Source: a virus
Strand: one strand, 5' to 3'
IMG/VR virus record: IMGVR_UViG_3300027659_000020
Location: 1 to 64,000 of that record
Length of the DNA stretch: 64,000 bases
The notes under the pieces are model-generated. The model had not been told where the DNA came from. It was given only the letters and a program-made list of their open reading frames with translations, and searched no databases. Below are positions 1-64,000 of this stretch, one piece after another. Within the stretch, counting starts at the first letter, position 1. Every line of letters begins with the position of its first letter. Both the position numbers and the translations under genes were made by a program.

Positions 1-255
1 GCTGAGTATCATAACGGCGAGGGCACGGTATCTGAGGGTACTGCCAAATCCAGCAAACCTTCGAGGAGTTCTCTAAGCGCAAAGGCCTGGACTGCCTCAG
101 AGAAGGCCGATGAAACCGGCGAGCGTGGTGATCACGACGCTGCTTTTGAACTTCATGCCAAAGCGGCGGAGGCCCACGAAGCGCATAATCCAAATGGTCG
201 CCTAGCTAGAGCCCACATGGATCAAGCCGAGTATCATAACGGCGAGGGCACGTAA
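1..255 (+). CDS. C-terminal part of a His/Ala-rich helical protein (5' partial)
   Basis: The reading frame is open from the first base and ends at TAA 253-255, so the N-terminus lies outside the window. The 84 visible residues are rich in Ala, His and Glu and look fully helical. The nonamer AEYHNGEGT occurs at the very start of the visible part and again as the last nine residues, so the protein has at least two repeat units of roughly 75 residues. The motif resembles the C-terminal ends of neighbouring small proteins (QANFHNDYGN at 1470-1832), which suggests a local family. Function unknown; an internal-head or injected protein is one guess. Confidence 0.7.
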   Translation, partial: AEYHNGEGTVSEGTAKSSKPSRSSLSAKAWTASEKADETGERGDHDAAFELHAKAAEAHEAHNPNGRLARAHMDQAEYHNGEGT

Positions 256-285
256 TCTCTAAACTATTCAATAGAACATACTACT

Positions 286-621
286 ATGACAGATAACAAA
301 TCAATCAAAAACGTCGCCGAGTCTTATCGCGCAATGCAAATTGCTGAAGATAGCCAACACTCATATAATTGGGGGGCCCATCGTGGCGCCGATGCATATT
401 CCCCAGAACAGCAGAAAGCACATGCTCAACTAGTTAGTCATCTAAGCGGCGGAAAAGTTACAGTCAAATTTGGCGCCGGTAAAGCAGATGGTTCACACAG
501 CATGCACTGGCATGGACCTATAGGCGACATCAAGAAGACTATTGCTAAGTACCATACTGGAACATCAAACGAAAACGCTCCTGATTGGGTAAAGAAATTT
601 CACCCTAAGCTGTTCGCTTAA
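286..621 (+). CDS. Small His-rich protein with VAESYRAM N-terminal motif
   Basis: 111 residues, no recognised domain. Residues 10-17 read VAESYRAM, nearly identical to VADSYRAM near the start of the protein at 1470-1832, while the remainder differs. It contains many His residues (HSMHWHG near residue 70) and ends with a basic, aromatic tail. A shared short N-terminal motif on otherwise different small proteins is reminiscent of T4 internal head proteins, whose N-terminal propeptide is removed by the prohead protease; that comparison is inference only. No Shine-Dalgarno sequence is visible before ATG 286. Confidence 0.65.
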   Translation: MTDNKSIKNVAESYRAMQIAEDSQHSYNWGAHRGADAYSPEQQKAHAQLVSHLSGGKVTVKFGAGKADGSHSMHWHGPIGDIKKTIAKYHTGTSNENAPDWVKKFHPKLFA

Positions 622-622
622 T

Positions 623-688
623 ATTGCGAAGTATCACGAGGGCAGGATGGAACACCACACAAATAGACGCTACGACTACGAGAACTAA
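623..688 (+). pseudogene. Possible decayed C-terminal fragment of the His-rich family
   Basis: Just after the preceding stop, a different frame encodes AKYHEGRMEHH followed by a Tyr/Asp-rich end and TAA at 686-688. AKYHEG resembles the AEYHNGEG repeat of the first protein in the window. It has no start codon of its own. It may be a leftover of a truncated paralogue, or chance. Confidence 0.25.
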
Positions 689-729
689 GATTATACTAAA
701 TAATCGTCAAAACCACTAACTCATTTATC

Positions 730-1041
730 ATGACTACATTATTCCAAAAGATCAAGAAAGCGCTGGGGTTTTACACCAGATATCCATATTACTATAAGAT
801 CGAGGACACCACTGGTGAACCTGTAAAGGTCTCATATGCTCCCACAGCGTCTATTGCTGAACCAATTCCTGAGGAGTCAATTATTTCGCAGGAAGCTGCA
901 ATTGACACCAAAGATGATGGTATTGATCTGTCGCCCATGACAAAACCGGAATTGTTTAAGTATGGTCGCGCGCGTGGAATTGCCGTATCTATGCAAATGA
1001 GGAAACAAGAAATTATTGATAAGATCAATGCACATCATTGA
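730..1041 (+). CDS. Small protein with SAP/Rho-N-like C-terminal helix pair
   Basis: 103 residues. The C-terminal part (about 68-101) reads MTKPELFKYGRARGI then MRKQEIIDKI. This spacing of a 'K-E-L-x-x-x-A/G-R-x-x-G-I' helix and a second 'R-K-x-E-I-I' helix is typical of SAP, HeH or Rho-N-type helix-extension-helix modules that bind nucleic acid. The N-terminus is basic and aromatic; the middle is Pro/Glu-rich and probably disordered. It precedes a late-type promoter. A DNA-associated role is inferred from the motif alone. Confidence 0.6.
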   Translation: MTTLFQKIKKALGFYTRYPYYYKIEDTTGEPVKVSYAPTASIAEPIPEESIISQEAAIDTKDDGIDLSPMTKPELFKYGRARGIAVSMQMRKQEIIDKINAHH

Positions 1042-1059
1042 TCTTTCATAGTGGTACCT

Positions 1060-1067
1060 CATAAATA
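1060..1067 (+). promoter_or_regulatory. Degenerate late promoter box CATAAATA
   Basis: CATAAATA lies five bases before ATG 1073. It differs by one base from the T4 late promoter TATAAATA seen elsewhere in this window at the same distance from start codons. Confidence 0.4.
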
Positions 1068-1072
1068 CCACT

Positions 1073-1441
1073 ATGAAGCTTTTTGATGAACTGACAGAGG
1101 ATAACTTTACGCTCTTTGCAGCCAAGCACTACAATAATCCACAGTGTCTGGACATTGCTGAATTTAAAGATGATCTTGCTCGTTTCAGGTATATCAAGCG
1201 GCTACTGCGCAGATATACTCAAACGGGCGAGCTTCAGGAACGACTAGTTCTGAACCATCTGATTATTATCTACAATGTCTTTGGAATCGAGGCCGCCAAC
1301 CGTATGTCCTTTTATCGAATTGAAGAAGAACTTTGGCCCGCGCTTAAAACGTTTCTGATCTATCTAAATTACCTACCAACAACTGAAAGAGTCGAGATAC
1401 CGCTCGACATGAAGATTGCCACAATACTCCGCCAAATATAA
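1073..1441 (+). CDS. Conserved T4-like phage protein of unknown function
   Basis: 122 residues, helical, with a block reading YNNPQCLDIAEFKDDL, RYIKRLLRRY and NVFGIEAANRM. I recall very similar blocks in uncharacterised proteins of cyanophage and pelagiphage T4-like genomes, so it is probably part of the conserved T4-like gene pool. It has no signal peptide or catalytic motif. A late-type promoter box immediately upstream suggests late expression. Confidence 0.7.
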   Translation: MKLFDELTEDNFTLFAAKHYNNPQCLDIAEFKDDLARFRYIKRLLRRYTQTGELQERLVLNHLIIIYNVFGIEAANRMSFYRIEEELWPALKTFLIYLNYLPTTERVEIPLDMKIATILRQI

Positions 1442-1469
1442 ACAAATCCACAATTAAGAAAGTACTACT

Positions 1470-1832
1470 ATGTCTTCACATACCAAAACCGTTGCGGATT
1501 CCTACCGCGCAATGAATTCGTTAACAGAAGCTCGCTTTAACGCCGGTGATACTGTTGCCCATCATTTGGCTGGTACTATTCATCATTTGAGTAGCGCTGC
1601 CGAGCTAGACGGACGTGAAGCGCACGAGCATGCGGAATTAGCATCAGCGCACGCAGATACTGCGGGCAAATTTGCTAATTCTAGTCGTGAACATGCAGAT
1701 GCTGCTCATGCACATGAAATAATGCGCGATTACTTTAAAAGTGTTACCGCAGGCCCATTCAATGACTCTGCTAAGCAATTGGCTGTCCACCATCGTAAAC
1801 AAGCTAATTTTCATAATGACTATGGCAATTAA
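1470..1832 (+). CDS. His/Ala-rich helical protein with VADSYRAM motif
   Basis: 120 residues, rich in Ala and His, predicted almost entirely helical. Residues 8-15 are VADSYRAM, shared with the protein at 286-621. The middle carries Ala-His-rich heptad-like stretches (AHEHAELASAHADTAGKF), and the end reads QANFHNDYGN, resembling QAEYHNGEGT at the end of the first protein. It therefore links the N-terminal motif of one neighbour with the C-terminal motif of another. Function unknown. Confidence 0.65.
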   Translation: MSSHTKTVADSYRAMNSLTEARFNAGDTVAHHLAGTIHHLSSAAELDGREAHEHAELASAHADTAGKFANSSREHADAAHAHEIMRDYFKSVTAGPFNDSAKQLAVHHRKQANFHNDYGN

Positions 1833-1859
1833 CGACCATAGTAATATACCACAACAATT

Positions 1860-2228
1860 ATGAACCAATACACAATAACCTCACTAGGTCAAGCATTTGC
1901 GGAAATTTCTGAGTCACTTCGCTTAAACCCAGACCATATTGTTCACCATGATGGCCAATCCGCGGATTTTGCAAAAGCTTATGTAGCTGCGCATAAAGGA
2001 GATTATTCGGCATCTGCGCCAAGTCCAAAGCATATTAAAGATCAAGAAGAATTCCACAACAACTATGATGTGACTCATGTCCATAGTGGATTTGCGGGCA
2101 CTGGCACAGATCAGTTTACTCACAAATTAACTGGTAATAAGTTCGAAGTTGCACGGCGCTCAAACGGCAGGGGGTTTTATGGCACAGACCATACTATTCG
2201 CAAGCTGCAACGTGATATTAAGCCGTAA
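1860..2228 (+). CDS. Small His-rich protein, fourth member of the local cluster
   Basis: 122 residues. It contains a DQEEFHNNYD stretch related to the FHNDYGN ending of the preceding protein, a Gly/Thr segment (GFAGTGTDQFTHKL) and a basic C-terminus. No known domain. It starts 28 bases after the previous gene and ends six bases before the next, so the cluster is probably co-transcribed. Confidence 0.6.
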   Translation: MNQYTITSLGQAFAEISESLRLNPDHIVHHDGQSADFAKAYVAAHKGDYSASAPSPKHIKDQEEFHNNYDVTHVHSGFAGTGTDQFTHKLTGNKFEVARRSNGRGFYGTDHTIRKLQRDIKP

Positions 2229-2233
2229 TCTCT

Positions 2234-2824
2234 ATGGGTCTGATCTCTCGTACAGCTGATCTCTACTACACATTCCGGTTTCTAAAGATTCTGGTGACAC
2301 CCTGGGAAGAGATGGATGCGTTTAAGCATGGCATCATTGATCGGGATGGAACTGTGCTGCGTAAGTCATCTGAGCTTAAGACTGATGCCGAGCGCTCATC
2401 ATACACCACATTCCACCGTCTGGTGTTCAATCTCAAGAAGCTACTCAATAAAGTACCTCTGGGAAAGACGCGGATTGCATCTTATGCAGCAGCGCTGTAT
2501 CTGCTGAAAGAAGAAACGGGCATGAGCGATAAGGGTATTCGCGCTATGCTCGAGAAGATCGAGGGAATTGACTTTGATCTTGCACTACAGGAAAACACAT
2601 GGTTTCTCAATGATAAGGGTTACCTGCAACCTGGCACTTACTCTTTGAGAAATAACTTACCATTACTCTCAACTGGCGAGGTTCGCGCTCACTCAGGCAC
2701 TAAGATTGATGTGACAGAGGCAGTCTCACCTGCTGGTAGTATTATAGGAATTCCGGTGTTCCATGTCAAGCATAGAAACACTCAGCAGCTAATCTGTATA
2801 ACCACCGAAGACATTACTCGCTAA
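2234..2824 (+). CDS. Conserved T4-like phage protein, possibly virion-associated
   Basis: 196 residues. The N-terminus MGLISRTADLYYTFRFLKIL and the block FHRLVFNLKKLLNKVPLGKTRIASYAAALYLLKE match, from memory, uncharacterised proteins found in marine T4-like phages. No catalytic motif is visible. The stop codon overlaps the start of the next gene (TAATG), so the two are translationally coupled. Confidence 0.65.
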   Translation: MGLISRTADLYYTFRFLKILVTPWEEMDAFKHGIIDRDGTVLRKSSELKTDAERSSYTTFHRLVFNLKKLLNKVPLGKTRIASYAAALYLLKEETGMSDKGIRAMLEKIEGIDFDLALQENTWFLNDKGYLQPGTYSLRNNLPLLSTGEVRAHSGTKIDVTEAVSPAGSIIGIPVFHVKHRNTQQLICITTEDITR

Positions 2825-3186
2825 TGAAGCCACTACGAAAACTCCGCGAGGATGGATCACCGGCCGCAGCCGTCAGTGCAACTCCTGCTGCACCTACCAA
2901 CCGTACAGGAGATACTGCTAGTATGTCAATGCCTACTACGGCACATCCTGGGCAAGTATTTCGTCGCTACAAACAATTTGATCTGGAACCAGAGACATTC
3001 AGAAAGTTTGAAAAGGGCAGAATGAAGTTTGAGCGTTGGTCTAAGTTTCTCAATATGGAAAATGAGAACCACAAAGCCATTTATGACTATGCTAACCAGA
3101 ATCGCAAAAACGATCATCTGATAGTGATTCGAGATATCAACACAGGAGCTCTTAGAGCTATTCGTCGTCGGCACCCAGTTGAGTAA
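2824..3186 (+). CDS. Conserved small phage protein
   Basis: 120 residues. The first 45 residues are Ala/Pro/Thr-rich and probably disordered; the remainder is basic and helical, with FDLEPETFRKFEKGRMKFERW. It begins on the stop codon of the previous gene. I recognise it as a type of conserved hypothetical in T4-like phages, but no function is known to me. Confidence 0.65.
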   Translation: MKPLRKLREDGSPAAAVSATPAAPTNRTGDTASMSMPTTAHPGQVFRRYKQFDLEPETFRKFEKGRMKFERWSKFLNMENENHKAIYDYANQNRKNDHLIVIRDINTGALRAIRRRHPVE

Positions 3187-3192
3187 GTTATT

Positions 3193-3233
3193 ACCGCTAG
3201 CGGTGTTTCACTCTGGTGTAAAAACACCGGAGT
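3193..3233 (+). terminator. Two hairpins ending the leftmost gene cluster
   Basis: A 12-base palindrome (ACCGCTAGCGGT, 3193-3204) followed by TGTTT is directly followed by a second hairpin (ACTCTGGTGT / ACACCGGAGT, 3210-3233, loop AAAA). There is no long T tract, so termination strength is uncertain. Confidence 0.45.
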
Positions 3234-3276
3234 ATAGATATCTCACTGTGTTTTTGAGGCCACTGCGGTTTAAAGG

Positions 3277-3305
3277 TTTACAAGTACCTATGAATAGGAT
3301 ACAGT
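3277..3305 (+). promoter_or_regulatory. Early-type promoter for ribonucleotide reductase genes
   Basis: TTTACA (3277-3282), a 17-base spacer and TACAGT (3300-3305) match the promoter family found repeatedly in this window. It lies 30 bases before the nrdB start. Confidence 0.5.
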
Positions 3306-3334
3306 AATACTCTGTCATTTAAGACCTACCAACT

Positions 3335-4309
3335 ATGATTTTTGAAGAACAAATATCGCGCAAGCCGGATCATTATCCCTGGACTGAAGAGTTCATTACC
3401 GCCATGCACAATGGCTTTTGGTCCGACAAGGAGTTCAATTTTCAGAGTGATGTTCAGGACTTTAAGACTGAGTTAACTGAACAGGAGCGTGAGATGATCT
3501 CGCGCTGCTTATCTGCCATTGGTCAGATCGAAGTAGCAGTTAAGACTTTCTGGGCCAAGATTGGAGAGAATCTTCCACATCCATCTATTACAGATTTGGG
3601 TTATGTGATGGCCAATGTAGAGGTGATCCATAATAATGCATATGAGCGTCTGCTTAGAGTTCTTGAGATGGAGCATCTATTCGAGGAGAATCTTAAGCTC
3701 GACATCATTCAAGGGCGAGTGCAGTACCTAAGAAAGTATCTCAGGAAACACTACAAGGATTCGCGCAAACAGTATGTCTATTCGCTAATTCTGTTCACGC
3801 TCTATGTAGAGAATGTGTCGCTATTCAGCCAATTTTATACTATCAACTGGTTTAATCGCTTTCGGAATGTTCTCAAAGATACCGCTCAACAAGTTGCTTA
3901 TACCTCCCGCGAGGAGCTACTGCACGCTATGGTGGGCATTAAGCTGGTTAATGTGATCCGTGAGGAGCATCCTGAGCTATTCGATAACGAGCTCATCGAG
4001 CGTATCCGTCATGAGTGTAAAGAAGCATATAATGCAGAAGCTAAGATTATCGACTGGGCCGTTAATGGCTACAATGCAGAAGGTCTGAGCGCTGATATTC
4101 TAAAAGAGTTCATTAAGTTCCGCCTGAATGATTCATTAGTTCAGATTGGTATTGCACCGATATTTGAGAACCTAGACCAGAAACTCCTAGATAAGACTAC
4201 ATGGTTTGACGAGGATGTTCTGGGAAATAACTCGACAGACTTCTTCTTTAAGCGTCCGGTAGAATACGCAAAGAAATCGCAATCTTACCAAGCGTCCGAT
4301 CTATTTTAA
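3335..4309 (+). CDS. nrdB: Class I ribonucleotide reductase, small (R2) subunit
   Basis: 324 residues, close to the usual R2 length. It houses the di-iron centre and tyrosyl radical that start ribonucleotide reduction, supplying dNTPs for phage DNA synthesis. Family residues are visible: E66 in QIEVAV, the E96-x-x-H99 pair followed by radical Tyr Y103 (EVIHNNAY), Glu in LYVENVSLF, and EELLH for the last Glu/His pair. The first ligand position, an Asp in E. coli R2, appears to be Glu here. The C-terminus ends in aromatic and acidic residues, as expected for docking to R1. nrdA follows four bases later, so the two form an operon with order nrdB-nrdA. An early-type promoter precedes it. Confidence 0.95.
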   Translation: MIFEEQISRKPDHYPWTEEFITAMHNGFWSDKEFNFQSDVQDFKTELTEQEREMISRCLSAIGQIEVAVKTFWAKIGENLPHPSITDLGYVMANVEVIHNNAYERLLRVLEMEHLFEENLKLDIIQGRVQYLRKYLRKHYKDSRKQYVYSLILFTLYVENVSLFSQFYTINWFNRFRNVLKDTAQQVAYTSREELLHAMVGIKLVNVIREEHPELFDNELIERIRHECKEAYNAEAKIIDWAVNGYNAEGLSADILKEFIKFRLNDSLVQIGIAPIFENLDQKLLDKTTWFDEDVLGNNSTDFFFKRPVEYAKKSQSYQASDLF

Positions 4310-4313
4310 TTGA

Positions 4314-5963
4314 ATGAACGACCGATATTATTGGCTCAATGAGGACTCGCGCCTCTTTCTTGAACGTGGATATCTGGCTACTGGCCAGACGCCTGAGCAT
4401 CGTATTCGGCATATTGCTGAGGCTGCAGAGGAAATTTTGCGAGTTCCTGGGTTTGCGAATAAGTTCGAGGATTATATGTCTAGAGGATGGTATTCACTGT
4501 CTAGTCCAATCTGGGCAAATTTCGGCATACCACGCGGCCTACCGATCTCATGCTTTGGATCATACATCTCCGACAAGCTTGAGTGTATTCTAGAGAAGAC
4601 AGCAGAGGTTGGAATGATGACAAAGATGGGTGGAGGCACGTCTGCATACTTTGGCGCACTTCGTCCTCGCGGCGCTGAGATCTCAACCGGTGGTAAATCT
4701 TCTGGCCCAGTTCATTTTATGGAGATGTTTGAGACTACCACAAATGTAGTCTCTCAATCAAATGTTCGCCGAGGATCTTTTGCTGCATATATGCCAATCG
4801 AGCATTCAGATATTCTGGAGTTCTTGCAGATTCGATCTGATGGCCATTCCATTCAGAATCTGTCTATTGGCGTAACTATCACAGATGAGTGGATGAAGTC
4901 GATGGTTGGAGGAGATGAAGGCAAGCGCAAGATCTGGAGTAAGGTTATTCAGAAGCGCTTTGAGTCTGGTTATCCCTACATCGTATTCTCGGATAATGTA
5001 AACAATAATGCCCCGCAGGTCTACAAAGACAAAGGCCGCAAGATTGTAGCCTCTAATCTGTGCTCTGAGATTGCGCTGTCCTCAAACGAGGAAGAATCAT
5101 TTGTCTGTAATCTGAGCAGCATGAACCTGCTGCACTACGATGAATGGAAGGATACCGATGCAGCTGAGACGCTAACGTGGTTTCTTGATGCAGTAATGAC
5201 AGAGTTTATTCGCAAAGTAGCAGGTCTGCCATTCATGGAAGCTCCGTATAAGTTTGCAGTATCTCAACGTGCTCTGGGCATCGGTGTGCTGGGATGGCAC
5301 TCATATCTACAGTCTAAGATGATTCCGTTTGAGTCATTCGAAGCTAAGCTACTGAATGTGCAGATTCATAGGCTACTACGAGATAAAACTCAGGCAGCAT
5401 CCCGTGAAATGGCTAAGGTATTTGGCGAGCCTGAGCTTTTACGCGGCTATGGTTTACGGAATGTCACTACATTAGCTATCGCTCCAACAACAAGCTCAAG
5501 CTTTATTCTTGGTCAGGTATCACCCTCCGTTGAGCCGCTGAACTCTAATTACTTCGTGAAGGATCTGTCAAAAGGCAAGTTCACTTACAAGAATCCTTAC
5601 CTTCAGGCGGTGCTCGAAAAACACGGCAAAAACGATAAGGCAGTATGGCAGACAATTTTAGTTAGAGGCGGAACAGTACAACATCTCGACTTCCTCTCCG
5701 AAAATGAAAAAGAAGTATTCAAGACCTTCGGCGAGATTTCACAAAAGGAAATCTTGATTCAGGCCTCTGCTCGTCAAAAGTACATTGATCAGAGCCAGTC
5801 AATCAATCTGATGATTCATCCTAAGACATTACCTAAGGACGTCAATCAGCTAATAATCTTTGCATGGGAGCAGGGAATTAAGAGTCTGTACTATCAGCGT
5901 GGCACCAACCCAGCACAGGAACTGGGGCGTAACCTACTCCACTGTGCATCATGTGAGGCATAA
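4314..5963 (+). CDS. nrdA: Class I ribonucleotide reductase, large (R1) subunit, short form
   Basis: 549 residues, much shorter than E. coli R1 (about 760). The N-terminal ATP cone is missing, so allosteric overall activity control by ATP/dATP is probably lost, as in other phage enzymes. Catalytic features are present: C80 (ISCFGS) and C265 (VCNLSSMNL) as the redox pair, thiyl-radical C250 within SNLCSEI with N248 and E252, the Y526-Y527 radical-transfer pair (YYQRG) and the C-terminal CASC pair that is re-reduced by glutaredoxin or thioredoxin. It works with the nrdB product encoded immediately upstream. Confidence 0.95.
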   Translation: MNDRYYWLNEDSRLFLERGYLATGQTPEHRIRHIAEAAEEILRVPGFANKFEDYMSRGWYSLSSPIWANFGIPRGLPISCFGSYISDKLECILEKTAEVGMMTKMGGGTSAYFGALRPRGAEISTGGKSSGPVHFMEMFETTTNVVSQSNVRRGSFAAYMPIEHSDILEFLQIRSDGHSIQNLSIGVTITDEWMKSMVGGDEGKRKIWSKVIQKRFESGYPYIVFSDNVNNNAPQVYKDKGRKIVASNLCSEIALSSNEEESFVCNLSSMNLLHYDEWKDTDAAETLTWFLDAVMTEFIRKVAGLPFMEAPYKFAVSQRALGIGVLGWHSYLQSKMIPFESFEAKLLNVQIHRLLRDKTQAASREMAKVFGEPELLRGYGLRNVTTLAIAPTTSSSFILGQVSPSVEPLNSNYFVKDLSKGKFTYKNPYLQAVLEKHGKNDKAVWQTILVRGGTVQHLDFLSENEKEVFKTFGEISQKEILIQASARQKYIDQSQSINLMIHPKTLPKDVNQLIIFAWEQGIKSLYYQRGTNPAQELGRNLLHCASCEA

Positions 5964-5966
5964 CCA

Positions 5967-6149
5967 ATGAAGATCGAAAAAGAATGTAACTGCTGTGGAG
6001 CCCTATACTCTATCGGGTTTGACCTGATCTCAAATGATCTGGATCCAGAGCAGGATACTAATGCTAACGATGGAGATGAATTCTATCCTGAGTTCTGTCC
6101 TTTCTGTGGCTCACATGAATCGGAAGAGGATACGATAGAGGATGATTGA
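5967..6149 (+). CDS. Small acidic zinc-ribbon protein
   Basis: 60 residues with two Cys clusters, CNCC (residues 8-11) and CPFC (44-47), likely one zinc ribbon, and a very acidic tail. It begins three bases after nrdA and may be co-translated. A role with ribonucleotide reductase is possible from position only. Confidence 0.6.
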   Translation: MKIEKECNCCGALYSIGFDLISNDLDPEQDTNANDGDEFYPEFCPFCGSHESEEDTIEDD

Positions 6150-6175
6150 AGAAACTCTGATAGATACCATTAACT

Positions 6176-6592
6176 ATGTGGTACTATCAGAATGCGCTAT
6201 TTGATCCAGGGGAAGGCGAGCTCGATCCCAAGAAGGATATCGGGTTTGTCTACTGTATTACCAATCTGGTAAATGGCCGAAAGTATATCGGTAAGAAATT
6301 GTTCTTCAGCTCGAAGAGCAAGCAGATTAAGGGTAAGAAAAAGAAGTTCAAGATTGAGTCGGATTGGCGCAAGTACTACGGCTCAAACGCCGCAATCCAG
6401 CAGGATGTGAAGGACCTAGGTGCCGAAAGCTTTCGGCGCGAGATCCTTTATCTCTGTATCTCAAAATCAGAATGCAGTTACTGGGAGGCATATGAGCAGT
6501 TCACGCGCAAAGCTATCCTAGATAAGAACTATTACAATGATTGGCTAACCTGCAAGATCACGCGAAAACATTTGGCTAAATTGCAATTTTGA
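6176..6592 (+). CDS. GIY-YIG-family nuclease-like protein
   Basis: 138 residues. Residues 22-41 contain GFVYCITNLVNGRKYIGKK, a GIY-YIG core with VYC in place of GIY and KYIGKK for YIG. A basic Lys-rich loop (about 45-60) and a later Glu in SYWEAYEQF fit the metal-binding position of the family. It may be a homing-type or conserved T4-like endonuclease. No intron surrounds it. Confidence 0.75.
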   Translation: MWYYQNALFDPGEGELDPKKDIGFVYCITNLVNGRKYIGKKLFFSSKSKQIKGKKKKFKIESDWRKYYGSNAAIQQDVKDLGAESFRREILYLCISKSECSYWEAYEQFTRKAILDKNYYNDWLTCKITRKHLAKLQF

Positions 6593-6594
6593 TG

Positions 6595-6623
6595 TTTACA
6601 AACCTGAGTGCTCGGTGTAGGGT
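6595..6623 (+). promoter_or_regulatory. Early-type promoter for the RNase H gene
   Basis: TTTACA (6595-6600), 17 bases, TAGGGT (6618-6623). The predicted transcription start falls about three bases before ATG 6633, so the mRNA would be almost leaderless. Confidence 0.6.
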
Positions 6624-6632
6624 ATCGTTACT

Positions 6633-7490
6633 ATGATTATCGTAGATTATTCTGGTGTCGCTATTGCCAATCTGTTTGCAATGAAAGCGGAGGTGTCAGA
6701 ACACTTAGTGAGGCATATGATTCTGAACTCGCTTCGAATGTATAACGTCAAGTACCGACACGAGTATGGCCAGATGGTTGTAGCCTGCGACGGCGGCAAT
6801 ACCTGGCGTAAGCAACTCTATCCGCAGTATAAGGCACACCGCAAGAAGAACCGCGAAGACAGCGGCCTCGATTGGACAGAGTTCTTCCGCATTCTCGGCA
6901 CAGTGCGCGATGAGATTAAAGAAAATCTGCCGTTCAAGGTTGTCCACTTACACGGCATAGAGGCAGACGATGTTATTGCCACAATGGTGTATCAGACGCA
7001 AGAATTCGGTAAAGGCGAGCCCGTAATGATTATCTCGGCTGACAAGGATTTTGTGCAACTGCACCAGTATAAAAACGTCAAGCAGTTCAGTCCGATGACA
7101 AAGGGTCTTATTAAAGAAGGCGATCCGGTTGCATATCTCTATGAGCATATTTTTCGCGGAGATTCCGGCGATGGCATTCCGAATGTTCTGTCGCCAGATA
7201 ATACCTTTGTAGATAGTATCCGTCAAAAACCAGTCACCACCAAGAAGATTGACGAATGGGTTAAGAATATCTCCAATCTTCAATCTGTTATGGATCAGGA
7301 GACTTATCGCAATTATCAGCGCAACCGCGCTCTGATCGATTTGTCTGCTATTCCTCCTACCAAAAAGCTTGAGATCATAAATACATTCGAGGCAGTGAAA
7401 CCAGCTTCAAACACACTAAACTATCTGATTGGCAAACGTTGCGCTCAACTCATTGAGTGCGCCGCGGAATTTAATTCTATCACACTATGA
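6633..7490 (+). CDS. rnh: T4-type RNase H, 5'-3' exonuclease of the FEN family
   Basis: 285 residues, similar in size to T4 RNase H (305). It would remove RNA primers from lagging-strand fragments together with gp32, also encoded in this window. FEN-family motifs appear in order: VDYSG near the start, ACDGGNTWRKQLYPQYKAHRK, the acidic GIEADDVIA, SADKDFVQL, and GDSGDGIPN before the helix-three-turn-helix region. The acidic residues in these motifs are the two metal sites of the family. Its stop overlaps the start of the next gene by four bases. Confidence 0.92.
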   Translation: MIIVDYSGVAIANLFAMKAEVSEHLVRHMILNSLRMYNVKYRHEYGQMVVACDGGNTWRKQLYPQYKAHRKKNREDSGLDWTEFFRILGTVRDEIKENLPFKVVHLHGIEADDVIATMVYQTQEFGKGEPVMIISADKDFVQLHQYKNVKQFSPMTKGLIKEGDPVAYLYEHIFRGDSGDGIPNVLSPDNTFVDSIRQKPVTTKKIDEWVKNISNLQSVMDQETYRNYQRNRALIDLSAIPPTKKLEIINTFEAVKPASNTLNYLIGKRCAQLIECAAEFNSITL

Positions 7491-7921
7491 AATACCTGAA
7501 AATCTACGAGGTGCTTTACAAGGCCTCTAATGCCGCTGCTACTGAAGAAAAGATTGCAATTCTCAAGGAGAATGATTCGCTAGCTCTCCGTGATGTTCTG
7601 CGCGCATCATTTGATGACAGCATTATCTTCACGCTTCCTGCTGGTATTCCAGGATATAAATCTGCCCTTTCAAATGAAGGACTTGCTCCAACCGATCTTC
7701 GGCGCGTTACCACTCACTTTACTTACTTCGTCAAAGGCGGCGAGGGCGAGAAACTCAAGCCAGCAAAGCGCGAATCCATGTTTATGGCTATCCTTGAAGG
7801 CGTGCATCCAGAAGATGCAAATGTTGTCTGTCAAATGAAGGAAAAGACTCTAGGAACCAAGTTTCCCGGAATTACCAAAGATCTGGTAAAAACTGTCTGG
7901 CCAAAATTGATTGCCAAATAA
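7487..7921 (+). CDS. Conserved T4-like phage protein
   Basis: 144 residues, mixed alpha/beta. It overlaps rnh by four bases, so translation is probably coupled. The segment SLALRDVLRASFDDSIIFTLP with a later GITKDLVKTVWP resembles, from memory, an uncharacterised protein family common in marine T4-like phages. Position suggests a role in replication, but nothing in the sequence shows one. Confidence 0.65.
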   Translation: MKYLKIYEVLYKASNAAATEEKIAILKENDSLALRDVLRASFDDSIIFTLPAGIPGYKSALSNEGLAPTDLRRVTTHFTYFVKGGEGEKLKPAKRESMFMAILEGVHPEDANVVCQMKEKTLGTKFPGITKDLVKTVWPKLIAK

Positions 7922-7979
7922 TTCTTTGATGGCACACCTTGTGCTCACTATATCATGGCTTAACCCGTAATAACAACCC

Positions 7980-8159
7980 ATGATTACAAACCAACTGGAA
8001 AGACTCAAGCAAGACTGTCTAGAACTCGATTATTTCGTTCAGCGCTTACAGAAAGAAGGCAATGAAAAACGAGTTCAGGCTTTACAGCGAAAACAGCAGT
8101 ATCTTGAGGAATATATCCAGTCAATGCAACTAAGCCCACCAGCCGAGTTTGCGGCCTGA
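7980..8159 (+). CDS. Small coiled-coil protein
   Basis: 59 residues, MITNQLERLKQDCLEL followed by Gln/Lys-rich helix and a short Pro/Ala tail. The heptad pattern predicts a coiled coil over most of its length. It has an ATG start at 7980 and a TGA stop at 8157-8159 in otherwise unoccupied DNA. Function unknown. Confidence 0.6.
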   Translation: MITNQLERLKQDCLELDYFVQRLQKEGNEKRVQALQRKQQYLEEYIQSMQLSPPAEFAA

Positions 8160-8169
8160 GTATTTTTAG

Positions 8170-8198
8170 TTTACATCCTGCGCAAAGTAGGATAAAGT
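8170..8198 (+). promoter_or_regulatory. Early-type promoter
   Basis: TTTACA (8170-8175), 17 bases, TAAAGT (8193-8198). The spacer also holds TAGGAT, the usual -10 of this family, at an unusual distance of 12 bases, so the exact -10 is ambiguous. ATG 8211 is about six bases after the predicted start. Confidence 0.5.
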
Positions 8199-8210
8199 AT
8201 AGTCTATATT

Positions 8211-8783
8211 ATGAATATCTTCGTGTTAGATTCAGACCCCGTGCTTGCCGCACAGTATCAGTGCAACAAGCACGTTGTCAAGATGATTGTCGAGTCTGCT
8301 CAGATGCTAAGCACAACTCATCGTTTGCTTGACGGACTGTGCATTCCACAGTCTGTCACTAGCGCAAGGACGGGCAAGATTCGCCTCAAGAAAACATGGC
8401 AACTTAAAGATCAAGAAGCCAATGCTATTCTTTACAATGTCACTCATCCTGGGCATCCATCGACTGTCTGGACGATGGAATCGCTAGCAAATTATACCTG
8501 GCACTACCAGCACTTCTGCGCGCTGTGCGATGAGTATACTCACCGCTATGGCAAGACACACAAGACAGATGCCAAACTCCGACCTGTTCTGTGTTGGGCT
8601 CCGCACAATATACCCAATATCCCACAAACTCAGTTTCGTCTAGCCATGGAGTCTCAGCCTCAATGCAAGAATCTTGCTGATCCTGTAGCTTCATACCGCG
8701 CCTTCTATCGCACCAAGCAAAGCCGATTCAAGATGGTCTGGTCAAAGCGTACCACTCCTGACTGGTTTACTGGCAATACATAA
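8211..8783 (+). CDS. Conserved phage protein, possible DNA glycosylase/repair type
   Basis: 190 residues. The N-terminus MNIFVLDSDPVLAAQYQCNKHVVKMIVESAQMLS, followed by HPSTVW, NYTWHYQH and EYTHRYGK, is a recognisable family common in T4-like phages and some bacteria, where it is often annotated as hypothetical or as pyrimidine-dimer-glycosylase-like. His, Cys and Trp residues are strongly enriched. The enzymatic assignment is uncertain. Confidence 0.65.
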   Translation: MNIFVLDSDPVLAAQYQCNKHVVKMIVESAQMLSTTHRLLDGLCIPQSVTSARTGKIRLKKTWQLKDQEANAILYNVTHPGHPSTVWTMESLANYTWHYQHFCALCDEYTHRYGKTHKTDAKLRPVLCWAPHNIPNIPQTQFRLAMESQPQCKNLADPVASYRAFYRTKQSRFKMVWSKRTTPDWFTGNT

Positions 8784-8791
8784 TACCATCT

Positions 8792-9043
8792 ATGCCTAAC
8801 TACGATTTCAGCTGCAGCTCATGCGACCATGAGTTTGCAGAAAATGTTCCGATTGCTAACCGCGACGATGCTCGTGCTTGCCCTTCCTGTGGCAAGAATA
8901 CAGTTAAGCGCGGTGTATCAGCAGCAACAGTTTCTTATTCTGGCTTCAAGGATAACGTAACTCGCGCAGGCAGTGGATGGAATGATGTTCTCAATAAAGT
9001 AAAGAAAAAAGCAGGAAGTATAAACACTATCAAAACCCGCTAA
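8792..9043 (+). CDS. FmdB-type zinc-ribbon protein
   Basis: 83 residues. MPNYDFSCSSC (CxxC at 8-11) and CPSCGK (CxxC at 31-34) form a typical FmdB-family zinc ribbon; the tail is basic. The last base of its stop codon is the first base of the following PhoH-like ATPase gene (TAATG). Such proteins are frequent near replication and phoH genes in T4-like phages, but their function is unknown. Confidence 0.75.
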   Translation: MPNYDFSCSSCDHEFAENVPIANRDDARACPSCGKNTVKRGVSAATVSYSGFKDNVTRAGSGWNDVLNKVKKKAGSINTIKTR

Positions 9044-9783
9044 TGGCTAAATTGAAAAAACAAAAACAGAAACAGCCTCAAGCTCCAGTAGTACTTCCAA
9101 GGTTTGAATCACTTAAAGTGATCGAGCCTCTGACTAAGTCTCAGGAGAAGGTATTTAAAGCATTTGAGAAAAACAACCACCTGTGCTTATCTGGCTGTGC
9201 CGGAACGGGCAAGACTTTTCTAGCCATGTATCTTGCGCTCGAGGAGGTTATGTCTGGTAAGTCAAAAGCCGAAAAGATTATTATTGTCCGCTCAATTGTT
9301 CCAACTCGTGACATTGGCTTCCTTCCGGGAGATCGCGCAGAGAAGGAATCTACATACTTATACCCTTACATTGCTATCTGCGCCGAGTTGTTTGGCGATC
9401 CTATGGCATGGGCAAAGCTGGTGGCTAAGAAACAAGTTGAGTTCCTGACAACCTCATTTGTCCGCGGTATCACTCTGCGTAACTCAATCGTCATTATCGA
9501 TGAGATGCAGAATCTTACATTCCATGAGCTTGACTCGATTATTACTCGTCTGGGTGATAACTGCCGTCTGATTATGTGCGGCGACTACTATCAGACTGAC
9601 CTCGAGAAAAAGAATGACAAGTGCGGTATTCTCGAGTTCATGGAGATCATCGAGCAGATGAAGTATTTCTATTCTATTGAGTTTGGCTGGCAGGATATCG
9701 TACGGTCCGGCCTAGTCCGAGATTACATTATGACAAAGGAAATCGTACAAAAAGACAAACACATTAAAGCTACGAAGACATGA
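9043..9783 (+). CDS. phoH: PhoH-like ATPase
   Basis: 246 residues. Walker A is GCAGTGKT (about residues 51-58) and Walker B is IVIIDEMQN, with the family blocks VPTRDIGFLPGD and LIMCGDYYQTDL. PhoH proteins are helicase-like ATPases with RNA-related roles; phage versions are often called auxiliary metabolic genes although their effect on phosphate metabolism is unproven. The N-terminal 20 residues are Lys/Gln-rich. It overlaps the next gene by four bases. Confidence 0.93.
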   Translation: MAKLKKQKQKQPQAPVVLPRFESLKVIEPLTKSQEKVFKAFEKNNHLCLSGCAGTGKTFLAMYLALEEVMSGKSKAEKIIIVRSIVPTRDIGFLPGDRAEKESTYLYPYIAICAELFGDPMAWAKLVAKKQVEFLTTSFVRGITLRNSIVIIDEMQNLTFHELDSIITRLGDNCRLIMCGDYYQTDLEKKNDKCGILEFMEIIEQMKYFYSIEFGWQDIVRSGLVRDYIMTKEIVQKDKHIKATKT

Positions 9784-9974
9784 AATCAACTAGGGTAAAA
9801 CAGAAAGAATTCACTGGTAAATTTGATGATATTGACCGCTCTGCAAAACGGAGCTATTCAGCAAAGAAGTCAAAACGACCTCTGAACGAGGATGAAGAGA
9901 ATGAATTCCAGTCCTGGATGAATCGCCCCTCCGATGTCAGTAACTACCTGGAAGACAAAGAAGATATTAGCTGA
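9780..9974 (+). CDS. Small charged protein
   Basis: 64 residues, no domain recognised: basic in the first half, acidic at the end. It overlaps phoH by four bases and its stop codon shares a base with the next start (TGATG), so three genes in a row are coupled. Probably disordered. Confidence 0.5.
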   Translation: MKSTRVKQKEFTGKFDDIDRSAKRSYSAKKSKRPLNEDEENEFQSWMNRPSDVSNYLEDKEDIS

Positions 9975-10657
9975 TGAAGTTTAACCATATGCCGGTTAGT
10001 TTAGGTTATGACACTATTCTCTGTGAGAATGCGCTAACCGGCCGTACTTATGTTACGCCGCAGGGTAATCGCTATCCATCGATTACCTCTGTGCTGAGTA
10101 TTTTATCTAAAGAAAAGATTCAGGAATGGCGTACAGCAGTAGGAGAAGTGGAGGCAAATCGTGTGTCCCGTGTAGCTGCATCTCGTGGGACATCGGTACA
10201 CTCGTTAGTAGAAGACTATCTAAATAACAAACCGCTTGATCTGACGCGCGCTATGCCAAATAGCGCTGCTTCATTTCGCTCTATTCAGCCTATTCTAGAT
10301 GCGAGTATTACAGATATTCTGATTCAAGAAGCGCCACTATATTCCGATCATTTGCGCGTGGCTGGTCGATGTGATCTGATCGCTATGTTTGATGGTGTGC
10401 TGTCTGTAGTAGATATCAAGACTTCCTCGCGAGTGAAGACTGCAGATGATATTCATAACTACTTCATGCAGGAAGCAGCATATGCCATCATGTTCGAGGA
10501 GCGTACTAGAATTCCTATCGTCAACCTAGTGACAGTAATTGCAGTAGACTTTTCCAAACCGATTGTCCTTAAGGAGCACAGAGACAATTGGGCAAAACCG
10601 CTACTTGAAACAATCGAGGAACATCGTCGTAGAAAACTGCTCGAACCTAGTAAGTAA
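9974..10657 (+). CDS. PD-(D/E)XK exonuclease, RecB/Cas4/MGME1-like
   Basis: 227 residues. The nuclease fold is shown by RGTSVHSLVEDYL (early Glu), VAGRCDLIAMFDGVLSVVDIKTSSR (Asp in GRCD, and the D-x-K of VVDIKTS), then QEAAYA. This motif order is that of RecB/Cas4-type nucleases that process single-strand DNA ends. A role in recombination or packaging-end processing fits its position beside phoH and rnh. The N-terminal 50 residues carry a beta-rich segment ending SITSVLS, common in these phage nucleases. Confidence 0.85.
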   Translation: MKFNHMPVSLGYDTILCENALTGRTYVTPQGNRYPSITSVLSILSKEKIQEWRTAVGEVEANRVSRVAASRGTSVHSLVEDYLNNKPLDLTRAMPNSAASFRSIQPILDASITDILIQEAPLYSDHLRVAGRCDLIAMFDGVLSVVDIKTSSRVKTADDIHNYFMQEAAYAIMFEERTRIPIVNLVTVIAVDFSKPIVLKEHRDNWAKPLLETIEEHRRRKLLEPSK

Positions 10658-10677
10658 AAAGTGGCATACATACTATA

Positions 10678-11286
10678 ATGAAACAAAACCATTCATCGTC
10701 TAATCCGTTACTCGAGCTGCTTAATCAAGAAAAGAAAGCACAGAATGCATTTGCTGGTAAGGAAATTGCTCATCTTCATGAGTACTATCTGACCGGCGAG
10801 ATTGAAGAAGCTAGTAAGTATACCGAATGGTTCAATGTAATTCGGCATGCTCCACCAACTGACCTAGTCAAGCTTTACATTAACTCAGAGGGCGGCAGCT
10901 TATGGACAGCAATTCAGTTTATGCGCGTGCTCAAGGAGTGCAAAGCACAGGTAGTTGCTTCGGTAGAAGGCGCGTGTATGAGTGCAGCAACGATTATCTT
11001 TTTGATGTCTGATAGTTATGAGATCTCGCCGCATTCCATGTTCATGTTCCATAATTACAGCGGAGGAATTATCGGTAAAGGCGGCGAGATGATCGACCAG
11101 ATCAATCATGAGCGCGACTGGTCGGAAAAACTGCTTAACGAGATCTATGAGAATTTCTTAACAAAAGACGAGATTCGAGCAATACTTGATAACAAAGACA
11201 TCTGGATGACATCCGAGCAAGTGGTCGTACGGCTGAATAAGAAAGCTAAGGCAAATAAGAAAGCTAAGCTGAACTCTAAGGAATAG
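10678..11286 (+). CDS. ClpP-like serine protease
   Basis: 202 residues. YINSEGGS, EGACMSAA with catalytic Ser S102, and FMFHNYSGG with catalytic His H125 are the ClpP signature; an Asp in the later helical part would complete the triad. It has no signal peptide. The tail is Lys/Ala-rich (NKKAKANKKAKLN). In phages, such enzymes may act as a head maturation protease or with host Clp ATPase; it lies far from head genes here, so a cytoplasmic role is equally possible. Confidence 0.88.
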   Translation: MKQNHSSSNPLLELLNQEKKAQNAFAGKEIAHLHEYYLTGEIEEASKYTEWFNVIRHAPPTDLVKLYINSEGGSLWTAIQFMRVLKECKAQVVASVEGACMSAATIIFLMSDSYEISPHSMFMFHNYSGGIIGKGGEMIDQINHERDWSEKLLNEIYENFLTKDEIRAILDNKDIWMTSEQVVVRLNKKAKANKKAKLNSKE

Positions 11287-11383
11287 CACATCGAGTAGCG
11301 ATGGATTATAAGAATCCAGCGCAACAATTGCTACTCAACAAGTTATGTAATTCGTAGTAGTTTACTTTCTCATAGGATATTGT

Positions 11384-11623
11384 ATGGTTCTAATGATGAA
11401 TAACACTACTAACATTGACACTAACGCTGCATTTAATTCTGAATGGAAACGCACAAATCACTATGCCTACCTTAGCGGCGAACTTCAGGGATTACTGAAG
11501 TATTGGATTAACGCCGGTATTGTGCCAGGAGTCAGTATCACTGACCGTGTCGCATACGACGCGTGGGTAGAGAAGGCGATTGCTCAGTCAAAGGCGAGTG
11601 CAGAAAAGTTCGCGCCACTTTAA
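11384..11623 (+). CDS. Small phage protein
   Basis: 79 residues, unknown. TAGGAT at 11373-11378 puts the predicted transcription start on or next to ATG 11384, which favours this start over the in-frame ATGs at 11396 and 11399. The first residues are Asn/Thr-rich and the rest is helical. Confidence 0.55.
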   Translation: MVLMMNNTTNIDTNAAFNSEWKRTNHYAYLSGELQGLLKYWINAGIVPGVSITDRVAYDAWVEKAIAQSKASAEKFAPL

Positions 11624-11651
11624 GTGAATAAAGTCTTGCAATAAATTTTCC

Positions 11652-11864
11652 ATGACTAAAAACGAATACCAACGAAGCCTGCGCGAGTCAGCGCTTGCGC
11701 GATCTGATTTCCGACGCGAGCTATACGCCCGCTTTGCTACCATTGACTACGCCCCTGCACCGACTGTCGCTGCACGCGCTGTTAGCGCAGACGACAGATT
11801 ATCAGAGATTTACTCTGAGGGTCGCATTTACAAGCGGGGTCAATTTACATCCCATGAAATATAA
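11652..11864 (+). CDS. Small basic protein
   Basis: 70 residues, Arg/Ala-rich, no domain recognised. Its last codons overlap the start of the next small gene (the sequence ATGAAATATAA holds both the next ATG and this TAA). Confidence 0.5.
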   Translation: MTKNEYQRSLRESALARSDFRRELYARFATIDYAPAPTVAARAVSADDRLSEIYSEGRIYKRGQFTSHEI

Positions 11865-12003
11865 ATTGTGCATTGAGTGCGGATACCGCGGCTTTCACCA
11901 TGCCAATTGTCCAGAGCGTCCCGATGATGATCTTGAGGATATTGAAATTGAAGTCACGAGCGATGTCGAAGACAACTTTGACCAACAAAATTTTATCCCA
12001 TAA
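11854..12003 (+). CDS. Small zinc-knuckle-like acidic protein
   Basis: 49 residues beginning MKYKLCIECGYRGFHHANC, a CxxC-x7-HxxxC-like cluster suited to one zinc ion, followed by a strongly acidic tail. It starts inside the end of the preceding gene, so it is translationally coupled. A longer in-frame extension upstream exists but overlaps the previous gene entirely and is unlikely. Confidence 0.55.
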   Translation: MKYKLCIECGYRGFHHANCPERPDDDLEDIEIEVTSDVEDNFDQQNFIP

Positions 12004-12010
12004 GAATATT

Positions 12011-12511
12011 ATGTTAATCTCTAAAAAGAAATCTGCTACATCAGACCTCGAGCATTACAAGAACGAATGTGCGCGGTTACGGAATCTGGTAACAAACTGT
12101 TTTTCTGTCAACCGAGTAGCTGCAACGGCAGCTACAAAGGACGATCAACGACTATACCGCAAAGTCGGTAAGAATAAGTTATTGGCGGTCAATGACCCAT
12201 ATGCGTATGATGGTCTCCGCAATGGCTTTTGGCTAATTCATGTTACTGACGGCAGCACTTCTATTCGTCAGCAGGTCTGGCCAGATAGGGCTGTTCAGAC
12301 TGCAGCTGCGCGTCTTGCAGAAGATGAGATTGTCGAAATCATCCGCAAAGCATCTGTAGCACGGCCAAGCAGTATACCACTTACTCCCGCAGAGAAAGCA
12401 GACTGGGATGCTCTTATTAAGAAGCATGGCGCCCGCTTTAGCACGCTACAGTATCCCTCATTTCAAGAAAATGCTGAGAAAATTGTAAAGGCACTGCTTG
12501 ACCATGAATAA
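12011..12511 (+). CDS. Phage protein of unknown function
   Basis: 166 residues from ATG 12011; the frame is open further upstream, but that part would overlap the previous gene. The N-terminus has a short helix with Lys/Glu/Cys, and the remainder is mixed. No family recognised. The following gene begins inside its last codons. Confidence 0.5.
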   Translation: MLISKKKSATSDLEHYKNECARLRNLVTNCFSVNRVAATAATKDDQRLYRKVGKNKLLAVNDPYAYDGLRNGFWLIHVTDGSTSIRQQVWPDRAVQTAAARLAEDEIVEIIRKASVARPSSIPLTPAEKADWDALIKKHGARFSTLQYPSFQENAEKIVKALLDHE

Positions 12512-12770
12512 GAATAAAAGAGTTAAGAAAACTAATACGTATAGCAAAGTAGCTATTGAAATGGCTAAGGAGATAGCTAACCTGGTCAATTTTATTGGAA
12601 TGGAATCTCCCTCCGATCGTCTCCATGATATGGAAGAGATATTGGATAGCTATGTTAATCAGAAGCGCGCAGAAGTGCTTCGGAAAAAGATCAATGGCAT
12701 GGCCTATTCCAAAGTGAAGAAACTAGAGGAGAATGTGAATAATCTACTTAGTCGCGGCAACCGCAATTAA
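12504..12770 (+). CDS. Small basic helical protein
   Basis: 88 residues from ATG 12504 (an ATG at 12498 adds two). It overlaps the previous gene. Lys-rich and helical with a possible coiled coil in the C-terminal third. Function unknown. Confidence 0.5.
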   Translation: MNKNKRVKKTNTYSKVAIEMAKEIANLVNFIGMESPSDRLHDMEEILDSYVNQKRAEVLRKKINGMAYSKVKKLEENVNNLLSRGNRN

Positions 12771-12795
12771 GCTTAATGAGTTTAAGGAAAATAAG

Positions 12796-13023
12796 ATGTA
12801 TACCGAATCAGAGATGACGCACCGGCTGCAATCAGCCGGTATTTTGACAGATCCTAACTTCGTGCCGCGAGAGACCTCGGTTAATCGCTTTGGAGTAATG
12901 ATCTGGGATCACAAGACTGGTGGCCATTGTCAGGTTCTCAACGGTGAAAGCTGGAAGACTGCCCGCAAATATAATGTCCCTCGCAAAGGATTCTCTTCTG
13001 TCGTCAAGTCTATTGTAGGATAA
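12796..13023 (+). CDS. Small phage protein
   Basis: 75 residues, unknown. AAGGAAA six bases before the ATG is one of the few Shine-Dalgarno-like sequences in the window, as seen at internal operon positions. Its stop overlaps the start of the HNH gene by one base. Confidence 0.5.
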   Translation: MYTESEMTHRLQSAGILTDPNFVPRETSVNRFGVMIWDHKTGGHCQVLNGESWKTARKYNVPRKGFSSVVKSIVG

Positions 13024-13676
13024 TGATTCCAGTAGATCCACACACTCGCACTACTCTGGTACTAAACAAGAACTACCAATCAAACGGTCGCTTCTTTACT
13101 GCACGAGCTGCAATTCGGCATTTGATGAATAGCCGAGTCAAGGGCATCGATGCAATGGGCAACTGTGTCTCATGGAACGGATCTGATGTGGAGAATCTGG
13201 AAGGTGTAGGAAGTTCTTTGAGTTGGGCCGATGGATCGGTTAACTTATATTCTGATCAGCCATGCCTGCGTTCCGCGCCAAATGCTATTACTGGGCTAGA
13301 AACTCAGTGGCCAGTGCCGACCATCGTGGTCTGTACCTATCACTTTGGTTATCGTCGCCGCTCTGGCCAGAATATCTCACTCAAGACGCTCTATCATCTC
13401 TGTAAAGGAGTGTGCCAATACTGCGTAGAGAAGATTCCATTTTCTGAGGCCACAAAGGATCATATTTACCCAAAGTCGTTAGGCGGGCCAAATGATCAGT
13501 CAAACATCGCTCTGGCCTGTCGGTCATGTAACTCAGCGAAAGAAGATACTTTTCCTTACCATGACGTGAATGGCCAGGAAGTGCGTTCGCGAGTGATTAA
13601 CCAACACACCGGTGTGCTGCCAGTGGGTATGTCATTCCGCGATGAGTGGAAACCGTATCTTTATATTAGCGAATAG
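13023..13676 (+). CDS. HNH endonuclease
   Basis: 217 residues. The HNH domain lies at about 130-180: CQYC, then DHIYPKSLGGPN (the H of the first motif with its Asp), an Asn, and CRSCNSAK, so two CxxC pairs hold a structural zinc and the beta-beta-alpha-metal site is complete. The N-terminal 125 residues are unassigned. It may be a free-standing homing endonuclease or a DNA-processing enzyme. It is the last gene before the tRNA region. Confidence 0.88.
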   Translation: MIPVDPHTRTTLVLNKNYQSNGRFFTARAAIRHLMNSRVKGIDAMGNCVSWNGSDVENLEGVGSSLSWADGSVNLYSDQPCLRSAPNAITGLETQWPVPTIVVCTYHFGYRRRSGQNISLKTLYHLCKGVCQYCVEKIPFSEATKDHIYPKSLGGPNDQSNIALACRSCNSAKEDTFPYHDVNGQEVRSRVINQHTGVLPVGMSFRDEWKPYLYISE

Positions 13677-13721
13677 CCTGTCGTAGATCAACGCTTATTG
13701 CACTTATTGTCCATTTAGATG

Positions 13722-13749
13722 TTTACTTTCCCACCATCTAATATAAGAT
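13722..13749 (+). promoter_or_regulatory. Early-type promoter for the tRNA region
   Basis: TTTACT (13722-13727), 16 bases, TAAGAT (13744-13749). It precedes a structured leader and the first tRNA, so it probably drives the array. A late-like GATAAATA follows at 13753-13760. Confidence 0.5.
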
Positions 13750-13801
13750 CTAGATAAATAAATGACATGGCATTTCAAATGCGGTCATTCTATAATAAAT
13801 T

Positions 13802-13959
13802 TCAATTTAACTGCCAGACGCCGGCTTTAAGGAGTCCAAACGACCGATAAGGGGATCCAATCCATAACATAAGTGTGTTATGAGAGGGATCGAATGTAAT
13901 TTGTTCTTTTTAGTTTTGACGGTCCCGGACGTCGTTAAATATTTGCCGGGCCCATTTTT
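13802..13959 (+). ncRNA. Structured leader RNA before the tRNA array
   Basis: No gene is visible between 13677 and 13959 apart from a 22-codon frame at 13762. Instead there are nested inverted repeats: GATCC (13854-13858) with GGATC (13887-13891) enclosing CATAACA / TGTTATG (13863-13882), and GGTCCCGG (13921) with CCGGGCC (13946) followed by ATTTTTG directly before tRNA-Thr. The last hairpin could be a weak terminator or an RNase processing signal. No family recognised. Confidence 0.4.
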
Positions 13960-14035
13960 GCCCTTGTAGCTCAGTTGGTAGAGCACCAGTTTTGTAAACT
14001 GGTTGTCGTCGGTTCAATCCCGTCCGAGGGCTCCA
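13960..14035 (+). tRNA. tRNA-Thr(TGT)
   Basis: 76 bases. The acceptor GCCCTTG pairs with CGAGGGC, the anticodon loop is TTTGTAA and the T loop is GGTTCAATCC; discriminator T with encoded CCA. First canonical tRNA of the array. Confidence 0.95.
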
Positions 14036-14039
14036 TTTT

Positions 14040-14110
14040 GCACTAGATTCATCTTCAAAGTGAATCAAAGATTCCGACCCAATAAAGTAAAGTCGAAACG
14101 GAGTGCACCA
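14040..14110 (+). other. tRNA-like element with encoded CCA, non-canonical arms
   Basis: It starts GCACT and ends AGTGC-A-CCA, like an acceptor stem with discriminator and CCA, and is spaced four bases after tRNA-Thr as a tRNA would be. However, no standard T loop (GGTTCRA) or anticodon arm can be drawn; inside are ATTCA/TGAAT and CGAC/GTCG hairpins. It may be a decayed tRNA or a tRNA-end mimic. Confidence 0.35.
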
Positions 14111-14223
14111 AATTTCCCTTCACGGTGTGAGGGTCTGATGCCAGCAAGCGATGCTTTCCGATTCGGTTGCGTTCTTCGTATCGCCCAAGAGCAAGATTCA
14201 GATAAAACCGTTATTTATTTTCT

Positions 14224-14298
14224 GCACAGGAAGTCAACTGGTTAGACCGCAGCTTGCAAACCTGCTATTAGCGAGTTCGATTCTCGCCCTGTGCTCCA
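14224..14298 (+). tRNA. tRNA-Cys(GCA)
   Basis: 75 bases. Acceptor GCACAGG/CCTGTGC, anticodon loop TTGCAAA, T loop GAGTTCGATTCTC. Discriminator T is the Cys identity base; CCA is encoded. The top pair of the anticodon stem is a C-C mismatch. Confidence 0.92.
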
Positions 14299-14308
14299 TC
14301 GATTTTAC

Positions 14309-14398
14309 GGAGGAATGGCTGAGTCCGGTTTAAGGCAACTGACTTGAAATCAGTCGTGGGGCAACTCACCGTGGGTTCAAATCCTACTTCCTCCGCCA
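14309..14398 (+). tRNA. tRNA-Ser(TGA)
   Basis: 90 bases with a long variable arm, as expected for Ser. Acceptor GGAGGAA/TTCCTCC, anticodon stem ACTGA/TCAGT with loop CTTGAAA, discriminator G, CCA encoded. Confidence 0.95.
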
Positions 14399-14405
14399 CT
14401 TTTCT

Positions 14406-14490
14406 GGCGCGTCGCATAGCGGCTATTGCAGGAGACTGTAAATCTCCCCTCTTCGGATACCCCTTGGTTCGAGTCCAAGCGTGCCCACCA
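14406..14490 (+). tRNA. tRNA-Tyr(GTA)
   Basis: 85 bases, class II variable arm as in bacterial tRNA-Tyr. Anticodon stem GGAGA/TCTCC with loop CTGTAAA; the acceptor has two G-U pairs; discriminator A, CCA encoded. Confidence 0.93.
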
Positions 14491-14503
14491 ATTTCATTGA
14501 TAA

Positions 14504-14579
14504 GCTGGGGTAGCTCAACGGTTTGAGCAGCGCGTTTACATCGCGAAGGCTGGGGGTTCAAATCCCTCCCTCAGCACCA
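14504..14579 (+). tRNA. tRNA-Val(TAC)
   Basis: 76 bases. Anticodon stem CGCG/CGCG with loop TTTACAT, acceptor GCTGGGG/CCTCAGC, T loop GGTTCAAATCC, discriminator A, CCA encoded. Confidence 0.93.
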
Positions 14580-14590
14580 TTTTATTTTTA

Positions 14591-14666
14591 GGGCTCATAT
14601 CTCAGTTGGTAGAGAAGCTGCTTTGCAAGCAGAAGGTCGCAGGTTCGATCCCTGTTGAGTCCACCA
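14591..14666 (+). tRNA. tRNA-Ala(TGC)
   Basis: 76 bases. Anticodon loop TTTGCAA. The acceptor GGGCTCA/TGAGTCC contains the G3-U70 pair that defines alanine tRNAs; discriminator A, CCA encoded. Confidence 0.95.
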
Positions 14667-14689
14667 TTTTTCTCAATTTCCGCAAGGGA

Positions 14690-14807
14690 ACAGGTGTATC
14701 TAGTGAATGGCACACGCCCAATGGGAGGCGCAAGCCGTTAGACCAAACCACTAGGATAACCACCACTGGGAAGGGGGCGGGGAGCGATCTCCTCCCCCAA
14801 CTTTTTT
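14690..14807 (+). ncRNA. Small structured RNA ending in a terminator, inside the tRNA array
   Basis: The 155 bases between tRNA-Ala and tRNA-Trp hold no gene. CTAGTG (about 14700) pairs with CACTAG (about 14748), enclosing GGC/GCC and CGCC/GGCG hairpins; a rho-independent terminator follows. Possibly a short independent RNA or a spacer that trims the array transcript. Confidence 0.35.
14773..14807 (+). terminator. Rho-independent terminator within the tRNA array
   Basis: GGGGG-C-GGGGAG, tetraloop CGAT, CTCC-T-CCCCC, then AAC and six T. One of the strongest hairpin-T-tract signals in the window. Transcription of downstream tRNAs must either read through it or start again. Confidence 0.8.
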
Positions 14808-14821
14808 ATTCTTTACTTTAT

Positions 14822-14896
14822 ACGGACGTGGTACATTAGTAGTGCAGCAGTCTCCAAAACTGCCTTATGAGGGTGCGATTCCCTCCGTCCGTGCCA
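14822..14896 (+). tRNA. tRNA-Trp(CCA)
   Basis: 75 bases. Acceptor ACGGACG/CGTCCGT, anticodon stem GCAGT/ACTGC with loop CTCCAAA, discriminator G as in Trp tRNAs, CCA encoded. Confidence 0.92.
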
Positions 14897-14898
14897 AT

Positions 14899-15117
14899 TT
14901 GCCAGAATCTGATGATTTGGATTTTCTCATGTATTAAATCCAGGGTAGGTTTAATTCCCCCCGGGCAATTCATTTTGCGGCAGCAAGGGACCCCGCTAAG
15001 TCGCGGATATTTGGCGCTGTCAGCTGGTATCAAGCCCAGCCTGCAATTCAATTTTTGATAGTTAGCACACCCTTAATGAGGTCAGCTTTAATAGACTTGG
15101 GTACGGAATCAACTATC
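14899..15117 (+). other. Gene-free stretch with two tRNA-like and one long-stem element
   Basis: Two consecutive elements look like degenerate tRNAs. TTGCCAG pairs with CGGGCAA (about 14899 and 14962) with a T-loop-like GGTTTAATTCC, and TTGCGGC pairs with CCTGCAA (about 14975 and 15047) with a T-arm-like GCTGGTATCAAGCCCAGC. Both end in TTCA instead of CCA and lack a proper anticodon arm. A third element is closed by TTTGATAGTT / AACTATCAAA (15056-15120). They may be decayed tRNAs or parts of a structured RNA. Confidence 0.35.
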
Positions 15118-15121
15118 AAAT

Positions 15122-15333
15122 TTTGAATAGCAGCTCGGAGTGTAGAAGATTGTTTCCATCTTCGGTACGAGCACGGTCTCTAGCCGTCAGCGGAAAAACG
15201 CAGAATGTAACGAAAAGCCTCTGGGTTCATTAACGGCAAGTTTATTGGGAAACATTAAACTTGCCGGAATCTATGCGTAAATAGGAAACTCGCTGGAGTG
15301 TAGCCATATAAAGCAAAACTACACCTATTCAAA
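15122..15333 (+). ncRNA. Structured noncoding RNA (about 210 nt) of unknown family
   Basis: The ends pair: TTTGAATAG (15122-15130) with CTATTCAAA (15325-15333), and further in GTGTAG (15140-15145) with CTACAC (15319-15324). Inside are GAAGAT/ATCTTC, ACGG/CCGT, GCG/CGC and a perfect ten-pair stem GGCAAGTTTA / TAAACTTGCC. A second GGAGTGTAG copy at 15295-15303 could compete for the CTACAC strand, giving two alternative folds. It contains no open frame of note. It sits directly before tRNA-Asp. Confidence 0.55.
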
Positions 15334-15341
15334 TAATTTTA

Positions 15342-15416
15342 GGGGTGGTAGCTTAATGGCGAAGCACCAGCTTGTCACGCTGTAGATTGCGAGTTCAAAT
15401 CTCGTCCATCCCGCCA
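15342..15416 (+). tRNA. tRNA-Asp(GTC)
   Basis: 75 bases. Acceptor GGGGTGG/CCATCCC, anticodon stem CAGC/GCTG with loop TTGTCAC, discriminator G, CCA encoded. Confidence 0.95.
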
Positions 15417-15425
15417 ATTTCATCT

Positions 15426-15845
15426 ATGAATACTCAAACTAAAAAAATAGTAGTTGCCAGCGGTTATTTTAACCCGATTCATGTCGGGCATATCGAATAC
15501 CTTGAAAGGGCTAAGGAACTTGGCGACAAACTAGTCGTCATTGTTAATACCGATGCACAAGTAAAGATCAAGGGTTCTGTTCCATTTCAGACCGAGCAAG
15601 ATAGATTGCGCATTGTTCAGTCACTAAAAGTGGTAGACCAAGCAATCTTATCCATCGATACCGATGGAAGCGTTTGCCGCTCACTTGTCTTTTTGAAGCC
15701 AAATATCTTTGCTAAAGGCGGAGATAGGCATTCTGGCGAAATTCCAGAAAAGGTAGTATGTGATGCTCACGGAATTGCTATCATAGATGGTCTTGGAGCT
15801 AAGATTCGATCTAGCTCTAGTATAATTTCTGCCGCCATCGTCTAA
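15426..15845 (+). CDS. Cytidylyltransferase-family (HxGH) nucleotidyltransferase
   Basis: 139 residues from ATG 15426; the frame is open upstream into tRNA-Asp, so the internal Met is the real start. SGYFNPIHVGHIEYL carries the HxGH motif that binds the nucleotide phosphates, and KIRSSSSII near the end is the second family motif (ISSS-like). Such enzymes transfer CMP or AMP to small alcohol phosphates or sugars; the substrate cannot be told. The TAA stop at 15843-15845 lies inside the D-arm region of the next tRNA, overlapping it by 15 bases. Confidence 0.85.
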   Translation: MNTQTKKIVVASGYFNPIHVGHIEYLERAKELGDKLVVIVNTDAQVKIKGSVPFQTEQDRLRIVQSLKVVDQAILSIDTDGSVCRSLVFLKPNIFAKGGDRHSGEIPEKVVCDAHGIAIIDGLGAKIRSSSSIISAAIV

Positions 15846-15905
15846 CGGTTAGGACAACGGGTTTTCATCTCGTTAATCGGAGTTCGATTCTCCGTGGTGG
15901 TACCA
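15831..15905 (+). tRNA. tRNA-Glu(TTC), overlapping the end of a protein gene
   Basis: 75 bases. Acceptor GCCGCCA/TGGTGGT with two G-U pairs, anticodon loop TTTTCAT, T loop GAGTTCGATTCTC, discriminator A, CCA encoded. Its first 15 bases are also the last five codons of the nucleotidyltransferase gene. Confidence 0.93.
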
Positions 15906-15909
15906 CTTT

Positions 15910-15986
15910 CGGCGATTAGCTTAGTCTGGTAGAGCGCCTGGTTTGGGACCAGGAGGCCGCAGGTTCAAATCCTGCATCGCCGACCA
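15910..15986 (+). tRNA. tRNA-Pro(TGG)
   Basis: 77 bases. Acceptor CGGCGAT/ATCGCCG, anticodon stem CTGG/CCAG with loop TTTGGGA, discriminator A, CCA encoded. Confidence 0.95.
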
Positions 15987-15995
15987 CTTTTAGTC

Positions 15996-16003
15996 TATAA
16001 ATA
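15996..16003 (+). promoter_or_regulatory. T4-type late promoter TATAAATA
   Basis: An exact TATAAATA box nine bases before ATG 16013. Transcription would begin within a few bases of the start codon. Confidence 0.7.
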
Positions 16004-16012
16004 GCTGATACG

Positions 16013-16666
16013 ATGAAATCCTTTAAAGAATTCCTTAGAGAATCGCAATTCGCAAATAATACTCAGAAGACGCAGGTTGCCACGACCGGCGGTACCTATG
16101 AGAAGACTGGTGCTTTTCTGAAAGACAAACTGAAGCCACACTCAAAGATTGTCAGCATTGGAGCCGGGCTTGATCATACACGAGATGCAATGCACCGCGG
16201 CCTTGGACATAGTCATACAATCGACGATATGGAGCCAAATCCGGAAAAACGCAAGAATGCCCCTGAGTATACTAAGTCTGAACAGATTCCTCATAATCAT
16301 TATGACGCAGCGGTTTCGCACAATGTGCTAAATGTGGTTGAGCCTCATGTTCGCGATCACGTGATGCATTCAATTTTCAACTCAGTTAAGCCTGGCGGTC
16401 ATGCAGTAATTGGAGCCCGTAAGTGGACTGGTGATGTGGCCAAAAACAAAAACAAAACTTTGGCCTCTGAGCCAAAGGCTATGTGGGTTCACAAAGGAAC
16501 TGAGCATTCGTATCAAAAAGGATTTGACGGAGACGAACTTAAGAGTTATGTCGAAGGCTTTGCTGCAAAGCACGGTCACAAGGTCAAGGTGAGTAATCTA
16601 AAAGGCATTTCAGCCAATGGAGTTCATGTTCACATCCTTAGCAAGGGTAATCGTCCGGCTTCTTAA
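16013..16666 (+). CDS. SAM-dependent methyltransferase-like protein
   Basis: 217 residues. After an N-terminal MKSFKEFLRES helix come KIVSIGAGLDHTRD (glycine-rich SAM loop), DDMEPN (acidic residue after strand 2), HYDAAVSHNVLNVV and VKPGGHAVIGAR, the usual order of a Rossmann-type methyltransferase. Target unknown. Short 'SFKEFLxE' N-termini are common on T4-like virion proteins and may mark maturation or packaging (inference). It is driven by a late promoter amid tRNAs. Confidence 0.8.
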   Translation: MKSFKEFLRESQFANNTQKTQVATTGGTYEKTGAFLKDKLKPHSKIVSIGAGLDHTRDAMHRGLGHSHTIDDMEPNPEKRKNAPEYTKSEQIPHNHYDAAVSHNVLNVVEPHVRDHVMHSIFNSVKPGGHAVIGARKWTGDVAKNKNKTLASEPKAMWVHKGTEHSYQKGFDGDELKSYVEGFAAKHGHKVKVSNLKGISANGVHVHILSKGNRPAS

Positions 16667-16679
16667 ACCATTTTCTGAT

Positions 16680-16755
16680 GGTAGTGTAGCTCAGCTGATA
16701 GAGCACGCGCTTGATAAGCGCGCGGTCCTCGGTTTGATCCCGAGCGCTACCACCA
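16680..16755 (+). tRNA. tRNA-Ile(GAT)
   Basis: 76 bases. Acceptor GGTAGTG/CGCTACC, anticodon stem GCGC/GCGC with loop TTGATAA, discriminator A, CCA encoded. The T loop GGTTTGATCC has T for the usual second-position T/C variation. Confidence 0.94.
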
Positions 16756-16764
16756 TATTTACTC

Positions 16765-16858
16765 GGAGGATTGGCAGAGCGGTTTAATGCAAGACTTTGC
16801 TAAAGTCTAGGATGATAAATAACTCGTCCCGCAGGTTCAAATCCTGCATCCTCCGCCA
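16765..16858 (+). tRNA. tRNA-Ser(GCT)
   Basis: 94 bases with a long variable arm. Acceptor GGAGGAT/ATCCTCC, anticodon stem AGACT/AGTCT with loop TTGCTAA, discriminator G, CCA encoded. Confidence 0.95.
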
Positions 16859-16865
16859 CTTTCGT

Positions 16866-16939
16866 TGACCCTTTGTGTAATGGTAGCACAGGAGACTTTG
16901 ACTCTCCTAGTCATGGTTCGAGCCCATGAGGGTCAGCCA
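16866..16939 (+). tRNA. tRNA-Gln(TTG)
   Basis: 74 bases. Acceptor TGACCCT/AGGGTCA, anticodon stem GGAGA/TCTCC with loop CTTTGAC, discriminator G, CCA encoded. Confidence 0.95.
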
Positions 16940-16949
16940 ATAGCTTTCT

Positions 16950-17369
16950 TTATAGTTCTCCGCGCTTGATCAGAATTGCTTTGTTAATCTGATGACTTTC
17001 TGCCACGAGTTCTTTGTTCTCACCCTGATAAGGAACAGCATAATTATTATTGATTAGCCAATGATTCAGATTAGTGCCGTCATCTAGAATAAACTCACCG
17101 AGGATACGACCAAATTTGTCGTCGTTATTATCCGGCTTGAGAGTGTTAACCTTGACCCAACTACCCGCAGGCAGTTTTTCGGCAAGCTTCTTCTTAGATA
17201 GAAGACCGCGCGGCTTCTCTTCCTTGTTGGATGTGCGTGATTCGGGAGTATCCACTCCAGCCATACGAACGCGCTGATTAGCTAGCACGATATTAAAACC
17301 GAGATCCAGATCGATGTCGACTGTATCGCCATCTAGAACCTTATTGACTTTGCATGAGTATTGGTACAT
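16950..17369 (-). CDS. Staphylococcal-nuclease-like endonuclease
   Basis: 139 residues from the Met at 17369; an upstream in-frame Met exists, but a GATAAATA late-type box eight bases before 17369 decides this start. VLDGDTVDIDLDLG, RMAGVDTPESR and DDKFGRILGEF are the staphylococcal/micrococcal nuclease motifs, with the acidic calcium site and the two Arg residues. It cleaves DNA or RNA. No signal peptide, so it acts inside the cell. It is on the opposite strand to the tRNAs. Confidence 0.9.
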   Translation of the reverse strand: MYQYSCKVNKVLDGDTVDIDLDLGFNIVLANQRVRMAGVDTPESRTSNKEEKPRGLLSKKKLAEKLPAGSWVKVNTLKPDNNDDKFGRILGEFILDDGTNLNHWLINNNYAVPYQGENKELVAESHQINKAILIKRGEL

Positions 17370-17377
17370 AGTTACAG

Positions 17378-17385
17378 TATTTATC
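17378..17385 (-). promoter_or_regulatory. Late-type promoter GATAAATA for the nuclease
   Basis: On the minus strand GATAAATA lies eight bases before the ATG at 17369, the same spacing as the TATAAATA boxes elsewhere. Confidence 0.5.
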
Positions 17386-17458
17386 GAATTATAAATATTC
17401 TTGCTATAAAGATTCATCAGCTTTCACAGTTCAATCTTAACTTTACTACTGTTAATAC

Positions 17459-17650
17459 ATGCTAGTGATCCGCAGAATGGTCGACAAGCATAGGTCTTAC
17501 ACCGCTATCTTTCTTAAAGGTGAGCAGCCTAAGATCTTTCCTACTTCGGATTACGAGCATGCTAGAATCCTAAAGATCTTCAAGCAGGATAAAGCTTATG
17601 AAGATGTTCTAAACGATTTTACAGATTATGGGCGAGTGGCGGAATGGTAG
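17459..17650 (+). CDS. Small protein whose stop lies in tRNA-Leu
   Basis: 63 residues, unknown, mixed alpha/beta with basic start. Its last seven codons (21 bases) overlap the tRNA-Leu gene and its TAG stop is the GGTAG of the D loop. The similar arrangement at two other tRNAs supports it being a real gene. Confidence 0.5.
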   Translation: MLVIRRMVDKHRSYTAIFLKGEQPKIFPTSDYEHARILKIFKQDKAYEDVLNDFTDYGRVAEW

Positions 17651-17713
17651 ACGCGAAGGTCTTAGAAGCCTTTTCCTTTTGGAGTGCAGGTTCGATCCCT
17701 GTCTTGCCCACCA
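17630..17713 (+). tRNA. tRNA-Leu(TAG)
   Basis: 84 bases with class II variable arm. Acceptor GGGCGAG/CTTGCCC, anticodon stem AAGGT/GCCTT with loop CTTAGAA, discriminator A, CCA encoded. Confidence 0.94.
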
Positions 17714-17719
17714 TTTTAC

Positions 17720-17795
17720 GGTCCTGTAGCTCAACGGTTAGAGCAGAGGACTCATAATCCTTTGGTTGCGGGTTCAAATCCCGCTGGGACCACCA
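17720..17795 (+). tRNA. tRNA-Met(CAT), first copy
   Basis: 76 bases. Acceptor GGTCCTG/TGGGACC, anticodon stem AGGA/TCCT with loop CTCATAA, discriminator A, CCA encoded. It could also be an Ile tRNA if C34 is modified to lysidine; the sequence alone does not tell. Confidence 0.93.
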
Positions 17796-17810
17796 TATAC
17801 ATATTTCTAT

Positions 17811-17886
17811 GCGGTAGTATCTCAGTTGGTAGAGAACGAGTTTTCCAAACTTGATGTCGCAGGTTCGATCCCTGTCTGCCGCACCA
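17811..17886 (+). tRNA. tRNA-Gly(TCC)
   Basis: 76 bases. Acceptor GCGGTAG/CTGCCGC, anticodon stem CGAGT/ACTTG with loop TTTCCAA, discriminator A, CCA encoded. Confidence 0.94.
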
Positions 17887-17901
17887 ATTTCACATACATA
17901 T

Positions 17902-18411
17902 ATGAGCATTGCACATCTTCTAGGTAATGGTCCTTCCCGCAAGGACTTTGTAAATGACCCCAATGGGCCAGCATTTGGCTGTAATTTATCTGATTCTGCG
18001 TTACCACTAAAGGCAACGTTCATCATGGATAAAGTCTGCATTGGACATATCCATAATAATAAGTTGAAGCTAAACTTTCCGGTGATTGTGCCGCAGAATA
18101 TAACGCGGCTCGTGCAACAGTGCGATCCTGCACCAGTTATTCTAGATACTATCTTAAATAACGTTGAGAATGGAGAATCTACGGGACATAAAGCGGTCGA
18201 ATATCTGCTCAGCAAAGGCTTTACTGAGATTCATATGTGGGGCTTTGATTCGCTCTACCGCGAGACGATAGAATCTGATAGCCATACAAAGATGCCCGAG
18301 TGTCCAGCGTCTGCAAATAACTGGAAGAAATGGCGTAAGAACTGGCAAAGTATCTTCAATTCCGAGCTTGGTAAGAAGTGCAAGTTCGAGGTTCATGGGA
18401 AGCCCTTGTAG
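17902..18411 (+). CDS. Glycosyltransferase-like / DUF115-like protein
   Basis: 169 residues from ATG 17902. LLGNGPSRKDF at the N-terminus and STGHKAVEYLLSKGFTEIHMWGFDS in the middle are the layout of the MptE/DUF115 and sialyltransferase-like Rossmann fold, where the GNGPS loop binds a nucleotide. Phage versions may modify a sugar or nucleotide. Its TAG stop (18409-18411) is formed by the conserved U8-A9-G10 of the following tRNA-Arg, with ten bases of overlap. Confidence 0.65.
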   Translation: MSIAHLLGNGPSRKDFVNDPNGPAFGCNLSDSALPLKATFIMDKVCIGHIHNNKLKLNFPVIVPQNITRLVQQCDPAPVILDTILNNVENGESTGHKAVEYLLSKGFTEIHMWGFDSLYRETIESDSHTKMPECPASANNWKKWRKNWQSIFNSELGKKCKFEVHGKPL

Positions 18412-18478
18412 CTCAATTGGAAAGAGCACCGTTTTTCTAAATCGGCGGCTGTGGGTTCAAATCCCGCCGAGGGCACCA
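18402..18478 (+). tRNA. tRNA-Arg(TCT), overlapping the end of a protein gene
   Basis: 77 bases. Acceptor GCCCTTG/CGAGGGC, anticodon loop TTTCTAA, T loop GGTTCAAATCC, discriminator A, CCA encoded. One mismatch occurs in the anticodon stem. Confidence 0.92.
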
Positions 18479-18481
18479 GAA

Positions 18482-18706
18482 TTATGCAAGCTGTTGCAGC
18501 ATCTTAATGATGTGCTCGGCTTTTGACCACTGGCCAGAATCGATAGCTGCAAGCAATTCTTTTTTTAGATTGTACACTATATCAGCTAGATCGGTACCAA
18601 GTATACTGTTTCCAATCGAGTGTGAAGCTTGAGGTGGAGTATGCTTGCCGTAAATGCTAGCAGCTTGCTTGATCCCTATGGAATTACTGATGGGGCTTAT
18701 TTCCAT
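18482..18706 (-). CDS. Small late protein
   Basis: 74 residues, unknown. Ser/Ile/Gly-rich N-terminal half, helical C-terminal half. A perfect TATAAATA box lies six bases before the start codon on the minus strand, so it is probably expressed late from a leaderless message. Confidence 0.6.
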   Translation of the reverse strand: MEISPISNSIGIKQAASIYGKHTPPQASHSIGNSILGTDLADIVYNLKKELLAAIDSGQWSKAEHIIKMLQQLA

Positions 18707-18712
18707 TTGAGC

Positions 18713-18720
18713 TATTTATA
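18713..18720 (-). promoter_or_regulatory. T4-type late promoter TATAAATA
   Basis: Exact TATAAATA on the minus strand, six bases before ATG 18706. Confidence 0.7.
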
Positions 18721-18733
18721 AAAAGCGTACTTT

Positions 18734-18813
18734 CTTCTGCTTGTCAGAAGTAATGGTGGAGGGCTTCATCTAAGAAGCCCCTCGCGACTGAGTAACCTGC
18801 GCAGTGGTTGCTC
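18734..18813 (+). ncRNA. Three consecutive hairpins upstream of the P-loop kinase
   Basis: CTTCTG/CAGAAG (18734-18750), GGGCTTC/GAAGCCC (18761-18780, perfect) and GAGTAACC/GGTTGCTC (18790-18813, one G-U) follow each other with no open frame. Possibly a small RNA or regulatory element between divergent genes; the strand is not certain. Confidence 0.35.
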
Positions 18814-18864
18814 CTTATTTCTAACCGTCTGTTGGTAATCAATAGCTTAGGTAATTCAAAGTGC

Positions 18865-18892
18865 TTTACATTTTTAGTGGATGACGTAGGAT
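18865..18892 (+). promoter_or_regulatory. Early-type promoter, consensus form
   Basis: TTTACA (18865-18870), 16 bases, TAGGAT (18887-18892). The predicted transcription start coincides with ATG 18899, giving a leaderless mRNA. Confidence 0.65.
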
Positions 18893-18898
18893 TATCCT

Positions 18899-19366
18899 AT
18901 GAATTCAATGCCTACCATCACCTTCACCGCTGGTTGCGGTGGTTCTGGCAAAAGTACAATGCTCAAGAAGAACTACCCCGGTTTGCCTGGCGTTGACTCG
19001 GATGCCATCAAGATGGCGATGCCGAACTACGATTCAGCTAATCCGCAGCTGGTGCACGATGCATCTACGACGATTGCCATGCGCGAATTCTACTCCCGGC
19101 TCGGCGCTGGCAAGGATTTCTTCTTCGATGGAACTGGCAAAAACGTCGAGAAATACATCAGCCTTATCACTGCTGCCAAGGCTGCTGGCTTCCAGACACG
19201 GATGTTCTTTGTTCGCGCTAAGATTGAAACCTGCCTTGCTCGGAATGCTGCTCGGACACGAGTGGTTCCAGCGGAGGTTATTCTTGAAACCTACCAAGCG
19301 CTTGAGGTTGCACAAAGCATTCTAAAGCACTACGTTGACTTCTATGAGGTTGTCAATAACGACTAA
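18899..19366 (+). CDS. P-loop kinase (AAA_33 / zeta-toxin-like)
   Basis: 155 residues. Walker A GCGGSGKST at 12-20; VDSDAIK shortly after and FFFDGTGKN as the Walker B-like strand; RNAARTRVVP is an Arg-rich lid. This is the pattern of small polynucleotide-kinase or zeta-toxin-like kinases. In a tRNA-rich phage region a 5'-RNA/tRNA repair kinase is attractive but unproven; no phosphatase domain is fused. The start at 18899 is supported by promoter position. It ends five bases before the tmRNA. Confidence 0.75.
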   Translation: MNSMPTITFTAGCGGSGKSTMLKKNYPGLPGVDSDAIKMAMPNYDSANPQLVHDASTTIAMREFYSRLGAGKDFFFDGTGKNVEKYISLITAAKAAGFQTRMFFVRAKIETCLARNAARTRVVPAEVILETYQALEVAQSILKHYVDFYEVVNND

Positions 19367-19370
19367 TTTT

Positions 19371-19748
19371 GGGCGCGTTCTGGATTCTACTTAATGGTGG
19401 ACTTACTGGAAGCAAGCATGGTTGCTGGACCATTCAAAACCTGCAAAAACACAAACGGCATCAACAATGTCATCGCTGCAATCTTCGGTCAGACCGAGCA
19501 GCATCAGCTCGCTGCCTAATAACAGCGACCGATTCTAGTACCGATACTCGCTGAGTATTGGAATCGTCATCTAGCGAGTCTTGAGTGTTAGGTTTTTACT
19601 TGGTTAGTAGCACTCGAGTACACAAATCGAAGTTATGCTGAGATGAGAGCAAGTCCTCTTCTCAGAAGAACACAAATCTTGCTAAGCTTGTAGAAACTGG
19701 ATAGAAAAACTGCTAAGCACGCGGGTTCAACTCCCGCCGCGTCCACCA
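19371..19748 (+). ncRNA. ssrA: Transfer-messenger RNA (tmRNA), one-piece
   Basis: 378 bases. The 5' end GGGCGCG pairs with the 3' CGCGTCC (with the G3-U70 alanine determinant), followed by A-CCA. The 5' TTCTGGATTC and 3' ACGCGGGTTCAACTCCCGC are almost identical to E. coli tmRNA. A PK1-like pseudoknot (ATGGT/ACCAT with GCTGG/CCTGC) is followed by an A-rich linker and a frame ending in codons for QLAA and tandem stops TAA TAA (19519-19524 region), the classic proteolysis tag. The likely resume codon is GGC, giving a tag of about 20 residues. tmRNA frees stalled ribosomes and tags incomplete proteins for degradation. Confidence 0.95.
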
Positions 19749-19752
19749 ATTT

Positions 19753-19920
19753 ATGAGTATAGACAAAGCAATTAAACACAAAAAAGAAAAACGCAAAGAA
19801 TACCGTGGATCAAAGCGGTTTGATCGCACGTGCCGAAATCACGGGAGATGCCCTTACTGTGCTGGCGGCCGCCAACATAGGATGCGTCGGCAAGAACCAA
19901 TAGACCAGCTTTCTGAATGA
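19753..19920 (+). CDS. Small zinc-finger-like conserved T4-like protein
   Basis: 55 residues, MSIDKAIKHKKEKRKEYRG then CRNHGRCPYC, a Cys/His cluster that can hold one zinc. I recall close relatives with the same N-terminus in marine T4-like phages. It starts five bases after the tmRNA and may be read from the same transcript. Very basic; nucleic-acid binding is plausible. Confidence 0.7.
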   Translation: MSIDKAIKHKKEKRKEYRGSKRFDRTCRNHGRCPYCAGGRQHRMRRQEPIDQLSE

Positions 19921-19935
19921 TCTCGCTGGTTCTAT

Positions 19936-20124
19936 TTAACCAGAACCATTTATTTTCTTGAACTCAATCTTACCAGATTGAATGATGACCTCAAATGTGT
20001 CTCCATGCTGTACTCTCAAATGCTCAGGTCTGAGTTCGTCATCGAAGATGATAGAGTCATCCTCAGTAAGCTTAAAGCTGTAGTCTAGGAATGTAGTAGG
20101 AAACTTCTGCAGATCGTGATGCAT
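19936..20124 (-). CDS. Small protein of unknown function
   Basis: 62 residues on the minus strand, acidic in the middle, beta-rich towards the C-terminus (FEVIIQSGKIEFKKI). No family recognised. It converges on the preceding small gene. Confidence 0.5.
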   Translation of the reverse strand: MHHDLQKFPTTFLDYSFKLTEDDSIIFDDELRPEHLRVQHGDTFEVIIQSGKIEFKKINGSG

Positions 20125-20157
20125 TTAGTTATCTATCTAAAATTTTCCATTTTATTG

Positions 20158-20185
20158 TTTACAGATGCACTAATCAATGTATGAT
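20158..20185 (+). promoter_or_regulatory. Early-type promoter driving a noncoding transcript
   Basis: TTTACA (20158-20163), 16 bases, TATGAT (20180-20185). No protein gene follows for 1.1 kb; the first transcribed gene-like object is the structured RNA described next. Confidence 0.6.
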
Positions 20186-20808
20186 CTAGTCTGTAATCTT
20201 CGTTCTTTAACATTTTTCAAGTAGATACCCGTTTAATGAAAATAATCGCCCAATATGTCTGAGGCTGGTTACTACGGTGCGGAAATTGACAAATACACCG
20301 AGCATCTACTTGAATCATTTCACAGGTCGCTCTGTTGAAACTCTAAAGGTTATGTCGAGCGCTAGTGACCCTTGCCGGTATCACACAGGTTGACCTCTAA
20401 CCTTTAGAGAATTTTTTCTCTGGATTGATCTCCGGAGGCTCCGTTCCTGAGGCAGGTTTTCTCGAACTTGTTGTCACCACGGGCGTAAGCAGTACTGGAA
20501 TCTTTGTGATAAGGAAACAAGCCTTGGCAAAGACTGCATTACGACGCCGATGGAACGGAGTAACTTTCATCATCATACTCGACTAGGCGAGTCTAAATAG
20601 AAGTATAGGCCTAGTGCGGCAGGGATAACCTCCCTGCGACTTGCCACGCCGCAGTCCGGTCGAGCTCCCGGTTAAAGCCAAAAGCGCTGCGTGAATAAAC
20701 GTGAGAACAAAAATCCGCTGGAGTATATCTCTCTGGAGTATAAATAAATCTCACTGCGATTTAGATATTCGCAAGCGTGGCGCCACATTTTGTTCTTTTT
20801 ACATTTTT

Positions 20809-20881
20809 GCAGAGTAGATCAGTGGTAGATCGCTTGGCTCATAACCAAGAGGGCAGGGGTTCAATTCCCTTCTCTGCACCC
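20809..20881 (+). tRNA. tRNA-Met(CAT), second copy, embedded in the large noncoding RNA
   Basis: Acceptor GCAGAG/CTCTGC, D arm GATC/GATC, anticodon stem CTTGG/CCAAG with loop CTCATAA, T loop GGTTCAATTCC. The 3' end reads A-CCCA instead of A-CCA, and the seventh acceptor pair is T-T, so it is slightly irregular. Whether initiator, elongator or Ile-type is undecided. Confidence 0.88.
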
Positions 20882-21234
20882 AATTTTCTTAGACCACAAA
20901 TCGGCAATTGCGCCGTCAGTGGTCGTATTCATCGAAGTCAGCAACATCCGATAAGCAGAACAGCTATGGTTGCCGAGTGACTAATTGCGACGGATGGTAT
21001 GCGAAGCCCGGTTGTTAAGTCCTGCTGTTATCTATAACGGACTCAACCGGTGACAGTAATGTCTAGCAGAGCCCAGGACAACATCGATGAGCAGCGGTCT
21101 AAGAGAAAATGCAGATACTGCATCCCATGGGATACCGTGGGAAGCTTTCGTTAGGTCTAAACCTCACGCGGAATGTAGAACCGCGGTGTATTACTAGTTA
21201 AAATGTGTCTCGACTATGGAGACATCAGATATGA

Positions 21235-21267
21235 GGCTTTGAAAGTTCACAAAGACCAGCTTTTTTG
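21235..21267 (+). terminator. Terminator of the large noncoding RNA
   Basis: GGCTTTG, loop AAAGTTCA, CAAAGACC (one bulged A), then AG C and six T. It ends 22 bases before the haemagglutinin-like gene. Confidence 0.6.
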
Positions 21268-21289
21268 AAGGTGTATATATAATTTTCCT

Positions 21290-23203
21290 ATGCATAATAC
21301 AAACAACCGAATAAACCTGAAGAACAAATTGCTTTCTAGCATTCTTTTCTTCTTTTTTGCAGTCACAGCGTTTGCCCTTCCCGGCACCAGCGCTACTAAT
21401 CTGCAGACAACTACCGGAGTTTCCGCCACAGCTAGTGGCGCAACCCTCTCTATCGCAGCTCCAAACAAATCAGTTTTGACATGGCAGAATTTTGGAAGTG
21501 GTGCTGATGCTATCGCTGCAGGCGATACTATCAATTTTGCACTTCCTTCTATCTCGTCATCTGTTCTGAATATTGTTGCTGGCGGTGCTCGTTCCACGAT
21601 TGATGGAACAATTACCTCTAACGGTAACGTATTCTTGCTGAATGGCAGCGGTGTACTTATTGGCAATGGCGCACGCATTGAAACCAACTCGCTTTGCATC
21701 AGCACTTCCGACAATGCAGCATTCGCGAATTACTACTTTCAACAAAGCGGAAAGCTTCCTTCTCAGGACAGTCTAGTTCTTGCTGCTGGATCAACGCAGA
21801 TCAATTCTGGATCGGTTATTACCGTGACAGAGAATATCTCGCTTTACACGAAAAACCTCGAGCTTGGTGGTGCAGTTATCAATGGCAATCTGCGCGTTAA
21901 TGCAGATGGCATTGTTAACCTGGGTTCATCTGGTTTGACATTCGTTAATGGTAATATCGCAGTTACAAATCCAACGGGTCTAACGACTCTTGGCTCAAGT
22001 GGCAATAATCTGCTCTTTAGCAATGCAATTACTATCGATGGCGGCGCAGTCAATCAGCCAATCAACTCATCTGTCTCTGCAAAGAGTCTGACGATTGAGG
22101 CAGGGACCAACAATGTCTCATTGGCACGAGTCACTGTTCCAGCTATTGTAGCAAATGGAAATAACGTGAGCGTGACTTTTGGCGCTGTCGTCAATCCTAC
22201 CTTTAGCTCAAATGCCACCGGGAACATTGCAGTGGTATCTCCAACCTCTCTGGCTGTCAATAATTTGAAGAATAGCACAGGCACCACAAGTGTTCTGGCA
22301 TCCGGTGCACTAACTCTCGGCAATATCCATGTGGATTCTGCAGCCGCTACTACATTCACTGGCTCTTCAGTTTCTGATTCACGGGCTAATTCCTTTGTCT
22401 ATGGTCCAGTGACATTTGCTGCTACTGCAGGCGATGTCAGTCTGACCAAAGAAGGACATAGCTTTGGCCCTGTCAGTGTTACTGCCACCGGCAATGCCAC
22501 TATTACTGAATCAGCCGCGCTGAATCTAAATGTAGTTAATGCTGCAAGCTTGGTAGCGAAGTCGAATGAATTTATCTTTCAGACGCCCGCTACCGGTGTA
22601 TTGACAACTCAATCCGCAACCATTACTACTGCTGGCAATGTCACGCTAAATGCAGTTACGAATAACATCGGAAATCTTACTGTCTCCGGCGCTAACATCG
22701 CAGTGACCACCAGCTCTGCAATTGCTCTGGGCAATACTGATACTGGTGGTACATTGACTCTCGGCACCTCGGGTGCAATCACTCAAAGTGCTGATACGAA
22801 GATCAATGTCTTTGGCACAACTACTCTAACTACAATAGATAATGCAATCACTCTGACCAATGCCGGTAATCGATTCGGTGGGCTGAATTTTGATACCGGT
22901 CTGGGCGGCACGATCCTTGTAACCGAGGATACCACTCTGAATGTAAGCGCCCTTCGTGCCAATACAGTTACTCTTAAGAGTCTCGATAGTGTTATCACTA
23001 CCGGAACAAATGCAGTAACCGCGAATCTCGTTAATGTCCTGGCTGGAAAAGACTTCATTCCTGCAGCCAACTTCCGCGCTAATAATGGTCTGACTGTTCT
23101 GGCAAGTGGAACCGCAGATCTCAGCCTACTGAGCCTATCGGCTAATCTGAACAATCGTATGCCAAGCATCATTGCCACAGCATTCAAGACACCAACTCCG
23201 TAA
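21290..23203 (+). CDS. Filamentous-haemagglutinin-like exported protein
   Basis: 637 residues. A basic N-terminus and a hydrophobic stretch ending TAFALP form a signal peptide with cleavage near residue 33. About 35-200 resembles the N-terminal secretion (TPS) domain of filamentous haemagglutinins: NFGSGADAIAAGDTINFALP, GTITSNGNVFLLNGSGVLIGNGARI. The rest is a repetitive Thr/Ser/Asn/Ala-rich beta-helix (ANGN, TTTAGNVTLNAVTNN, LTNAGNRFGGL) without Cys. Such proteins leave the cell through a TpsB pore and act as adhesins or contact effectors. No TpsB partner is in the window. The AT-rich TATATATAAT just upstream is a likely -10. A strong terminator follows. Confidence 0.78.
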   Translation: MHNTNNRINLKNKLLSSILFFFFAVTAFALPGTSATNLQTTTGVSATASGATLSIAAPNKSVLTWQNFGSGADAIAAGDTINFALPSISSSVLNIVAGGARSTIDGTITSNGNVFLLNGSGVLIGNGARIETNSLCISTSDNAAFANYYFQQSGKLPSQDSLVLAAGSTQINSGSVITVTENISLYTKNLELGGAVINGNLRVNADGIVNLGSSGLTFVNGNIAVTNPTGLTTLGSSGNNLLFSNAITIDGGAVNQPINSSVSAKSLTIEAGTNNVSLARVTVPAIVANGNNVSVTFGAVVNPTFSSNATGNIAVVSPTSLAVNNLKNSTGTTSVLASGALTLGNIHVDSAAATTFTGSSVSDSRANSFVYGPVTFAATAGDVSLTKEGHSFGPVSVTATGNATITESAALNLNVVNAASLVAKSNEFIFQTPATGVLTTQSATITTAGNVTLNAVTNNIGNLTVSGANIAVTTSSAIALGNTDTGGTLTLGTSGAITQSADTKINVFGTTTLTTIDNAITLTNAGNRFGGLNFDTGLGGTILVTEDTTLNVSALRANTVTLKSLDSVITTGTNAVTANLVNVLAGKDFIPAANFRANNGLTVLASGTADLSLLSLSANLNNRMPSIIATAFKTPTP

Positions 23204-23224
23204 TAAAACCTAATTTTTGATTTC

Positions 23225-23260
23225 AACGGCCGGCAAAGTAAAATCTTGCTGGCCGTTTTT
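23225..23260 (+). terminator. Rho-independent terminator after the haemagglutinin-like gene
   Basis: AACGGCCGGCAA, loop, TTGCTGGCCGT followed by TTTT. Strong stem with one bulge; it separates the exoprotein gene from the following outer-membrane gene. Confidence 0.8.
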
Positions 23261-23291
23261 ATCGATAAAACAGAAAACAAACCTAAACTAC

Positions 23292-23963
23292 ATGAAGAAA
23301 ATTCTCTTCGCTCTAATCGCACTTATTGCAACAGCTGCTTCTGCCGCTCCAACCAATGGAGGATCCGTTTACCTCGGATATCGCGAGAAAGATATCACGT
23401 TTGGCAAGCTATCTTCGCCATTGGCTGCCTATGTAGCTGATGCTAATTATCGTCTCGGAAGCTTTCGAGTTGGTACAGTAATTCAGAATAACCTATCGCT
23501 CAAAGACTCGTCAATGTACCAGGCTGATCTGATTGGTGGGTACACTTTCTTTTCTACTCTGGCCGATGTTGAAATTGGCACGCAGTATGTCACGAAGTTC
23601 AAGACTGAAACTCTTGATAAGAAGAACCACAATCGCCCATTTGTGCTAGTCACTAAGGGCTGGTTTTCAGTCAGAGGAACTGTTGACCTCGAGTCACAGA
23701 CCACTAACATCGAAGGTGCTTTCACTAAGACAACTCCGCTCTTCTTTGGTGTGGGATTGCTTACCTCGATTCATGCCGGATATACTGATGCAAATGATGC
23801 AATTCCGCGCACTGTTAAAGAGATCAAATATACCAACGCGTACTATGGCGGTTCTGCCGATCTTGTATACCGCATCTTCAATGCGGGAATCTACACGGTG
23901 CACACCGGCCTTACTAGCAAGTATACCACTGGATGGCGAGTAGGAACAACTCTGAAGTTCTAA
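23292..23963 (+). CDS. Outer-membrane beta-barrel-like protein with signal peptide
   Basis: 223 residues from the ATG at 23292, chosen because it gives a clean signal peptide (MKKILFALIALIATAASA, cleavage before APTNGG). The mature part alternates polar and hydrophobic residues (VYLGYREKDITFG, NYRLGSFRVGTVIQ, GWFSVRGTVDLES, AYYGGSADLVYRI) as in 8-10-stranded barrels, and ends in Phe (GTTLKF), the usual outer-membrane insertion signal. It may alter the infected cell surface, for instance to block other phages; that is inference. Strong terminators on both sides make it a single-gene unit. Confidence 0.75.
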   Translation: MKKILFALIALIATAASAAPTNGGSVYLGYREKDITFGKLSSPLAAYVADANYRLGSFRVGTVIQNNLSLKDSSMYQADLIGGYTFFSTLADVEIGTQYVTKFKTETLDKKNHNRPFVLVTKGWFSVRGTVDLESQTTNIEGAFTKTTPLFFGVGLLTSIHAGYTDANDAIPRTVKEIKYTNAYYGGSADLVYRIFNAGIYTVHTGLTSKYTTGWRVGTTLKF

Positions 23964-23986
23964 CCAGTTATAGTTAATTCCCTATT

Positions 23987-24019
23987 AGTGGCTAAGTCGA
24001 AAGGTTTAGCCACTTTTTT
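23987..24019 (+). terminator. Rho-independent terminator after the outer-membrane gene
   Basis: AGTGGCTAA, loop, TTTAGCCACT then TTTTTT. A nine-pair stem and six T. Confidence 0.88.
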
Positions 24020-24020
24020 G

Positions 24021-24049
24021 TTTACAAATGCGCAGACTAATGGTAGGAT
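24021..24049 (+). promoter_or_regulatory. Early-type promoter, consensus form
   Basis: TTTACA (24021-24026), 17 bases, TAGGAT (24044-24049). It begins two bases after the preceding terminator T tract. Predicted start is about three bases before ATG 24059. Confidence 0.65.
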
Positions 24050-24058
24050 AGTATCTGT

Positions 24059-24625
24059 ATGAAATACATCTTTGTAGATCTCGATGAGTGTTTGTTTTGT
24101 GCCCGTGCTCTGTACTCAGCATTAGACATCACTGAAGCTCAGCTGCTTCTCAAGCCAAATGAGAAACTAATAAATGCCGTAGGTCCGCTTCAGGATGATA
24201 CTGATGACTTCTATGCATCTGCGCTGCGCCCAGGAGCACTCGAGCTGCTGAAAGCTCTGCGCGAGATTCCAGATTCCAAGGTTTGTGTTCTCACGTCTTC
24301 AATTCAATGCTACGCACGAGCTAATAACATTGCGCATGGCCTTGGCTTTAGCAATACCGATATCTATACTCGAGAGGATCTGAAGTATGGGGCATTGAAT
24401 CCAGAGCTATTCGGATCTGGGCCAGTCTACTTGATCGATAATCTACCTCGCTATGAGAACGGGTTAAAGTTGAAGTTTCTCAGGGATATTGCACAGCCTG
24501 CAAAGTATATCAACTATATCCAGGTTCGGGAATACCGGGCAATGGACGATATGGGCGATATGCCGTTTTCTGCAGAAAGTATCGCTGATATTCTACAGGC
24601 TATCAACGACTTAGGTGTTTCTTAA
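24059..24625 (+). CDS. HAD-superfamily hydrolase
   Basis: 188 residues. FVDLDECLF at residues 4-12 is HAD motif I (D-x-D), LTSS near residue 80 is motif II, and VYLIDNLPRYENG holds the acidic motif IV. It is probably a phosphatase, comparable to phage 5'(3')-deoxyribonucleotidases or FCP-like small phosphatases; the substrate is unknown. Not to be confused with polynucleotide kinase-phosphatase, since no kinase domain is present. Confidence 0.78.
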   Translation: MKYIFVDLDECLFCARALYSALDITEAQLLLKPNEKLINAVGPLQDDTDDFYASALRPGALELLKALREIPDSKVCVLTSSIQCYARANNIAHGLGFSNTDIYTREDLKYGALNPELFGSGPVYLIDNLPRYENGLKLKFLRDIAQPAKYINYIQVREYRAMDDMGDMPFSAESIADILQAINDLGVS

Positions 24626-24648
24626 ATCGTTAGTACTTAACTCATTAT

Positions 24649-24891
24649 ATGACCAAATCTGTTCAATCTTATGGCTTCGACCGTTACTATGCGAAAGCGC
24701 GTGCAACCACCGTGAAACGACGCGAGGCGGGCGCTAGCTCGATCTCTGATGATCAGACCTATCGTGCAGCGCTAGCATTAGATCAAATGCAATGGAAGAT
24801 CAACGGGTTACGTCTTACACAAGAAGAGTACAGAGAATGGAGCGGGTTTATTGACGATCTCTCAAAGCTTTTACCGCAATTGCCCAAGTAA
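24649..24891 (+). CDS. Small basic protein
   Basis: 80 residues, unknown, Arg/Ala-rich first half and helical second half. Confidence 0.5.
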   Translation: MTKSVQSYGFDRYYAKARATTVKRREAGASSISDDQTYRAALALDQMQWKINGLRLTQEEYREWSGFIDDLSKLLPQLPK

Positions 24892-24973
24892 TTATTTGGC
24901 CGTTGCTTGATCACCAACAACTTACACAATTTTCTATTATATCTATTTTTCTAAAACGTGTTAGGATTTATAC

Positions 24974-25270
24974 ATGATGAATACTACTAAAGCATCGAAC
25001 ACAGTTAAGCGCAAGCTGCTTATTAAAAAAATCGAGGAAGAAGTCAAGAAAGCAAAAAAGCCTATTAAGGAGCCAGCGGTCGAAAAGACCGAAAAGTCAG
25101 ATCGTGCCTGGAAAGGCACGAACATTCTCGATGGTACTACTTCCGAGAAAGAAACGCCCAATACCGCTGGCAACTACGGCACTGTCTATGCTGAGCGGGA
25201 TGGCGTTGGTTACTGCTACCAAAACGGCGAGGTGGTTAGCAGCAATAACTACAACAGCCGCAAAGCCTAA
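24974..25270 (+). CDS. Small Lys-rich protein
   Basis: 98 residues. Lys/Glu-rich helix at 10-45, then a Gly/Asn/Tyr-rich tail. TAGGAT at 24962-24967 puts the predicted transcription start exactly on ATG 24974, favouring it over the adjacent ATG 24977. Confidence 0.5.
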   Translation: MMNTTKASNTVKRKLLIKKIEEEVKKAKKPIKEPAVEKTEKSDRAWKGTNILDGTTSEKETPNTAGNYGTVYAERDGVGYCYQNGEVVSSNNYNSRKA

Positions 25271-25275
25271 TCACC

Positions 25276-25503
25276 ATGAATCTTAATAACTATTCTCTGC
25301 TTGAGGTGCTCGGCATAGCTGTTACTGCAGTGTGTGCAGTATTCGTTATCTCAGTTGTTCTAGCGCTGCCCATCTTGTGGCTTTGGAACAGCACGATGCC
25401 TGAACTTTTTGGTCTCCGTGACATCAGCTGGTGGATGGCCTGGAAGATTTCTATGCTGACCAGTTTCCTATTTAAGATCAATATTGGCGCTAAGAAAGAC
25501 TAA
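25276..25503 (+). CDS. Small inner-membrane protein
   Basis: 75 residues with a long hydrophobic segment at about 8-36 (LLEVLGIAVTAVCAVFVISVVLALPILWLW) and a second, weaker one at 49-66. The motif WNSTMPELFGL then W..AW resembles a small membrane protein I have seen in several phages and bacteria. Function unknown. It ends two bases before the ligase start. Confidence 0.65.
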   Translation: MNLNNYSLLEVLGIAVTAVCAVFVISVVLALPILWLWNSTMPELFGLRDISWWMAWKISMLTSFLFKINIGAKKD

Positions 25504-25505
25504 CT

Positions 25506-26603
25506 GTGAAACTTCCCACACTTTATTCACGCACCTCTACGGGTGCAGTTCAAGAATGGACCATCGAGATTCAAGGCGATAAGTACCGCACAACTCATGG
25601 TCAAACTGATGGCAAGAAGCAGACTACTGAATGGACTGTAGTCACGCCCACCAACGTTGGGCGCTCTAATGAGCGCGAGGGCGACCAGCAAGCCGACTTT
25701 GAGGCCCGTGCTGTCTGGAAGAAGCGTACCGAGCGGGGTTACTATGAGAATCTCAAGGACATTGACAAGCCACCGTTCATTGAGCCAATGCTTGCTCAGA
25801 AGTACGAGGACCGCAAGGATGAAATCACATTCCCTCTCTGGAGTCAGCCAAAGCTAGATGGAATTCGCTGTATCTGTACCCGTCAGGGTATGTTCAGCCG
25901 TAATGGCAAGAAGATTGTTTCTGCGCCACATATCTATGCATCGCTGCAGCGTTTCTTTGAGAAGAATCCAGATATCACTTTGGATGGCGAGTTGTATGCC
26001 GACAAGCTTGCTAATGACTTTAATAAGATCTGCTCGCTCGTCAAGAAACAGAAGCCATCGCCCGATGAACTCGAGGAATCAAAGCAAAAGATTGAGTATC
26101 ACATCTACGATGTACTTGATATTACGCTTAAGTTTTCTGAGCGCATCGATTGGCTTTGGAAGAATATAACCCATGACGGGTCAATCAAGTTGGTCACCAC
26201 GCATCATGTAGAGAATACCACTAAACTGGATACTCTCTATGAATTGTATCTTGCCGAAAGCTTCGAAGGCCAGATGATTCGCGTAGATGCTCCTTATGAG
26301 CAGAAACGCAGCAAGAACCTTCTGAAGCGCAAGGAGTTTCAGGATGCTGAGTATCGTATCGTCGGTATTGGCGAGGGCCTCGGTAACCGATCATCTATGG
26401 CTGGATATGCAATCATGGAAAATAAAGACGGCACTAGTTTCCGATCAAATATCAAAGGTACCCATGAGTTCCTGACAGAACTTTGGAAAAACCGTTCCAG
26501 CGAAGAAGTTATGGGCGCATACGCTACCGTCCAGTTCTTTAACCTAACTCCAGATGGAGTTCCACGCTTTCCGTATATCACTGCAATCCGGAATTACGAA
26601 TAA
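25506..26603 (+). CDS. ATP-dependent DNA ligase with WGR-like N-terminal domain
   Basis: 365 residues with a GTG start. Catalytic lysine K116 lies in QPKLDGIR (motif I, KxDG); LDGELY is motif III, FEGQMIR motif IV and KRKEFQDAEY contains motif V. A C-terminal OB-fold with TVQFFNLTPDGVPRFP follows. The first 60 residues (EWTIEIQGDKYRTTHGQTDGKKQ) look like a WGR-type or ligase-associated beta domain. It seals nicks in phage DNA, replacing T4 gp30 by function; the domain layout differs from T4 ligase. Confidence 0.92.
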   Translation: MKLPTLYSRTSTGAVQEWTIEIQGDKYRTTHGQTDGKKQTTEWTVVTPTNVGRSNEREGDQQADFEARAVWKKRTERGYYENLKDIDKPPFIEPMLAQKYEDRKDEITFPLWSQPKLDGIRCICTRQGMFSRNGKKIVSAPHIYASLQRFFEKNPDITLDGELYADKLANDFNKICSLVKKQKPSPDELEESKQKIEYHIYDVLDITLKFSERIDWLWKNITHDGSIKLVTTHHVENTTKLDTLYELYLAESFEGQMIRVDAPYEQKRSKNLLKRKEFQDAEYRIVGIGEGLGNRSSMAGYAIMENKDGTSFRSNIKGTHEFLTELWKNRSSEEVMGAYATVQFFNLTPDGVPRFPYITAIRNYE

Positions 26604-26644
26604 GAAACCTTGCATTCTATCATACTCTCAATAAGATCTATACT

Positions 26645-26887
26645 ATGACTAACGATAATCCTATCACCGACACGCCCTCAATTACTAAACAGGATGTCTT
26701 TCGCCCTGAAATGATTCGACTTGTCTCTATGGAAGATATCAACTACGCTAAGAGCGCATTATATGCTGCGCTCTTAAAGCGCGATCTTCATTTTGCCTCT
26801 GTTGAGGAAGACGATAAATTCCATGATAGCTTGAGCTTGTTCCTCGAAGAAAGCTTTAACTGGCCTGACTATAATAACTTTAATTAA
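26645..26887 (+). CDS. Small acidic protein
   Basis: 80 residues, helical and acidic, unknown. Confidence 0.5.
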   Translation: MTNDNPITDTPSITKQDVFRPEMIRLVSMEDINYAKSALYAALLKRDLHFASVEEDDKFHDSLSLFLEESFNWPDYNNFN

Positions 26888-26942
26888 AACTAGACTTATT
26901 ATAATAATTTTATCACAGCTATAACAGTTTTAACTAATATAT

Positions 26943-27155
26943 ATGAAAATGAAAATGGAAATTGACGGAGACACAGCGGATCGGATCGTGATTTGTTCTC
27001 TTGCAGATAGTATGGCTAATCTTAAGGAAGATATAGCTCAGCTCAAACGTAAGAAGAAACTTATGGCTTATGAAAAAGAGACTATGGCGGATTGTGTTCA
27101 TAATCTCCATGCTATGGAATTAGTATATGATTACTTTGGAGGAAATCTAAAATGA
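26943..27155 (+). CDS. Small helical protein
   Basis: 70 residues with a Lys-rich helix (LKEDIAQLKRKKKL), likely coiled coil. The upstream 60 bases are very AT-rich with TATAAT-like boxes. Its end overlaps the next start, and a GGAGGAAA inside its 3' end is the Shine-Dalgarno for the next gene. Confidence 0.5.
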   Translation: MKMKMEIDGDTADRIVICSLADSMANLKEDIAQLKRKKKLMAYEKETMADCVHNLHAMELVYDYFGGNLK

Positions 27156-27769
27156 GCCCAGAACTCGATAAACAGCTTTGTGAGAAATACCCTAAGATAT
27201 TTGTTAATCGTAATGCAAGCCCGCAAGAGTCATGTATGTACTGGGGGCTTGAAATTGGTGATGGCTGGTATAATCTGATCGATCTTCTTTGTGAGGCAGT
27301 GACATACACCTACAGTACAGCGGTTGAGATCGATGAGGAAGATGCCAAACGTCTCGGTATAGAAGGTTATGCCTTGGGCGGCGACACTCAAAAGCGATAC
27401 TTTTTTAATGTCAAAGCTCCTCAGGTTATAGCTGATCAAGTGAAGGAGAAGTTTGGAACACTTCGCTTTTACCACCATTTAGAGTACGATCCGCAGAACC
27501 TTGAGTTAGTCAAGTCCGGCAAGTATCCGAAACTTGCTGAGGCCAATGATCGCTATGCCAACTATATCGATGGCATCGTTCATTTTGCAGATATTGCATC
27601 CGCTCATTTTTGTGAAGTATCTGGTTCTCGAGGCGAACTTCATAAGCGAGGCGGCAAGGGAGGCGGCGGCTGGTTCAAAACGCTTAGCAAAGAGGTCGTA
27701 GAGCAAGAAGAAACGCTTAAAGGCTATAAGACTACTATTACCGAAGTAAAGAAAGATATCATACCATGA
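27152..27769 (+). CDS. Conserved phage protein of unknown function
   Basis: 205 residues. LCEKYPKIFVNRN, SCMYWGLEIGDGWYNLIDLLCE and KEKFGTLRFYHH form a recognisable conserved phage family without known role. The start has a strong ribosome site (GGAGGAAA), unusual in this genome. It overlaps both neighbours by four bases. Confidence 0.7.
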   Translation: MSPELDKQLCEKYPKIFVNRNASPQESCMYWGLEIGDGWYNLIDLLCEAVTYTYSTAVEIDEEDAKRLGIEGYALGGDTQKRYFFNVKAPQVIADQVKEKFGTLRFYHHLEYDPQNLELVKSGKYPKLAEANDRYANYIDGIVHFADIASAHFCEVSGSRGELHKRGGKGGGGWFKTLSKEVVEQEETLKGYKTTITEVKKDIIP

Positions 27770-27975
27770 ATACTCTAAAAATTGAAAAGAAGCACATTCC
27801 AGCTATTATGACAGCCAGGCTTGTAATTGAGAGTCATCAGAAGTGCCAAGACAATCTAATAAAGCAGATTGCAAAACGCATGGGCGTAAAGACGGCAGAG
27901 GAAGAAGAAATCCTCTGGGACTATATTTGCAATGATAGCGAATGGATGGTCGAGATTGTGCAAGATACTAAATAG
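27766..27975 (+). CDS. Small protein of unknown function
   Basis: 69 residues, helical with an acidic C-terminal half and a Cys near each end. It overlaps the previous gene by four bases. Confidence 0.5.
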   Translation: MNTLKIEKKHIPAIMTARLVIESHQKCQDNLIKQIAKRMGVKTAEEEEILWDYICNDSEWMVEIVQDTK

Positions 27976-27982
27976 ATCACAT

Positions 27983-28318
27983 ATGAGTGATTACCGCGAT
28001 CCATCTATCATCTGGCAAGAGTTCCGTCAGGAGCTTGATACACTCAAAGCTGAGAATGCTTCTTTACAAAAAGAAGTCACCGATCTTAAGCAACAGCAGC
28101 CAAAATATCCAGAAGGAGTTGATGCCGAAACGATGGACGCACTTGCCGAGCTTGATGCTGATTTAGCTATCAATAGCGATCAGGAAGGTGCCAAGAAACA
28201 ATTGTTGGGATTACTCGATGACCTCGAGGAAATGATCGGATCCCTTAATGCTGGCACGGGCATGGGCTTAAAAGTGCCAGACAAACTTAACGAGATCAGA
28301 AATTCACTAACTGCATGA
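27983..28318 (+). CDS. Small coiled-coil protein
   Basis: 111 residues from ATG 27983; a longer frame from 27932 would overlap the previous gene. A heptad-rich segment (WQEFRQELDTLKAENASLQKEVTDL) is a coiled coil. The rest is acidic. The next gene begins within its stop (ATGA). Confidence 0.55.
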   Translation: MSDYRDPSIIWQEFRQELDTLKAENASLQKEVTDLKQQQPKYPEGVDAETMDALAELDADLAINSDQEGAKKQLLGLLDDLEEMIGSLNAGTGMGLKVPDKLNEIRNSLTA

Positions 28319-28494
28319 CCAATGGAAAAGGATCTAAGCCTCGACCCCTTTCAGTTCCGTTTGATGCTTTTGCGTCTAACTGGGAAAGAATATTTGCGCC
28401 GAAAGAAGAAACGTCTGCTATTTCGGTACCACACACAAACACACAGACACCACAGAAAAAGAAAAGGAAATCATATGAACCAATGCAACGGTAA
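28315..28494 (+). CDS. Small basic protein, GKGSKPRP family
   Basis: 59 residues beginning MTNGKGSKPRPLSVPFDAF then NWERIF, a motif I recall from many small phage proteins. The remainder is Thr/Pro/Lys-rich. It lies in a different frame from a longer open frame (28322 onwards) that runs over the same DNA; this frame is preferred because of the family motif and the ATGA overlap with the previous stop. Confidence 0.65.
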   Translation: MTNGKGSKPRPLSVPFDAFASNWERIFAPKEETSAISVPHTNTQTPQKKKRKSYEPMQR

Positions 28495-28717
28495 AAACGC
28501 CTACGAGATTCGTCTCGAGGTTCTCAGTATCGCAGTCAGCCAAGCTGACGGCGCATACTACAATCAGGTTGATCTTGCCCGCACCACTGCAGGTGAAGGC
28601 AAAGTATACCAGCTGCCAGAGGATAAGCGCACCCGCGAAGCACTCAAGACTGCCAAGAAGCTTTATGCTTTTGTAGAAGGCGAAGGTAGAGATTCTGACT
28701 CAGAAGGCGCAGAATAA
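28475..28717 (+). CDS. Conserved small phage protein
   Basis: 80 residues from ATG 28475, which has AAAGGAAA as ribosome site and overlaps the previous gene by 20 bases. MNQCNGKNAYEIRLEVLSIAV is a block known to me from uncharacterised T4-like proteins. The upstream in-frame extension is a shadow of the preceding gene. Confidence 0.65.
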   Translation: MNQCNGKNAYEIRLEVLSIAVSQADGAYYNQVDLARTTAGEGKVYQLPEDKRTREALKTAKKLYAFVEGEGRDSDSEGAE

Positions 28718-28737
28718 TCTGCGCTAGTTTATAGATC

Positions 28738-28777
28738 ATTGATGGCCAATGCCTTATAATAGGTGTTGGCCATCAAT
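28738..28777 (+). terminator. Long perfect hairpin ending this gene group
   Basis: ATTGATGGCCAA pairs perfectly with TTGGCCATCAAT (12 pairs) around a 16-base loop that contains TATAAT. Only ACTTT follows, so termination is probable but not certain. Confidence 0.55.
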
Positions 28778-28788
28778 ACTTTACGCTA

Positions 28789-28816
28789 TTTACATTTTCT
28801 GCGTATTTGTTAGGAT
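28789..28816 (+). promoter_or_regulatory. Early-type promoter, consensus form
   Basis: TTTACA (28789-28794), 16 bases, TAGGAT (28811-28816). Predicted start coincides with an ATG at 28823. Confidence 0.65.
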
Positions 28817-28822
28817 TGTGGC

Positions 28823-28861
28823 ATGATTGATACTAACCACCGTTTTACTTCTGAGCAATAA
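28823..28861 (+). CDS. Possible 12-codon leader peptide
   Basis: A 12-residue frame (MIDTNHRFTSEQ) starts exactly at the predicted transcription start and stops 11 bases before the next gene. It may be a leader peptide coupling translation, or chance. Confidence 0.3.
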   Translation: MIDTNHRFTSEQ

Positions 28862-28872
28862 CTAATTTTATT

Positions 28873-29088
28873 ATGAATACTGAATCCGATACCATCAATA
28901 TTGAATCTCATACTTCCGGCGAAAATTACCGGAAATTTCTACAAAGCATAGCTGACGATGTTAAACGCACATCAATTGAAATTGGAATTACGCCATCCGA
29001 TGCTCTACAGAATATCATTGAATGCATTCATGAAGATGCTGAAGAACTTATCCAGTTGTCAATTGACAATATTAACGAATTTAACTAA
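28873..29088 (+). CDS. Small acidic protein
   Basis: 71 residues, acidic and helical, unknown. Its stop overlaps the next start (TAATG). Confidence 0.5.
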   Translation: MNTESDTINIESHTSGENYRKFLQSIADDVKRTSIEIGITPSDALQNIIECIHEDAEELIQLSIDNINEFN

Positions 29089-29240
29089 TGAACGATCTCA
29101 TCCTCAACATTCGATACATCAAGTGGCATCTTCAAATCACCGAAGGATTTCGGGTTCGAATCTTTCGCAATGATTATCACTGCTGGTCAGTTAAACCAAT
29201 TGTAAAAGTCTATCAATTTGGAGAATACTTCTCCGGATGA
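29088..29240 (+). CDS. Small aromatic/basic protein
   Basis: 50 residues, MNDLILNIRYIKWHLQ then a basic and aromatic stretch. It is coupled to the preceding gene by a one-base overlap. Unknown. Confidence 0.5.
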   Translation: MNDLILNIRYIKWHLQITEGFRVRIFRNDYHCWSVKPIVKVYQFGEYFSG

Positions 29241-29269
29241 ACCGGTAAGAATAACGGCAAGGATAGCAA

Positions 29270-30259
29270 CTACGCAGATGGTAAAGTTGTAGGCGGAGGT
29301 GCCAATGGTGGCGCTTCCGCCTTTTTCTTGGCAAAATGCGGGCGGCCTTTTGGATCAAGCAACACCATCGCAAGTACTCCCAATCCCATTACTGTGGCAA
29401 CAACCCAGAATGGGATAGTAGCAGCTACATAAGACAGTCCGAGCATTGAAATACCAGAAATAATGAATGTTGGTGACTTCATTAAGAAGCCCACGAGCAA
29501 GAGCAAAACTCCTACTGCAAGTAACGACTTGACGATCCATCCGACCATCTCTAGACGTTGCTTTTCCTTTGCGATCTCAACAGCATCCCGAGCTTCCTTG
29601 AGCATACGCTCGCGCACGACAGCCTGTTCTTCCTGAAGTTTATTGAGCGCGATAGCCTGATCGTTGCGCAGCTTTGATTTCTCAGCTTCTTTCTTTTTGA
29701 CTGAAGCATCAGCTTCCTCATAGCGTTTAGCTGCAGCCTGAGCTTCCTTGGCGCGTGTCTCGTAAATCTTAGCGATTTCAGCTGCTTCCTTTTTTGCGGC
29801 AGCATCGATGTCAGCAGCAATTGCTTTCTTTCTATCCTCCGGCACGGGCATGAGCATTTCTGCATTTTCCTTAGACTTCAGATTTGCAATCAGCACGCGT
29901 TTGTCGAGCCCAACGACTTCCTCAGTTGCAACCATAATACCATAGTTGATCTCAGAGATCTTGTCAAAGTTCTCGTTATCCACCTTCTCACGATTTGCAT
30001 ATGCTGCAGCAAGTTCTTGGCGAAACTTTTCATACTGTGCCTCAAGCGCTTTGCGTGCATCTGACTCACGACGAGCAATTTCTGTCATCCTATCAACAGC
30101 GCCAGCAGTAGCTGTAGCACCTGCTACTGTGCCCGAGGTATCCCCGCCTTTATTGTTCAATCTGTCGCCCAGACTACCTATCTTGCTACCCAGGCCCATC
30201 ATCATTTGACATCCTGTAAGCAGCGCCAGCATAGGTAATACTATAAGCAATCGCTTCAT
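29270..30259 (-). CDS. Lipoprotein with long coiled coil and C-terminal membrane segments
   Basis: 329 residues. MKRLLIVLPMLALLTGC is a lipoprotein signal with Cys 17 as the lipid anchor. Residues about 60-230 are an uninterrupted charged helix (coiled coil, Ala/Glu/Lys-rich). Two or three hydrophobic segments follow at about 235-300, then a Pro-rich tail. A lipid-anchored end, a periplasm-spanning coil and inner-membrane segments in one chain would let it bridge both membranes, as unimolecular spanins do; the lipoprotein end would have to reach the outer membrane. It is transcribed from a late promoter, divergent from the curli-like operon. Function inferred only from layout. Confidence 0.7.
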   Translation of the reverse strand: MKRLLIVLPMLALLTGCQMMMGLGSKIGSLGDRLNNKGGDTSGTVAGATATAGAVDRMTEIARRESDARKALEAQYEKFRQELAAAYANREKVDNENFDKISEINYGIMVATEEVVGLDKRVLIANLKSKENAEMLMPVPEDRKKAIAADIDAAAKKEAAEIAKIYETRAKEAQAAAKRYEEADASVKKKEAEKSKLRNDQAIALNKLQEEQAVVRERMLKEARDAVEIAKEKQRLEMVGWIVKSLLAVGVLLLLVGFLMKSPTFIISGISMLGLSYVAATIPFWVVATVMGLGVLAMVLLDPKGRPHFAKKKAEAPPLAPPPTTLPSA

Positions 30260-30266
30260 TTGTTCC

Positions 30267-30274
30267 TATTTATA
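30267..30274 (-). promoter_or_regulatory. T4-type late promoter for the lipoprotein
   Basis: Exact TATAAATA on the minus strand, seven bases before ATG 30259. Confidence 0.7.
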
Positions 30275-30301
30275 CTTAGTTAGGTGCCAAGTCATGATTG
30301 C

Positions 30302-30309
30302 TATAAATA
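30302..30309 (+). promoter_or_regulatory. T4-type late promoter for the 30.3-37.5 kb operon
   Basis: Exact TATAAATA eight bases before ATG 30318. It forms a divergent pair with the box at 30267-30274. No other promoter or terminator is obvious before 37.5 kb. Confidence 0.7.
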
Positions 30310-30317
30310 GCAATACT

Positions 30318-30572
30318 ATGGTATCACCAATTCTAAAAGTACTAGGCCAAGAAGTTGCTGTCGGCACTGGCGGTAATAATTTCAACGGAAGCACTCTCAT
30401 CAGAGTATACAATAACACTGCTTCGGATGTTTCGGTTCTTGTAAAAGATGCTGAAGCAGTTACTACTGGTAGTTTTACCCTTCGTTCATACGAAACGGTA
30501 TTTGTCAGAAAACTACCAGCAGAAAGCATGTTTAGTACCGCTACCATCCGCATGGTTCCTATTGCTTTCTAA
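30318..30572 (+). CDS. Small virion-type beta protein
   Basis: 84 residues from ATG 30318. An earlier in-frame ATG at 30294 lies upstream of the late promoter box, so it cannot be on that message. VSPILKVLGQEVAVGTGGNNF and the beta-rich remainder resemble small decoration-like or structural proteins of marine T4-like phages. First gene of the late operon. Confidence 0.6.
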   Translation: MVSPILKVLGQEVAVGTGGNNFNGSTLIRVYNNTASDVSVLVKDAEAVTTGSFTLRSYETVFVRKLPAESMFSTATIRMVPIAF

Positions 30573-30575
30573 TAT

Positions 30576-31166
30576 ATGTCCGCTGATAAGAATTACGAAT
30601 CCCATGTTGCAGCAATTGGCACAGTAGTCGAGGGCCGAGCAATTCCTCAGATTGGGGTTAGCCCGCTCGATTACTCAGACATTCTGAAGTTTTCAAACTG
30701 CACCAATATCCTGGTCAATAGATGCACCATTCAGGGCGGCAAGGAAGACTGCATCGATGCAGTGCGCGGATCAAACTATACTATTATGAATACCAAGCTG
30801 ATTCCAAGTCAAAATGGAATCACGCTTAAAGGATCTATTGATGGGGCGCTAATCGAAAACGTAGAGTTCGATGGGCACGGAGCGGATTGCGACATTGACA
30901 TCGGCCAGTTTGATAATTACTGGTGGACTGGCCGAGCGCCCACGCGCAATGTGGTAATCCGAAATGTCTACTGTGCAAATGGTTCTCCGATAAAGGTTCG
31001 CCTATGGGATGCTGCTAATCCAGTAATCGAAAAATCGAATGTCCAGATTATTCGTGTTCCAAAGATTATCTGGTGGCCATACTTTGTATTCCGCGCTGCT
31101 CAGACTCGTGGAATTAGGAATGTCGCTAAGCCAGTCAATCCAACTATGTTTATCACTACCAAGTAA
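30576..31166 (+). CDS. Right-handed beta-helix (pectate-lyase-like) protein
   Basis: 196 residues with repeated beta-helix rungs: ILKFSNCTNILVNRCTIQGG, CIDAVRGSNYTIMNTKL, GITLKGSIDGALIENVEFDGHG, NVVIRNVYCANG. The C-terminus is basic and aromatic. Short for a tailspike, without a signal peptide, and with several Cys, so probably a small cytoplasmic or virion protein. Its stop overlaps the next start by one base. Confidence 0.65.
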   Translation: MSADKNYESHVAAIGTVVEGRAIPQIGVSPLDYSDILKFSNCTNILVNRCTIQGGKEDCIDAVRGSNYTIMNTKLIPSQNGITLKGSIDGALIENVEFDGHGADCDIDIGQFDNYWWTGRAPTRNVVIRNVYCANGSPIKVRLWDAANPVIEKSNVQIIRVPKIIWWPYFVFRAAQTRGIRNVAKPVNPTMFITTK

Positions 31167-31324
31167 TGCAATCGCCTGAGGAAAAGAAGAATTGGAAGTA
31201 TGCTCTTGATTCGATTGGTAATCGAATCTGGTGTAATACAGATATGTACCTCGCAATGACGTGTGGCGGTATATGCGGATTTTGGCTTGGAATGATTGTC
31301 TGGATACTCGTCAAGCATAGATAA
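31166..31324 (+). CDS. Small single-span membrane protein
   Basis: 52 residues. A charged N-terminal half precedes one membrane segment (about 27-48, MYLAMTCGGICGFWLGMIVWILV), then KHR. Likely N-in or N-out small membrane protein; holin accessory is one possibility. It overlaps the previous stop and ends two bases before the next start. Confidence 0.6.
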   Translation: MQSPEEKKNWKYALDSIGNRIWCNTDMYLAMTCGGICGFWLGMIVWILVKHR

Positions 31325-31326
31325 AA

Positions 31327-31587
31327 ATGGCTGCTGCACCGAAAGACTTATTTGACTTCGGATTCACTGCAGTAGCAGAGCAAGATCTTGATGCCACGAA
31401 GCAAGTTGATGTGGCATACAAGCAAGCTGCAAAACACGAGGACAAGCTCGCCAAACTATATGATGCGATCCTTCCTTTGCTGCAGAATTTAAAGAAGAAT
31501 CCTGAGAAGGAATACATTAAATGGCCTAACCGAGTGAAGAAGGTCGAAGAATTTGAGAAGATGATTTCGGAGATTGTCAATGGATGA
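31327..31587 (+). CDS. Conserved small T4-like protein
   Basis: 86 residues with DLFDFGFTAVAEQDL and KLYDAILPLLQNLKKNPEKEYIKWPNRVKK. I recall the same blocks in uncharacterised proteins of T4-like cyanophages. Helical, soluble. Confidence 0.65.
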   Translation: MAAAPKDLFDFGFTAVAEQDLDATKQVDVAYKQAAKHEDKLAKLYDAILPLLQNLKKNPEKEYIKWPNRVKKVEEFEKMISEIVNG

Positions 31588-31868
31588 ATCTAGATACATT
31601 CAAATCAATCATGGATCTGGGCTTCTCAGTTGCAGCCGTGACTGTTGGCGGCGTTTTCATTGTTATCCTACTTAAGTATATTTTGGCAGGAGTTGTTTCT
31701 GATGTAAAGTCTATCAGCGGTCTAGCAGGAATGCTGAATAACCGCGTGCGCACAATGAACAACGATCTGGTCCGGATCGATGCTCTAATTTCTTCTCGAT
31801 TTGGGTTGCGCGTCGATCTTGAGCGGCTATCGCGCACTGATGGCAAGACCGATGCTCGAAAGGACTGA
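31584..31868 (+). CDS. Small membrane protein A (paralogue pair, holin-like)
   Basis: 94 residues with one strong membrane segment at about 12-37 (GFSVAAVTVGGVFIVILLKYILAGVV) and a charged helical tail containing NNRVRTMNNDLVRIDALI. The next protein has the same layout and a matching tail motif, so they are probably paralogues. Size and layout suit holin or pinholin-type proteins; not proven. It overlaps the previous gene by four bases. Confidence 0.6.
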   Translation: MNLDTFKSIMDLGFSVAAVTVGGVFIVILLKYILAGVVSDVKSISGLAGMLNNRVRTMNNDLVRIDALISSRFGLRVDLERLSRTDGKTDARKD

Positions 31869-31873
31869 CCGTG

Positions 31874-32212
31874 ATGGAGGAGATCAATACATTCAAGACG
31901 ATGGTCAACCAGTATGGCCTACCGATTATGGCAGCTGGTGGAATGGGCTACTTTATTTACTTTGTCTGGAAATTTGTAACTGAGAATATCAATGTAGAGC
32001 TCTCGAACGCGAAGAAAATAATGATTGAGCTAATCGATAGAATTAGAATGCTAGATAACGATTTAATACGTCTCGAGCAGAAGATCAATACTGCTATCGA
32101 GGTTAAACGTGTAGAGAATCCGCTTAAAGCTAACCCCGAACGGCCTGCTGGAACAACTTCGCCATTTAATCTACCTCCTACCGATGGACAATCACAGCCG
32201 AAACAGCTATAA
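31874..32212 (+). CDS. Small membrane protein B (paralogue pair, holin-like)
   Basis: 112 residues from ATG 31874 (a GTG at 31871 is directly before). One membrane segment at about 15-36 (GLPIMAAGGMGYFIYFVWKFV), then a helix with IDRIRMLDNDLIRLEQKI matching the tail motif of its neighbour, and a Pro-rich end. It overlaps the csgF-like gene by 29 bases. Confidence 0.6.
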   Translation: MEEINTFKTMVNQYGLPIMAAGGMGYFIYFVWKFVTENINVELSNAKKIMIELIDRIRMLDNDLIRLEQKINTAIEVKRVENPLKANPERPAGTTSPFNLPPTDGQSQPKQL

Positions 32213-32693
32213 GGCCGCCGATACTGGATTCCTATTACTAGTAGGAATTTTGCTATTCCTGTGTGTATTGCAGTCGTGTGGCCGGGCCTCGGATATGGTA
32301 CATTCATTTAAGTCGCCGGCATTTAGCGGAATTGGCTACTCCTCGCATATATTTACTCAGGAGAATTTAGCACGCACTCGCAAGCAAACAATCAAAGATG
32401 TTGCTAAAGCAGAGGCAGAAAATCTAAAGCTTGCAAGCCAGAATACTCCTCTGAATAGCTTCATTGTGAATCTGCAGGCGCGTATTTACTCGCAGCTTGC
32501 ATCTCAGGTAACAGATCAGATCTTCAATGCATCTGGTGCAACTTTTGGTGTCATTAACTTGCAAGGTGGATCAACAGTAACATGGAATCGAGCGGGTGAC
32601 TTTGTCACTCTATACATTACTGATCCTTCCACCGGCAACATTACTTCAATTCAGGTGCCGGTAGGATCTCTATCGCCGCCTCCATCTAGCTGA
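32184..32693 (+). CDS. csgF: CsgF-like curli assembly factor
   Basis: 169 residues. After a hydrophobic export segment (15-31) with a Cys at 32 comes the CsgF pattern: SFKSPAFSG (E. coli mature CsgF starts with FRNPNFGG, which plugs the CsgG pore), then NTPLNSFIVNLQARIYSQLASQ and a C-terminal VTLYITDPSTGNITSIQVP matching the LNVTDRKTGQTSTIQV end of CsgF. In curli systems, CsgF caps the CsgG channel on the outer face and couples secretion to nucleation. Here its stop overlaps the csgG-like start (TGATG), so the two are made together. The long N-terminal extension before the plug motif is unusual. Confidence 0.82.
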   Translation: MDNHSRNSYKAADTGFLLLVGILLFLCVLQSCGRASDMVHSFKSPAFSGIGYSSHIFTQENLARTRKQTIKDVAKAEAENLKLASQNTPLNSFIVNLQARIYSQLASQVTDQIFNASGATFGVINLQGGSTVTWNRAGDFVTLYITDPSTGNITSIQVPVGSLSPPPSS

Positions 32694-33502
32694 TGAAAGT
32701 AATTGCCATGAGCCTACTCGCGCTGTCTTTAGTTGGCTGCGCTTCAATACCTCGCTCGCCGAGTATTCTTGAGATGCCACGCAGCCAAGTATCTCCGCTT
32801 GAGAAGCAATTGATCGGGGTTCCACCAATTGATGGTAACCGGATCACTGTTGCTATCTACGGTTTCGCAGATAAGACAGGTCAGCGCAAGACTCAGGATG
32901 CTTATGCTTCATTCTCATCAGCGGTCACACAAGGAGCAGATTCTTGGCTAATTGACTCACTGCGCACTGCTGGATCAGGTAGGTGGTTTCAGGTGCTAGA
33001 GCGAACATCCTTGGACAATCTAATTAAGGAACGGCAGCTTATTGCACAGACGCGCGAGTCGTTTCTGGGCAGAGATGCTGAAAAACTTTCTCCGATGCTA
33101 TTCGCCGGTATCATTGCTGAGGGCGGGATTATCGGATACGATACTAACATTTTGACTGGAGGTGCCGGAGCTAGTCTCTTAGGTATATCCGGAAATACAC
33201 AATACCGAAAAGATGTCGTGACAGTCTCCTTGAGATTTGTCTCGGTTCAGACTGGAGAAGTACTGCTTTCTGTAGCAGTTACAAAAACAATCACAAGTGT
33301 GAGCGTCTCTGGAAATCTTTTCAAGTTCTATGAACACGGTACAACGCCCGCAGAATCTGAATTGGGCCTGACAGCTAATGAGCCGAATACTATCGCGGTT
33401 CGTAGCGCAATTGATCAGGCTGTTATAGAGATCATACATCAAGGGGCGAAGACTGGATTATGGAAATTCGTCACGACACTACCACTAACCACAAATCCTT
33501 AA
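32693..33502 (+). CDS. csgG: CsgG-like outer-membrane secretion channel lipoprotein
   Basis: 269 residues, close to CsgG (277). Lipoprotein signal MKVIAMSLLALSLVGC with Cys 16 as the lipid anchor. RITVAIYGFADKTGQRK, FSSAVTQGADSWLIDSL, RWFQVLERTSLDNLIKERQLI and the later GGIIGYDTN with two amphipathic beta stretches (the barrel strands) follow the CsgG order. CsgG forms a nine-subunit channel in the outer membrane that exports unfolded curlin without ATP. It lies between csgF-like and curlin-like genes, which together suggest a complete phage-made secretion line. Confidence 0.92.
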   Translation: MKVIAMSLLALSLVGCASIPRSPSILEMPRSQVSPLEKQLIGVPPIDGNRITVAIYGFADKTGQRKTQDAYASFSSAVTQGADSWLIDSLRTAGSGRWFQVLERTSLDNLIKERQLIAQTRESFLGRDAEKLSPMLFAGIIAEGGIIGYDTNILTGGAGASLLGISGNTQYRKDVVTVSLRFVSVQTGEVLLSVAVTKTITSVSVSGNLFKFYEHGTTPAESELGLTANEPNTIAVRSAIDQAVIEIIHQGAKTGLWKFVTTLPLTTNP

Positions 33503-33514
33503 GATAATTGCACT

Positions 33515-34327
33515 ATGAAAACTCTCATTAAGCTAATAATCGGATTTGCACTGATCGGATTGTTCCTCACCGCAGCATATGCGCAGAACCAGATCTATGT
33601 AAATCAAGTTACTACAGGCGGAAATACCACCTTAGTCCAAGTCGGAAGCCTCAATAAAGTCGGGACCTCACAAACTCCGAGTGACATCACCGGAGATAAT
33701 ATCGTGTTTGAAATGCGTCAGATTGGCGACAGCAATGACACCAAGTTTTCCATTGCTAGCGCAAACAACCTGAAGCTGCTTACTGTTGCTACCGGCAATA
33801 GCAATGCCCAGCAGTATTACTTCTCTGGTGCTAGCAATAATGTAAATATACTACTGAATGGAAACTCAAATAAGTTCTTACTCAACGGAGACACTACCGT
33901 GGATCACACATCGAGCACAGATACAGCTAAGGCTACCTTTACCAATTCGGACCTGTTGTTCGACGTTCAAGGTAACTCGAATGACATCCGTCTTGGAATT
34001 AGTTCAGGTAAATACAACTATCTGGACTACAAAGTCACTGGTAACTCCAATACTATCAAATCAACTCAAATCGGAAACACGGCGGGTTCTGCTGCAAAGG
34101 CTGGCCATGAACAGACCGTTGTGCTTACCGGATCTTCCAATGACTTGACAATCTATCAGGGCGGACTCGAAAAGCAACTGTTCAACTACACACTGGCCGG
34201 ATCAACCAATACGGTGCGCATTGTGCAGACCACGACCGGTTATGCTCCGGTGATGACTACATCCGGAACAAATGGCCCAGCAGGTCCTGCCACTACCACC
34301 AATTCAATCGTTCCTCCTTCACTTTAA
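33515..34327 (+). CDS. Curlin-like secreted repeat protein
   Basis: 270 residues. Signal peptide MKTLIKLIIGFALIGLFLTAAYA, cleavage before QNQIYV, which mirrors the start of mature curlins. The mature part is built of repeats with a G-x-S-N core roughly every 20-30 residues: GDSND, GNSNA, GASNN, GNSNK, GNSND, GNSNT, GSSND, GSTNT, each followed by alternating beta residues and often Gln (IKSTQIG, LTIYQGG, VRIVQT). Curlin repeats are 'S-x5-Q-x-G-x2-N-x-A-x3-Q'; these are related in style but diverged. The tail is Thr/Pro-rich. It is the expected cargo of the CsgG/CsgF channel encoded just upstream. Confidence 0.72.
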   Translation: MKTLIKLIIGFALIGLFLTAAYAQNQIYVNQVTTGGNTTLVQVGSLNKVGTSQTPSDITGDNIVFEMRQIGDSNDTKFSIASANNLKLLTVATGNSNAQQYYFSGASNNVNILLNGNSNKFLLNGDTTVDHTSSTDTAKATFTNSDLLFDVQGNSNDIRLGISSGKYNYLDYKVTGNSNTIKSTQIGNTAGSAAKAGHEQTVVLTGSSNDLTIYQGGLEKQLFNYTLAGSTNTVRIVQTTTGYAPVMTTSGTNGPAGPATTTNSIVPPSL

Positions 34328-34330
34328 TCC

Positions 34331-35494
34331 GTGAATATTAAAGCCGCTATTGCTATTAGCTTAGCGGCTTTTTCGTCTGCGTATGGGTCGATTGGAAAGA
34401 TGCTAGAGGTAACTGGGCCTACTCAGATTGTTCGTGGGAAAGATAAGATTGAGGGCAAAGTCAATGTAGAAGTTGAGATGAACGATTCAGTGGAAACGCT
34501 TAAGTCTCGTGTCTCGATTACATTCGAGGATAATACCCGGATGCAGGTTACAGAATTCTCAAAGCTAAAAATTGATGAATTTGTATATGACTCAAAGACT
34601 GGTAAAGGTAGTCTGGGTATAAAAGCTGCATTTGGCACTGTGCGGTATGCTTCTGGAGCAATCGCCAAGAACAGCCGTGAAAACGTCAAGGTGCAGACAC
34701 CTACCGCAAAAGTATCGGTGCGTGGCACTGACTTTTCAATGACAGTATCTGAAGATGGCAAGAGTCTGATTGTACTTCTACCATCAATTCCTAACGCCGC
34801 TGGCGAAAAAGCAATAGTAGGAGAGATTGAGGTCTCGAATATGAGCGGCACTGTGCTAATGACTAAAGCATATCAGGCAACATTCGTATCCTCGGCAAAT
34901 ACCGCTCCCACTCCTCCCATCATTCTAGACTTTCAGGATGAGTCTAAGATCAACAATATGCTAATGGTCGAGACACCTAAGCAAGTCACGCAGGCAGTGA
35001 AAGAACAGAAGAAAGACAAACAATCACAATCCACAAGCGACAATGAAGATAATAAGCCAAAAAAATCTGCTGCGAAAGCAGATGCTAAGGTTGCAGTTTC
35101 TCAGATTGATACGCCAGCAAATAATGAACCAGTGGCTAAAGCAGAAGATATACCTGCCGTCGAGACTAAGTTAGATCTAAGCTCTATACAGCCACAGGTG
35201 ATGCAAGCGGTTGCTGAGGCAATTTCAAAGACTATTGCTCCAGCAGCTCCAGCAGTTTCAGTTATAGCAGTGGAGCCACCTACTAATATGATAGTGTCTG
35301 CAACAGTAAATACTGGCTGGTCAACTGATGGAGTTAACGCCACGCTGTATATCGATAGTAGCGGAAATATCATTCGGTATAGCACTAAAGCAAATATCAG
35401 CGCTACAGTTGAAGTCACTAACGGTGAGGGAGCCAAGACATATCCTCTCAACTTCGGTGATAAATTAAATGTGAAGATCATACAAAAGAAATAA
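34331..35494 (+). CDS. FecR-domain exported protein
   Basis: 387 residues, GTG start three bases after the curlin-like gene. A signal peptide (about 1-18, AAIAISLAAFSSAYG) precedes a FecR domain at about 25-165: MNDSVETLKSRVSITFEDNTRMQVTEFSKLKI and VQTPTAKVSVRGTDFSM, the hallmark 'TP-x-A-x-x-x-RGTDF'. The remaining 200 residues are Lys/Glu/Pro/Ala-rich and probably an extended periplasmic spacer, with a beta-rich end. FecR proteins are periplasmic sensors or scaffold proteins; in many bacteria they sit beside CHASE2-cyclase genes, as here. A periplasmic signal relay to the next protein is inferred. Confidence 0.85.
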   Translation: MNIKAAIAISLAAFSSAYGSIGKMLEVTGPTQIVRGKDKIEGKVNVEVEMNDSVETLKSRVSITFEDNTRMQVTEFSKLKIDEFVYDSKTGKGSLGIKAAFGTVRYASGAIAKNSRENVKVQTPTAKVSVRGTDFSMTVSEDGKSLIVLLPSIPNAAGEKAIVGEIEVSNMSGTVLMTKAYQATFVSSANTAPTPPIILDFQDESKINNMLMVETPKQVTQAVKEQKKDKQSQSTSDNEDNKPKKSAAKADAKVAVSQIDTPANNEPVAKAEDIPAVETKLDLSSIQPQVMQAVAEAISKTIAPAAPAVSVIAVEPPTNMIVSATVNTGWSTDGVNATLYIDSSGNIIRYSTKANISATVEVTNGEGAKTYPLNFGDKLNVKIIQKK

Positions 35495-35496
35495 TT

Positions 35497-37539
35497 ATGA
35501 AGAAACATATGCTCAAGACTCTTGCTGTGGGATTTGGCGTGCTTGCAGCCGCGGCCATTCTGCGAATCTTGGATCCATACCCAATTGAAGTACTTCGTCT
35601 AAAAGGTCTAGATTACTACCAACGAGCGCAAGAAAAGAAGCTATCCGAGAATATCGCGGTTATTGAGATCGACGAGAATGCTCTAGAAGCAAATGGGCAA
35701 TGGCCCTGGAAACGCGATGTACTTGCTGCCGGTATACAACGCGCCGCAGACGCAGGAGCAACAGCAGTAGTTCTGCCCGTCATCTTTGCAGAGCCTGACC
35801 GGCTTGGCGGAGATGTTCAGTTCGTAGAGCAGCTTAATAAAACAGCAGTAATCATTTCTCAGTCTGCATCCCAAAAGGGCAAAGGATATCCAGTGCCTCG
35901 GGGCCTAGCTACTATCGGTGGAGCAGCAGAGGATTGGCTGTTCGACTATCCTGCTGCAATTGGGCCGATTGATGAAATTGGCAAAGCCGCAGCAGGTGTC
36001 GGTATGCTGCTAACAGCACCTGAACTTGATGGCGTGGTACGTCGCCTTCCGCTAATCATACAAGTCAAAGGTGAGAAGTATCCTACTTTACCACTCGAGG
36101 TGCTGCGCGTCTTTGGCGGTGAGGCGAGTAATCAGGCAAAAGTCACAGAAGCTGGTATTGCGGCAGTGCGCGTGGCAGGTATTGCGCCAATTAAGACTGA
36201 TGCTAATGCCAGAGTCTGGCTTAACTTTAAGTATACCTTTTCTTCAGTATCTTACACTGATAAAGACTGGAGCAGTCTAAAGGGTCGTATTGCTATTATT
36301 GCACCGACGGCAGAAGGTCTGGCAAATACTGTAGCATCACCTCTGGGTACTACATACGGTTATGAGGTCAATCTTCATGCATTGCAGATGCTGATTGATG
36401 AGGCGCGTTTGGAACGGCCAGCGGAATTTGATCTTTATGAGCTTGCTGCAGGTGTGCTGATTTGCGCAATAGCAGTAGTGACTATCTGCTATCTGAGTTA
36501 TAAACTTGCCGGGCTGATCTTTGTGCTACTTGCTGCAATTCCCATCGGTATAGGATTCTACCTATTTCACCTCGGATTGCTAGCCGACTATACATGGCTG
36601 ATAATCGCGTTGACAGCAAGCTGGGGATCTGCGCTGTTCATGCGATTCGTGATGGAATTTAAGTTAAAGCAGCAGATTAAAAAGCAGTTTGAGACATACC
36701 TATCGCCAGATCAGGTTGCGCAGTTACAGAAGAATCCAGATGCACTCAAACTCGGAGGTGAGGAACGCGAGCTTTCCATCATGTTCACCGATGTCCGTGG
36801 GTTTACCGCAATCTCTGAGCACTACGGAAAGAACGTCCAGGGACTGACTCAGATCATGAATCGCTACATGACAGCAATGACTAGGTCAATCATTGAGAAG
36901 AAAGGTACTCTCGACAAGTACATCGGCGATGCTCAGATGGCATTCTGGAATGCTCCTCTCGATGACAATTCTCATGCCATTCATGCGGTTGAAACTGGTC
37001 TGGAGATGATGAGAAGTCTGAAGGCTTTTAATGCAGAGATCACTCAGGAAGGTGTCCCGGCTTTTGGTATGGGTCTGGGTATCAACACCGGAACTGTGGT
37101 GGTAGGCAATATGGGATCTGAGCAGCGATTTGACTACACCTGCCTGGGCGATCATGTCAATCTTGCATCACGCCTAGAAGGACAGTCAAAACCGTACGGT
37201 GTGAAGATCGTTCTGGGACCACTTACTCGTGAGCGCGTGAAGGATGTCTATCCTACGCTAGAGCTTGATTGCATCGCAGTAAAAGGTAAGAAAGAAGGCG
37301 TGCGAATCTACACCGTCTTTGACAAAGGCACTCATATCTATCCGGTGAGCCATGATAGCTTTCTGGATCTATATCGTACTCGCGAATGGAATGAAGCAAT
37401 CAGGCTGGCAAAGCACCTTGCTGCTAGTATGGACTTCATGGCTGGATACTACGAGATGATGGTCGAGCGGATTGAGTATCTGCGCGATAATGATCCCGGA
37501 ACAAGTTGGGATACTATTTTTAGAGCCACCTCGAAATAA
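35497..37539 (+). CDS. CHASE2-domain class III adenylate cyclase
   Basis: 680 residues, two bases after the FecR gene. One N-terminal membrane helix (about 5-23), a periplasmic CHASE2 sensor (about 30-310, with VIEIDENALEANGQWPWKR), three membrane helices (about 315-385) and a cytoplasmic cyclase domain (about 425-610). Catalytic residues are all visible: metal-binding D432 (FTDVRGF) and D478 (DKYIGD), substrate-specifying K474 with T548 (DYTCLGD, the bacterial class IIIb form), and transition-state N555 and R559 (VNLASR). It should therefore make cAMP in response to a periplasmic signal, perhaps via the FecR-domain protein. Adenylate cyclases are hardly known in phages. A short helical C-terminus (about 615-680) follows. 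Confidence 0.92.
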   Translation: MKKHMLKTLAVGFGVLAAAAILRILDPYPIEVLRLKGLDYYQRAQEKKLSENIAVIEIDENALEANGQWPWKRDVLAAGIQRAADAGATAVVLPVIFAEPDRLGGDVQFVEQLNKTAVIISQSASQKGKGYPVPRGLATIGGAAEDWLFDYPAAIGPIDEIGKAAAGVGMLLTAPELDGVVRRLPLIIQVKGEKYPTLPLEVLRVFGGEASNQAKVTEAGIAAVRVAGIAPIKTDANARVWLNFKYTFSSVSYTDKDWSSLKGRIAIIAPTAEGLANTVASPLGTTYGYEVNLHALQMLIDEARLERPAEFDLYELAAGVLICAIAVVTICYLSYKLAGLIFVLLAAIPIGIGFYLFHLGLLADYTWLIIALTASWGSALFMRFVMEFKLKQQIKKQFETYLSPDQVAQLQKNPDALKLGGEERELSIMFTDVRGFTAISEHYGKNVQGLTQIMNRYMTAMTRSIIEKKGTLDKYIGDAQMAFWNAPLDDNSHAIHAVETGLEMMRSLKAFNAEITQEGVPAFGMGLGINTGTVVVGNMGSEQRFDYTCLGDHVNLASRLEGQSKPYGVKIVLGPLTRERVKDVYPTLELDCIAVKGKKEGVRIYTVFDKGTHIYPVSHDSFLDLYRTREWNEAIRLAKHLAASMDFMAGYYEMMVERIEYLRDNDPGTSWDTIFRATSK

Positions 37540-37684
37540 GTATTGTGACATAAGCAGAACGGCTTACTGGTTTAAGCGCGTATTTCATTAGAAAACAATG
37601 TCAGTTTTTGCTAAAAGCACAGTATTTTAAGTCGTTGCTAGTGTGCAACTTAGGAAAATAGCAGCACAAATGCTTATTTTGTTA

Positions 37685-37713
37685 TTTACATTGGTTGGTA
37701 GCCGCAATTGAAT
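37685..37713 (+). promoter_or_regulatory. Early-type promoter
   Basis: TTTACA (37685-37690), 17 bases, TTGAAT (37708-37713). A weak -10. The 220-base gap 37540-37760 otherwise shows nothing gene-like. Confidence 0.4.
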
Positions 37714-37738
37714 ATGCGAGTCAGGTGGACAACGCAAA

Positions 37739-37767
37739 ACCAACTTAAACAAAAAACAAAATGAAAA
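37739..37767 (+). repeat. Duplicated 29-base leader, first copy
   Basis: A 29-base sequence, ACCAACTTAAAC followed by an A-rich run and ATGAAAA, is repeated exactly at 37999-38027. Both copies end in the start codon of a small gene. Confidence 0.85.
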
Positions 37768-37979
37768 TACATCTATCTACTACTCATAGCGACGGCAGCA
37801 TTATTTCGTATTCAGCCAAGGTTGTTAGAGCTTCGGGGGAATACGCCCAACCCAACCTAACATGGGTTGAGATTCCAGCTAGAGTTAGAGCTCTCCGTTT
37901 CCCACCTTACGGCGGGCGACGGTATGTCGCTTTCAAAACATCGACGATCGCGACGCGACGCGACGCGGCGCTCGCCTGA
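37761..37979 (+). CDS. Small basic protein with duplicated leader
   Basis: 72 residues, unknown. Its 3' end contains the GC-rich tandem CGACGCGACGCGACGCGG, unlike the AT-richer neighbours. A 29-base leader including the start is identical to that of the next gene, suggesting a duplicated regulatory unit. Confidence 0.45.
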   Translation: MKIHLSTTHSDGSIISYSAKVVRASGEYAQPNLTWVEIPARVRALRFPPYGGRRYVAFKTSTIATRRDAALA

Positions 37980-37998
37980 TAGCGCAAATAACCCAACG

Positions 37999-38027
37999 AC
38001 CAACTTAAACAAAAAACAAAATGAAAA
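37999..38027 (+). repeat. Duplicated 29-base leader, second copy
   Basis: Exact copy of 37739-37767, ending in the first codons of the next gene. Confidence 0.85.
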
Positions 38028-38290
38028 CCCTAACTCCAGCCTCCCTCAACTTGCTGCTCAATCTCATCGCCGACTCCGGCAATTGGTCAAACATGCCAAT
38101 GCTTGACCTCTCGCCCAGCGAGAAGGGGAATTACACTGACCTAAAGAAACACGGCCTAGTTAAATCTCACCGTGACGAGGGAATTGACTGGTGTAACTTC
38201 AAGTTTACTACCGGGACCATCGTCACTGATGGAACGCGCACCTTTATCCTTGAGGATCACGGTGATTTTTCAGAGTCAAGGGTTGCGTGA
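38021..38290 (+). CDS. Small protein with duplicated leader
   Basis: 89 residues, unknown. Mixed alpha/beta, with a winged-helix-like beginning (LTPASLNLLLNLIADSGNW) and KKHGLVKSHRDEGIDW. Base composition is more GC-rich than the surrounding phage genes. Confidence 0.5.
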   Translation: MKTLTPASLNLLLNLIADSGNWSNMPMLDLSPSEKGNYTDLKKHGLVKSHRDEGIDWCNFKFTTGTIVTDGTRTFILEDHGDFSESRVA

Positions 38291-38315
38291 ATCATCATTC
38301 TCTATCTCAATCAAC

Positions 38316-38510
38316 ATGAAAGCTAATCAACTCACTTCCATCAAAATGAATAATACCCAAGTGCTCGCTCCTGCAAATGACGGTAAAATCGGCGAGCCGC
38401 TCGGCGTTTGGCTTCGCCGACTGAATGATAAGGTTATGAGTACCCCGTCCGACCTTGAGGAGATGCTGGCAGTTAAATCTTCAGGCGCGACAGGAATTCT
38501 TTGGAAATAA
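38316..38510 (+). CDS. Small protein of unknown function
   Basis: 64 residues from ATG 38316. The frame is open further upstream but that part overlaps the previous gene. Part of the same small-gene group. Confidence 0.45.
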   Translation: MKANQLTSIKMNNTQVLAPANDGKIGEPLGVWLRRLNDKVMSTPSDLEEMLAVKSSGATGILWK

Positions 38511-38521
38511 TAAAACGCAAC

Positions 38522-38992
38522 ATGAAAACACGCACGCGCATGATCCTCAACCGTACCAAGACTTTACTGCTCCTTGGATCAATGCTCGCCGTGGGTTCCT
38601 TTGCTCGCGCTCAGGATACTGACAGAATGATCGTTGCTCTGGCGAAAGTCGAGTCAAATGGCAATGCTGCCGCGGTTGGAGATAACGGTAAGGCCTTCGG
38701 TATCCTCCAGATTCATCTCTCGATGGTACTCGACGCTAACCGCATCGCTAGCACACACTTCACACACCGTGAGATGCTTGATCCAGTAAAAGCTCGTTCT
38801 GTAGCGAAGATTGTGCTAACCTATTACTCTAAACACATTAGTAAAACCACTGGCCGCAATGCAACCAACAAGGAGCTCGCGTTCATCTGGAACGGCGGTG
38901 CGGGCGCATGGAAGCGAGCTAGCGTCCCTATCGATGATGCGAAACAGCGCAACCTCGAGGTATACTGGAACAAGGTCGCTAAAGCCCTCTAA
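38522..38992 (+). CDS. Exported lytic-transglycosylase-like enzyme
   Basis: 156 residues with a long signal peptide (MKTRTRMILNRTKTLLLLGSMLAVGSFARAQ). IVALAKVESNGNAAAVGDNGKAFGILQIH is the SLT-type pattern, with catalytic Glu in KVESNG and the GxLQI block; later AFIWNGGAGAWKRA corresponds to the substrate-groove YNGG motif. It would cut peptidoglycan from the periplasm. Since gp5 here lacks the T4 lysozyme domain, this could be the lysis enzyme, exported by the host Sec system rather than by a holin. Confidence 0.78.
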   Translation: MKTRTRMILNRTKTLLLLGSMLAVGSFARAQDTDRMIVALAKVESNGNAAAVGDNGKAFGILQIHLSMVLDANRIASTHFTHREMLDPVKARSVAKIVLTYYSKHISKTTGRNATNKELAFIWNGGAGAWKRASVPIDDAKQRNLEVYWNKVAKAL

Positions 38993-38999
38993 TTACATT

Positions 39000-39197
39000 A
39001 TGAATAAAATAATTGTCGGTGATAAAACCGAGAAAACCACGCCCACCTGCCAACAGGAGCTAGCATATGCACGAGCCAAGAAGCTTTCCGAGGCAAGTAA
39101 TGCGCAACTTTCTCTAATCTGCGGAGAACTTACTGCCAAAGAATTCAGGACTATCCGAGCTATTCTAAGCTATATCCTTTTAACTCAATCCGCTTAA
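39000..39197 (+). CDS. Small protein of unknown function
   Basis: 65 residues, helical, directly after the transglycosylase gene. Unknown. Confidence 0.45.
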   Translation: MNKIIVGDKTEKTTPTCQQELAYARAKKLSEASNAQLSLICGELTAKEFRTIRAILSYILLTQSA

Positions 39198-39474
39198 ATG
39201 AAAAAACCAACACCCAGCCTTCGTCTGCCCCTCTGCCACAGTGCCGCGAAAAATATCTTAGTCGAAGAAGTCAGCCGGCGCTGAATACCCACGGGCGCAA
39301 AACCTCTAAATAATAAATACGTTTGTTCTTTCAGATGAGCCTACTTCTAGTAAGTAGATCTAGATTATACACCCCGGCCCTCGTTTCATCCATATGCTGA
39401 ACACTATTGGCCTAACTAAAATAAAGCATACTTCAACTCAAATTGAAGTAGGTTCATTTGAAAGAATTTTTTGA
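39198..39474 (+). other. Gene-poor stretch with two hairpins
   Basis: A 28-codon frame starts at 39198 but looks spurious. CTACTT/AAGTAG (near 39339) and ACTTCAA/TTGAAGT (near 39430) are perfect hairpins, the latter followed after 20 bases by TTTTTT. A small RNA or terminator is possible. Confidence 0.3.
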
Positions 39475-39502
39475 TTTACATTCCGCCAATTTAAGGTAGA
39501 AT
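39475..39502 (+). promoter_or_regulatory. Early-type promoter
   Basis: TTTACA (39475-39480), 16 bases, TAGAAT (39497-39502); predicted start about five bases before ATG 39514. Confidence 0.6.
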
Positions 39503-39513
39503 GATTCTACATT

Positions 39514-39798
39514 ATGACTAAGACCAAATATGATCGCGAGCAATTGCTCGAACTCCTGCGTGCCAAAGATCCGGTAGTGGTGACATTCACCAAGATCGAC
39601 GGAACTGTTCGTGACCTATACTGCACGCTTAACTTACAACTGATTCCTAAGGATAAAGTTCCGAAGAACACTAAGAAGATCAAGGAGAATCTTACAGTGA
39701 TTCGTGCCTTTGATCTTGGCGAGGCAGATGAATGGCGCTCATTCCGCGTGGATTCTGTCACTGCACACAGCGTCATTCCTCTCATCGAGGCTAGCTAA
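39514..39798 (+). CDS. WYL_2 / Sm-like SH3 beta-barrel protein
   Basis: 94 residues. VVVTFTKIDGTVRDLYCTLNLQLIPKDKVPKN and DEWRSFRVDSV are the signature of the DUF2693 or WYL_2 family, small beta-barrel proteins common in T4-like phages with unknown, possibly nucleic-acid-binding, role. Confidence 0.78.
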   Translation: MTKTKYDREQLLELLRAKDPVVVTFTKIDGTVRDLYCTLNLQLIPKDKVPKNTKKIKENLTVIRAFDLGEADEWRSFRVDSVTAHSVIPLIEAS

Positions 39799-39808
39799 TA
39801 CTATCAAT

Positions 39809-41002
39809 ATGGCGCGCAACGCAAAAGTTCCGAATACTAGCTACAAGATCCGTGCAACTGATAGCCGCTACACTGGTGATGAGCCAGTGTGGGATGGATG
39901 GTCAAGCTGGGATCTCGAGAAGTTCAAGAACGAGCGCTCTCGCGCCTTTAACTTCTATAACTACTATCTGGATGCAGTACAGACCAAAAGTGCTGTCTCC
40001 GAGTGGATGGAGCACAATGGTTACTCTGCTGACGCTGTTGCTGCTGTAAAGGCTGCTCCAGGTTACTTGCCGGGTATTACTGCTGGCACGCTCTGCATCT
40101 GTATGAATCGCGGCATGCCAGCCGTTCATCCGGATCTGAGTGCCACGCAGATGCCTGATAACTTATTTGTACGCGATGCTCTGGCCGCTGCAATTGCTGC
40201 TGGCCAGAATGCTGAGAAGCAACAGAGCATTCCACAGGCTGAATCTGCACCTGCAGTATCACCCATGGTTTTGCTGCAGGCCAAGGCACAGCGTACTGTC
40301 ATCCTCGATCTAGATGTTCTACTTGATGTCTGGATCAAGACTAAAGGCGAGAAAGTGCAACGCATTGATCTGTATGAGGCAATGAAGCGGCATGATCTAT
40401 CTGCACTAGCTTGCCCAATGGCTGAACGCTGGCTGACACGTCTGCTTGGTGAAATGTTGGCAGCTCGCGATAAAACCGATCCTGACTGCGTGGAAGGTTA
40501 TCGCCTCCTTACTGGCGCCGAGTTGCGCGATAGAATTGCTGCAATTGAGCAGATGCTGGCTGATCTAGGCCGTTATTCCCATGCTGCAAAGGCTACACGA
40601 GCGCCACGCAAGAAGCGAGTCAAGCCTGCAGATAAGCAGATCACCAAGCTCAAGTATCTCAAGGAAGACACTGACTTCAAGATTGCATCGATCAATCCAA
40701 CGCGAGTGGTGGGCGCATATCGTCTGCTTGCATTTAATACAAAGAGGCGCATACTACTTGACTATGTTGCTCAATCCGCTGAAGGTTTCTCGATCAAGGG
40801 TAGTTCCCTGAAGAATGTCGATGAAACGAACAGCCGATGCACTCGTCTCCGTAAACCCAATGAGTTTCTAGAGATCGCATTAAATAATACCGCTAAGCAG
40901 ATTGAAAAGGCATGGGAAAAGCTGACGACCAAGGAAAGCAAACCTAAGGTACGAATCAATGAGGACGTGGTATTGCTGCGCGTCTTTGATAAGAAAGACT
41001 AA
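39809..41002 (+). CDS. Conserved T4-like protein of unknown function
   Basis: 397 residues from ATG 39809, 10 bases after the previous stop. No catalytic motif is visible. A central Ala/Gln-rich linker (about 125-160), then a helical domain and a basic stretch APRKKRVKPADKQITKLKY (about 288-305) divide it into two or three domains. I recall similar proteins beside the DUF2693 gene in marine T4-like phages. DNA binding is possible. Confidence 0.6.
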   Translation: MARNAKVPNTSYKIRATDSRYTGDEPVWDGWSSWDLEKFKNERSRAFNFYNYYLDAVQTKSAVSEWMEHNGYSADAVAAVKAAPGYLPGITAGTLCICMNRGMPAVHPDLSATQMPDNLFVRDALAAAIAAGQNAEKQQSIPQAESAPAVSPMVLLQAKAQRTVILDLDVLLDVWIKTKGEKVQRIDLYEAMKRHDLSALACPMAERWLTRLLGEMLAARDKTDPDCVEGYRLLTGAELRDRIAAIEQMLADLGRYSHAAKATRAPRKKRVKPADKQITKLKYLKEDTDFKIASINPTRVVGAYRLLAFNTKRRILLDYVAQSAEGFSIKGSSLKNVDETNSRCTRLRKPNEFLEIALNNTAKQIEKAWEKLTTKESKPKVRINEDVVLLRVFDKKD

Positions 41003-41029
41003 ATACATCGATCACCGACTATTTTATTA

Positions 41030-41058
41030 TTTACAAGTTCCGCACTATGATGTATTAT
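41030..41058 (+). promoter_or_regulatory. Early-type promoter for the 33-59 genes
   Basis: TTTACA (41030-41035), 17 bases, TATTAT (41053-41058), 20 bases before ATG 41079. Confidence 0.55.
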
Positions 41059-41078
41059 CTATATTCTTGAAACTACTA

Positions 41079-41306
41079 ATGTTAGACAATATTTTAACTA
41101 AAACCACATTAACTCAACGAGTAGAAGAACTTGTTTCTCTTGAGAAGATGTCCTATATCGAAGCTATGCTTTATGTCTGCAATGAGCATGGAATAGATCC
41201 TGCTGACATCAGTAAGCTAATTGTTCCTTCGATCAAATCTAAAATTGAAGCTGAAGCAATGGCTGTCAATCTTCTTCCTAAGTCAAACTCTCTGAAATTT
41301 TCCTGA
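41079..41306 (+). CDS. 33: Late transcription coactivator gp33-like
   Basis: 75 residues from ATG 41079. ELVSLEKMSYIEAMLYVCNEHGIDPADISKLIVPSIKSKIEAEAMAVNLLPK follows the pattern of gp33 in T4-like cyanophages, and the gene order gp33-gp59-gp32 is that of T4. gp33 links the sliding clamp to RNA polymerase carrying the late sigma gp55, and so activates TATAAATA promoters, which are present in this window. Confidence 0.75.
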   Translation: MLDNILTKTTLTQRVEELVSLEKMSYIEAMLYVCNEHGIDPADISKLIVPSIKSKIEAEAMAVNLLPKSNSLKFS

Positions 41307-41315
41307 TAAGCGGGT

Positions 41316-41942
41316 ATGATCGTGAAACCTTTTGAGGCATATCAAATATATACAGCGGTAAAGCTGCATTTTGAGTCCGAATCATATGATGCTCTAAAGT
41401 ACAACTTCAGGACTAATGCTACGCAGAAGTCGTTTCTTAACAGACGGGATCGCTTTCACTTTGCTAAGCTTGCGAAGAAGTATCCCGAACAAAAAACCTT
41501 GGTCAACTTTCTAGTTGCTAATTTCGTCAAACACGGAAAAGGCAAATGGGCTGGTGACCTTCTTGACGGCACAGCGGAGGAAGTATACCGAGACTGGCTT
41601 AAAAGGCGAGACTCGTTCTCATATTACTTCACTGAGCAAGTCAATGTCATTGCGGCATTCAGTGAGAAAAACAATTACTCATTTGAGCAGTTATTTGCTC
41701 GAATTGGTAATCGCACTTATCCCACAATCGTCTTCCTGGCGGAGAGTGGATCGATCTCAATCGACACACTCACCGTCTTTGACGAGCTACTCAACTTTAT
41801 GAAGCATCAGAACGTAACAGAGACGATCTTCTGGCCGGAGTTTGAGAAGTCAATTCGCAAGTATAGGCCTTTCCTGCGTCAAAACGTGGACCTCAAAAAG
41901 TGTAAACAAATTGCACTAAAAAGGTTTGCAAACGCCGGATGA
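41316..41942 (+). CDS. 59: Helicase loader gp59
   Basis: 208 residues, near T4 gp59 (217). KPFEAYQIYTAVKLHFESESYDALKYNFRT, FLNRRDRFHFAKLAKKY and the C-terminal YRPFLRQNVDLKKC match the two-domain all-helical loader, which puts gp41 helicase on gp32-coated forks. It sits between gp33 and gp32 as in T4. Confidence 0.85.
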   Translation: MIVKPFEAYQIYTAVKLHFESESYDALKYNFRTNATQKSFLNRRDRFHFAKLAKKYPEQKTLVNFLVANFVKHGKGKWAGDLLDGTAEEVYRDWLKRRDSFSYYFTEQVNVIAAFSEKNNYSFEQLFARIGNRTYPTIVFLAESGSISIDTLTVFDELLNFMKHQNVTETIFWPEFEKSIRKYRPFLRQNVDLKKCKQIALKRFANAG

Positions 41943-41953
41943 TAGCATACAAT
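41926..41953 (+). promoter_or_regulatory. Possible promoter for gp32 inside the gp59 end
   Basis: TTGCAA (41926-41931), 16 bases, TACAAT (41948-41953), 28 bases before ATG 41982. It would give gp32 its own, stronger expression. Confidence 0.4.
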
Positions 41954-41981
41954 ACGTTAACCATACTAAACACATACTAAA

Positions 41982-42920
41982 ATGTCATTCGCAGATCTAA
42001 AAAATAATCGCTCAGCAAATAACATCGCGCACCTGCAATCGCAGGCGGCTAAAGCGGTCGGAAACGGTGAGAAGTCCTATAAGGACGACACACTCTGGGC
42101 TCCAACGGTGGACAAAGCTGGTAACGGCTATGCAGTGATCCGCTTTCTTCCTGCTGGTAAAGGCGAGGAACTTCCATGGGTTCGTTACTGGAATCATGGA
42201 TTCAAGGGTTCCACTGGTAAGTGGTACATCGAGAATTCATTAACATCCATCGGTCAAAAGGATCCAGTTGCCGAGCTTAATTCAAAGCTTTGGAACTCAG
42301 GCCTTGATTCCGATAAGGAGCTTGCTCGCGAGCGCAAACGTCGGTTACACTATGTCGCCAATATCATGGTGATCTCTGATCCTTCAAACCCGAGTAATGA
42401 TGGAAAGGTGTTCCGCTACAAGTTCGGTAAGAAGATCTTTGATAAGATCCTGGACTTGATGCAGCCACAATTCCAGGACGAGAAACCAGTTAATCCGTTT
42501 GACTTCTGGACGGGTGCTGACCTTAAACTCAAGATTCGTAATGTTGAGGGATACCGCAACTACGACAAATCTGAGTTCTCGGCTCCCACGCAGTTGTTTG
42601 CAGGCGATGAAGCCAAGCTCGAGGCAGTTTACAATCAACTGCATCCTTTGGCTGAGTTTATTGACCCTAAGAGCTACAAGTCATACGATGAGCTTTCTCG
42701 TAAGCTCAGTGATGTGCTGGGTGAATCGGGCCAGGTGCTCAGCACTGCTGAACGCACTCAACTCGATGAGACTACACCTGCTCCGCGCAAAGCCGCTGCT
42801 GACGCTTCTGCACCTCGCGAGGCTGCTCCTGCTCATAAGGCTGCAGTTCAGGCAGACAGTGATGAAGCTGGCGATGAGGATACACTGAGTTACTTCGCTA
42901 AGCTTGCGAAGGAAGACTGA
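41982..42920 (+). CDS. 32: Single-stranded DNA-binding protein gp32
   Basis: 312 residues, near T4 gp32 (301). The N-terminal basic segment (DLKNNRSANNIAHLQSQAAKA) is the cooperativity domain, the core includes GYAVIRFLPAGKGEELPWVRYWNHGFKGSTGKWYIENSLTS and GKVFRYKFGKKIFDKI, and the C-terminus is acidic (DSDEAGDEDTLSYFAKLAKED) for partner binding. It coats replicating ssDNA and controls recombination and fork proteins. Confidence 0.92.
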   Translation: MSFADLKNNRSANNIAHLQSQAAKAVGNGEKSYKDDTLWAPTVDKAGNGYAVIRFLPAGKGEELPWVRYWNHGFKGSTGKWYIENSLTSIGQKDPVAELNSKLWNSGLDSDKELARERKRRLHYVANIMVISDPSNPSNDGKVFRYKFGKKIFDKILDLMQPQFQDEKPVNPFDFWTGADLKLKIRNVEGYRNYDKSEFSAPTQLFAGDEAKLEAVYNQLHPLAEFIDPKSYKSYDELSRKLSDVLGESGQVLSTAERTQLDETTPAPRKAAADASAPREAAPAHKAAVQADSDEAGDEDTLSYFAKLAKED

Positions 42921-42949
42921 TCCTAACTAAAAACAGTTAACTCAATACT

Positions 42950-42977
42950 GAGTGGATCTTAATTGATCCACTCTTTT
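42950..42977 (+). terminator. Terminator between gp32 and the convergent tail gene
   Basis: GAGTGGATC, loop TTAATT, GATCCACTC and TTTT. A perfect nine-pair stem, probably serving the plus-strand gp32 message. Confidence 0.85.
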
Positions 42978-45618
42978 AGTATCCAAACGCAGGCATCATA
43001 AAGTTCTGCGTTCGATCCGGCATATTGGTATTATTAACAGTTGTCGAATTTACAGTTGAGCTATTGACGATTGGAGCAGAAGCAGCAGGCGCCACCACAT
43101 TACTCGTGGTGGCTGAAGTATTCAGCTCATTCGTTTGATTCTGATATGCTGCCATTTCAGCACCAGTATTGTTAGCAGTAGATAGATTTGCTTGCGGGCT
43201 AACAATTCGCATTTCTGGCGTTGGCAAATCTGTACGGCCGCGTTGAATACGCTCTTTCAATTGAGGCAGTGACTCGCCCTCGATCATTTGGATCGGCCCG
43301 TTTGTTGGCCCAATCTCTTTACTTATCCGAGCCATTGTAGTTGCTGTATCTTCACCTTCAAGCGCAAGGCCGCGAATGGTGGCTGCGCTGCTGAGAAGCT
43401 TCTCAGGCTTGCTATCACCATCTGTCTTAGCCGCATCAGTATTCGGTACGGCTGAATCTGCAATTTTAGCCGCATCAGTATTCGGTACGGCTGAATCTGC
43501 AATTTTAGCCACAGTAGTAGCACCGGATCCAGTCTTTGGTAATCCTAGGAGGTCAAGTACTTTATCGGTTATATTAAATCCAGCAAGTTTAGCAATAAAA
43601 TTAAATGGCGCGAGCAGTGAAGTAAGGACTCCCGCAAGCGCTTTTTTGACAAAGGTCAATAAGTCAATTTTTCCAGAGAATAGATCTTTAATTCCCCCAA
43701 CAATCTCGGTTATTGCTGCAAAATATTCGGTGAAATATCCAATCAGATTATCAAAAAGGCTCGACACCATTTCAGTAATAACATCTTTGATTGAGAAACT
43801 ATCCAGTGCTGCCGCAACGCCATCGAATCCAAATGCTTTTGCCAACCACGATATGCCGTCTTTCAATAGGTCTAGCAAGCCTCCAATTAGACCGTTGATA
43901 ACTCCAGAGACCATTCCTTTCAGCCCTCCTACAATCTTATCAAGCAGAGATCCTTCTGTTTTCGTAAATCCATCAATAAAGCCAGTGATTCCATCAAATA
44001 CTGACAACAGGATTGTAAGCGGCAATGCAATTTTTCCAATAACAGTTTTGAATAGGTTGAATACTTTTGGCAGGAATTTTAGCAGTGAAAACGTTTCTCC
44101 TAATTTTCCCATTGCTTGCAAGACCATTGGCAGAAATTTTAGCATCGGCGCAAAGATTACTTTTCCACCATCCACAATAGCGCTGATCGTTTTTGCAATT
44201 ATCTCTACAAACGAGAAACTGTCTAAGAATGTTTCAATTTTCTTGCCAGTTTCGCCAAAGAAACTAGCAAACCATGAAATCAAACTTTTAAGCAAATCGG
44301 CCGGTGCACCAATTAGACCTTGTAGTAACTTAATAATTCCGCCTTTCAGGCCACCGATCAGTTTTTGCACAATATTTCCAGAAGTTTTTGTGAAGCCATC
44401 GATTGCTCCAGTAATCGAATCCCATACTGACATGATGATAGTAAGCGGTGCCGCAAGTTTTGCAATAGTACGACCGATCGTCTTGCCAACATTGAAGGCG
44501 GTCTTCAGACCACTTATCCAGTTGCCAATTGCGGCGGGAAATGTTGCAAGTTTCTTGGCAAAAGTCTTGATCGCTGTTGCTACTGGATCAGTTTTCCCCA
44601 ATAGGTCTGGGAATGCTTTAAGGAAAGATCGGTAAAGCTTTTCTGGGCGTAGGTCGGTTAGTGTAGTCCAGAACGCCTTCATTTCGGTGAAGAATCCTCC
44701 GAACGCTGTCTTCAAGGGTTTTGCCCATTCTGCAGTAGAGGCTACAGCCTTAGAAAAGGCAGAGGATACTGATCCGAATAGACCTTTTACCGCTACACCA
44801 ATACTAGAAGATATCACTTTTGCTTCAGCCTTTATGATATTAAATGAGTCTAATATCGGATCTAGATATTTACCAAGCTTTGCTGCAAGCATCATTTTTC
44901 CAGCAAGCTGAATTGACTTAAACCACTTAATGATCGGGGCAAGCAATGGCCCCATCTTGAATTCCACTAATCGTCCGAGAGCTTTAAACTTAGACGATAC
45001 TGCTTCAAAGGCTCCAGCAATCTTTGTTGTTACTACACCTAATAGGTTCTTTAATGGACCTGCTACAATAGCTAGCGCAGATTTTATCATTTTGGTTAGC
45101 TCAATTATCAATCCGGTAACAAATCCAACTAGCATACCGCCAATCATTGCCACTGTCTTTCCAAAATCCATATTCCCTACATTTACTTTAATTTTTGTCT
45201 GCTTTTGTACCTCTGAGGTTGCTGTCTTCTTAGACTCCGCCGTATTCTCCATGCCTTGTAGTTTCTTAAGGCCGGCGCCGCGCCGTGACTCCAAAAATTC
45301 ATCTCTTAACCCCATCAGATTATTTCTGATATCCTGCAGAACCGCGTTTGAATCGCCTGCAGATTTTACTAGGTATTCTAGACTATCTGCCATATTCTGG
45401 GCACTTGCCAAAATCTGTGAGCAGCAATCTGATAGCTGTAGTTGTGAGCTTTCGCTGTTACCGGTCTCTTTTAGCTCATTCTGTGGCTCTTTTGCAGCTG
45501 TTAGAACTGAATCTAGCAAGGGAAGCAAAGACGAGGAATTCTTCTCAATTTTTTCTAAGGTCTCGTTTGCGACCATCAACTCGAGTAGAATATCCTGAAA
45601 TGTAGCGTCTTTGTCCAT
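42976..45618 (-). CDS. Tape-measure-like tail protein
   Basis: 880 residues. N-terminal coiled coil (about 1-130), then long hydrophobic/amphipathic helices (MIGGMLVGFVTGLIIELTKMIKSALAIVAGPLK) and two related blocks: GFTKTSGNIVQKLIGGLKGGIIKLLQGLIG and GFTKTEGSLLDKIVGGLKGMVSGVINGLIG, each followed by a Trp-rich SWFASFFG or SWLAKAFG. The C-terminus is Asn/Thr-rich and ends FMMPAFGY. Length, helix content, membrane-like segments and its place directly after a frameshifting gene point to the tape measure protein (gp29 role). It starts 12 bases after the frame-shifted product ends. Confidence 0.7.
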   Translation of the reverse strand: MDKDATFQDILLELMVANETLEKIEKNSSSLLPLLDSVLTAAKEPQNELKETGNSESSQLQLSDCCSQILASAQNMADSLEYLVKSAGDSNAVLQDIRNNLMGLRDEFLESRRGAGLKKLQGMENTAESKKTATSEVQKQTKIKVNVGNMDFGKTVAMIGGMLVGFVTGLIIELTKMIKSALAIVAGPLKNLLGVVTTKIAGAFEAVSSKFKALGRLVEFKMGPLLAPIIKWFKSIQLAGKMMLAAKLGKYLDPILDSFNIIKAEAKVISSSIGVAVKGLFGSVSSAFSKAVASTAEWAKPLKTAFGGFFTEMKAFWTTLTDLRPEKLYRSFLKAFPDLLGKTDPVATAIKTFAKKLATFPAAIGNWISGLKTAFNVGKTIGRTIAKLAAPLTIIMSVWDSITGAIDGFTKTSGNIVQKLIGGLKGGIIKLLQGLIGAPADLLKSLISWFASFFGETGKKIETFLDSFSFVEIIAKTISAIVDGGKVIFAPMLKFLPMVLQAMGKLGETFSLLKFLPKVFNLFKTVIGKIALPLTILLSVFDGITGFIDGFTKTEGSLLDKIVGGLKGMVSGVINGLIGGLLDLLKDGISWLAKAFGFDGVAAALDSFSIKDVITEMVSSLFDNLIGYFTEYFAAITEIVGGIKDLFSGKIDLLTFVKKALAGVLTSLLAPFNFIAKLAGFNITDKVLDLLGLPKTGSGATTVAKIADSAVPNTDAAKIADSAVPNTDAAKTDGDSKPEKLLSSAATIRGLALEGEDTATTMARISKEIGPTNGPIQMIEGESLPQLKERIQRGRTDLPTPEMRIVSPQANLSTANNTGAEMAAYQNQTNELNTSATTSNVVAPAASAPIVNSSTVNSTTVNNTNMPDRTQNFMMPAFGY
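43429..43506 (-). repeat. Perfect 39-bp tandem duplication inside the tape-measure-like gene
   Basis: Units 43429-43467 and 43468-43506 are identical over 39 bases and encode two copies of the 13-residue KIADSAVPNTDAA. The perfection suggests a recent in-frame duplication. Confidence 0.92.
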
Positions 45619-45630
45619 AGCTATATTGTG

Positions 45631-45819
45631 TTACTTTCGTGCTCGCGCTTTCGCCTTTTCGTTTTCTTCCTTGATATGCTGTACCAATAACGAAACATAG
45701 ATTTCCCTCTCCCAAGGCATCATCTCATTCAATTCAGACAAACTGTATTTATGATGCTGCATCATAGCAAAATTTGTCTGAAAGTGATTAGCCAGGTTGT
45801 CATGCGAGAGGGCTAGGCG
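45631..45819 (-). CDS. Frameshift extension of gp26-like protein (tail assembly chaperone part)
   Basis: An open -1 frame of 62 codons follows the slippery heptamer T-TTT-TTC (45825-45819) near the end of the gp26-like gene: after slippage the ribosome reads RLALSHDNLANHFQTNF and then HHKYSLSELNEMMPWEREIYVSLLVQHIKEENEK, ending at TAA 45633-45631. YSLSELNEMMPWEREIYVSLL is a pattern I recall after gp26 in T4-like phages. A separate start at ATG 45765 could also be used (44 residues). The arrangement just before the tape-measure-like gene parallels the lambda G/GT tail chaperones. Confidence 0.65.
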   Translation of the reverse strand, partial: RLALSHDNLANHFQTNFAMMQHHKYSLSELNEMMPWEREIYVSLLVQHIKEENEKAKARARK

Positions 45820-46529
45820 AAAAAACTGGCCATCCCAGAGATCGTCAGCACATTGTGGTGCTTACAATCTTTATTCGTGCAATCAAATTCTATAGTATGC
45901 TCAAGCTTAGGCATCTTCTCGATATACTCCTGAATCTTAGCAAATTGAGATTGATTGAGCGAATCCAGGAATTGAACTAGTTCCTCGCGAGTCTGTTCAT
46001 CTGCTGGGTAAACCTTTTTGTCATCGAAGATATTGTCAATGCAGGATAGCACAATGTCAGTGATGTTATTCAGCTTGCTGTCTTTATTAGCTCCCTCAAG
46101 CTGGTCAATTAGCTTTACCTTAGGCCATGTCATCGTCACTCCGATTGTTTCCGTCAGCTTGATCTTGCTGTCCGGCAAGTCATCCGTCTTTACCGCAATC
46201 TCATCGAGATTGACATCAACTGTGGTGGCTTTCTCGCACTTTTCACATTTCAGACCGACCTTGCTGATCTCTCCGACTGATTTTGCTCGAAGCTTGAGAA
46301 AAAGATACTCCAGATCAAATGTGCATAGCTTGTCAGGCTCGATCTTATCGAAGGTACATGCTTTAACGACATCCTTGATAGCCTGCAATATCTGTGCTTG
46401 GTTCTCAGATTCCATGGCAATCATTAGAATCTTTTCCTCGCCGACGAGGTATGGTCGATACTGAAATGTCTTTCCAGTAGACGGAATTTTTACGCTGTAT
46501 TTTGGAGCTTCAATCCTTGGTAGTGCCAT
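45813..46529 (-). CDS. 26: Baseplate hub subunit gp26-like
   Basis: 238 residues; T4 gp26 is 208. MALPRIEAPKYSVKIPSTGKTFQYRPYLVGEEKILMIAMES and the two CxxC pairs (KCEKCEK and CTNKDCKHHN) fit the T4-like gp26/T4-bacteriophage baseplate hub family, whose zinc-like Cys pairs are typical of the cyanophage versions. It ends in SFFA-stop, with the slippery T-TTT-TTC two codons before TAG. It belongs to the minus-strand tail operon. Confidence 0.8.
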   Translation of the reverse strand: MALPRIEAPKYSVKIPSTGKTFQYRPYLVGEEKILMIAMESENQAQILQAIKDVVKACTFDKIEPDKLCTFDLEYLFLKLRAKSVGEISKVGLKCEKCEKATTVDVNLDEIAVKTDDLPDSKIKLTETIGVTMTWPKVKLIDQLEGANKDSKLNNITDIVLSCIDNIFDDKKVYPADEQTREELVQFLDSLNQSQFAKIQEYIEKMPKLEHTIEFDCTNKDCKHHNVLTISGMASFFA

Positions 46530-46551
46530 AATGCAATAATAATTTAATGGT

Positions 46552-47085
46552 TTATGCTATAACTTCAAAATTCTCATATGTCATCACAACTAACAACTTC
46601 TGAATACTATTTTCTGCGGTATTATCTAGATTTATCCCACCAATAGTAACGGGAAATGCATTCCTTAGAACAACGCCATAGACAGTATTATCGTCCTTTT
46701 CACCTTTTGATGTCTGAAATACTCGCACATCAGCGACGTGTTTGTCTAGATACTTTGCTCTATATGTCTTAAAGTCAATAATTGCTTCAGCCCATGCATC
46801 GAAGACTTTCTTGATATAGTAATCATTCGTTAGTAAGAAAGTGAATGTCACATCCTCATTCAAAAATCCATATGGCACCTTGATTGATTGCTTCTGTGCC
46901 TGATAATCCAAAGTGGCGATTTGACGCCCGGGCAAGCTAGTAGCATCACAAAGAAGGTTCAGAACGCGCATATCACTATTATACGGTATGGAGTCTGGTA
47001 TACTCATCTCAATCCGATACCGATTTGCCATGGCAAGACCTTCTCTGTTTTTCAGCTGTCCTACGAAATCAGTGATAGATGGCAT
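46552..47085 (-). CDS. Tail-tube-family protein (gp19/gp54-like)
   Basis: 177 residues from ATG 47085; a longer frame would run into the upstream gene. MANRYRIEMSIPDS, NLLCDATSLPGRQIATLDYQAQ, VPYGFLNEDVTFTFLLTNDYYIKKVFDAW match the gp19/gp48/gp54 beta-sandwich tail tube fold of T4-like phages. Since gp48 is encoded elsewhere here, it may be the gp54 tube initiator or a tube protein. Confidence 0.75.
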   Translation of the reverse strand: MPSITDFVGQLKNREGLAMANRYRIEMSIPDSIPYNSDMRVLNLLCDATSLPGRQIATLDYQAQKQSIKVPYGFLNEDVTFTFLLTNDYYIKKVFDAWAEAIIDFKTYRAKYLDKHVADVRVFQTSKGEKDDNTVYGVVLRNAFPVTIGGINLDNTAENSIQKLLVVMTYENFEVIA

Positions 47086-47092
47086 AGTTGTA

Positions 47093-47695
47093 TTAGCGCT
47101 GCTTGAGATATTGTTTCCTAGACTCAGCCCAGACTTTCGTCTTTGATGCTCCGCTAAAGTGTTCAGTGGGCAAGAAGATAGCAATGTCCCATTCTGCGGC
47201 AGGAACTAGCGATGCTCGAGTCTTCATGTGATCAAAAAGATAATGCTTAAAACATGGGGCAAACTCTCGATATTTTTTAACGCCTTTAAGAATCTGATAT
47301 CTTAAGCGGATACGACTGCGCTCAGTAAGAATATCGTCCGTGACCATTGTATTGACTAACCTATCTAGAAAAAGCGCACGAATGTTGGGCGCCAGATAAT
47401 GCAAATTAAGCCCATAGAATCCGCCAGGAGCTTTGTCGACCATTATGATAAGCGGAAACTTATCATAATACGGCATATCTTCCTTTGTTTTGGGATCATA
47501 TGCAAACATATACATATATCCCCACATAGGTGTCTTCTTTATTTTTAGAGCTTCGTCCCTTAGCAAAACATTTCGGTTGATTCTGCCGGTCAAGCTCTTG
47601 ACGCGATCTGTAAACCAGAGCCGTGAGCGCCTAGAACGTTCCTCTAGGCCATATTTGGCCAGTTCGTCGTGCAGCTTTTGAAAAAGTGAAGCCAT
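47093..47695 (-). CDS. Conserved T4-like structural or assembly protein
   Basis: 200 residues. The start at 47695 (MASLFQKLH) is chosen because a TATAAATA box at 47703-47710 would start transcription just there; an ATG two codons earlier would overlap the -10 region. RINRNVLLRDEALKI, GYMYMFAYDPKTKEDMPYYDKFPLIIMV and FYGLNLHYLAPNIRALFLDRL are conserved, from memory, in marine T4-like phages. It neighbours gp4. Precise role unknown. Confidence 0.65.
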   Translation of the reverse strand: MASLFQKLHDELAKYGLEERSRRSRLWFTDRVKSLTGRINRNVLLRDEALKIKKTPMWGYMYMFAYDPKTKEDMPYYDKFPLIIMVDKAPGGFYGLNLHYLAPNIRALFLDRLVNTMVTDDILTERSRIRLRYQILKGVKKYREFAPCFKHYLFDHMKTRASLVPAAEWDIAIFLPTEHFSGASKTKVWAESRKQYLKQR

Positions 47696-47702
47696 AAACA
47701 TC

Positions 47703-47710
47703 TATTTATA
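47703..47710 (-). promoter_or_regulatory. T4-type late promoter for the minus-strand tail operon
   Basis: Exact TATAAATA on the minus strand, seven bases before ATG 47695. It decides the start of that gene. Confidence 0.7.
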
Positions 47711-47719
47711 GGCAATTTC

Positions 47720-48166
47720 TTACCCTGTCAGTATCTTAATACCCATAGCTTTGAGTGTGTCCTCATGCCAGATCTGAAAGGACCAGCCTCGATCTGCAGC
47801 ATACTCTTCTGCCGCTTCCCACTTACTGATGTTCTTAACATACGTCATAACTTCCGTGATAAAGCGCTTAGTCTTGCGCCCAGGATTGACTGGCGGAATC
47901 GTCTCTTTCTTAGGTTTGATCTCGATAATGAATGTCTTGCCATCAGCAAGAGTCATCTTAACATCCACGAAATAGCGATGCATTTTGCCATCTGTCTTGC
48001 AGCGATACGGGACTACAACTTCCTCGGATGACCATGAGTGCACATTGGATTGCTCGTCCAGCCAGCGAAATACCTGCCTTTCCCAGAGTGATCGATAGAC
48101 TATATTCGTGACATCGCCACGATATTTAGATGGATTGCGCGGCGAGAATTTACCTTGGTAAGTCAT
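47720..48166 (-). CDS. 4: Head completion nuclease-like protein gp4
   Basis: 148 residues, T4 gp4 is 150. YQGKFSPRNPSKYRGDVTNIVYRSLWERQVFRWLDE and the nuclease-like HRYFVDVKMTLADGKTFIIEIKPKKET (D..E-x-K of the PD-(D/E)XK fold) followed by WEAAEEYAADRGWSFQIWHED are the gp4/TnsA-like layout. It completes filled heads before tail joining. Confidence 0.88.
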   Translation of the reverse strand: MTYQGKFSPRNPSKYRGDVTNIVYRSLWERQVFRWLDEQSNVHSWSSEEVVVPYRCKTDGKMHRYFVDVKMTLADGKTFIIEIKPKKETIPPVNPGRKTKRFITEVMTYVKNISKWEAAEEYAADRGWSFQIWHEDTLKAMGIKILTG

Positions 48167-48173
48167 ATAAATA
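48166..48173 (+). promoter_or_regulatory. T4-type late promoter for the plus-strand baseplate operon
   Basis: Exact TATAAATA, 24 bases before ATG 48198. It overlaps the first codon of the divergent gp4 gene by one base. Confidence 0.7.
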
Positions 48174-48197
48174 GGTACTTATCTAAGCTCCACGATT

Positions 48198-48968
48198 ATG
48201 CTCGTCTTCCCCAAAGATTTCAGACAGTCAGTAGCAGGCAAGCAATATCCTGCTATTTGCTTTGCGTATTGTTCAAAAGACCGAGTTCCGGGGGAAAAGA
48301 TCTTTCTGCCGATGCCGCCCGGTTTAGAAATCAGCGATTCAATGCAATACAGCCCGATTGAGTTGGGACAGATCGGTGGAATAGTCGATGAAGCAGTTAA
48401 GGGTGGCACAGAAGCTGGCCTGGGCAAAGCAATTACTGCAGGATCTGCAAAGTCATTGGAAAAGATCAAAACCATGAATGCCGCTGCAGCACTTTCAATT
48501 GCTGCTAAAGCATTGCCCACCATAGATTCATCCTCATCTATATCTGGTATAGTTGACTTTGGTGCTAAGCAATTACTCGCGCCAAATTCAAATACCAATT
48601 TTCAAAACTCGAATATTCGATCTTTTTCATTCAGGTTTAAGCTAGTTTCTCGCTCTGAGGATGAATCTGAGACAATTACCTCTATCGTCGAAGCATTCCG
48701 CGAAAATATGTATCCCGGAGGTAATGAAACTATCATGGAATATCCCGGTACATGGTATATCAGTTTTCTGGATAACGGCGGCCGCAATATATGGATTCCC
48801 GCAATCTATGAGTCATACTTGACTTCTTTTAGCTCAACATATAATTCATCCTCTAATATGTTCCATGAGGACGGAAGCCCAGTTGAGGTTGATGTCTCGA
48901 TGGCATTCCAGGAAGTTAAAGCGCTGAACAGATCGCAGATCGAGAAACTAAATCAAGGTATAATCTAA
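48198..48968 (+). CDS. 48: Baseplate tail-tube cap gp48
   Basis: 256 residues. The C-terminal half carries the tube fold of gp48: NSNIRSFSFRFKLVSRSEDESETITSIVEAFRENMYP, YPGTWYISFLDNGGRNIWIPAIYESYLTSFSSTYN and HEDGSPVEVDVSMAFQEVKAL. The middle (about 60-125) is an Ala/Gly-rich insertion. gp48 sits on the hub and starts tail tube polymerisation. Confidence 0.85.
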   Translation: MLVFPKDFRQSVAGKQYPAICFAYCSKDRVPGEKIFLPMPPGLEISDSMQYSPIELGQIGGIVDEAVKGGTEAGLGKAITAGSAKSLEKIKTMNAAAALSIAAKALPTIDSSSSISGIVDFGAKQLLAPNSNTNFQNSNIRSFSFRFKLVSRSEDESETITSIVEAFRENMYPGGNETIMEYPGTWYISFLDNGGRNIWIPAIYESYLTSFSSTYNSSSNMFHEDGSPVEVDVSMAFQEVKALNRSQIEKLNQGII

Positions 48969-48980
48969 TAATCTCTCACA

Positions 48981-49796
48981 ATGTCATTCTTCCGACAATT
49001 TCCTAAGACTGTTTATGACTTTCAGAGTGATGGTATTGACACACAAGTTGTAGATCTTTTTCGATCTGTAAAAGTTCAGAATTTATACTCTGATGATTTA
49101 TCGATATATACCTATTACAATATCAATAATGGCGAGAGGCCAGATATTCTGTCTAATACGCTATATGGAACACCTGAGTATTACTGGACATTCTTTGTGG
49201 TAAATGACAAACTTAAGTCTGGGCTGTCGGAATGGCCAATGAGCGCTGGCGAGTTTGATGCCTATATGGATCAGGAATATGCTGGCACTGTTATTCAGAC
49301 ATATCCTCAACTTGGTCTGGCGGCAAACGGAGTCTCTATTTTATACACAAATTCGCTAGCCGGGCCGGATATGTTTCACCCAGGAGATCGCGTGCAAGGA
49401 GTACGATCTGGTGCAAATGGATTTGTAGTATCCACTGATGTTCAGCTCAGCCAGTTGCTTTTAAGAGATGTAACAGATGGATCTGGTGGCGCGTTTTTCA
49501 AAGAGAATGGAACGGAAAATCTTGTATACTATACTGGTACTAACGATAGATCGGTAACAATTGCTAAAGTTTTTAGCCATAGAGATGCACCACACCACTA
49601 TGAAGATGCAGATGGGCTTATTACATATACTAGTTTATCGATAAATGAGGGAGTATCACCGTCACGGGTATTAACTACTGTTTCAAATTACGAGTACGAG
49701 ATGCAGCTCAATGATGAGCGAGCAAATCTTCGAATAGTTCGTCCTGAAGCAATTTACAATTTTGCAAAGACATTTCGAGAACTGATCAATGCCTAA
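48981..49796 (+). CDS. 53: Baseplate wedge subunit gp53
   Basis: 271 residues. FRQFPKTVYDFQSDGIDTQVVDLFRSVKV, RPDILSNTLYGTPEYYWTFFVVND and GLSEWPMSAGEFDAYM are gp53 hallmarks (LysM-like wedge clamp). It is longer than T4 gp53 (196), with an added beta-rich C-terminal part (about 110-230). It overlaps the hub gene by eight bases. Confidence 0.88.
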   Translation: MSFFRQFPKTVYDFQSDGIDTQVVDLFRSVKVQNLYSDDLSIYTYYNINNGERPDILSNTLYGTPEYYWTFFVVNDKLKSGLSEWPMSAGEFDAYMDQEYAGTVIQTYPQLGLAANGVSILYTNSLAGPDMFHPGDRVQGVRSGANGFVVSTDVQLSQLLLRDVTDGSGGAFFKENGTENLVYYTGTNDRSVTIAKVFSHRDAPHHYEDADGLITYTSLSINEGVSPSRVLTTVSNYEYEMQLNDERANLRIVRPEAIYNFAKTFRELINA

Positions 49797-51144
49797 GAAT
49801 ATCAATGTCAGTTTGCGCGGAGATACAGTTCCGTATCCCACAGCATACAGAGTACATGAAATGGTTCTTACCAACCATGCTGGGCGTAAATATGATATTT
49901 ATCCGCTAGTCACAGATTTCACGATCACCGAGAGCATATACACTCCTTCGCTGCTTCTAAGTGTCAGCATCAAGGATCCAATCAATATGCTGGAAGAACT
50001 AGAGCTATCTGGCCAGGAAAAGATAACTGTCAGTATTTGGAAAAAGCGGAGTACTGGTGAAGAAGAACATATTCAGCATGAGTTTCTGATATCCGAGTAC
50101 CCAGTATACGGAAAGTTCAAGAATTATTTGCAGGTCTATACTGTCAAAGGTATCTCGCCTCATGTCTTTTACAATAAGTTTAAGATTATATCTCGAGCAT
50201 GGAGCGGAACAATTCAGGACTTTGTCTTTAGTGTTCTGACCAAAGATCTTGGATATAATCCTGACTTTATTGAAAAGTCAGAAAAGCAAACCGCTAACAT
50301 CTCTTTCATTGTTCCTGCTCTCAATCCAATCGATGCAATTGCATGGGCGCTACGCCGAGCATATGACGAGACTGGAAGCCCATGGTATTGCTACGAATCA
50401 TTGCAAGAAGGAGGATCAGTTCCGGGCGGTACAATCTGGATACTGCCGCAGTCTGACCTATCTTCTTACTATGACTCGTACTCAGAGTATGAGCAAGCAG
50501 TAGCATTTACATATGCGCCAAATACTCCAGAAGACTATGAACAGCGCCGTAAGCGTATTCTTTCAATTTCGAGCAGATTCAATATGTCAAAGTATATCTC
50601 CGGAGGAAATGGCGCATACGGAGCAACTACCGAATATGTGGATATTGCTACAAAAAGCCGAGTAATCAAGAAGTTTAATTACTTACAGGAATTTTCTCAA
50701 ATGCGCTGGAGTAATAAAGGCGTCAATCTAGCCAGCGACTTTAAGCTAGATGATCAGACATTAGCATCTTTGCCTGATGCTAAGATCAATTATATTCCAA
50801 TCAATAGTAAAGCATTTTCTAGTGGTAGTGGCAACTATCACTCACCTACACAGAATGGCATGCTAAATCGCGCTAATTCCTATGTGGAGAATCTTGAGAA
50901 TATCATTCATGATCTGACATTGGCGGGTGACTTTTATATGAACGCAGGCAATAAACTTGAGCTAAAACTGCCGAAAGCAATTGATCCTAGCGCAAATGTA
51001 AAGCGAAGTAAACATTCTGATGGCGATTATGATCTATTGCTATCTGGGCAGTATATTGCTACCACCGTAGTACACAATTTTAGCGAAGAACATACCTGCG
51101 AGGTGCGTGTAAAGAGAGACTCAATGTCAGAGAAGTTTACCTAA
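49789..51144 (+). CDS. Baseplate hub subunit gp27-like
   Basis: 451 residues. VRGDTVPYPTAYRV-like start, FTITESIYTPSLLLSVSIKDPINMLEELELSGQEKITVSIW and YTVKGISPHVFYNKFKIISRAW SGTIQDFV are the two tail-tube-like domains of the gp27 hub that holds gp5. It directly precedes gp5 (stop/start overlap, TAATG). Confidence 0.82.
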   Translation: MPKNINVSLRGDTVPYPTAYRVHEMVLTNHAGRKYDIYPLVTDFTITESIYTPSLLLSVSIKDPINMLEELELSGQEKITVSIWKKRSTGEEEHIQHEFLISEYPVYGKFKNYLQVYTVKGISPHVFYNKFKIISRAWSGTIQDFVFSVLTKDLGYNPDFIEKSEKQTANISFIVPALNPIDAIAWALRRAYDETGSPWYCYESLQEGGSVPGGTIWILPQSDLSSYYDSYSEYEQAVAFTYAPNTPEDYEQRRKRILSISSRFNMSKYISGGNGAYGATTEYVDIATKSRVIKKFNYLQEFSQMRWSNKGVNLASDFKLDDQTLASLPDAKINYIPINSKAFSSGSGNYHSPTQNGMLNRANSYVENLENIIHDLTLAGDFYMNAGNKLELKLPKAIDPSANVKRSKHSDGDYDLLLSGQYIATTVVHNFSEEHTCEVRVKRDSMSEKFT

Positions 51145-52253
51145 TGAATACAGTAGATGATTTAATCAGTCAGAACTTCGCATGGTTTACCGGTGTAGTA
51201 GAGGACGTAAAAGATCCCATGCAAATGGGACGAGTACGCGTCCGGTGTATCGGTTATCATACTGAGGACAGGAACGAGATTCCCACAGATTCGTTGCCAT
51301 GGTCTATTGTCATGACTTCGATTCAGTCAGCATCTATGTCTGGTATCGGCCAGTCAGCTACTGGTATTCTGCCTGGATCATGGGTGATTGGATTCTTTCG
51401 CGATGGTCGTTCTGCACAAGATCCAATTGTGCTAGGCACTATTCCATCATACTCGTCACCGGCAGATAAGAGTAAGGGATTCAGCGATCCATCTGGTAAG
51501 TATCCCGCCAGAGAAGGAATCGATACTCCCAGAGAGGCAACAGCAAATTATGGAAGTGCAGAATCGCTAATCAAGAGAGAATCACTAACAGAAAATGGTA
51601 TCAAACTTGCATCTGTTCCAGCAATGAGCGCTGGATCTGCAACTGCATCGCCCGAGCAGGCCTGGGATATGAAGAGCCGCTATGATATAGTAGCTCCGCA
51701 ATATCCCAAGAATCAAGTATTCAGATCAGAATCTGGCCATGTGCGTGAGGTCGATGACACTCCCGGATCTGAGCGTACTCTGGATATGCACAGAACTGGC
51801 ACTTATGTTGAGGTCGATGCAGCGGGCGATAAAACAACTGTAGTGACAGGCGATAACTACGAGGTGCTTATCAAGGACAATAACGTCTATATTAAGGGTG
51901 AATGTAACCTAACTGTGGAAGGTAACCTACGCACCTATGTGAAGGGCAATTACATTCTGGAGGTCGATGGCGATAAGTTTGAGAAAATCAAGGGTAGCCG
52001 ATTCTCCAGTGTTGCTAAATTTGATCAGATGGACAGCAAGCAATCAGTGACTGCAGTTGATAGCACTATCACCCTTGCTCTAAAATCAAAAATATCTGAT
52101 TTAGAAGGTTTATCTGGCATTTCATTCGTTCATCCTCAGATTGATGCTTTTGGGAACTTTGCGTGCGATATTGCTCCGAATTCTAATTTTACTACAACTG
52201 ATGGAAAGAACATTACTGTGGTCAAAGGCATTGTTACTAATATCTCACCTTAA
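51144..52253 (+). CDS. 5: Baseplate hub / tail spike gp5, without lysozyme domain
   Basis: 369 residues; T4 gp5 is 575. The OB-fold (about 13-115: WFTGVVEDVKDPMQMGRVRVRCIGYH, LPGSWVIGFFRDGRSAQDPIVLGTIP) and the C-terminal triple beta-helix (about 235-300: VLIKDNNVYIKGECNLTVEGNLRTYVKGNYILEVDGD) are present, but the T4 lysozyme domain between them is replaced by a short linker. It can puncture the outer membrane, but another protein must open the cell wall. Confidence 0.88.
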   Translation: MNTVDDLISQNFAWFTGVVEDVKDPMQMGRVRVRCIGYHTEDRNEIPTDSLPWSIVMTSIQSASMSGIGQSATGILPGSWVIGFFRDGRSAQDPIVLGTIPSYSSPADKSKGFSDPSGKYPAREGIDTPREATANYGSAESLIKRESLTENGIKLASVPAMSAGSATASPEQAWDMKSRYDIVAPQYPKNQVFRSESGHVREVDDTPGSERTLDMHRTGTYVEVDAAGDKTTVVTGDNYEVLIKDNNVYIKGECNLTVEGNLRTYVKGNYILEVDGDKFEKIKGSRFSSVAKFDQMDSKQSVTAVDSTITLALKSKISDLEGLSGISFVHPQIDAFGNFACDIAPNSNFTTTDGKNITVVKGIVTNISP

Positions 52254-52271
52254 CCATCGACCAACTAAATT

Positions 52272-53180
52272 ATGGCTGATATAAACACTCAATGGCTTAA
52301 AAACCTTAAAGAGCAGATCGAAGCAATTCCAGATTGCAAATCTCTAAATAAGCTGATTGCCTGGCTAAAAGAGATGTTTATGGAACTCATCGAGGATATT
52401 CTTGAGCAGATTGCCAAGCTCGTGGGCATGGTTCTTCCACCCACAAGCCTGGCAAAGATCATCAAGTACCTCAAGAATTTGGCTACACAGTACCTTGGGC
52501 CGTATCTGGCTGCTATTCGTCAAATGGTTATAATGATTAAAGCATTTGCAGAGGTGCTTAAAGCTATTCAGGATAAACTTGCTAATCTGCGTTGCTCAAT
52601 TTCTGCGTCTTCCATTATCAATCAGCTAAAGATTGATATGCAAAGTAAAGCATATCAGAAGCTATATTCCGGAAACTCGTCGTTATCGCAGCTGCTAGAC
52701 ATTGCAACTAAGCTTAAAAATGGAGTGCCTCCTCTCTCAGTGATTGCATCTGGATTGGGCGTGAATATAGATGGTCTGCCAGCCTTAGCAAATCAATACG
52801 GCGGTACACTTCCGTTTATGTCAAAGATGCTTGACAAATATCAGCCAGCAGTTGTTCCGGATGTACCCGCTATACCCACATTTGTATCACCCACGGATAT
52901 TATATTGGAAAATCCTGCACCGACTATTGATGAAGATGGTATTGCCCCCAGTTTTGGGAGATATCAGACGCCAATCATTATCACTGGCTCTGGATTTCTC
53001 GAAGGTGTTACAGTTACGATGGGCGATGTCGAGTGTGGCAATATTGAGATCATTAACGGCCGTATTCAATGTACTGTACCGGGACTGGTCACAGGCTTTC
53101 CATACGCAATCACTGTTACTAATACCGATGGCCAAAGCGCTACGCTAGATCAGGCCTTCGCATACACCGGCCGTAGCTAA
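52272..53180 (+). CDS. Structural protein with helical N-terminus and IPT/TIG domain
   Basis: 302 residues. The first 190 are helical (long amphipathic helices, LIAWLKEMFMELIEDILEQIAKLV), then a Pro-rich linker and an IPT/TIG immunoglobulin-like fold at about 225-300 (TPIIITGSGFLEGVTVTMGDVECG, VTNTDGQSATLDQAFAY). It lies between gp5 and gp25; such extra proteins occur in marine T4-like phages. A peripheral baseplate role or surface binding is likely. Confidence 0.7.
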   Translation: MADINTQWLKNLKEQIEAIPDCKSLNKLIAWLKEMFMELIEDILEQIAKLVGMVLPPTSLAKIIKYLKNLATQYLGPYLAAIRQMVIMIKAFAEVLKAIQDKLANLRCSISASSIINQLKIDMQSKAYQKLYSGNSSLSQLLDIATKLKNGVPPLSVIASGLGVNIDGLPALANQYGGTLPFMSKMLDKYQPAVVPDVPAIPTFVSPTDIILENPAPTIDEDGIAPSFGRYQTPIIITGSGFLEGVTVTMGDVECGNIEIINGRIQCTVPGLVTGFPYAITVTNTDGQSATLDQAFAYTGRS

Positions 53181-53185
53181 AACAA

Positions 53186-53193
53186 TATAAATA
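53186..53193 (+). promoter_or_regulatory. T4-type late promoter for the wedge genes
   Basis: Exact TATAAATA, 15 bases before ATG 53209. Confidence 0.7.
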
Positions 53194-53208
53194 GTCATTA
53201 CCTAACAG

Positions 53209-53649
53209 ATGAGCACCGGCCTTCTTTCAGATAAAAATGTCTATGAAAAACAGGCCTTAATAGTTTCTAGACGACAGCAGTACTCTGATCTGGATCTTAG
53301 CCTGGTGCGTACTAGCAAGAAAGACATTGTACCGCTGACAGATCTAGATGCAGTTAAGACATCTGTGCGAAATATACTGCTGACAAATCATGGAGATAGG
53401 CCGTTTCAGCCTTATCTGGGCGCTAACCTGCGCGCACTGCTTTTTGAGCCAGCAGATCAGTTCACGATCTTTGCAATCCATGAGGACATTAGATTTGCCA
53501 TTACTAAATTTGAGCCCAGAATAGATCAGGTCAGAATCAGAGTTGACTTCAATGATAGCAGCAGTCAATACAACGTCTCACTGGCATTCCGAGTAATTGC
53601 TCAAAATCAGAGTGCAGATATGATTGTCAGACTAGAGCGGATCAGGTAA
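53209..53649 (+). CDS. 25: Baseplate wedge subunit gp25
   Basis: 146 residues, T4 gp25 is 132. DLDLSLVRTSKKDIVPLTDLDAVKTSVRNILLTNHGDRPFQPYLGANLRALLFEP and the C-terminal RIDQVRIRVDFNDSSSQYNVSLAFRV are the gp25/GPW family. It forms the conserved core of the wedge with gp6. Confidence 0.92.
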   Translation: MSTGLLSDKNVYEKQALIVSRRQQYSDLDLSLVRTSKKDIVPLTDLDAVKTSVRNILLTNHGDRPFQPYLGANLRALLFEPADQFTIFAIHEDIRFAITKFEPRIDQVRIRVDFNDSSSQYNVSLAFRVIAQNQSADMIVRLERIR

Positions 53650-53668
53650 TTTTAGAAATACTCACCCA

Positions 53669-55525
53669 ATGGCACAATTCAATGTTACTGAACTCGACTT
53701 TGATAAGATCAAAGCATCGATCAAAGCTCACTTTCGTTCTCAAACTAAGTATAGCGATTGGGACTTTGACGGCGCGGGCCTATCGACTGTGGTAGATATT
53801 CTAGCATACAATACGCACTACAATGCAATGGTGGCGCATTTCTCGCTAAATGAGACATTCTTGGATTCAGCGCAGATTCGCGGTAATGTAGTGTCTCATG
53901 CTAAGCTGATAGGATATACGCCCAAGTCTGTCAATGCACCTACTGCAGTACTTGATATTACCGTTACTGCACCTGCTATCAGCCCACCGAGCACACTTAA
54001 CATTCCTCGCGGAACTCGATTTAATACACAAATCGATAATATACTATATCCATTTGTGACTATTTCCTCGGCTGAAGCTAGTCTGAGCGGCGGCACACAT
54101 TATCTGTTCGATGCTGAGCACCTAAATCAGCTTCATATCAAGCAAGGTGTATTAAAGAGAATGATCTATCGCGTAGATACATCAATTGAAAATCAGAAAT
54201 TTATTATTCCTGAGGAAAATGTGGACATATCTACTCTACGAGTGCGCGTGAAGCCAACTGAGACCTCTACTGATTATATCACATATAGCAAATTCTACAC
54301 ACTGACTGCAGTTACATCTACATCAGCCATTTACTTTACTCAAGAAAATTCTTCAGGCAAATTTGAGGTATACTTCGGTGATAACTACATAGGAAAGAAG
54401 CCTACGTCGAATAGCATTGTTGAATTAGAGTATGTCTATGGTAATGGCGAGTTTGCAAACGGCGCAAGTGTATTCACTGCTGTAGATCGAGTTAACTCGC
54501 TTGAGCTTAATGCTACTACTGCCACCATCGCTAGCGGTGGATCAGCACGTGAGTCTATTGAATCTATTCGCTATAATGCACCACTTACTTTTGCATCGCA
54601 GAATCGCGCAGTAACTGCTGATGACTATAAGGCGATCATTTCAAAAGAATTCAGTGGAATTGATTCGATCTCTGTCTGGGGCGGCGAGAATGCGGTTGAA
54701 CCTGACTTTGGAAAAGTGTTTATCTCTATTAAAAAATCTAACACCAACCTTTTACTAACTGCTGAAGATAAACAAGTGATTCTGAATACTATTCTAGCAG
54801 GAAAGAATGTAGTATCAATTCGCCCGTATATCGTCGATCCAGAATACACCTATCTTGAGCTTGATGTATTCTTTAAGTATAATCCAAATTTGACAGATGA
54901 ACTCAAATTTGAGTTACAGAGGAAAGTGCGAGCAACTATTCAGACCTATGCTGATGATAATCTAAAGAGGTTCGACGGCGTGTTTCGTTACTCAAATCTG
55001 CTCAAGAATATTGATCAGACTGATCGATCTATATTGAACTCAGATTTGCGCGTTTATATGCACAAGTATGCAATTCCGCGCGCTAGTGGAATAAATTACT
55101 TTGATCTTTTGTTCTCCTCACCGATCTATCAGACATCCTCAAGCAGCCCAGTATTGAGCTCTAGTATCTTTCAGATTGCGGCGGTTGACCATGAAATTGG
55201 AGATATTCCCATTGTCGGATCAGTCAACCGCACAGTATTCTTATATAAGTATATCGGCGGCGTCAAAACTGCAGTTCGCGCGGTGGGCACAATTTATACT
55301 GCTGATGGCCGAGTAGTTATCAATGGAGTTCAGCCAGATACTACTGCTCGTATTCGTATTACTGTAACTCCGAATTCGCATGATCTCGCACCGAAGAGAA
55401 ATCAGCTTCTAGATATTGATTTTAACTTTGTCTCAATTACTGGAGAGGTTGATAGTATCGCTGTTGGCGGATCTTCTGGCGGAATTACATATACCACTCC
55501 TTCGCGTCACCGCGCAGGATCATAA
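53669..55525 (+). CDS. 6: Baseplate wedge subunit gp6
   Basis: 618 residues, T4 gp6 is 660. Start FNVTELDFDKIKASIKAHFRSQTKYSDWDFDGAGLSTVVDILAYNTHYNAMVAHFSLNETFLDSA is diagnostic for gp6, as is the central FASQNRAVTADDYKAIISKEF. gp6 dimers link the wedges into the inner baseplate ring that drives sheath contraction. The C-terminal part (about 480-618) is beta-rich. Confidence 0.93.
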   Translation: MAQFNVTELDFDKIKASIKAHFRSQTKYSDWDFDGAGLSTVVDILAYNTHYNAMVAHFSLNETFLDSAQIRGNVVSHAKLIGYTPKSVNAPTAVLDITVTAPAISPPSTLNIPRGTRFNTQIDNILYPFVTISSAEASLSGGTHYLFDAEHLNQLHIKQGVLKRMIYRVDTSIENQKFIIPEENVDISTLRVRVKPTETSTDYITYSKFYTLTAVTSTSAIYFTQENSSGKFEVYFGDNYIGKKPTSNSIVELEYVYGNGEFANGASVFTAVDRVNSLELNATTATIASGGSARESIESIRYNAPLTFASQNRAVTADDYKAIISKEFSGIDSISVWGGENAVEPDFGKVFISIKKSNTNLLLTAEDKQVILNTILAGKNVVSIRPYIVDPEYTYLELDVFFKYNPNLTDELKFELQRKVRATIQTYADDNLKRFDGVFRYSNLLKNIDQTDRSILNSDLRVYMHKYAIPRASGINYFDLLFSSPIYQTSSSSPVLSSSIFQIAAVDHEIGDIPIVGSVNRTVFLYKYIGGVKTAVRAVGTIYTADGRVVINGVQPDTTARIRITVTPNSHDLAPKRNQLLDIDFNFVSITGEVDSIAVGGSSGGITYTTPSRHRAGS

Positions 55526-55540
55526 TTTTCTTATCATCAT

Positions 55541-57358
55541 ATGCCGAACTCAATAGAGTTACTCGCTAGCACGCGCAAGAAAACTAGAGAAGTAGCTCGT
55601 GTTGAGCAATTACTACCCGAGGGGCTGAGAGATAAATCTGCCAATTTAATTGAGCTGCTACAAGATTACTACACTTTTATCAATAAAAGCGGTGAGGCAA
55701 GTTATGCGCTCAATTCTATTAGCCCTGCTCGAGACATAGATCAAGCAGATTCAATCTTCTTGGATAAGCTTCAGCAAGAAATCGCGGTATCGATTCCTCG
55801 GACAACTATTGCAAACCGAGTGAATCTTTATAAGAATATTGTTCGGTACTACACCACTCGCGGATCGCCAGAATCAATTGAGCTATTTTTCCGAATTATA
55901 TTCAATGATTCCGCAGAGGTATATTATCCACGCAATGATATGCTCATTGCTAGCGATGGAGTATGGGATGCAACCGCTAACCGCTCAATATATGCTACTG
56001 CTCCTGAAGTAATTATTGAAGGCGCCGGAAAAGGTGCTAGAGCTCGAGCAATAATGACGCGCGGCGCGCTGTATCGAATTGCAATCGTCAATGGCGGATC
56101 TGGATACATATCTGCGCCCACGCTGACAGTTACTGGAGACTCTTCGGTAACTGCTACAGCTACTGCGACAATTAGCAATGGCCAAATAAACCGTATAGAG
56201 GTGACAACAGGCGGATCTCATTATGCATATCCTGCTACAGTGGCAATTGTCGGTAATGGTACGGGCGCGACAGCCGAAGTACATTTAAGGCAGGATGGCG
56301 GAATTGCATATATTGAAATTACTAATCAAGGATCTGGATATACATCTGCAACTGCAAGTATCACTTGTGCATCTCATGTTAGTGGTGCAGGCGTGGTTGA
56401 TGCGGTATTATCAGTTATACCTGATACTATTGGAGTAATTACTAGAGTAAATATTACTAATTTTGGAGCGGATTACGATACAGCCGCTATTACCGTTACT
56501 GGTGGCGGTGGGAGCGGAGCAAATCTAAATGCATATATTGGCGATAGTATCACGAGTATTGCACCTGTTAATTTTGGGTCTGGATACAACAATGTTGTGC
56601 CTGGATATTATGCTGGCGCCAAAGTAACTATTCCGATGTATGACGCTCCCAGTAATTGGGAGCCAGCACGCGTAATTCCAAACATTACTGATGGCGAGAT
56701 TCGATCATACAATCTAGTATATCCTGGAGCAAATTATACATCTGAAACTACTTTTCCAGGCACTTTAATCGGTGATCAATCTGGCGTTTATATTGATAAT
56801 AAAGGATTTCTCTCAGATACTAGTAAACTGCAGGATTCATTGTTCTATCAGAAGTTCTCGTATGTTATTCGTACTGGAAACAATGTAGATCTATGGCAGG
56901 ATAGCTTTAACAAGCTAGTACATCCTGCAGGATTCAAATTCTTTGGGCAGATTCTCATATTCCTTGAGTTTCTGAAAGATAAGGCTAAGATGCCAGACTT
57001 TTCTCCTGGGTTTGTAGATAGCACGCAATTGGCTCAGGTTTACATATTTCAGGATATAATCAATAGCCTTGCACCGTCTATTCCACTATATCTAGATAGT
57101 GGGATCGAAAACCCACGCGTTAAGATAACTTCACAGATTTCGAGTGCTATCGATACAAGCGAGCTTATGCACTTTCATAACGGATGGCCGATGAATCTTT
57201 GGTCTCATCTGACGATACAGCAGGCAGATGACAATGGCGGTTCAAATCCGCGGTATCCTCATGGAAATTATACCATTAACTATATGATAAATAACACTAT
57301 CGTATACTCGGATAATAATTCTACTACAACTCTGGGAGTCGAACTCATTTCTTCCTAA
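55541..57358 (+). CDS. Baseplate wedge-region structural protein (gp7 position)
   Basis: 605 residues. N-terminal helical domain (RVEQLLPEGLRDKSANLIELLQDYYTFIN and NLYKNIVRYYTTRGSPESIELFFRIIFND), then a repetitive beta domain with 'G-G-S-G-Y/H' units (NGGSGYISAPTLTVTG, TGGSHYAYPATVAIVG, NQGSGYTSATASITC) at about 165-330. This is not like T4 gp7 by eye, but the gene sits between gp6 and gp8 where gp7 belongs, and similar proteins occur there in marine T4-like phages. Confidence 0.7.
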   Translation: MPNSIELLASTRKKTREVARVEQLLPEGLRDKSANLIELLQDYYTFINKSGEASYALNSISPARDIDQADSIFLDKLQQEIAVSIPRTTIANRVNLYKNIVRYYTTRGSPESIELFFRIIFNDSAEVYYPRNDMLIASDGVWDATANRSIYATAPEVIIEGAGKGARARAIMTRGALYRIAIVNGGSGYISAPTLTVTGDSSVTATATATISNGQINRIEVTTGGSHYAYPATVAIVGNGTGATAEVHLRQDGGIAYIEITNQGSGYTSATASITCASHVSGAGVVDAVLSVIPDTIGVITRVNITNFGADYDTAAITVTGGGGSGANLNAYIGDSITSIAPVNFGSGYNNVVPGYYAGAKVTIPMYDAPSNWEPARVIPNITDGEIRSYNLVYPGANYTSETTFPGTLIGDQSGVYIDNKGFLSDTSKLQDSLFYQKFSYVIRTGNNVDLWQDSFNKLVHPAGFKFFGQILIFLEFLKDKAKMPDFSPGFVDSTQLAQVYIFQDIINSLAPSIPLYLDSGIENPRVKITSQISSAIDTSELMHFHNGWPMNLWSHLTIQQADDNGGSNPRYPHGNYTINYMINNTIVYSDNNSTTTLGVELISS

Positions 57359-57373
57359 CACACATACAGATAT

Positions 57374-58819
57374 ATGGCAGCTACAATCACAACCAAGTTT
57401 CGCCTGGAGAATGCTAACACATTCATCAAATCCATAGCCAATGACAGCGTGTATATTATGCTGGGCAAGTCAGATGCGTGGTCAGCCAATAAAGATACTA
57501 GCCAAGATAGCCCTGCTCCTACTCCACTGGATGTTCAGCTTGAGGAGAATGATATGTGGCAGAACGCAATTGCGCTGAAGAAGCTTGGAGCATCTGATGC
57601 AATCAATGTAGTTCCTCGCTATAACTGGGTTAGCGGTACTAGGTATGTTGGCTGGGATGATTTTGATGCAGCAATTTTTACTAAAAGGTTTTATGTGCTG
57701 AATGAGAACTACGATCTTTTTAAGTGTCTAAAAGCGCCACTCGACCCTCTTATTACTTCTACTAATGCACCGGCCATTACGGCATCTCCGCACGCATTTA
57801 GTACCCCGGACGGATATATCTGGAAGTATATGGGTAAGATTTCCACACCGAATGTCACGAAGTTCATGACAGTCAATTATATGCCGGTTAAGACAATCAC
57901 TCTTCTGCCCGGCGTTGACGCCAGCTCGTTGAGTGCTGATGAAGCAACACAATATGCTTATCAGACAAGTTGTGCTACTGATACTTCTGGAAAGATTTAC
58001 CGTTATGTAGTAACTAACGGAGGAAGTGGATATAGTACGCAGAATCCACCTACTGTTACTATATCTGGAAATGGCAGTGGCGCTGCAGCAACAGCAGTTG
58101 TTGTTAATGGTATAATTACTGCCATAAATGTGACGGGAGAAAGTGCTATGATGGATGCCACCGGCAACGGCCCACAAACATATAGAAACAATTGTGGAAT
58201 TGGATATACTAGTGCATATGTTACGATTGCAAGCCCCGTGGCCGGTGTTACGGCGACCGCTCGTGCAATTCTTTCACCTAAGAATGGGCATGGAACTGAT
58301 CAGACGCGGGAGCTTGGCGGATTCTATGTAGAAACAAATGTGACATTGACAGGAGCAGAAGGAGCAGGCGCCGACTTTATCACCGGTGCTAATTTCCGTC
58401 AGATTGCGCTTGTTAAGAATCCACTTAACTTTAATACAGCTGTTATCTCAAACACAGCCACACTATCCGCACTAAAAACAATGAGATTGACCGCCGCCCC
58501 CAGCGGTGGTACACTTGCATCTGGCGATTATATCACTGGCAGTTCAAGCACTGCGTGTGCATTTGTGGATTCATATGCCCTAGAAGATACAACTCATATT
58601 ATCCGTTACCATCAGAATGATAAGACTGGATATGGCACATTTTCTAGCGGCGAGGCAATTACCTCATTCGGCGATCAAAGCGCTACAATTGCTTCTGGTG
58701 GCTTAGGTAATCCTGAAGTTAAGCCGTGTTCTGGTGATATTATGTTTATTGAAAACCGCGCGCCGATTACTCGAGCAATATCGCAGATTGAAGATATTCG
58801 TTTGGTCATTGAATTCTAA
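57374..58819 (+). CDS. 8: Baseplate wedge subunit gp8
   Basis: 481 residues, longer than T4 gp8 (334). TKFRLENANTFIKSIANDSVYIMLGKSDAW, NVVPRYNWVSGTRYVGWDD, YVLNENYDLFKCL and DGYIWKYMGKIS are gp8 motifs. The middle (about 205-300) contains the same GGSGY-type beta units as the preceding protein, an addition compared with T4. Confidence 0.88.
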   Translation: MAATITTKFRLENANTFIKSIANDSVYIMLGKSDAWSANKDTSQDSPAPTPLDVQLEENDMWQNAIALKKLGASDAINVVPRYNWVSGTRYVGWDDFDAAIFTKRFYVLNENYDLFKCLKAPLDPLITSTNAPAITASPHAFSTPDGYIWKYMGKISTPNVTKFMTVNYMPVKTITLLPGVDASSLSADEATQYAYQTSCATDTSGKIYRYVVTNGGSGYSTQNPPTVTISGNGSGAAATAVVVNGIITAINVTGESAMMDATGNGPQTYRNNCGIGYTSAYVTIASPVAGVTATARAILSPKNGHGTDQTRELGGFYVETNVTLTGAEGAGADFITGANFRQIALVKNPLNFNTAVISNTATLSALKTMRLTAAPSGGTLASGDYITGSSSTACAFVDSYALEDTTHIIRYHQNDKTGYGTFSSGEAITSFGDQSATIASGGLGNPEVKPCSGDIMFIENRAPITRAISQIEDIRLVIEF

Positions 58820-58827
58820 GAAAACCC

Positions 58828-61800
58828 ATGTCAATTACAACTTACAACGTTCCTCCTTACTACGACGACTTCGATCCAGAGAAGAATTATCTTCGTGTGC
58901 TATTTCGTCCTGGGTATGCAGTACAGGCACGCGAGCTGACGCAGCTTCAGACTGCAATTCAATCTCAGATTGAACGTTTCGGTAACCATGTATTTCAGAA
59001 TGGTTCTCAAGTTATGGGCGGTCAGGCCTCGCTGGATACGTCCTATGCTTATATTAAGCTAGAGACATCATTTAATTATACAGCTGCAGATTTAGTTGGG
59101 CCGACTACCAATTATCCACAGGGAAATACTGGTACAGGTGCTACCGAATATCTGACTGCTTCAGTAGGCGAAACTCTTAAGCTTATTACCGATACAGGTA
59201 TTGGAAGTCCAACTGGTATTACTGCCACAATTCTAGAGTTTCTGCCCAGCACAACATCAGATTATCTGACAGCTTATGTTAAGTATACTGCCGCCAATGA
59301 AACCGCCCATGTCTTTTCTGCCGGGGCAATCTTAAATACTGTTGAAACCCCAGTGTATATCCCCGCCAACGGCACCACCCCGGCTGTGTACGCTCATAGA
59401 TTCAAGGTTGTTGCAGCTAGCGCAACAGGATATGGAACTCGTGTAGCAGTAAACGATGGTGTGTACTACATCAATGGCAATTTTGTCTATACACCTGCTT
59501 CTTCCATTATTGTCTCGAAGTATAGTTCATATCCTTCAGCACGTGTGGTCTATAAGATCTCAGAGAATATCGTCACATCTGCAGAAGATCCATCATTGGT
59601 CGACAATGCTCTAGGCACTCCAAATGATTCTGCTCCTGGTGCACATCGCTATCAGATTGCATTAGATCTAGCAGTTGAATCTCTAGATCTGCCTAAACGC
59701 GTTGAAGATGATATTATCAATGTTCTATCGATTCGCAACGGAGCAATCATTGGTAAAGCGCGCACAGAATATTCTGAGCTAGCAAATACTCTAGCTACTC
59801 GTACTTATGAGGAGTCTGGAAATTACACAGTTCGCGCATTTCAGCTCAATGTCCGTGAGTACTACAATGATGGCACAAATGGCGGGCTGTATACTGCATT
59901 ACAGATTGTTTCAAAAGATGGAGTGGCAGCAGCGCAAGCTATTACTTATGGTGGTAATCGCTTAGCAGTAGGTCTTGAGCCCGCTGTTGCATATGTCAAT
60001 GGATACCGAATAGAAACACTAGACACTACATATGTTCCAGTACTGAAGGCGCGGGATATTGCAATTTCTAATTCTGCAGTGCTGTCATGCGAGCTTGGAG
60101 GATATGTCTATATTGACACGCTTGTGGGTATACCAAATATCACCACTTATTCTGTAATTACACTAAAGAAAGCTGACGCTGTCTCAATCGGTACTGCGCG
60201 CGCTCGTGGTCTTCAATATGTTTCGGGGACAAGATACAAGCTTTATCTATTCGATATTAACATTCCTGCAACATCTTATAATTATACATTTGCGGACGTT
60301 CGTACTCTCGTTGATAGCAATTTGCCTGTTCCCTTCAGCGCCGCCATTAGCGATATTAGTACTGGTATTAGTGATGCAGTGCTATACAACACATCCACGA
60401 GTTCTTTGTTGTATAAGTTGCCTTCAACCGCAACTAAAACACTTCGCGATCTAAATAATTCAGTTGATCTAGTTTACAATGTTCGACGTAAGTTTGATAG
60501 CATTACTGCCAGTAGCGGCATTGTTCAGCTTGACACCGGATCGTCGAATAAGGTCTTCACCTCAAATAATGCTGCAGATTTTATCTGTGTGAATAACACC
60601 AGCAACGGTGCAGTAGCAACACCGATGACTATTACTTCTGCCGGCTTACAAACAATTTCCCTAACATTCGCGGGTAGTGCATCTAATTCGTTTACGATTA
60701 TTGCTCCGGTGACACACAGCAATATCAGTGAGAAATCCAAGACACTAACGGTAAATTCACAAATCACGCTTTCTACTCCAAATACTACTTTAGGTAATTA
60801 TGATGTTCTGGGCAAAACTGATGTGCTGCGTATAAAGGGCATCTATATGTCTGCTAATCGTAATACTGTTCCAGATATTGCTAATGATCCAGATATATCT
60901 GGTCGTTACGAACTAGATAATGGACAACGCGAGAATTTCTATGATCTTGCTCGTATTCGTCTTAAACCAGGAAGTTCTGCACCAACTGGCCAAATAACAG
61001 TTGTGTTTGATTATTTCGCACACGGAGCTGGTGATTACTTCTCGGTTAACTCTTATGATTCAACACTGTATAGTCTAATTCCTTCCTTCGATTCTATCAA
61101 GGGTAAGATTGAGCTACGGGATGCTCTTGACTTTCGCCCCACAAAGGATACTACAGGAACTGCATTTACTGGTACCGGCGGCAATACCTCACATACAATT
61201 GTTCCAGGATCATTGATTATCACTGATATTCAGTATTACCTTCCGCGCACCGATAAGATCTATGTCAATAAGACTGGCACATTCGGCGTGCAATACGGTA
61301 TCTCAGATGCTAAACCGGCTGCTCCATCTAATCCTACAGATTCTATGGTGCTATACGCGCTCTCGCTGGGTGCATATACCTTCGGTAAATCTGATCTAAC
61401 TGCTACTGCAGTCGATAACCGCCGCTACACTATGCGCGACATCGGTCGTCTTGAACAGCGCATTGCAAATGTAGAATACTACACCTCGCTATCGCTGCTT
61501 GAAAAAGAAACTGCCTCAAAGCAGATCATGGATGGCACGAACCAACGGTACAAGAATGGATTTGTAGTAGATTCTTTTGTGGGTCATGGCATTGGCGCTA
61601 TCAGCCATCCAGATTACCATTGTTCTGTGGATATTGATAAAGGTATTCTGCGTCCAGAATTCTATCAGGACAATACTGCGCTGGTTGTTAATCTAACCGA
61701 TAGCGGTACAAGTAGAGTGAGGAAGACTGGGCCGCTTATTACTCTCGACTATACTGAGGTACCCGCAATTACTCAGCCCTATGCATCTGGCTCAGAAATC

Positions 61801-63045
61801 GTGAATCCTCATGCTATCTGGGGATGGCGTGGAGAAATCAGATTATCTCCTCCAGGTGATGACTGGAAGGAAACACAGATTGCACCTGCTCTTGCTGCAA
61901 ATGCCGATCCTCAACTTAGCTGGTTCTCTGATATTAGTGAAAATTCCAGCAATAAAGTCATTTATAATGCATGGACTGGCAATTGGTATGGATCCCCGCC
62001 AGTATCTGGTACAACTGCAGGTGGAACAGAACTACAAGTAAATTCTATATCCTCGCTAACTGCCCAGCAATCTGGCAGCAGCACATTGAGCGGAACAGCA
62101 TATCTCAATAGCGGAACATACAACTTTACTACTACACAAACATATAGTGACTTAATTGTAAGCACATCGCTGGTGTCGTATATTCGCTCGCGCAAGGTAT
62201 ACTTCAGTGTATCTGGATTAAAGCCCAATTCTCGTCTATATGCTTTCTTTGATGGAATTCAGATTGCAGATTACATCAACTCTACAGATACATTTGTAGA
62301 CTACACAACTGCGGCAGATAATACCAATTATCTAGATTATACTGTGCACCCATCTCCATCTGGCGCTAGCACATTGACAACAGATGCTAGCGGAAATATC
62401 GCTGGATCGTTCATTATTCCAAATAATTCTACTCTCAAATTCCTAACAGGTAGCCGAGTGTTTCGTCTGATAGATAATGTAACCAATAATATCAATGCTG
62501 CGTACACTTATGCAGATATTACTTATACTGCCTCTGGAATTCTTGAGACACATCAGACTAGCGTGGCAAATAATACAGTGGTTTCTACTGTTCCAGCTAT
62601 AGTGCGGCCAGTTGCTCAGATAGTTCAGCCGCAATATTCTAGACCAGCTGAACCATCTGTGCTTATGTATACCCCAGGAGCTGAATTGAATTATTCGGGC
62701 TTTCTGGCCCAGCGGGCTCGGGGTCCGGCAACGGGATATCTTGGAAGTCCGATCGACCTGAAAATAGGTCTAAATGACGGAATGCAATACTCTTACAATG
62801 AAGCCGATAAGATTACTTCCGTCATCGTGCGAGGACGTTCTGGAGCAACATCATCGAGCGAGGGAAATTGGGTGCCGGTAGCAACTAACCTACAACCGCC
62901 GGAGCGTGGCGAGGCGGTCTACACAGTGTCCTACACCGGGCCTGTAGGCTTGCAAGGGCAGTATGAATGGGAAGTAATTGCTACAACTGCGAGCGGTAAA
63001 ACAGTAACTTCTAACCTCATACAGAATTTGGTTAATCCACCGTAA
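58828..63045 (+). CDS. Large virion structural protein, DUF4815 type
   Basis: 1405 residues. Start YYDDFDPEKNYLRVLFRPGYAVQARELTQLQTAIQSQIERFGNHVFQNGSQVMGG is the signature of the DUF4815 phage structural family. A further conserved segment is NRRYTMRDIGRLEQRIANVEYYTSLSLLEKE (about 865-900). The C-terminal quarter is beta-rich with a possible Ig-like end. In T4 order this is the gp9/gp10 place, so a peripheral baseplate or fibre-attachment protein is likely. Confidence 0.8.
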   Translation: MSITTYNVPPYYDDFDPEKNYLRVLFRPGYAVQARELTQLQTAIQSQIERFGNHVFQNGSQVMGGQASLDTSYAYIKLETSFNYTAADLVGPTTNYPQGNTGTGATEYLTASVGETLKLITDTGIGSPTGITATILEFLPSTTSDYLTAYVKYTAANETAHVFSAGAILNTVETPVYIPANGTTPAVYAHRFKVVAASATGYGTRVAVNDGVYYINGNFVYTPASSIIVSKYSSYPSARVVYKISENIVTSAEDPSLVDNALGTPNDSAPGAHRYQIALDLAVESLDLPKRVEDDIINVLSIRNGAIIGKARTEYSELANTLATRTYEESGNYTVRAFQLNVREYYNDGTNGGLYTALQIVSKDGVAAAQAITYGGNRLAVGLEPAVAYVNGYRIETLDTTYVPVLKARDIAISNSAVLSCELGGYVYIDTLVGIPNITTYSVITLKKADAVSIGTARARGLQYVSGTRYKLYLFDINIPATSYNYTFADVRTLVDSNLPVPFSAAISDISTGISDAVLYNTSTSSLLYKLPSTATKTLRDLNNSVDLVYNVRRKFDSITASSGIVQLDTGSSNKVFTSNNAADFICVNNTSNGAVATPMTITSAGLQTISLTFAGSASNSFTIIAPVTHSNISEKSKTLTVNSQITLSTPNTTLGNYDVLGKTDVLRIKGIYMSANRNTVPDIANDPDISGRYELDNGQRENFYDLARIRLKPGSSAPTGQITVVFDYFAHGAGDYFSVNSYDSTLYSLIPSFDSIKGKIELRDALDFRPTKDTTGTAFTGTGGNTSHTIVPGSLIITDIQYYLPRTDKIYVNKTGTFGVQYGISDAKPAAPSNPTDSMVLYALSLGAYTFGKSDLTATAVDNRRYTMRDIGRLEQRIANVEYYTSLSLLEKETASKQIMDGTNQRYKNGFVVDSFVGHGIGAISHPDYHCSVDIDKGILRPEFYQDNTALVVNLTDSGTSRVRKTGPLITLDYTEVPAITQPYASGSEIVNPHAIWGWRGEIRLSPPGDDWKETQIAPALAANADPQLSWFSDISENSSNKVIYNAWTGNWYGSPPVSGTTAGGTELQVNSISSLTAQQSGSSTLSGTAYLNSGTYNFTTTQTYSDLIVSTSLVSYIRSRKVYFSVSGLKPNSRLYAFFDGIQIADYINSTDTFVDYTTAADNTNYLDYTVHPSPSGASTLTTDASGNIAGSFIIPNNSTLKFLTGSRVFRLIDNVTNNINAAYTYADITYTASGILETHQTSVANNTVVSTVPAIVRPVAQIVQPQYSRPAEPSVLMYTPGAELNYSGFLAQRARGPATGYLGSPIDLKIGLNDGMQYSYNEADKITSVIVRGRSGATSSSEGNWVPVATNLQPPERGEAVYTVSYTGPVGLQGQYEWEVIATTASGKTVTSNLIQNLVNPP

Positions 63046-63089
63046 TCCACCGACAGGGACATTCGGTTAATCCACCGACGGGCACATTC
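63043..63089 (+). repeat. Imperfect direct repeat between structural genes
   Basis: TAATCCACCGACAGGGACATTC (63043-63064) recurs with two changes at 63068-63089; TAATCCACCG also covers the end of the preceding gene. A small tandem duplication of the gene end. Confidence 0.75.
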
Positions 63090-63128
63090 AACACCTTACC
63101 TTAACATTACCATTACTCTGTCAAAAAT

Positions 63129-64000
63129 ATGAGCAACGTTTCCCTAACATCAGCACAGATATCAACTGCTACACAAACCGTTAGCTCGATATATCCGCTG
63201 GCACAGACATTTGTAATAGATACTCCCGGCGGGGCCTTTGTAACATCACTTGATCTTTTCTTTAAACAGAAAGACACTATTGATAGCATGCCAGTGACTG
63301 TGCGTCTACGGACTATTGAGAATGGCACACCAACCTCTGTTATCATTCCTTTCTCAACAGTAACAGTATCTGCAGCAAACATTGCAGTATCTGCTGCTGC
63401 AGCAACCCCAACTCGATTCACATTTGAGGCTCCTATATTTCTGCGTGATACCACTGAGTATTGCTTTGAAATCACGGCCAATTCTGGGCTATACAAACTA
63501 TGGTGTGCAAATATTGGCGGAAGAGATGTTATAAACCCATCATTCTTGATTGACAAGCAGCCATATAGCGGAGTGATGTTTAAGTCACAGAATGCATCAA
63601 CCTGGACTCCGGAGCTCACCAAGGATATTAAGTTCACGATGTACCGTGCAAACTTTTTGACATCCGGATCTGTTGTGCTAAATGAGGCAACGATTCCTCC
63701 TGTTACACTGGATGCTAATCCGCTTGAGACATATACCACCACTCTTGCTGTAACTGGCATGGATATTATCGCTGGCACCACTGGCGGCGATGCTGGATAC
63801 AAAGTAATTACTGTTACGTTATCCAATATATCGCCGAATACCGGTAATACCGGCTTGGCGGTAAACGATTCGATCACTATCTCCGGTGCTACCAATGCAC
63901 CAAATGGAACATGGCTCATTACCTCTATTCCAGTCGGTTCCGGAACCGACTTCGTATTTCGTGTTCCATCTACAAACACTGTTGCTATTCCGTCGCCGCG
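63129..64000 (+). CDS. Virion structural protein, 3' partial
   Basis: The frame opens at ATG 63129 and stays open to the last base of the window (290 codons). SVSSIYPLAQTF-like start, GAFVTSLDLFFKQKD, MPVTVRLRTIENGTPTS and IFLRDTTEYCFEITANS resemble parts of DUF4815-type and other large T4-like structural proteins. The long antisense frame here is a shadow. Probably the next peripheral baseplate or fibre protein. Confidence 0.75.
   Translation, partial: MSNVSLTSAQISTATQTVSSIYPLAQTFVIDTPGGAFVTSLDLFFKQKDTIDSMPVTVRLRTIENGTPTSVIIPFSTVTVSAANIAVSAAAATPTRFTFEAPIFLRDTTEYCFEITANSGLYKLWCANIGGRDVINPSFLIDKQPYSGVMFKSQNASTWTPELTKDIKFTMYRANFLTSGSVVLNEATIPPVTLDANPLETYTTTLAVTGMDIIAGTTGGDAGYKVITVTLSNISPNTGNTGLAVNDSITISGATNAPNGTWLITSIPVGSGTDFVFRVPSTNTVAIPSP

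Follow-up and report, generated by a model that had tools for sequence, protein, structure and literature searches.

Phage-encoded tmRNA is, as such, already known: tmRNAs have been found in 402 of 18,146 phage genomes (PMC9004378), ssrA occurs in several mycobacteriophages (Bxz1, Cali, Wildcat, and others) and in Bacillus phage G (PMC4131195), and the mycobacteriophages IkeLoa and McGee are reported to carry a tmRNA beside about 30 tRNA genes. In huge phages tmRNA has also been described, and the presence of SmpB has been reported in some of them (PMC7162821). Methylophilales phage Melnitz possesses a permuted two-piece tmRNA, specified by a 453-nt gene and encoding the tag ANDNYVPVDYALAA, and a glutamine riboswitch has been reported for the same phage (PMC9004378).

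The DNA analysed here (the window; 64,000 nucleotides, positions 1 to 64,000 of IMG/VR record IMGVR_UViG_3300027659_000020) derives from a related T4-like phage, and in both phages the genes for PhoH and a PDDEXK nuclease precede the tmRNA; unlike that of Melnitz, the window tmRNA is a one-piece molecule of 378 nt with the tag GINNVIAAIFGQTEQHQLAA, it does not display the permuted two-piece organization, and it lies inside an array of 18 tRNA genes filling extra space after the nuclease. The occurrence of a two-piece and of a one-piece tmRNA near the same genes suggests that carrying a rescue RNA of their own is repeatedly useful to these phages. The tmRNAs of mycobacteriophages and phage G are likewise phage-encoded ssrA, from different phages and hosts. 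What is new is a one-piece tmRNA in the Melnitz phage group, carrying a lineage-specific "GI..L" tag and having a ClpP-like gene and a Pistol ribozyme in its vicinity.

Genomic context

The source record is an 89,556-base virus fragment (89.6 kb) in which end repeats were not found; it comes from a T4-like phage that shows synteny with Melnitz. PHROG matches include T4-like baseplate proteins, a T4-type single-strand binding protein, ribonucleotide reductase, PhoH, and nucleases. Melnitz (Kyanoviridae) and Pelagibacter phage HTVC008M were the nearest cultured phages found, and in a direct comparison 24 window proteins match the region 30000-75000 of Melnitz, mostly in the same order. A relative from the virus collection (G002) is truly syntenic, its proteins being 35-90% identical in the same gene neighbourhood, and its own tmRNA is found at the matching place, flanked on one side by an HNH gene with tRNAs and on the other by the homologue of a 637-aa gene. 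Since phage genes syntenic with G002 and Melnitz flank the window tmRNA on both sides, the gene lies inside the phage genome and not in a host flank. Between the PhoH/PDDEXK genes and the tmRNA are a ClpP-like gene, an HNH endonuclease, and the tRNA array; the relevant features are as follows.

10678 to 11286, plus strand: ClpP-like serine protease (Pfam Clp protease, 1.2e-11; Ser, His, and Asp aligned with ClpP structures)
13960 to 20882, plus strand: array of 18 tRNA genes enclosing the tmRNA (ARAGORN)
18899 to 19366, plus strand: small P-loop kinase (Zeta_toxin/AAA_33, polynucleotide-kinase-like), directly upstream of the tmRNA
20577 to 20643, plus strand: Pistol self-cleaving ribozyme (Rfam RF02679, 54.5 bits), in the same RNA array

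An earlier, sequence-only reading had placed the tmRNA among 18 tRNAs, the number also counted by ARAGORN, and beside a P-loop kinase. The kinase gene is indeed present, ending 4 bases before the tmRNA, and the two are probably on the same transcript; the neighbour is not conserved, however, and a conserved kinase-tmRNA module was rejected, the kinase being without a match in the syntenic G002.

Anatomy of the tmRNA

The assignment of the RNA at 19371-19748 as a phage-encoded one-piece tmRNA, already proposed from the letters alone with exact coordinates, is borne out by both programs suggested for its verification: ARAGORN calls a non-permuted tmRNA on the plus strand, with the tag GINNVIAAIFGQTEQHQLAA and the stops TAA TAA, and RF00023 covers the molecule end to end (model positions 1-374 of 374, 105.6 bits, E 3.2e-40). 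The individual elements are the following.

19371 to 19748, plus strand: one-piece tmRNA (ssrA-like), 378 nt with encoded CCA (ARAGORN, Rfam RF00023, covariation)
19371 to 19377 with 19738 to 19744, plus strand: acceptor stem, 7 bp, GGGCGCG/CGCGTCC; G3-U70 is the alanine identity pair
19412 to 19417, plus strand: inner part of helix 2, GCAAGC, pairing with GCTTGT at 19686-19691; invariant in 16 sequences
19418 to 19446, plus strand: pseudoknot PK1; stem 1 ATGG/CCAT, stem 2 TTGCTGG/CCTGCAA with one U-U mismatch; compensatory changes in relatives
19457 to 19522, plus strand: tag reading frame GINNVIAAIFGQTEQHQLAA and two stops; resume codon GGC, A at -4, 20-residue tag
19509 to 19528, plus strand: helix 5, TCGCTG/CAGCGA, with the stop codons in its loop
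19530 to 19579, plus strand: pseudoknot PK2; stem 1 CGATTC/GAATCG, stem 2 ACTCGCT/AGCGAGT
19721 to 19737, plus strand: T stem-loop, GCGGG-TTCAACT-CCCGC; compensatory changes at 4 of 5 pairs

The order 5' tRNA-like part, tag, 3' tRNA-like part within a single molecule defines the non-permuted arrangement, and the tRNA-like domain is complete, comprising the acceptor stem with G3-U70, the T arm, and the encoded CCA. By its RF00023-type features the RNA is thus confirmed as a one-piece tmRNA in which the pseudoknots seen are PK1 and PK2. Taken alone, PK1 of the window falls short of significance, its score being equalled or exceeded by 13 of 60 shuffles, and its stem 2 is interrupted by the U-U mismatch, so that PK1 is backed chiefly by the relatives; the downstream pseudoknot resolved is PK2, with support from covariation. 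The pseudoknots and the tag frame, whose absence was to count against the initial identification, are therefore all in place, as are the predicted QLAA ending followed by two stops, the GGC resume codon, and the tag of about 20 residues. The near base-for-base resemblance to E. coli tmRNA, also claimed at that stage, holds for the tRNA-like ends and does not extend to the rest of the RNA; over the final 30 nt the identity with attachment-site sequences of enterobacterial ssrA is about 90%. With E. coli ssrA (RF00023) the window tmRNA shares the tRNA-like domain, H2, PK1, H5, PK2, the presence of a resume codon, and the LAA end; it differs in the Gly resume codon, in the longer tag, and in the unrelated N-terminal half of the latter.

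Structural conservation among phage relatives

Scans of IMG/VR with the 5'-end pattern returned 112 loci and with the 3' motif TAAGCTTGTAGAAACT 36, and relatives were sorted by ARAGORN, Rfam, and manual reading; the lineage so recognized consists of about 30 phage contigs with tmRNAs of related tags. RNA identity between the window and its relatives is 51-61% where measured, and resides mostly in the tRNA-like ends. Covariation was assessed on 16 distinct phage sequences and 55 pairs (acceptor, T stem, H2a, H2c, H2d, PK1 stem 1, H5, and PK2 stems 1 and 2); a near-copy of the window phage (G001/L117, 2 mismatches over 19,558 bases) did not count as independent support. In this structure 95.8% of the cells are paired, and 25 of the 55 pairs show double-sided, compensated changes, values reached by none of 500 shuffles. 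When the partners are slid by 1-3 columns pairing falls to 36-44%, a comparison which favours the 55-pair structure because this was partly drawn from the same 16 sequences; the compensatory changes are independent of that circumstance. Covarying elements are the acceptor, the T arm, H2 (in its outer parts H2a and H2c), H5, PK1, and PK2; G3-U70 is kept in all 16 sequences, with acceptor pairs 4-6 changing on both sides, and PK2 stem 2, which also shows compensated changes, is completely paired in every one of them. PK1 was sought in each sequence separately; in most relatives its score is above that of almost every shuffle, and the letters that form it differ.

These data bear on the idea that the locus might be a remnant of host ssrA, left by integration or by imprecise excision at an attachment site. 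In favour of such an origin, numerous prophages of the phage collection share with ssrA just its terminal ~30 nt. When the tmRNA was compared with phage records by blastn, the matches listed were short, falling mostly on the ssrA 3' end as at attachment sites. Against this origin, the RNA is complete and covaries across divergent phages, it sits within the tRNA array of a T4-like phage, and a tyrosine integrase was not found in the three records searched; an attachment-site remnant was accordingly rejected and is extremely improbable. The covariation of the full-length RNA across phages, together with the retention of G3-U70 and the constraint on the tag (see below), points instead to a maintained tmRNA.

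About 19 relatives display an altered elbow (L175, L176, L177, L180-L183, L185-L189, L193, L195-L197, L199, L200, and L203): their T-loop reads TGCAACT, TGCAAGT, or GGCAGTA in place of TTCAANT and, with the exception of L187, the D-loop ACCAGATTC replaces TCTGGATTC. They retain the acceptor, G3-U70, the pseudoknots, and the tag, and are missed by ARAGORN; Rfam assigns 74-76 bits to the three that were checked. The Rfam family Atu_At1 (a Rhizobiales sRNA) was found just above cut-off directly 3' of the tmRNA in L176:391-498, L197:636-743, and L133:1393-1500.

The tag peptide and the search for a host

Related tags in the lineage include GINNVIAAIFGQTEQHQLAA in the window, GISNMLKSLFAVNQQEAQLAA in G002, GIVNSLKGAFAAPVAALAAFFSTEELQFAA in G003, GIVESLKSFFGSEELQFAA in G004, and GIIQSLKNAVASVTDSFNTSESFALVAA in G013, besides others; all of them end in AA preceded by L, F, Y, V, or A, the C-terminus of the window tag being LAA. 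The N-terminal half is of a lineage-specific GI..L/SLK type, neither the ANDEN type of E. coli nor that of Melnitz, in keeping with the original remark that the tag differs from common host tags. In the 13-sequence G013-type subgroup, a sister group to which the window tag itself does not belong, the pN/pS of the tag is 0.39, which indicates coding constraint. An amphipathic character was rejected for the window tag, which lies within its shuffles (fraction 0.20); a trend is seen in some relatives.

It had also been hoped that the tag would identify the host, and in this respect the tag failed, being of a phage-lineage type. The exact 18-base 3' motif of the lineage, sought in 84,980 species of bacteria and archaea, gave 11 matches and no bacterial tmRNA of this lineage; 4 of the 11 fall inside tmRNAs, all from Clostridia and with unrelated tags, so that naming a host by this route was rejected. 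As a single differing base is enough for a host to escape such an exact motif, this is a weak test of absence in bacteria.

Partner proteins

Neither the window record nor any of 22 tmRNA-bearing virus records yielded SmpB; many records are fragments, the 89.6-kb window record among them, and the gene might sit in its missing part. In the same search 10 of 14 control genomes were positive. A phage-encoded SmpB was therefore rejected for these records and host SmpB is presumably used, at variance with the huge phages, which have phage-encoded rescue parts in common with the present group and in some cases include SmpB, as against 0 of 22 records here. The lack of SmpB in the phage records is also what would be expected if the RNA acted mainly as a decoy, competing for SmpB and thereby weakening host trans-translation, the tag being incidental; mycobacteriophage DS6A, which has little beyond the tRNA-like domain, offers a precedent, such a molecule being inhibitory to tmRNA (PMC4131195). 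A tRNA-like domain alone suffices for a decoy, and the retention of the whole mRNA-like part, with pseudoknots, tag frame, and stops all kept and constrained, thus argues against this proposal, which appears quite improbable.

A different possibility is that the RNA does rescue ribosomes, its main use being to impose a phage-chosen fate on the tagged proteins, either by avoiding a host adaptor or by delivery to the phage ClpP-like protease; the lineage would then have evolved its own tag class, with a constrained GI..SLK-type half before the LAA end. The distinctive N-terminus of the tag is consistent with such a role, as are the failure to find the adaptor SspB in the 8 records searched (a phage SspB was accordingly rejected for these) and the ClpP-like gene, with aligned catalytic residues, of the window phage and G002, whose product is a possible partner of the tag. 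Among the tmRNA-bearing records searched, several being fragments, the ClpP-like gene is nevertheless confined to the window phage, its near-copy, and G002; ClpP was therefore rejected as a general partner and is seemingly not needed for this tag type. Considering in addition that the window tag is no more amphipathic than its shuffles and that wide variation of tag N-termini is seen in bacteria as well, both the special fate and the evolution of a dedicated tag class to serve it seem rather unlikely.

Proposed function

The RNA is very probably a functional, phage-maintained one-piece tmRNA. The simplest account would be ordinary trans-translation with host factors, the phage bringing the tmRNA and most of a tRNA set. 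If the gene is expressed during infection, RNase P and 3' nucleases of the host would release the tmRNA from the transcript of the tRNA array, host AlaRS would recognize G3-U70 and attach alanine, and SmpB and EF-Tu, likewise from the host, would bind the RNA; it would then enter ribosomes stalled on broken mRNA and donate Ala, after which translation would switch to GGC and append (A)GINNVIAAIFGQTEQHQLAA to the unfinished protein, the peptide added to a nonstop protein being predicted as AGINNVIAAIFGQTEQHQLAA. Ribosomes would thus be freed during infection and kept circulating while host RNA is broken down, and the C-terminal LAA would direct the unfinished protein to host ClpXP-type proteolysis. 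The lineage-specific tag makes it possible to test directly whether the phage gains ribosome rescue alone or also redirects the fate of the tagged proteins.

Other features of the phage genome

The Pistol ribozyme is found near the tmRNA in relatives too (L136:2525-2592, L128:2768-2819, L070:12393-12452, and L179:11486-11545). The association of ribozymes with tRNAs in gut phages has been described for theta ribozymes, in a paper which names Pistol only in a reference (PMC10879173), and a role of Pistol in phage tRNA processing may be undescribed.

The 637-aa protein (window 21290-23203), odd for a phage genome, contains a TPS (two-partner secretion) domain, DUF5649 repeats, and a hydrophobic N-terminus, and is kept in G002 at 42%. 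Homologues of the Melnitz curli genes csgF (40%) and csgG (46% identity) occur at window 32184-33502, and the Melnitz homologue of the protein at 35497-37539 is annotated as an adenylate/guanylate cyclase. Positions 73998-81962 of the record (L003) hold a 2,654-aa open reading frame with a segment common to several neighbouring long proteins, perhaps tail-fibre-like repeats.

Follow-up and report, generated by a model that had tools for sequence, protein, structure and literature searches.

Curli genes were reported in pelagimyophages in 2020 (PMC7029224). In 2022 the work on phage Melnitz put forward the hypothesis that CsgG and CsgF serve as a lysis pore, and clumping was not seen in Melnitz-infected cultures (PMC9004378), a result that speaks against curli export. 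In the same year FecR and an adenylate cyclase were described within phage curli modules; an origin from Alphaproteobacteria was claimed, and one or two 'histidine kinases' were placed ahead of csgF (PMC9599517). Thus, phage FecR and cyclase in curli modules are already known in kind (PMC9599517), and the cyclase is already annotated in the records of HTVC008M and Melnitz. As regards cellular systems, CHASE2 cyclases in S. meliloti increase cAMP when a signal is perceived via the outer-membrane beta-barrel protein NsrA (PMC13001267).

The window analysed here is a stretch of 64,000 nucleotides of a viral record of 89.6 kb. It contains a packed unit of seven genes at positions 31584-37539, all on the plus strand, with the FecR and cyclase genes at its 3' end:

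31584..31868, plus strand: small membrane protein 1 (94 aa, one TM helix at residues 12-30, coiled-coil-like tail; phrog_18771, E=1.2e-24)
31871..32212, plus strand: small membrane protein 2 (113 aa, paralogue of small membrane protein 1; phrog_18771, E=6e-31)
32184..32693, plus strand: CsgF, curli export accessory protein (PF10614, E=9.4e-17; the listed start overlaps the gene of small membrane protein 2)
32693..33502, plus strand: CsgG, outer-membrane curli export pore lipoprotein (PF03783, E=2.4e-50)
33515..34327, plus strand: curlin-like repeat protein (signal peptide, predicted beta-strand repeat)
34331..35494, plus strand: periplasmic FecR-domain protein (387 aa, GTG start; PF04773, E=1.6e-10)
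35497..37539, plus strand: membrane-bound CHASE2 class III adenylate cyclase (680 aa; PF05226, E=2.2e-40; PF00211, E=3.2e-20)

This layout matches the phage T8SS/curli type of PMC9599517, in which csgF, csgG and a curlin-like gene are followed by FecR and adenylate cyclase. An earlier sequence-only reading of this DNA had singled out the last two genes as a pair separated by two bases. Both open reading frames and the two-base gap were confirmed, and the pair itself is real; however, it does not form a stand-alone unit but the tail of a CsgF-CsgG-curlin module. The FecR protein (34331..35494) is composed of a signal peptide, a long linker and a C-terminal domain. Matches to promoter and terminator consensus were near chance level. 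Just 3' of the cyclase, in the window's clade, there is a lytic-transglycosylase-like gene with a leader (38501-38992, PF01464).

The cyclase joins CHASE2 (PF05226, residues 19-328) and, at the C-terminus, Guanylate_cyc (PF00211, residues 425-605) in one protein, and the Pfam search bore out this predicted combination with E=2.2e-40 and E=3.2e-20, respectively. Its hydropathy profile reveals an N-terminal helix at residues 8-26 and further hydrophobic stretches within residues 316-386. The three membrane helices proposed earlier are therefore correct for the block that follows CHASE2, but one more, also read from hydropathy, precedes this domain; the periplasmic-sensor architecture, with CHASE2 located between the N-terminal helix and the membrane block, agrees with the earlier description. 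All catalytic residues that had been listed (D432, D478, K474, T548, N555 and R559) were found in the window cyclase, and the protein has the class III set of two metal-binding Asp, a base-binding Lys and the transition-state Asn and Arg. D432, K474, D478, D552 and R559 are unchanged in 83 of 83 phage cyclase homologues, N555 is kept in 81 of the 83, and position 548 is occupied by T in 78, by D in four and by S in one. K474 with T548 is the ATP-type combination of class III cyclases, and the window cyclase is predicted from its residues to make cAMP. The solved domains nearest to the catalytic domain are those of bacterial adenylate cyclases. In comparison to its nearest relatives the gene has a dN/dS of about 0.05, which means strong purifying selection, with synonymous sites near saturation. 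Unlike the others, the cyclases of Melnitz (L082) and of contig L054 bear Ser at the position of the transition-state Asn (N555) and Asp at position 548; given this Ser, activity across the phage cyclases may not be uniform. In contig G026 (the contig of L116) the cyclase is split at about residue 583 by approximately 800 bases into two parts (81430-83181 and 83995-84294), an interruption resembling an intron or a homing-endonuclease insertion.

A cyclase scan of 2.9 million viral contigs gave at least 585 confirmed matches, 80 of which were examined. The order csgF-csgG-curlin-fecR-(curlin)-cyclase was found in every one of the 39 related loci in which 6.5 kb or more of sequence precedes the cyclase, and the same gene order occurs in the cultured phages HTVC008M and Melnitz, in whose records, among cultured phages, the cyclase and CsgG come together. 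The packed core unit, along with the small membrane pair, is shared by many T4-like phages. All five core genes are under purifying selection, the cyclase and the curli genes were never apart in the loci examined, and a curlin-like secreted protein was present in every module locus examined.

As to the curli genes themselves, most of CsgG (residues 9-259) can be aligned to structures of E. coli CsgG, at E=1.7e-43. Besides a leader, the curlin-like protein contains repeats of the type Q-x-G-x-x-N or G-x-x-N, and many of their Q, G and N positions do not vary among 13 homologues. Its AlphaFold2 model is all beta with a regular strand repeat (pLDDT 77.9, pTM 0.75), and a search of PDB structures with this model returned nothing significant (best E 0.068). 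The Pfam family Curlin_rpt was matched by five of 14 curlin-like homologues (best E=8.6e-6) but not by the window protein itself, which weakens the curli-export reading. It can be concluded that the module carries curli/type VIII secretion genes, while export and assembly of a fibre are predicted only, from sequence and model.

FecR-CHASE2 cyclase pairs do occur in bacteria, as the sequence-only reading had stated: the two genes were adjacent in all five alphaproteobacterial plasmid loci checked, and FecR is thus the usual partner of the cyclase. In these loci, on plasmids of Ensifer, Paracoccus, Shinella and Ruegeria, the cyclases have the same catalytic residues as that of the window and are about 28-35% identical to it, whereas curli genes are absent nearby. 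Alphaproteobacterial curli operons have csgF and csgG adjacent to each other, as in the phage module, and no FecR or cyclase was found in the four operons checked. This arrangement suggests that FecR-cyclase is a pre-existing bacterial sensor unit and that its union with curli took place in phages alone. The species-genome collection was also searched for a near bacterial source of the cyclase; none turned up at close range, and the profile scan returned only two short contigs, L084 and L085. Genes with a cNMP domain lie within about 10 kb of FecR-cyclase in three of the five plasmids, while about 0.1 per plasmid would be expected (an estimate from overall density). On plasmid pAMI5 of Paracoccus aminophilus (L126), a gene for a cNMP-binding and patatin-like phospholipase protein (215-2041, minus strand) is divergent from a TPR-FecR-CHASE2 cyclase operon, a layout that resembles the phage cNMP arrangement described below.

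The two small membrane proteins at the 5' end of the unit (31584..32212) share invariant G13, L51, R54 and D61 in their alignment. When viral contigs were scanned with the pair alone, 80 loci were obtained and module genes were present in 71 of them. The pair takes two main placements, in which it either precedes csgF or sits beside the cyclase end in convergent orientation, and among cultured phages it was found in HTVC008M and Melnitz only. On these grounds we take the small pair as a true part of the module. From their position and size we infer that the 'histidine kinases' of PMC9599517 are these proteins. A histidine kinase upstream of csgF is unsupported here: the window copies, of 94 and 113 aa, have no kinase signature, no kinase match in Pfam and no His at all, and His occurs in only eight of 27 and 13 of 27 family members.

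Proteins which bind cyclic nucleotides are rare in phages. In three of 12 related records, a cNMP_binding search revealed a protein of some 215 aa; by further scans it was located in 19 viral contigs and, in addition, in L018 and L054. In six contigs its gene is adjacent and divergent to csgF:

L039, 5718-6356, minus strand: cNMP-binding protein
L040, 3867-4526, minus strand: cNMP-binding protein
L018, 5606-6259, minus strand: cNMP-binding protein
L054, 513-1196, minus strand: cNMP-binding protein
L092, 9995-10642, plus strand: cNMP-binding protein
L090, 1857-2495, plus strand: cNMP-binding protein

On six more contigs the gene lies about 13-15 kb from the cyclase, and eight of the other nine end within 6 kb upstream of the gene, being too short to show a cyclase at the distance seen in their relatives. 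In contig L102 the protein is present but the 8 kb to each side of it are free of curli genes, a possible exception to the linkage. The cNMP domain of the relatives' protein is matched at E=1e-16 to 1e-21, its phosphate-binding cassette GEGAL...PRNA is invariant, and the fold is well predicted and matches the domains of CRP, PKA/PKG and channels. At the C-terminus most members have one clear hydrophobic helix and a second, weaker one, in a region of low model confidence. A role as a CRP transcription factor was considered and rejected, as only the cNMP domain matches, the C-terminus is hydrophobic and no HTH was matched. This protein is a candidate phage-encoded cyclic-nucleotide receptor in the relatives. 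No cNMP-binding protein was found in the window's own record of 89.6 kb, and no cNMP receptor in its near relatives G001 and G002 or in HTVC008M and Melnitz.

The cNMP protein and the small TM pair were never together in the contigs tested: 12 cNMP-positive contigs are without the pair, and eight pair-positive records are without the cNMP protein. On the cyclase tree (FastTree, with some long branches) no fewer than three changes between the pair and cNMP states are required, and L018 and L054, both cNMP-positive, fall with the clade of the window. The alternation suggests that the roles of the small pair and the cNMP protein may be interchangeable.

Taken together, we give about an even chance to the reading of this locus as a phage curli (type VIII secretion) module that includes a cAMP switch sensing the envelope. 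The curlin-like protein would be exported by the phage through CsgG/CsgF, FecR and CHASE2, on the periplasmic side, would sense the export of curlin, the assembly of the pore or the state of the envelope, and the cyclase would then raise cAMP, which could act on host CRP-type regulators; in sister phages it may be read by the cNMP-binding protein with the hydrophobic C-terminus, encoded beside csgF. It had been proposed earlier that the cyclase reads a periplasmic or surface signal. We keep the link to the envelope but not the free-standing surface sensor, since FecR-cyclase is the tail of the curli module and its signal more probably has to do with the envelope or with amyloid export. A route from the outer membrane to CHASE2 would have a precedent by analogy, because the S. 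meliloti cyclases respond through an outer-membrane barrel. A fuller version, which we put forward only tentatively and regard as possible but on the doubtful side, is a complete phage-owned circuit. In it, the envelope-sensing cAMP cyclase tied to curli export would be coupled to a phage cAMP-gated membrane effector altering the membrane state, e.g., for lysis timing or a superinfection block, and this effector would be the cNMP protein in one set of phages and the small TM pair in others, including the window. If true, one virus would encode the enzyme that makes a cyclic-nucleotide signal as well as the protein that reads it. With the sensor unit and the candidate receptor, the curli genes of widespread aquatic phages pass from 'unknown function' to a testable sensor-messenger-receptor circuit.

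The locus may be explained in other ways. According to the idea of the Melnitz authors, the CsgG/CsgF pore and its neighbours would be a lysis-timing device, in which the cyclase and the small or cNMP membrane proteins gate depolarisation and do not serve amyloid export. Besides the pore and lysis proposal itself (PMC9004378), this is consistent with the lytic-transglycosylase-like gene just downstream in the window (38501-38992) and with the small TM pair and the cNMP protein being membrane-type proteins tied to the module. However, the curlin-like secreted protein is always in the module, curlin was deemed absent in PMC9004378 yet the Melnitz record annotates two curlin-repeat proteins, and an outer-membrane pore such as CsgG leaves the FecR-CHASE2 sensor unexplained; we hold a lysis-timing device to be unlikely, yet a serious rival. 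There is likewise only a small chance, in our judgement, that the cyclase rewires the host through cAMP acting on the CRP regulon while curli genes, with no involvement of the cyclase, serve for adhesion or protect against superinfection. The absence of a phage receptor from the window record, G001, G002, HTVC008M and Melnitz speaks for such rewiring, but the cyclase is inseparable from the curli genes in the loci examined, and relatives encode a cNMP-binding protein of their own.

A Pycsar-like system carried on a phage, in which a cyclic nucleotide activates a membrane effector, e.g., against superinfecting phages, would account for the PADLOC results, in which the cyclase is hit by PycC models (best 1.6e-25) and the cNMP protein of the relatives by PycTIR/effector models. 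Pycsar effectors also include the membrane-disrupting PycTM (PMC11224242). Nevertheless, we find this reading quite improbable, as the PADLOC matches reach no further than the cyclase and cNMP folds common to both systems, a CHASE2 sensor, FecR or curli genes do not belong to Pycsar, K474, which is of the ATP type, never varies, and the window record is without a cNMP effector. Finally, the module could be misassembled or contaminating bacterial DNA, with which the bacterial origin of the cyclase family would agree. The sequence-only reading had named a misassembled bacterial contig as one outcome that would overturn it, and conserved synteny, including that of HTVC008M and Melnitz, excludes it. 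The order is identical across dozens of contigs and the cultured phages; the same window holds T4-like genes, and a gp32-type SSB and baseplate wedge and hub proteins confirm that this is a real phage of the T4-like kind, in whose record an integrase was not found. The GC content of the module is like that of the remainder (0.461 vs 0.444 for the window), and among 84,980 species genomes the sole two matches are short contigs of Flavobacteriaceae MAGs (L084 and L085), which carry the phage-type cyclase and are probably stray phage contigs. Bacterial DNA is thus a negligible prospect for us, and the curli module with its own cAMP switch is the reading we prefer.

In comparison to known systems, the module resembles Pycsar in having a class III cyclase and, in related phages, a protein that binds cNMP and has a membrane-like part. 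In contrast to Pycsar, the window cyclase is membrane-bound with CHASE2, has ATP-type K/T residues and is phage-borne within a curli module. The S. meliloti cyclases CyaD1, CyaD2 and CyaK, which work with NsrA and Clr, are likewise CHASE2 cyclases, and a FecR-domain protein is among the Clr targets (PMC13001267, PMC5498481); however, theirs is a cellular plant-signal pathway without curli, and its receptor is a CRP-family transcription factor. A close counterpart is the pelagiphage T8SS module of HTVC008M and Melnitz (PMC9599517), with the same genes in the same order, the cyclase last and the small pair present. The cyclases of these two phages are 41-42% identical to that of the window, their modules have two curlin-like genes whereas the window has one, and the GC content is about 35-37% in their stretches vs 44% in the window phage, a value that argues weakly against a SAR11-type host. 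The window also carries eighteen tRNA genes and a one-piece-type tmRNA with the tag GINNVIAAIFGQTEQHQLAA (13960-20882). Melnitz is said to have a two-piece tmRNA. To the published work that was found, this analysis adds the candidate cNMP receptor, the way in which it alternates with the small pair, a new reading of the 'histidine kinases' and two separate bacterial sources for the halves of the module.
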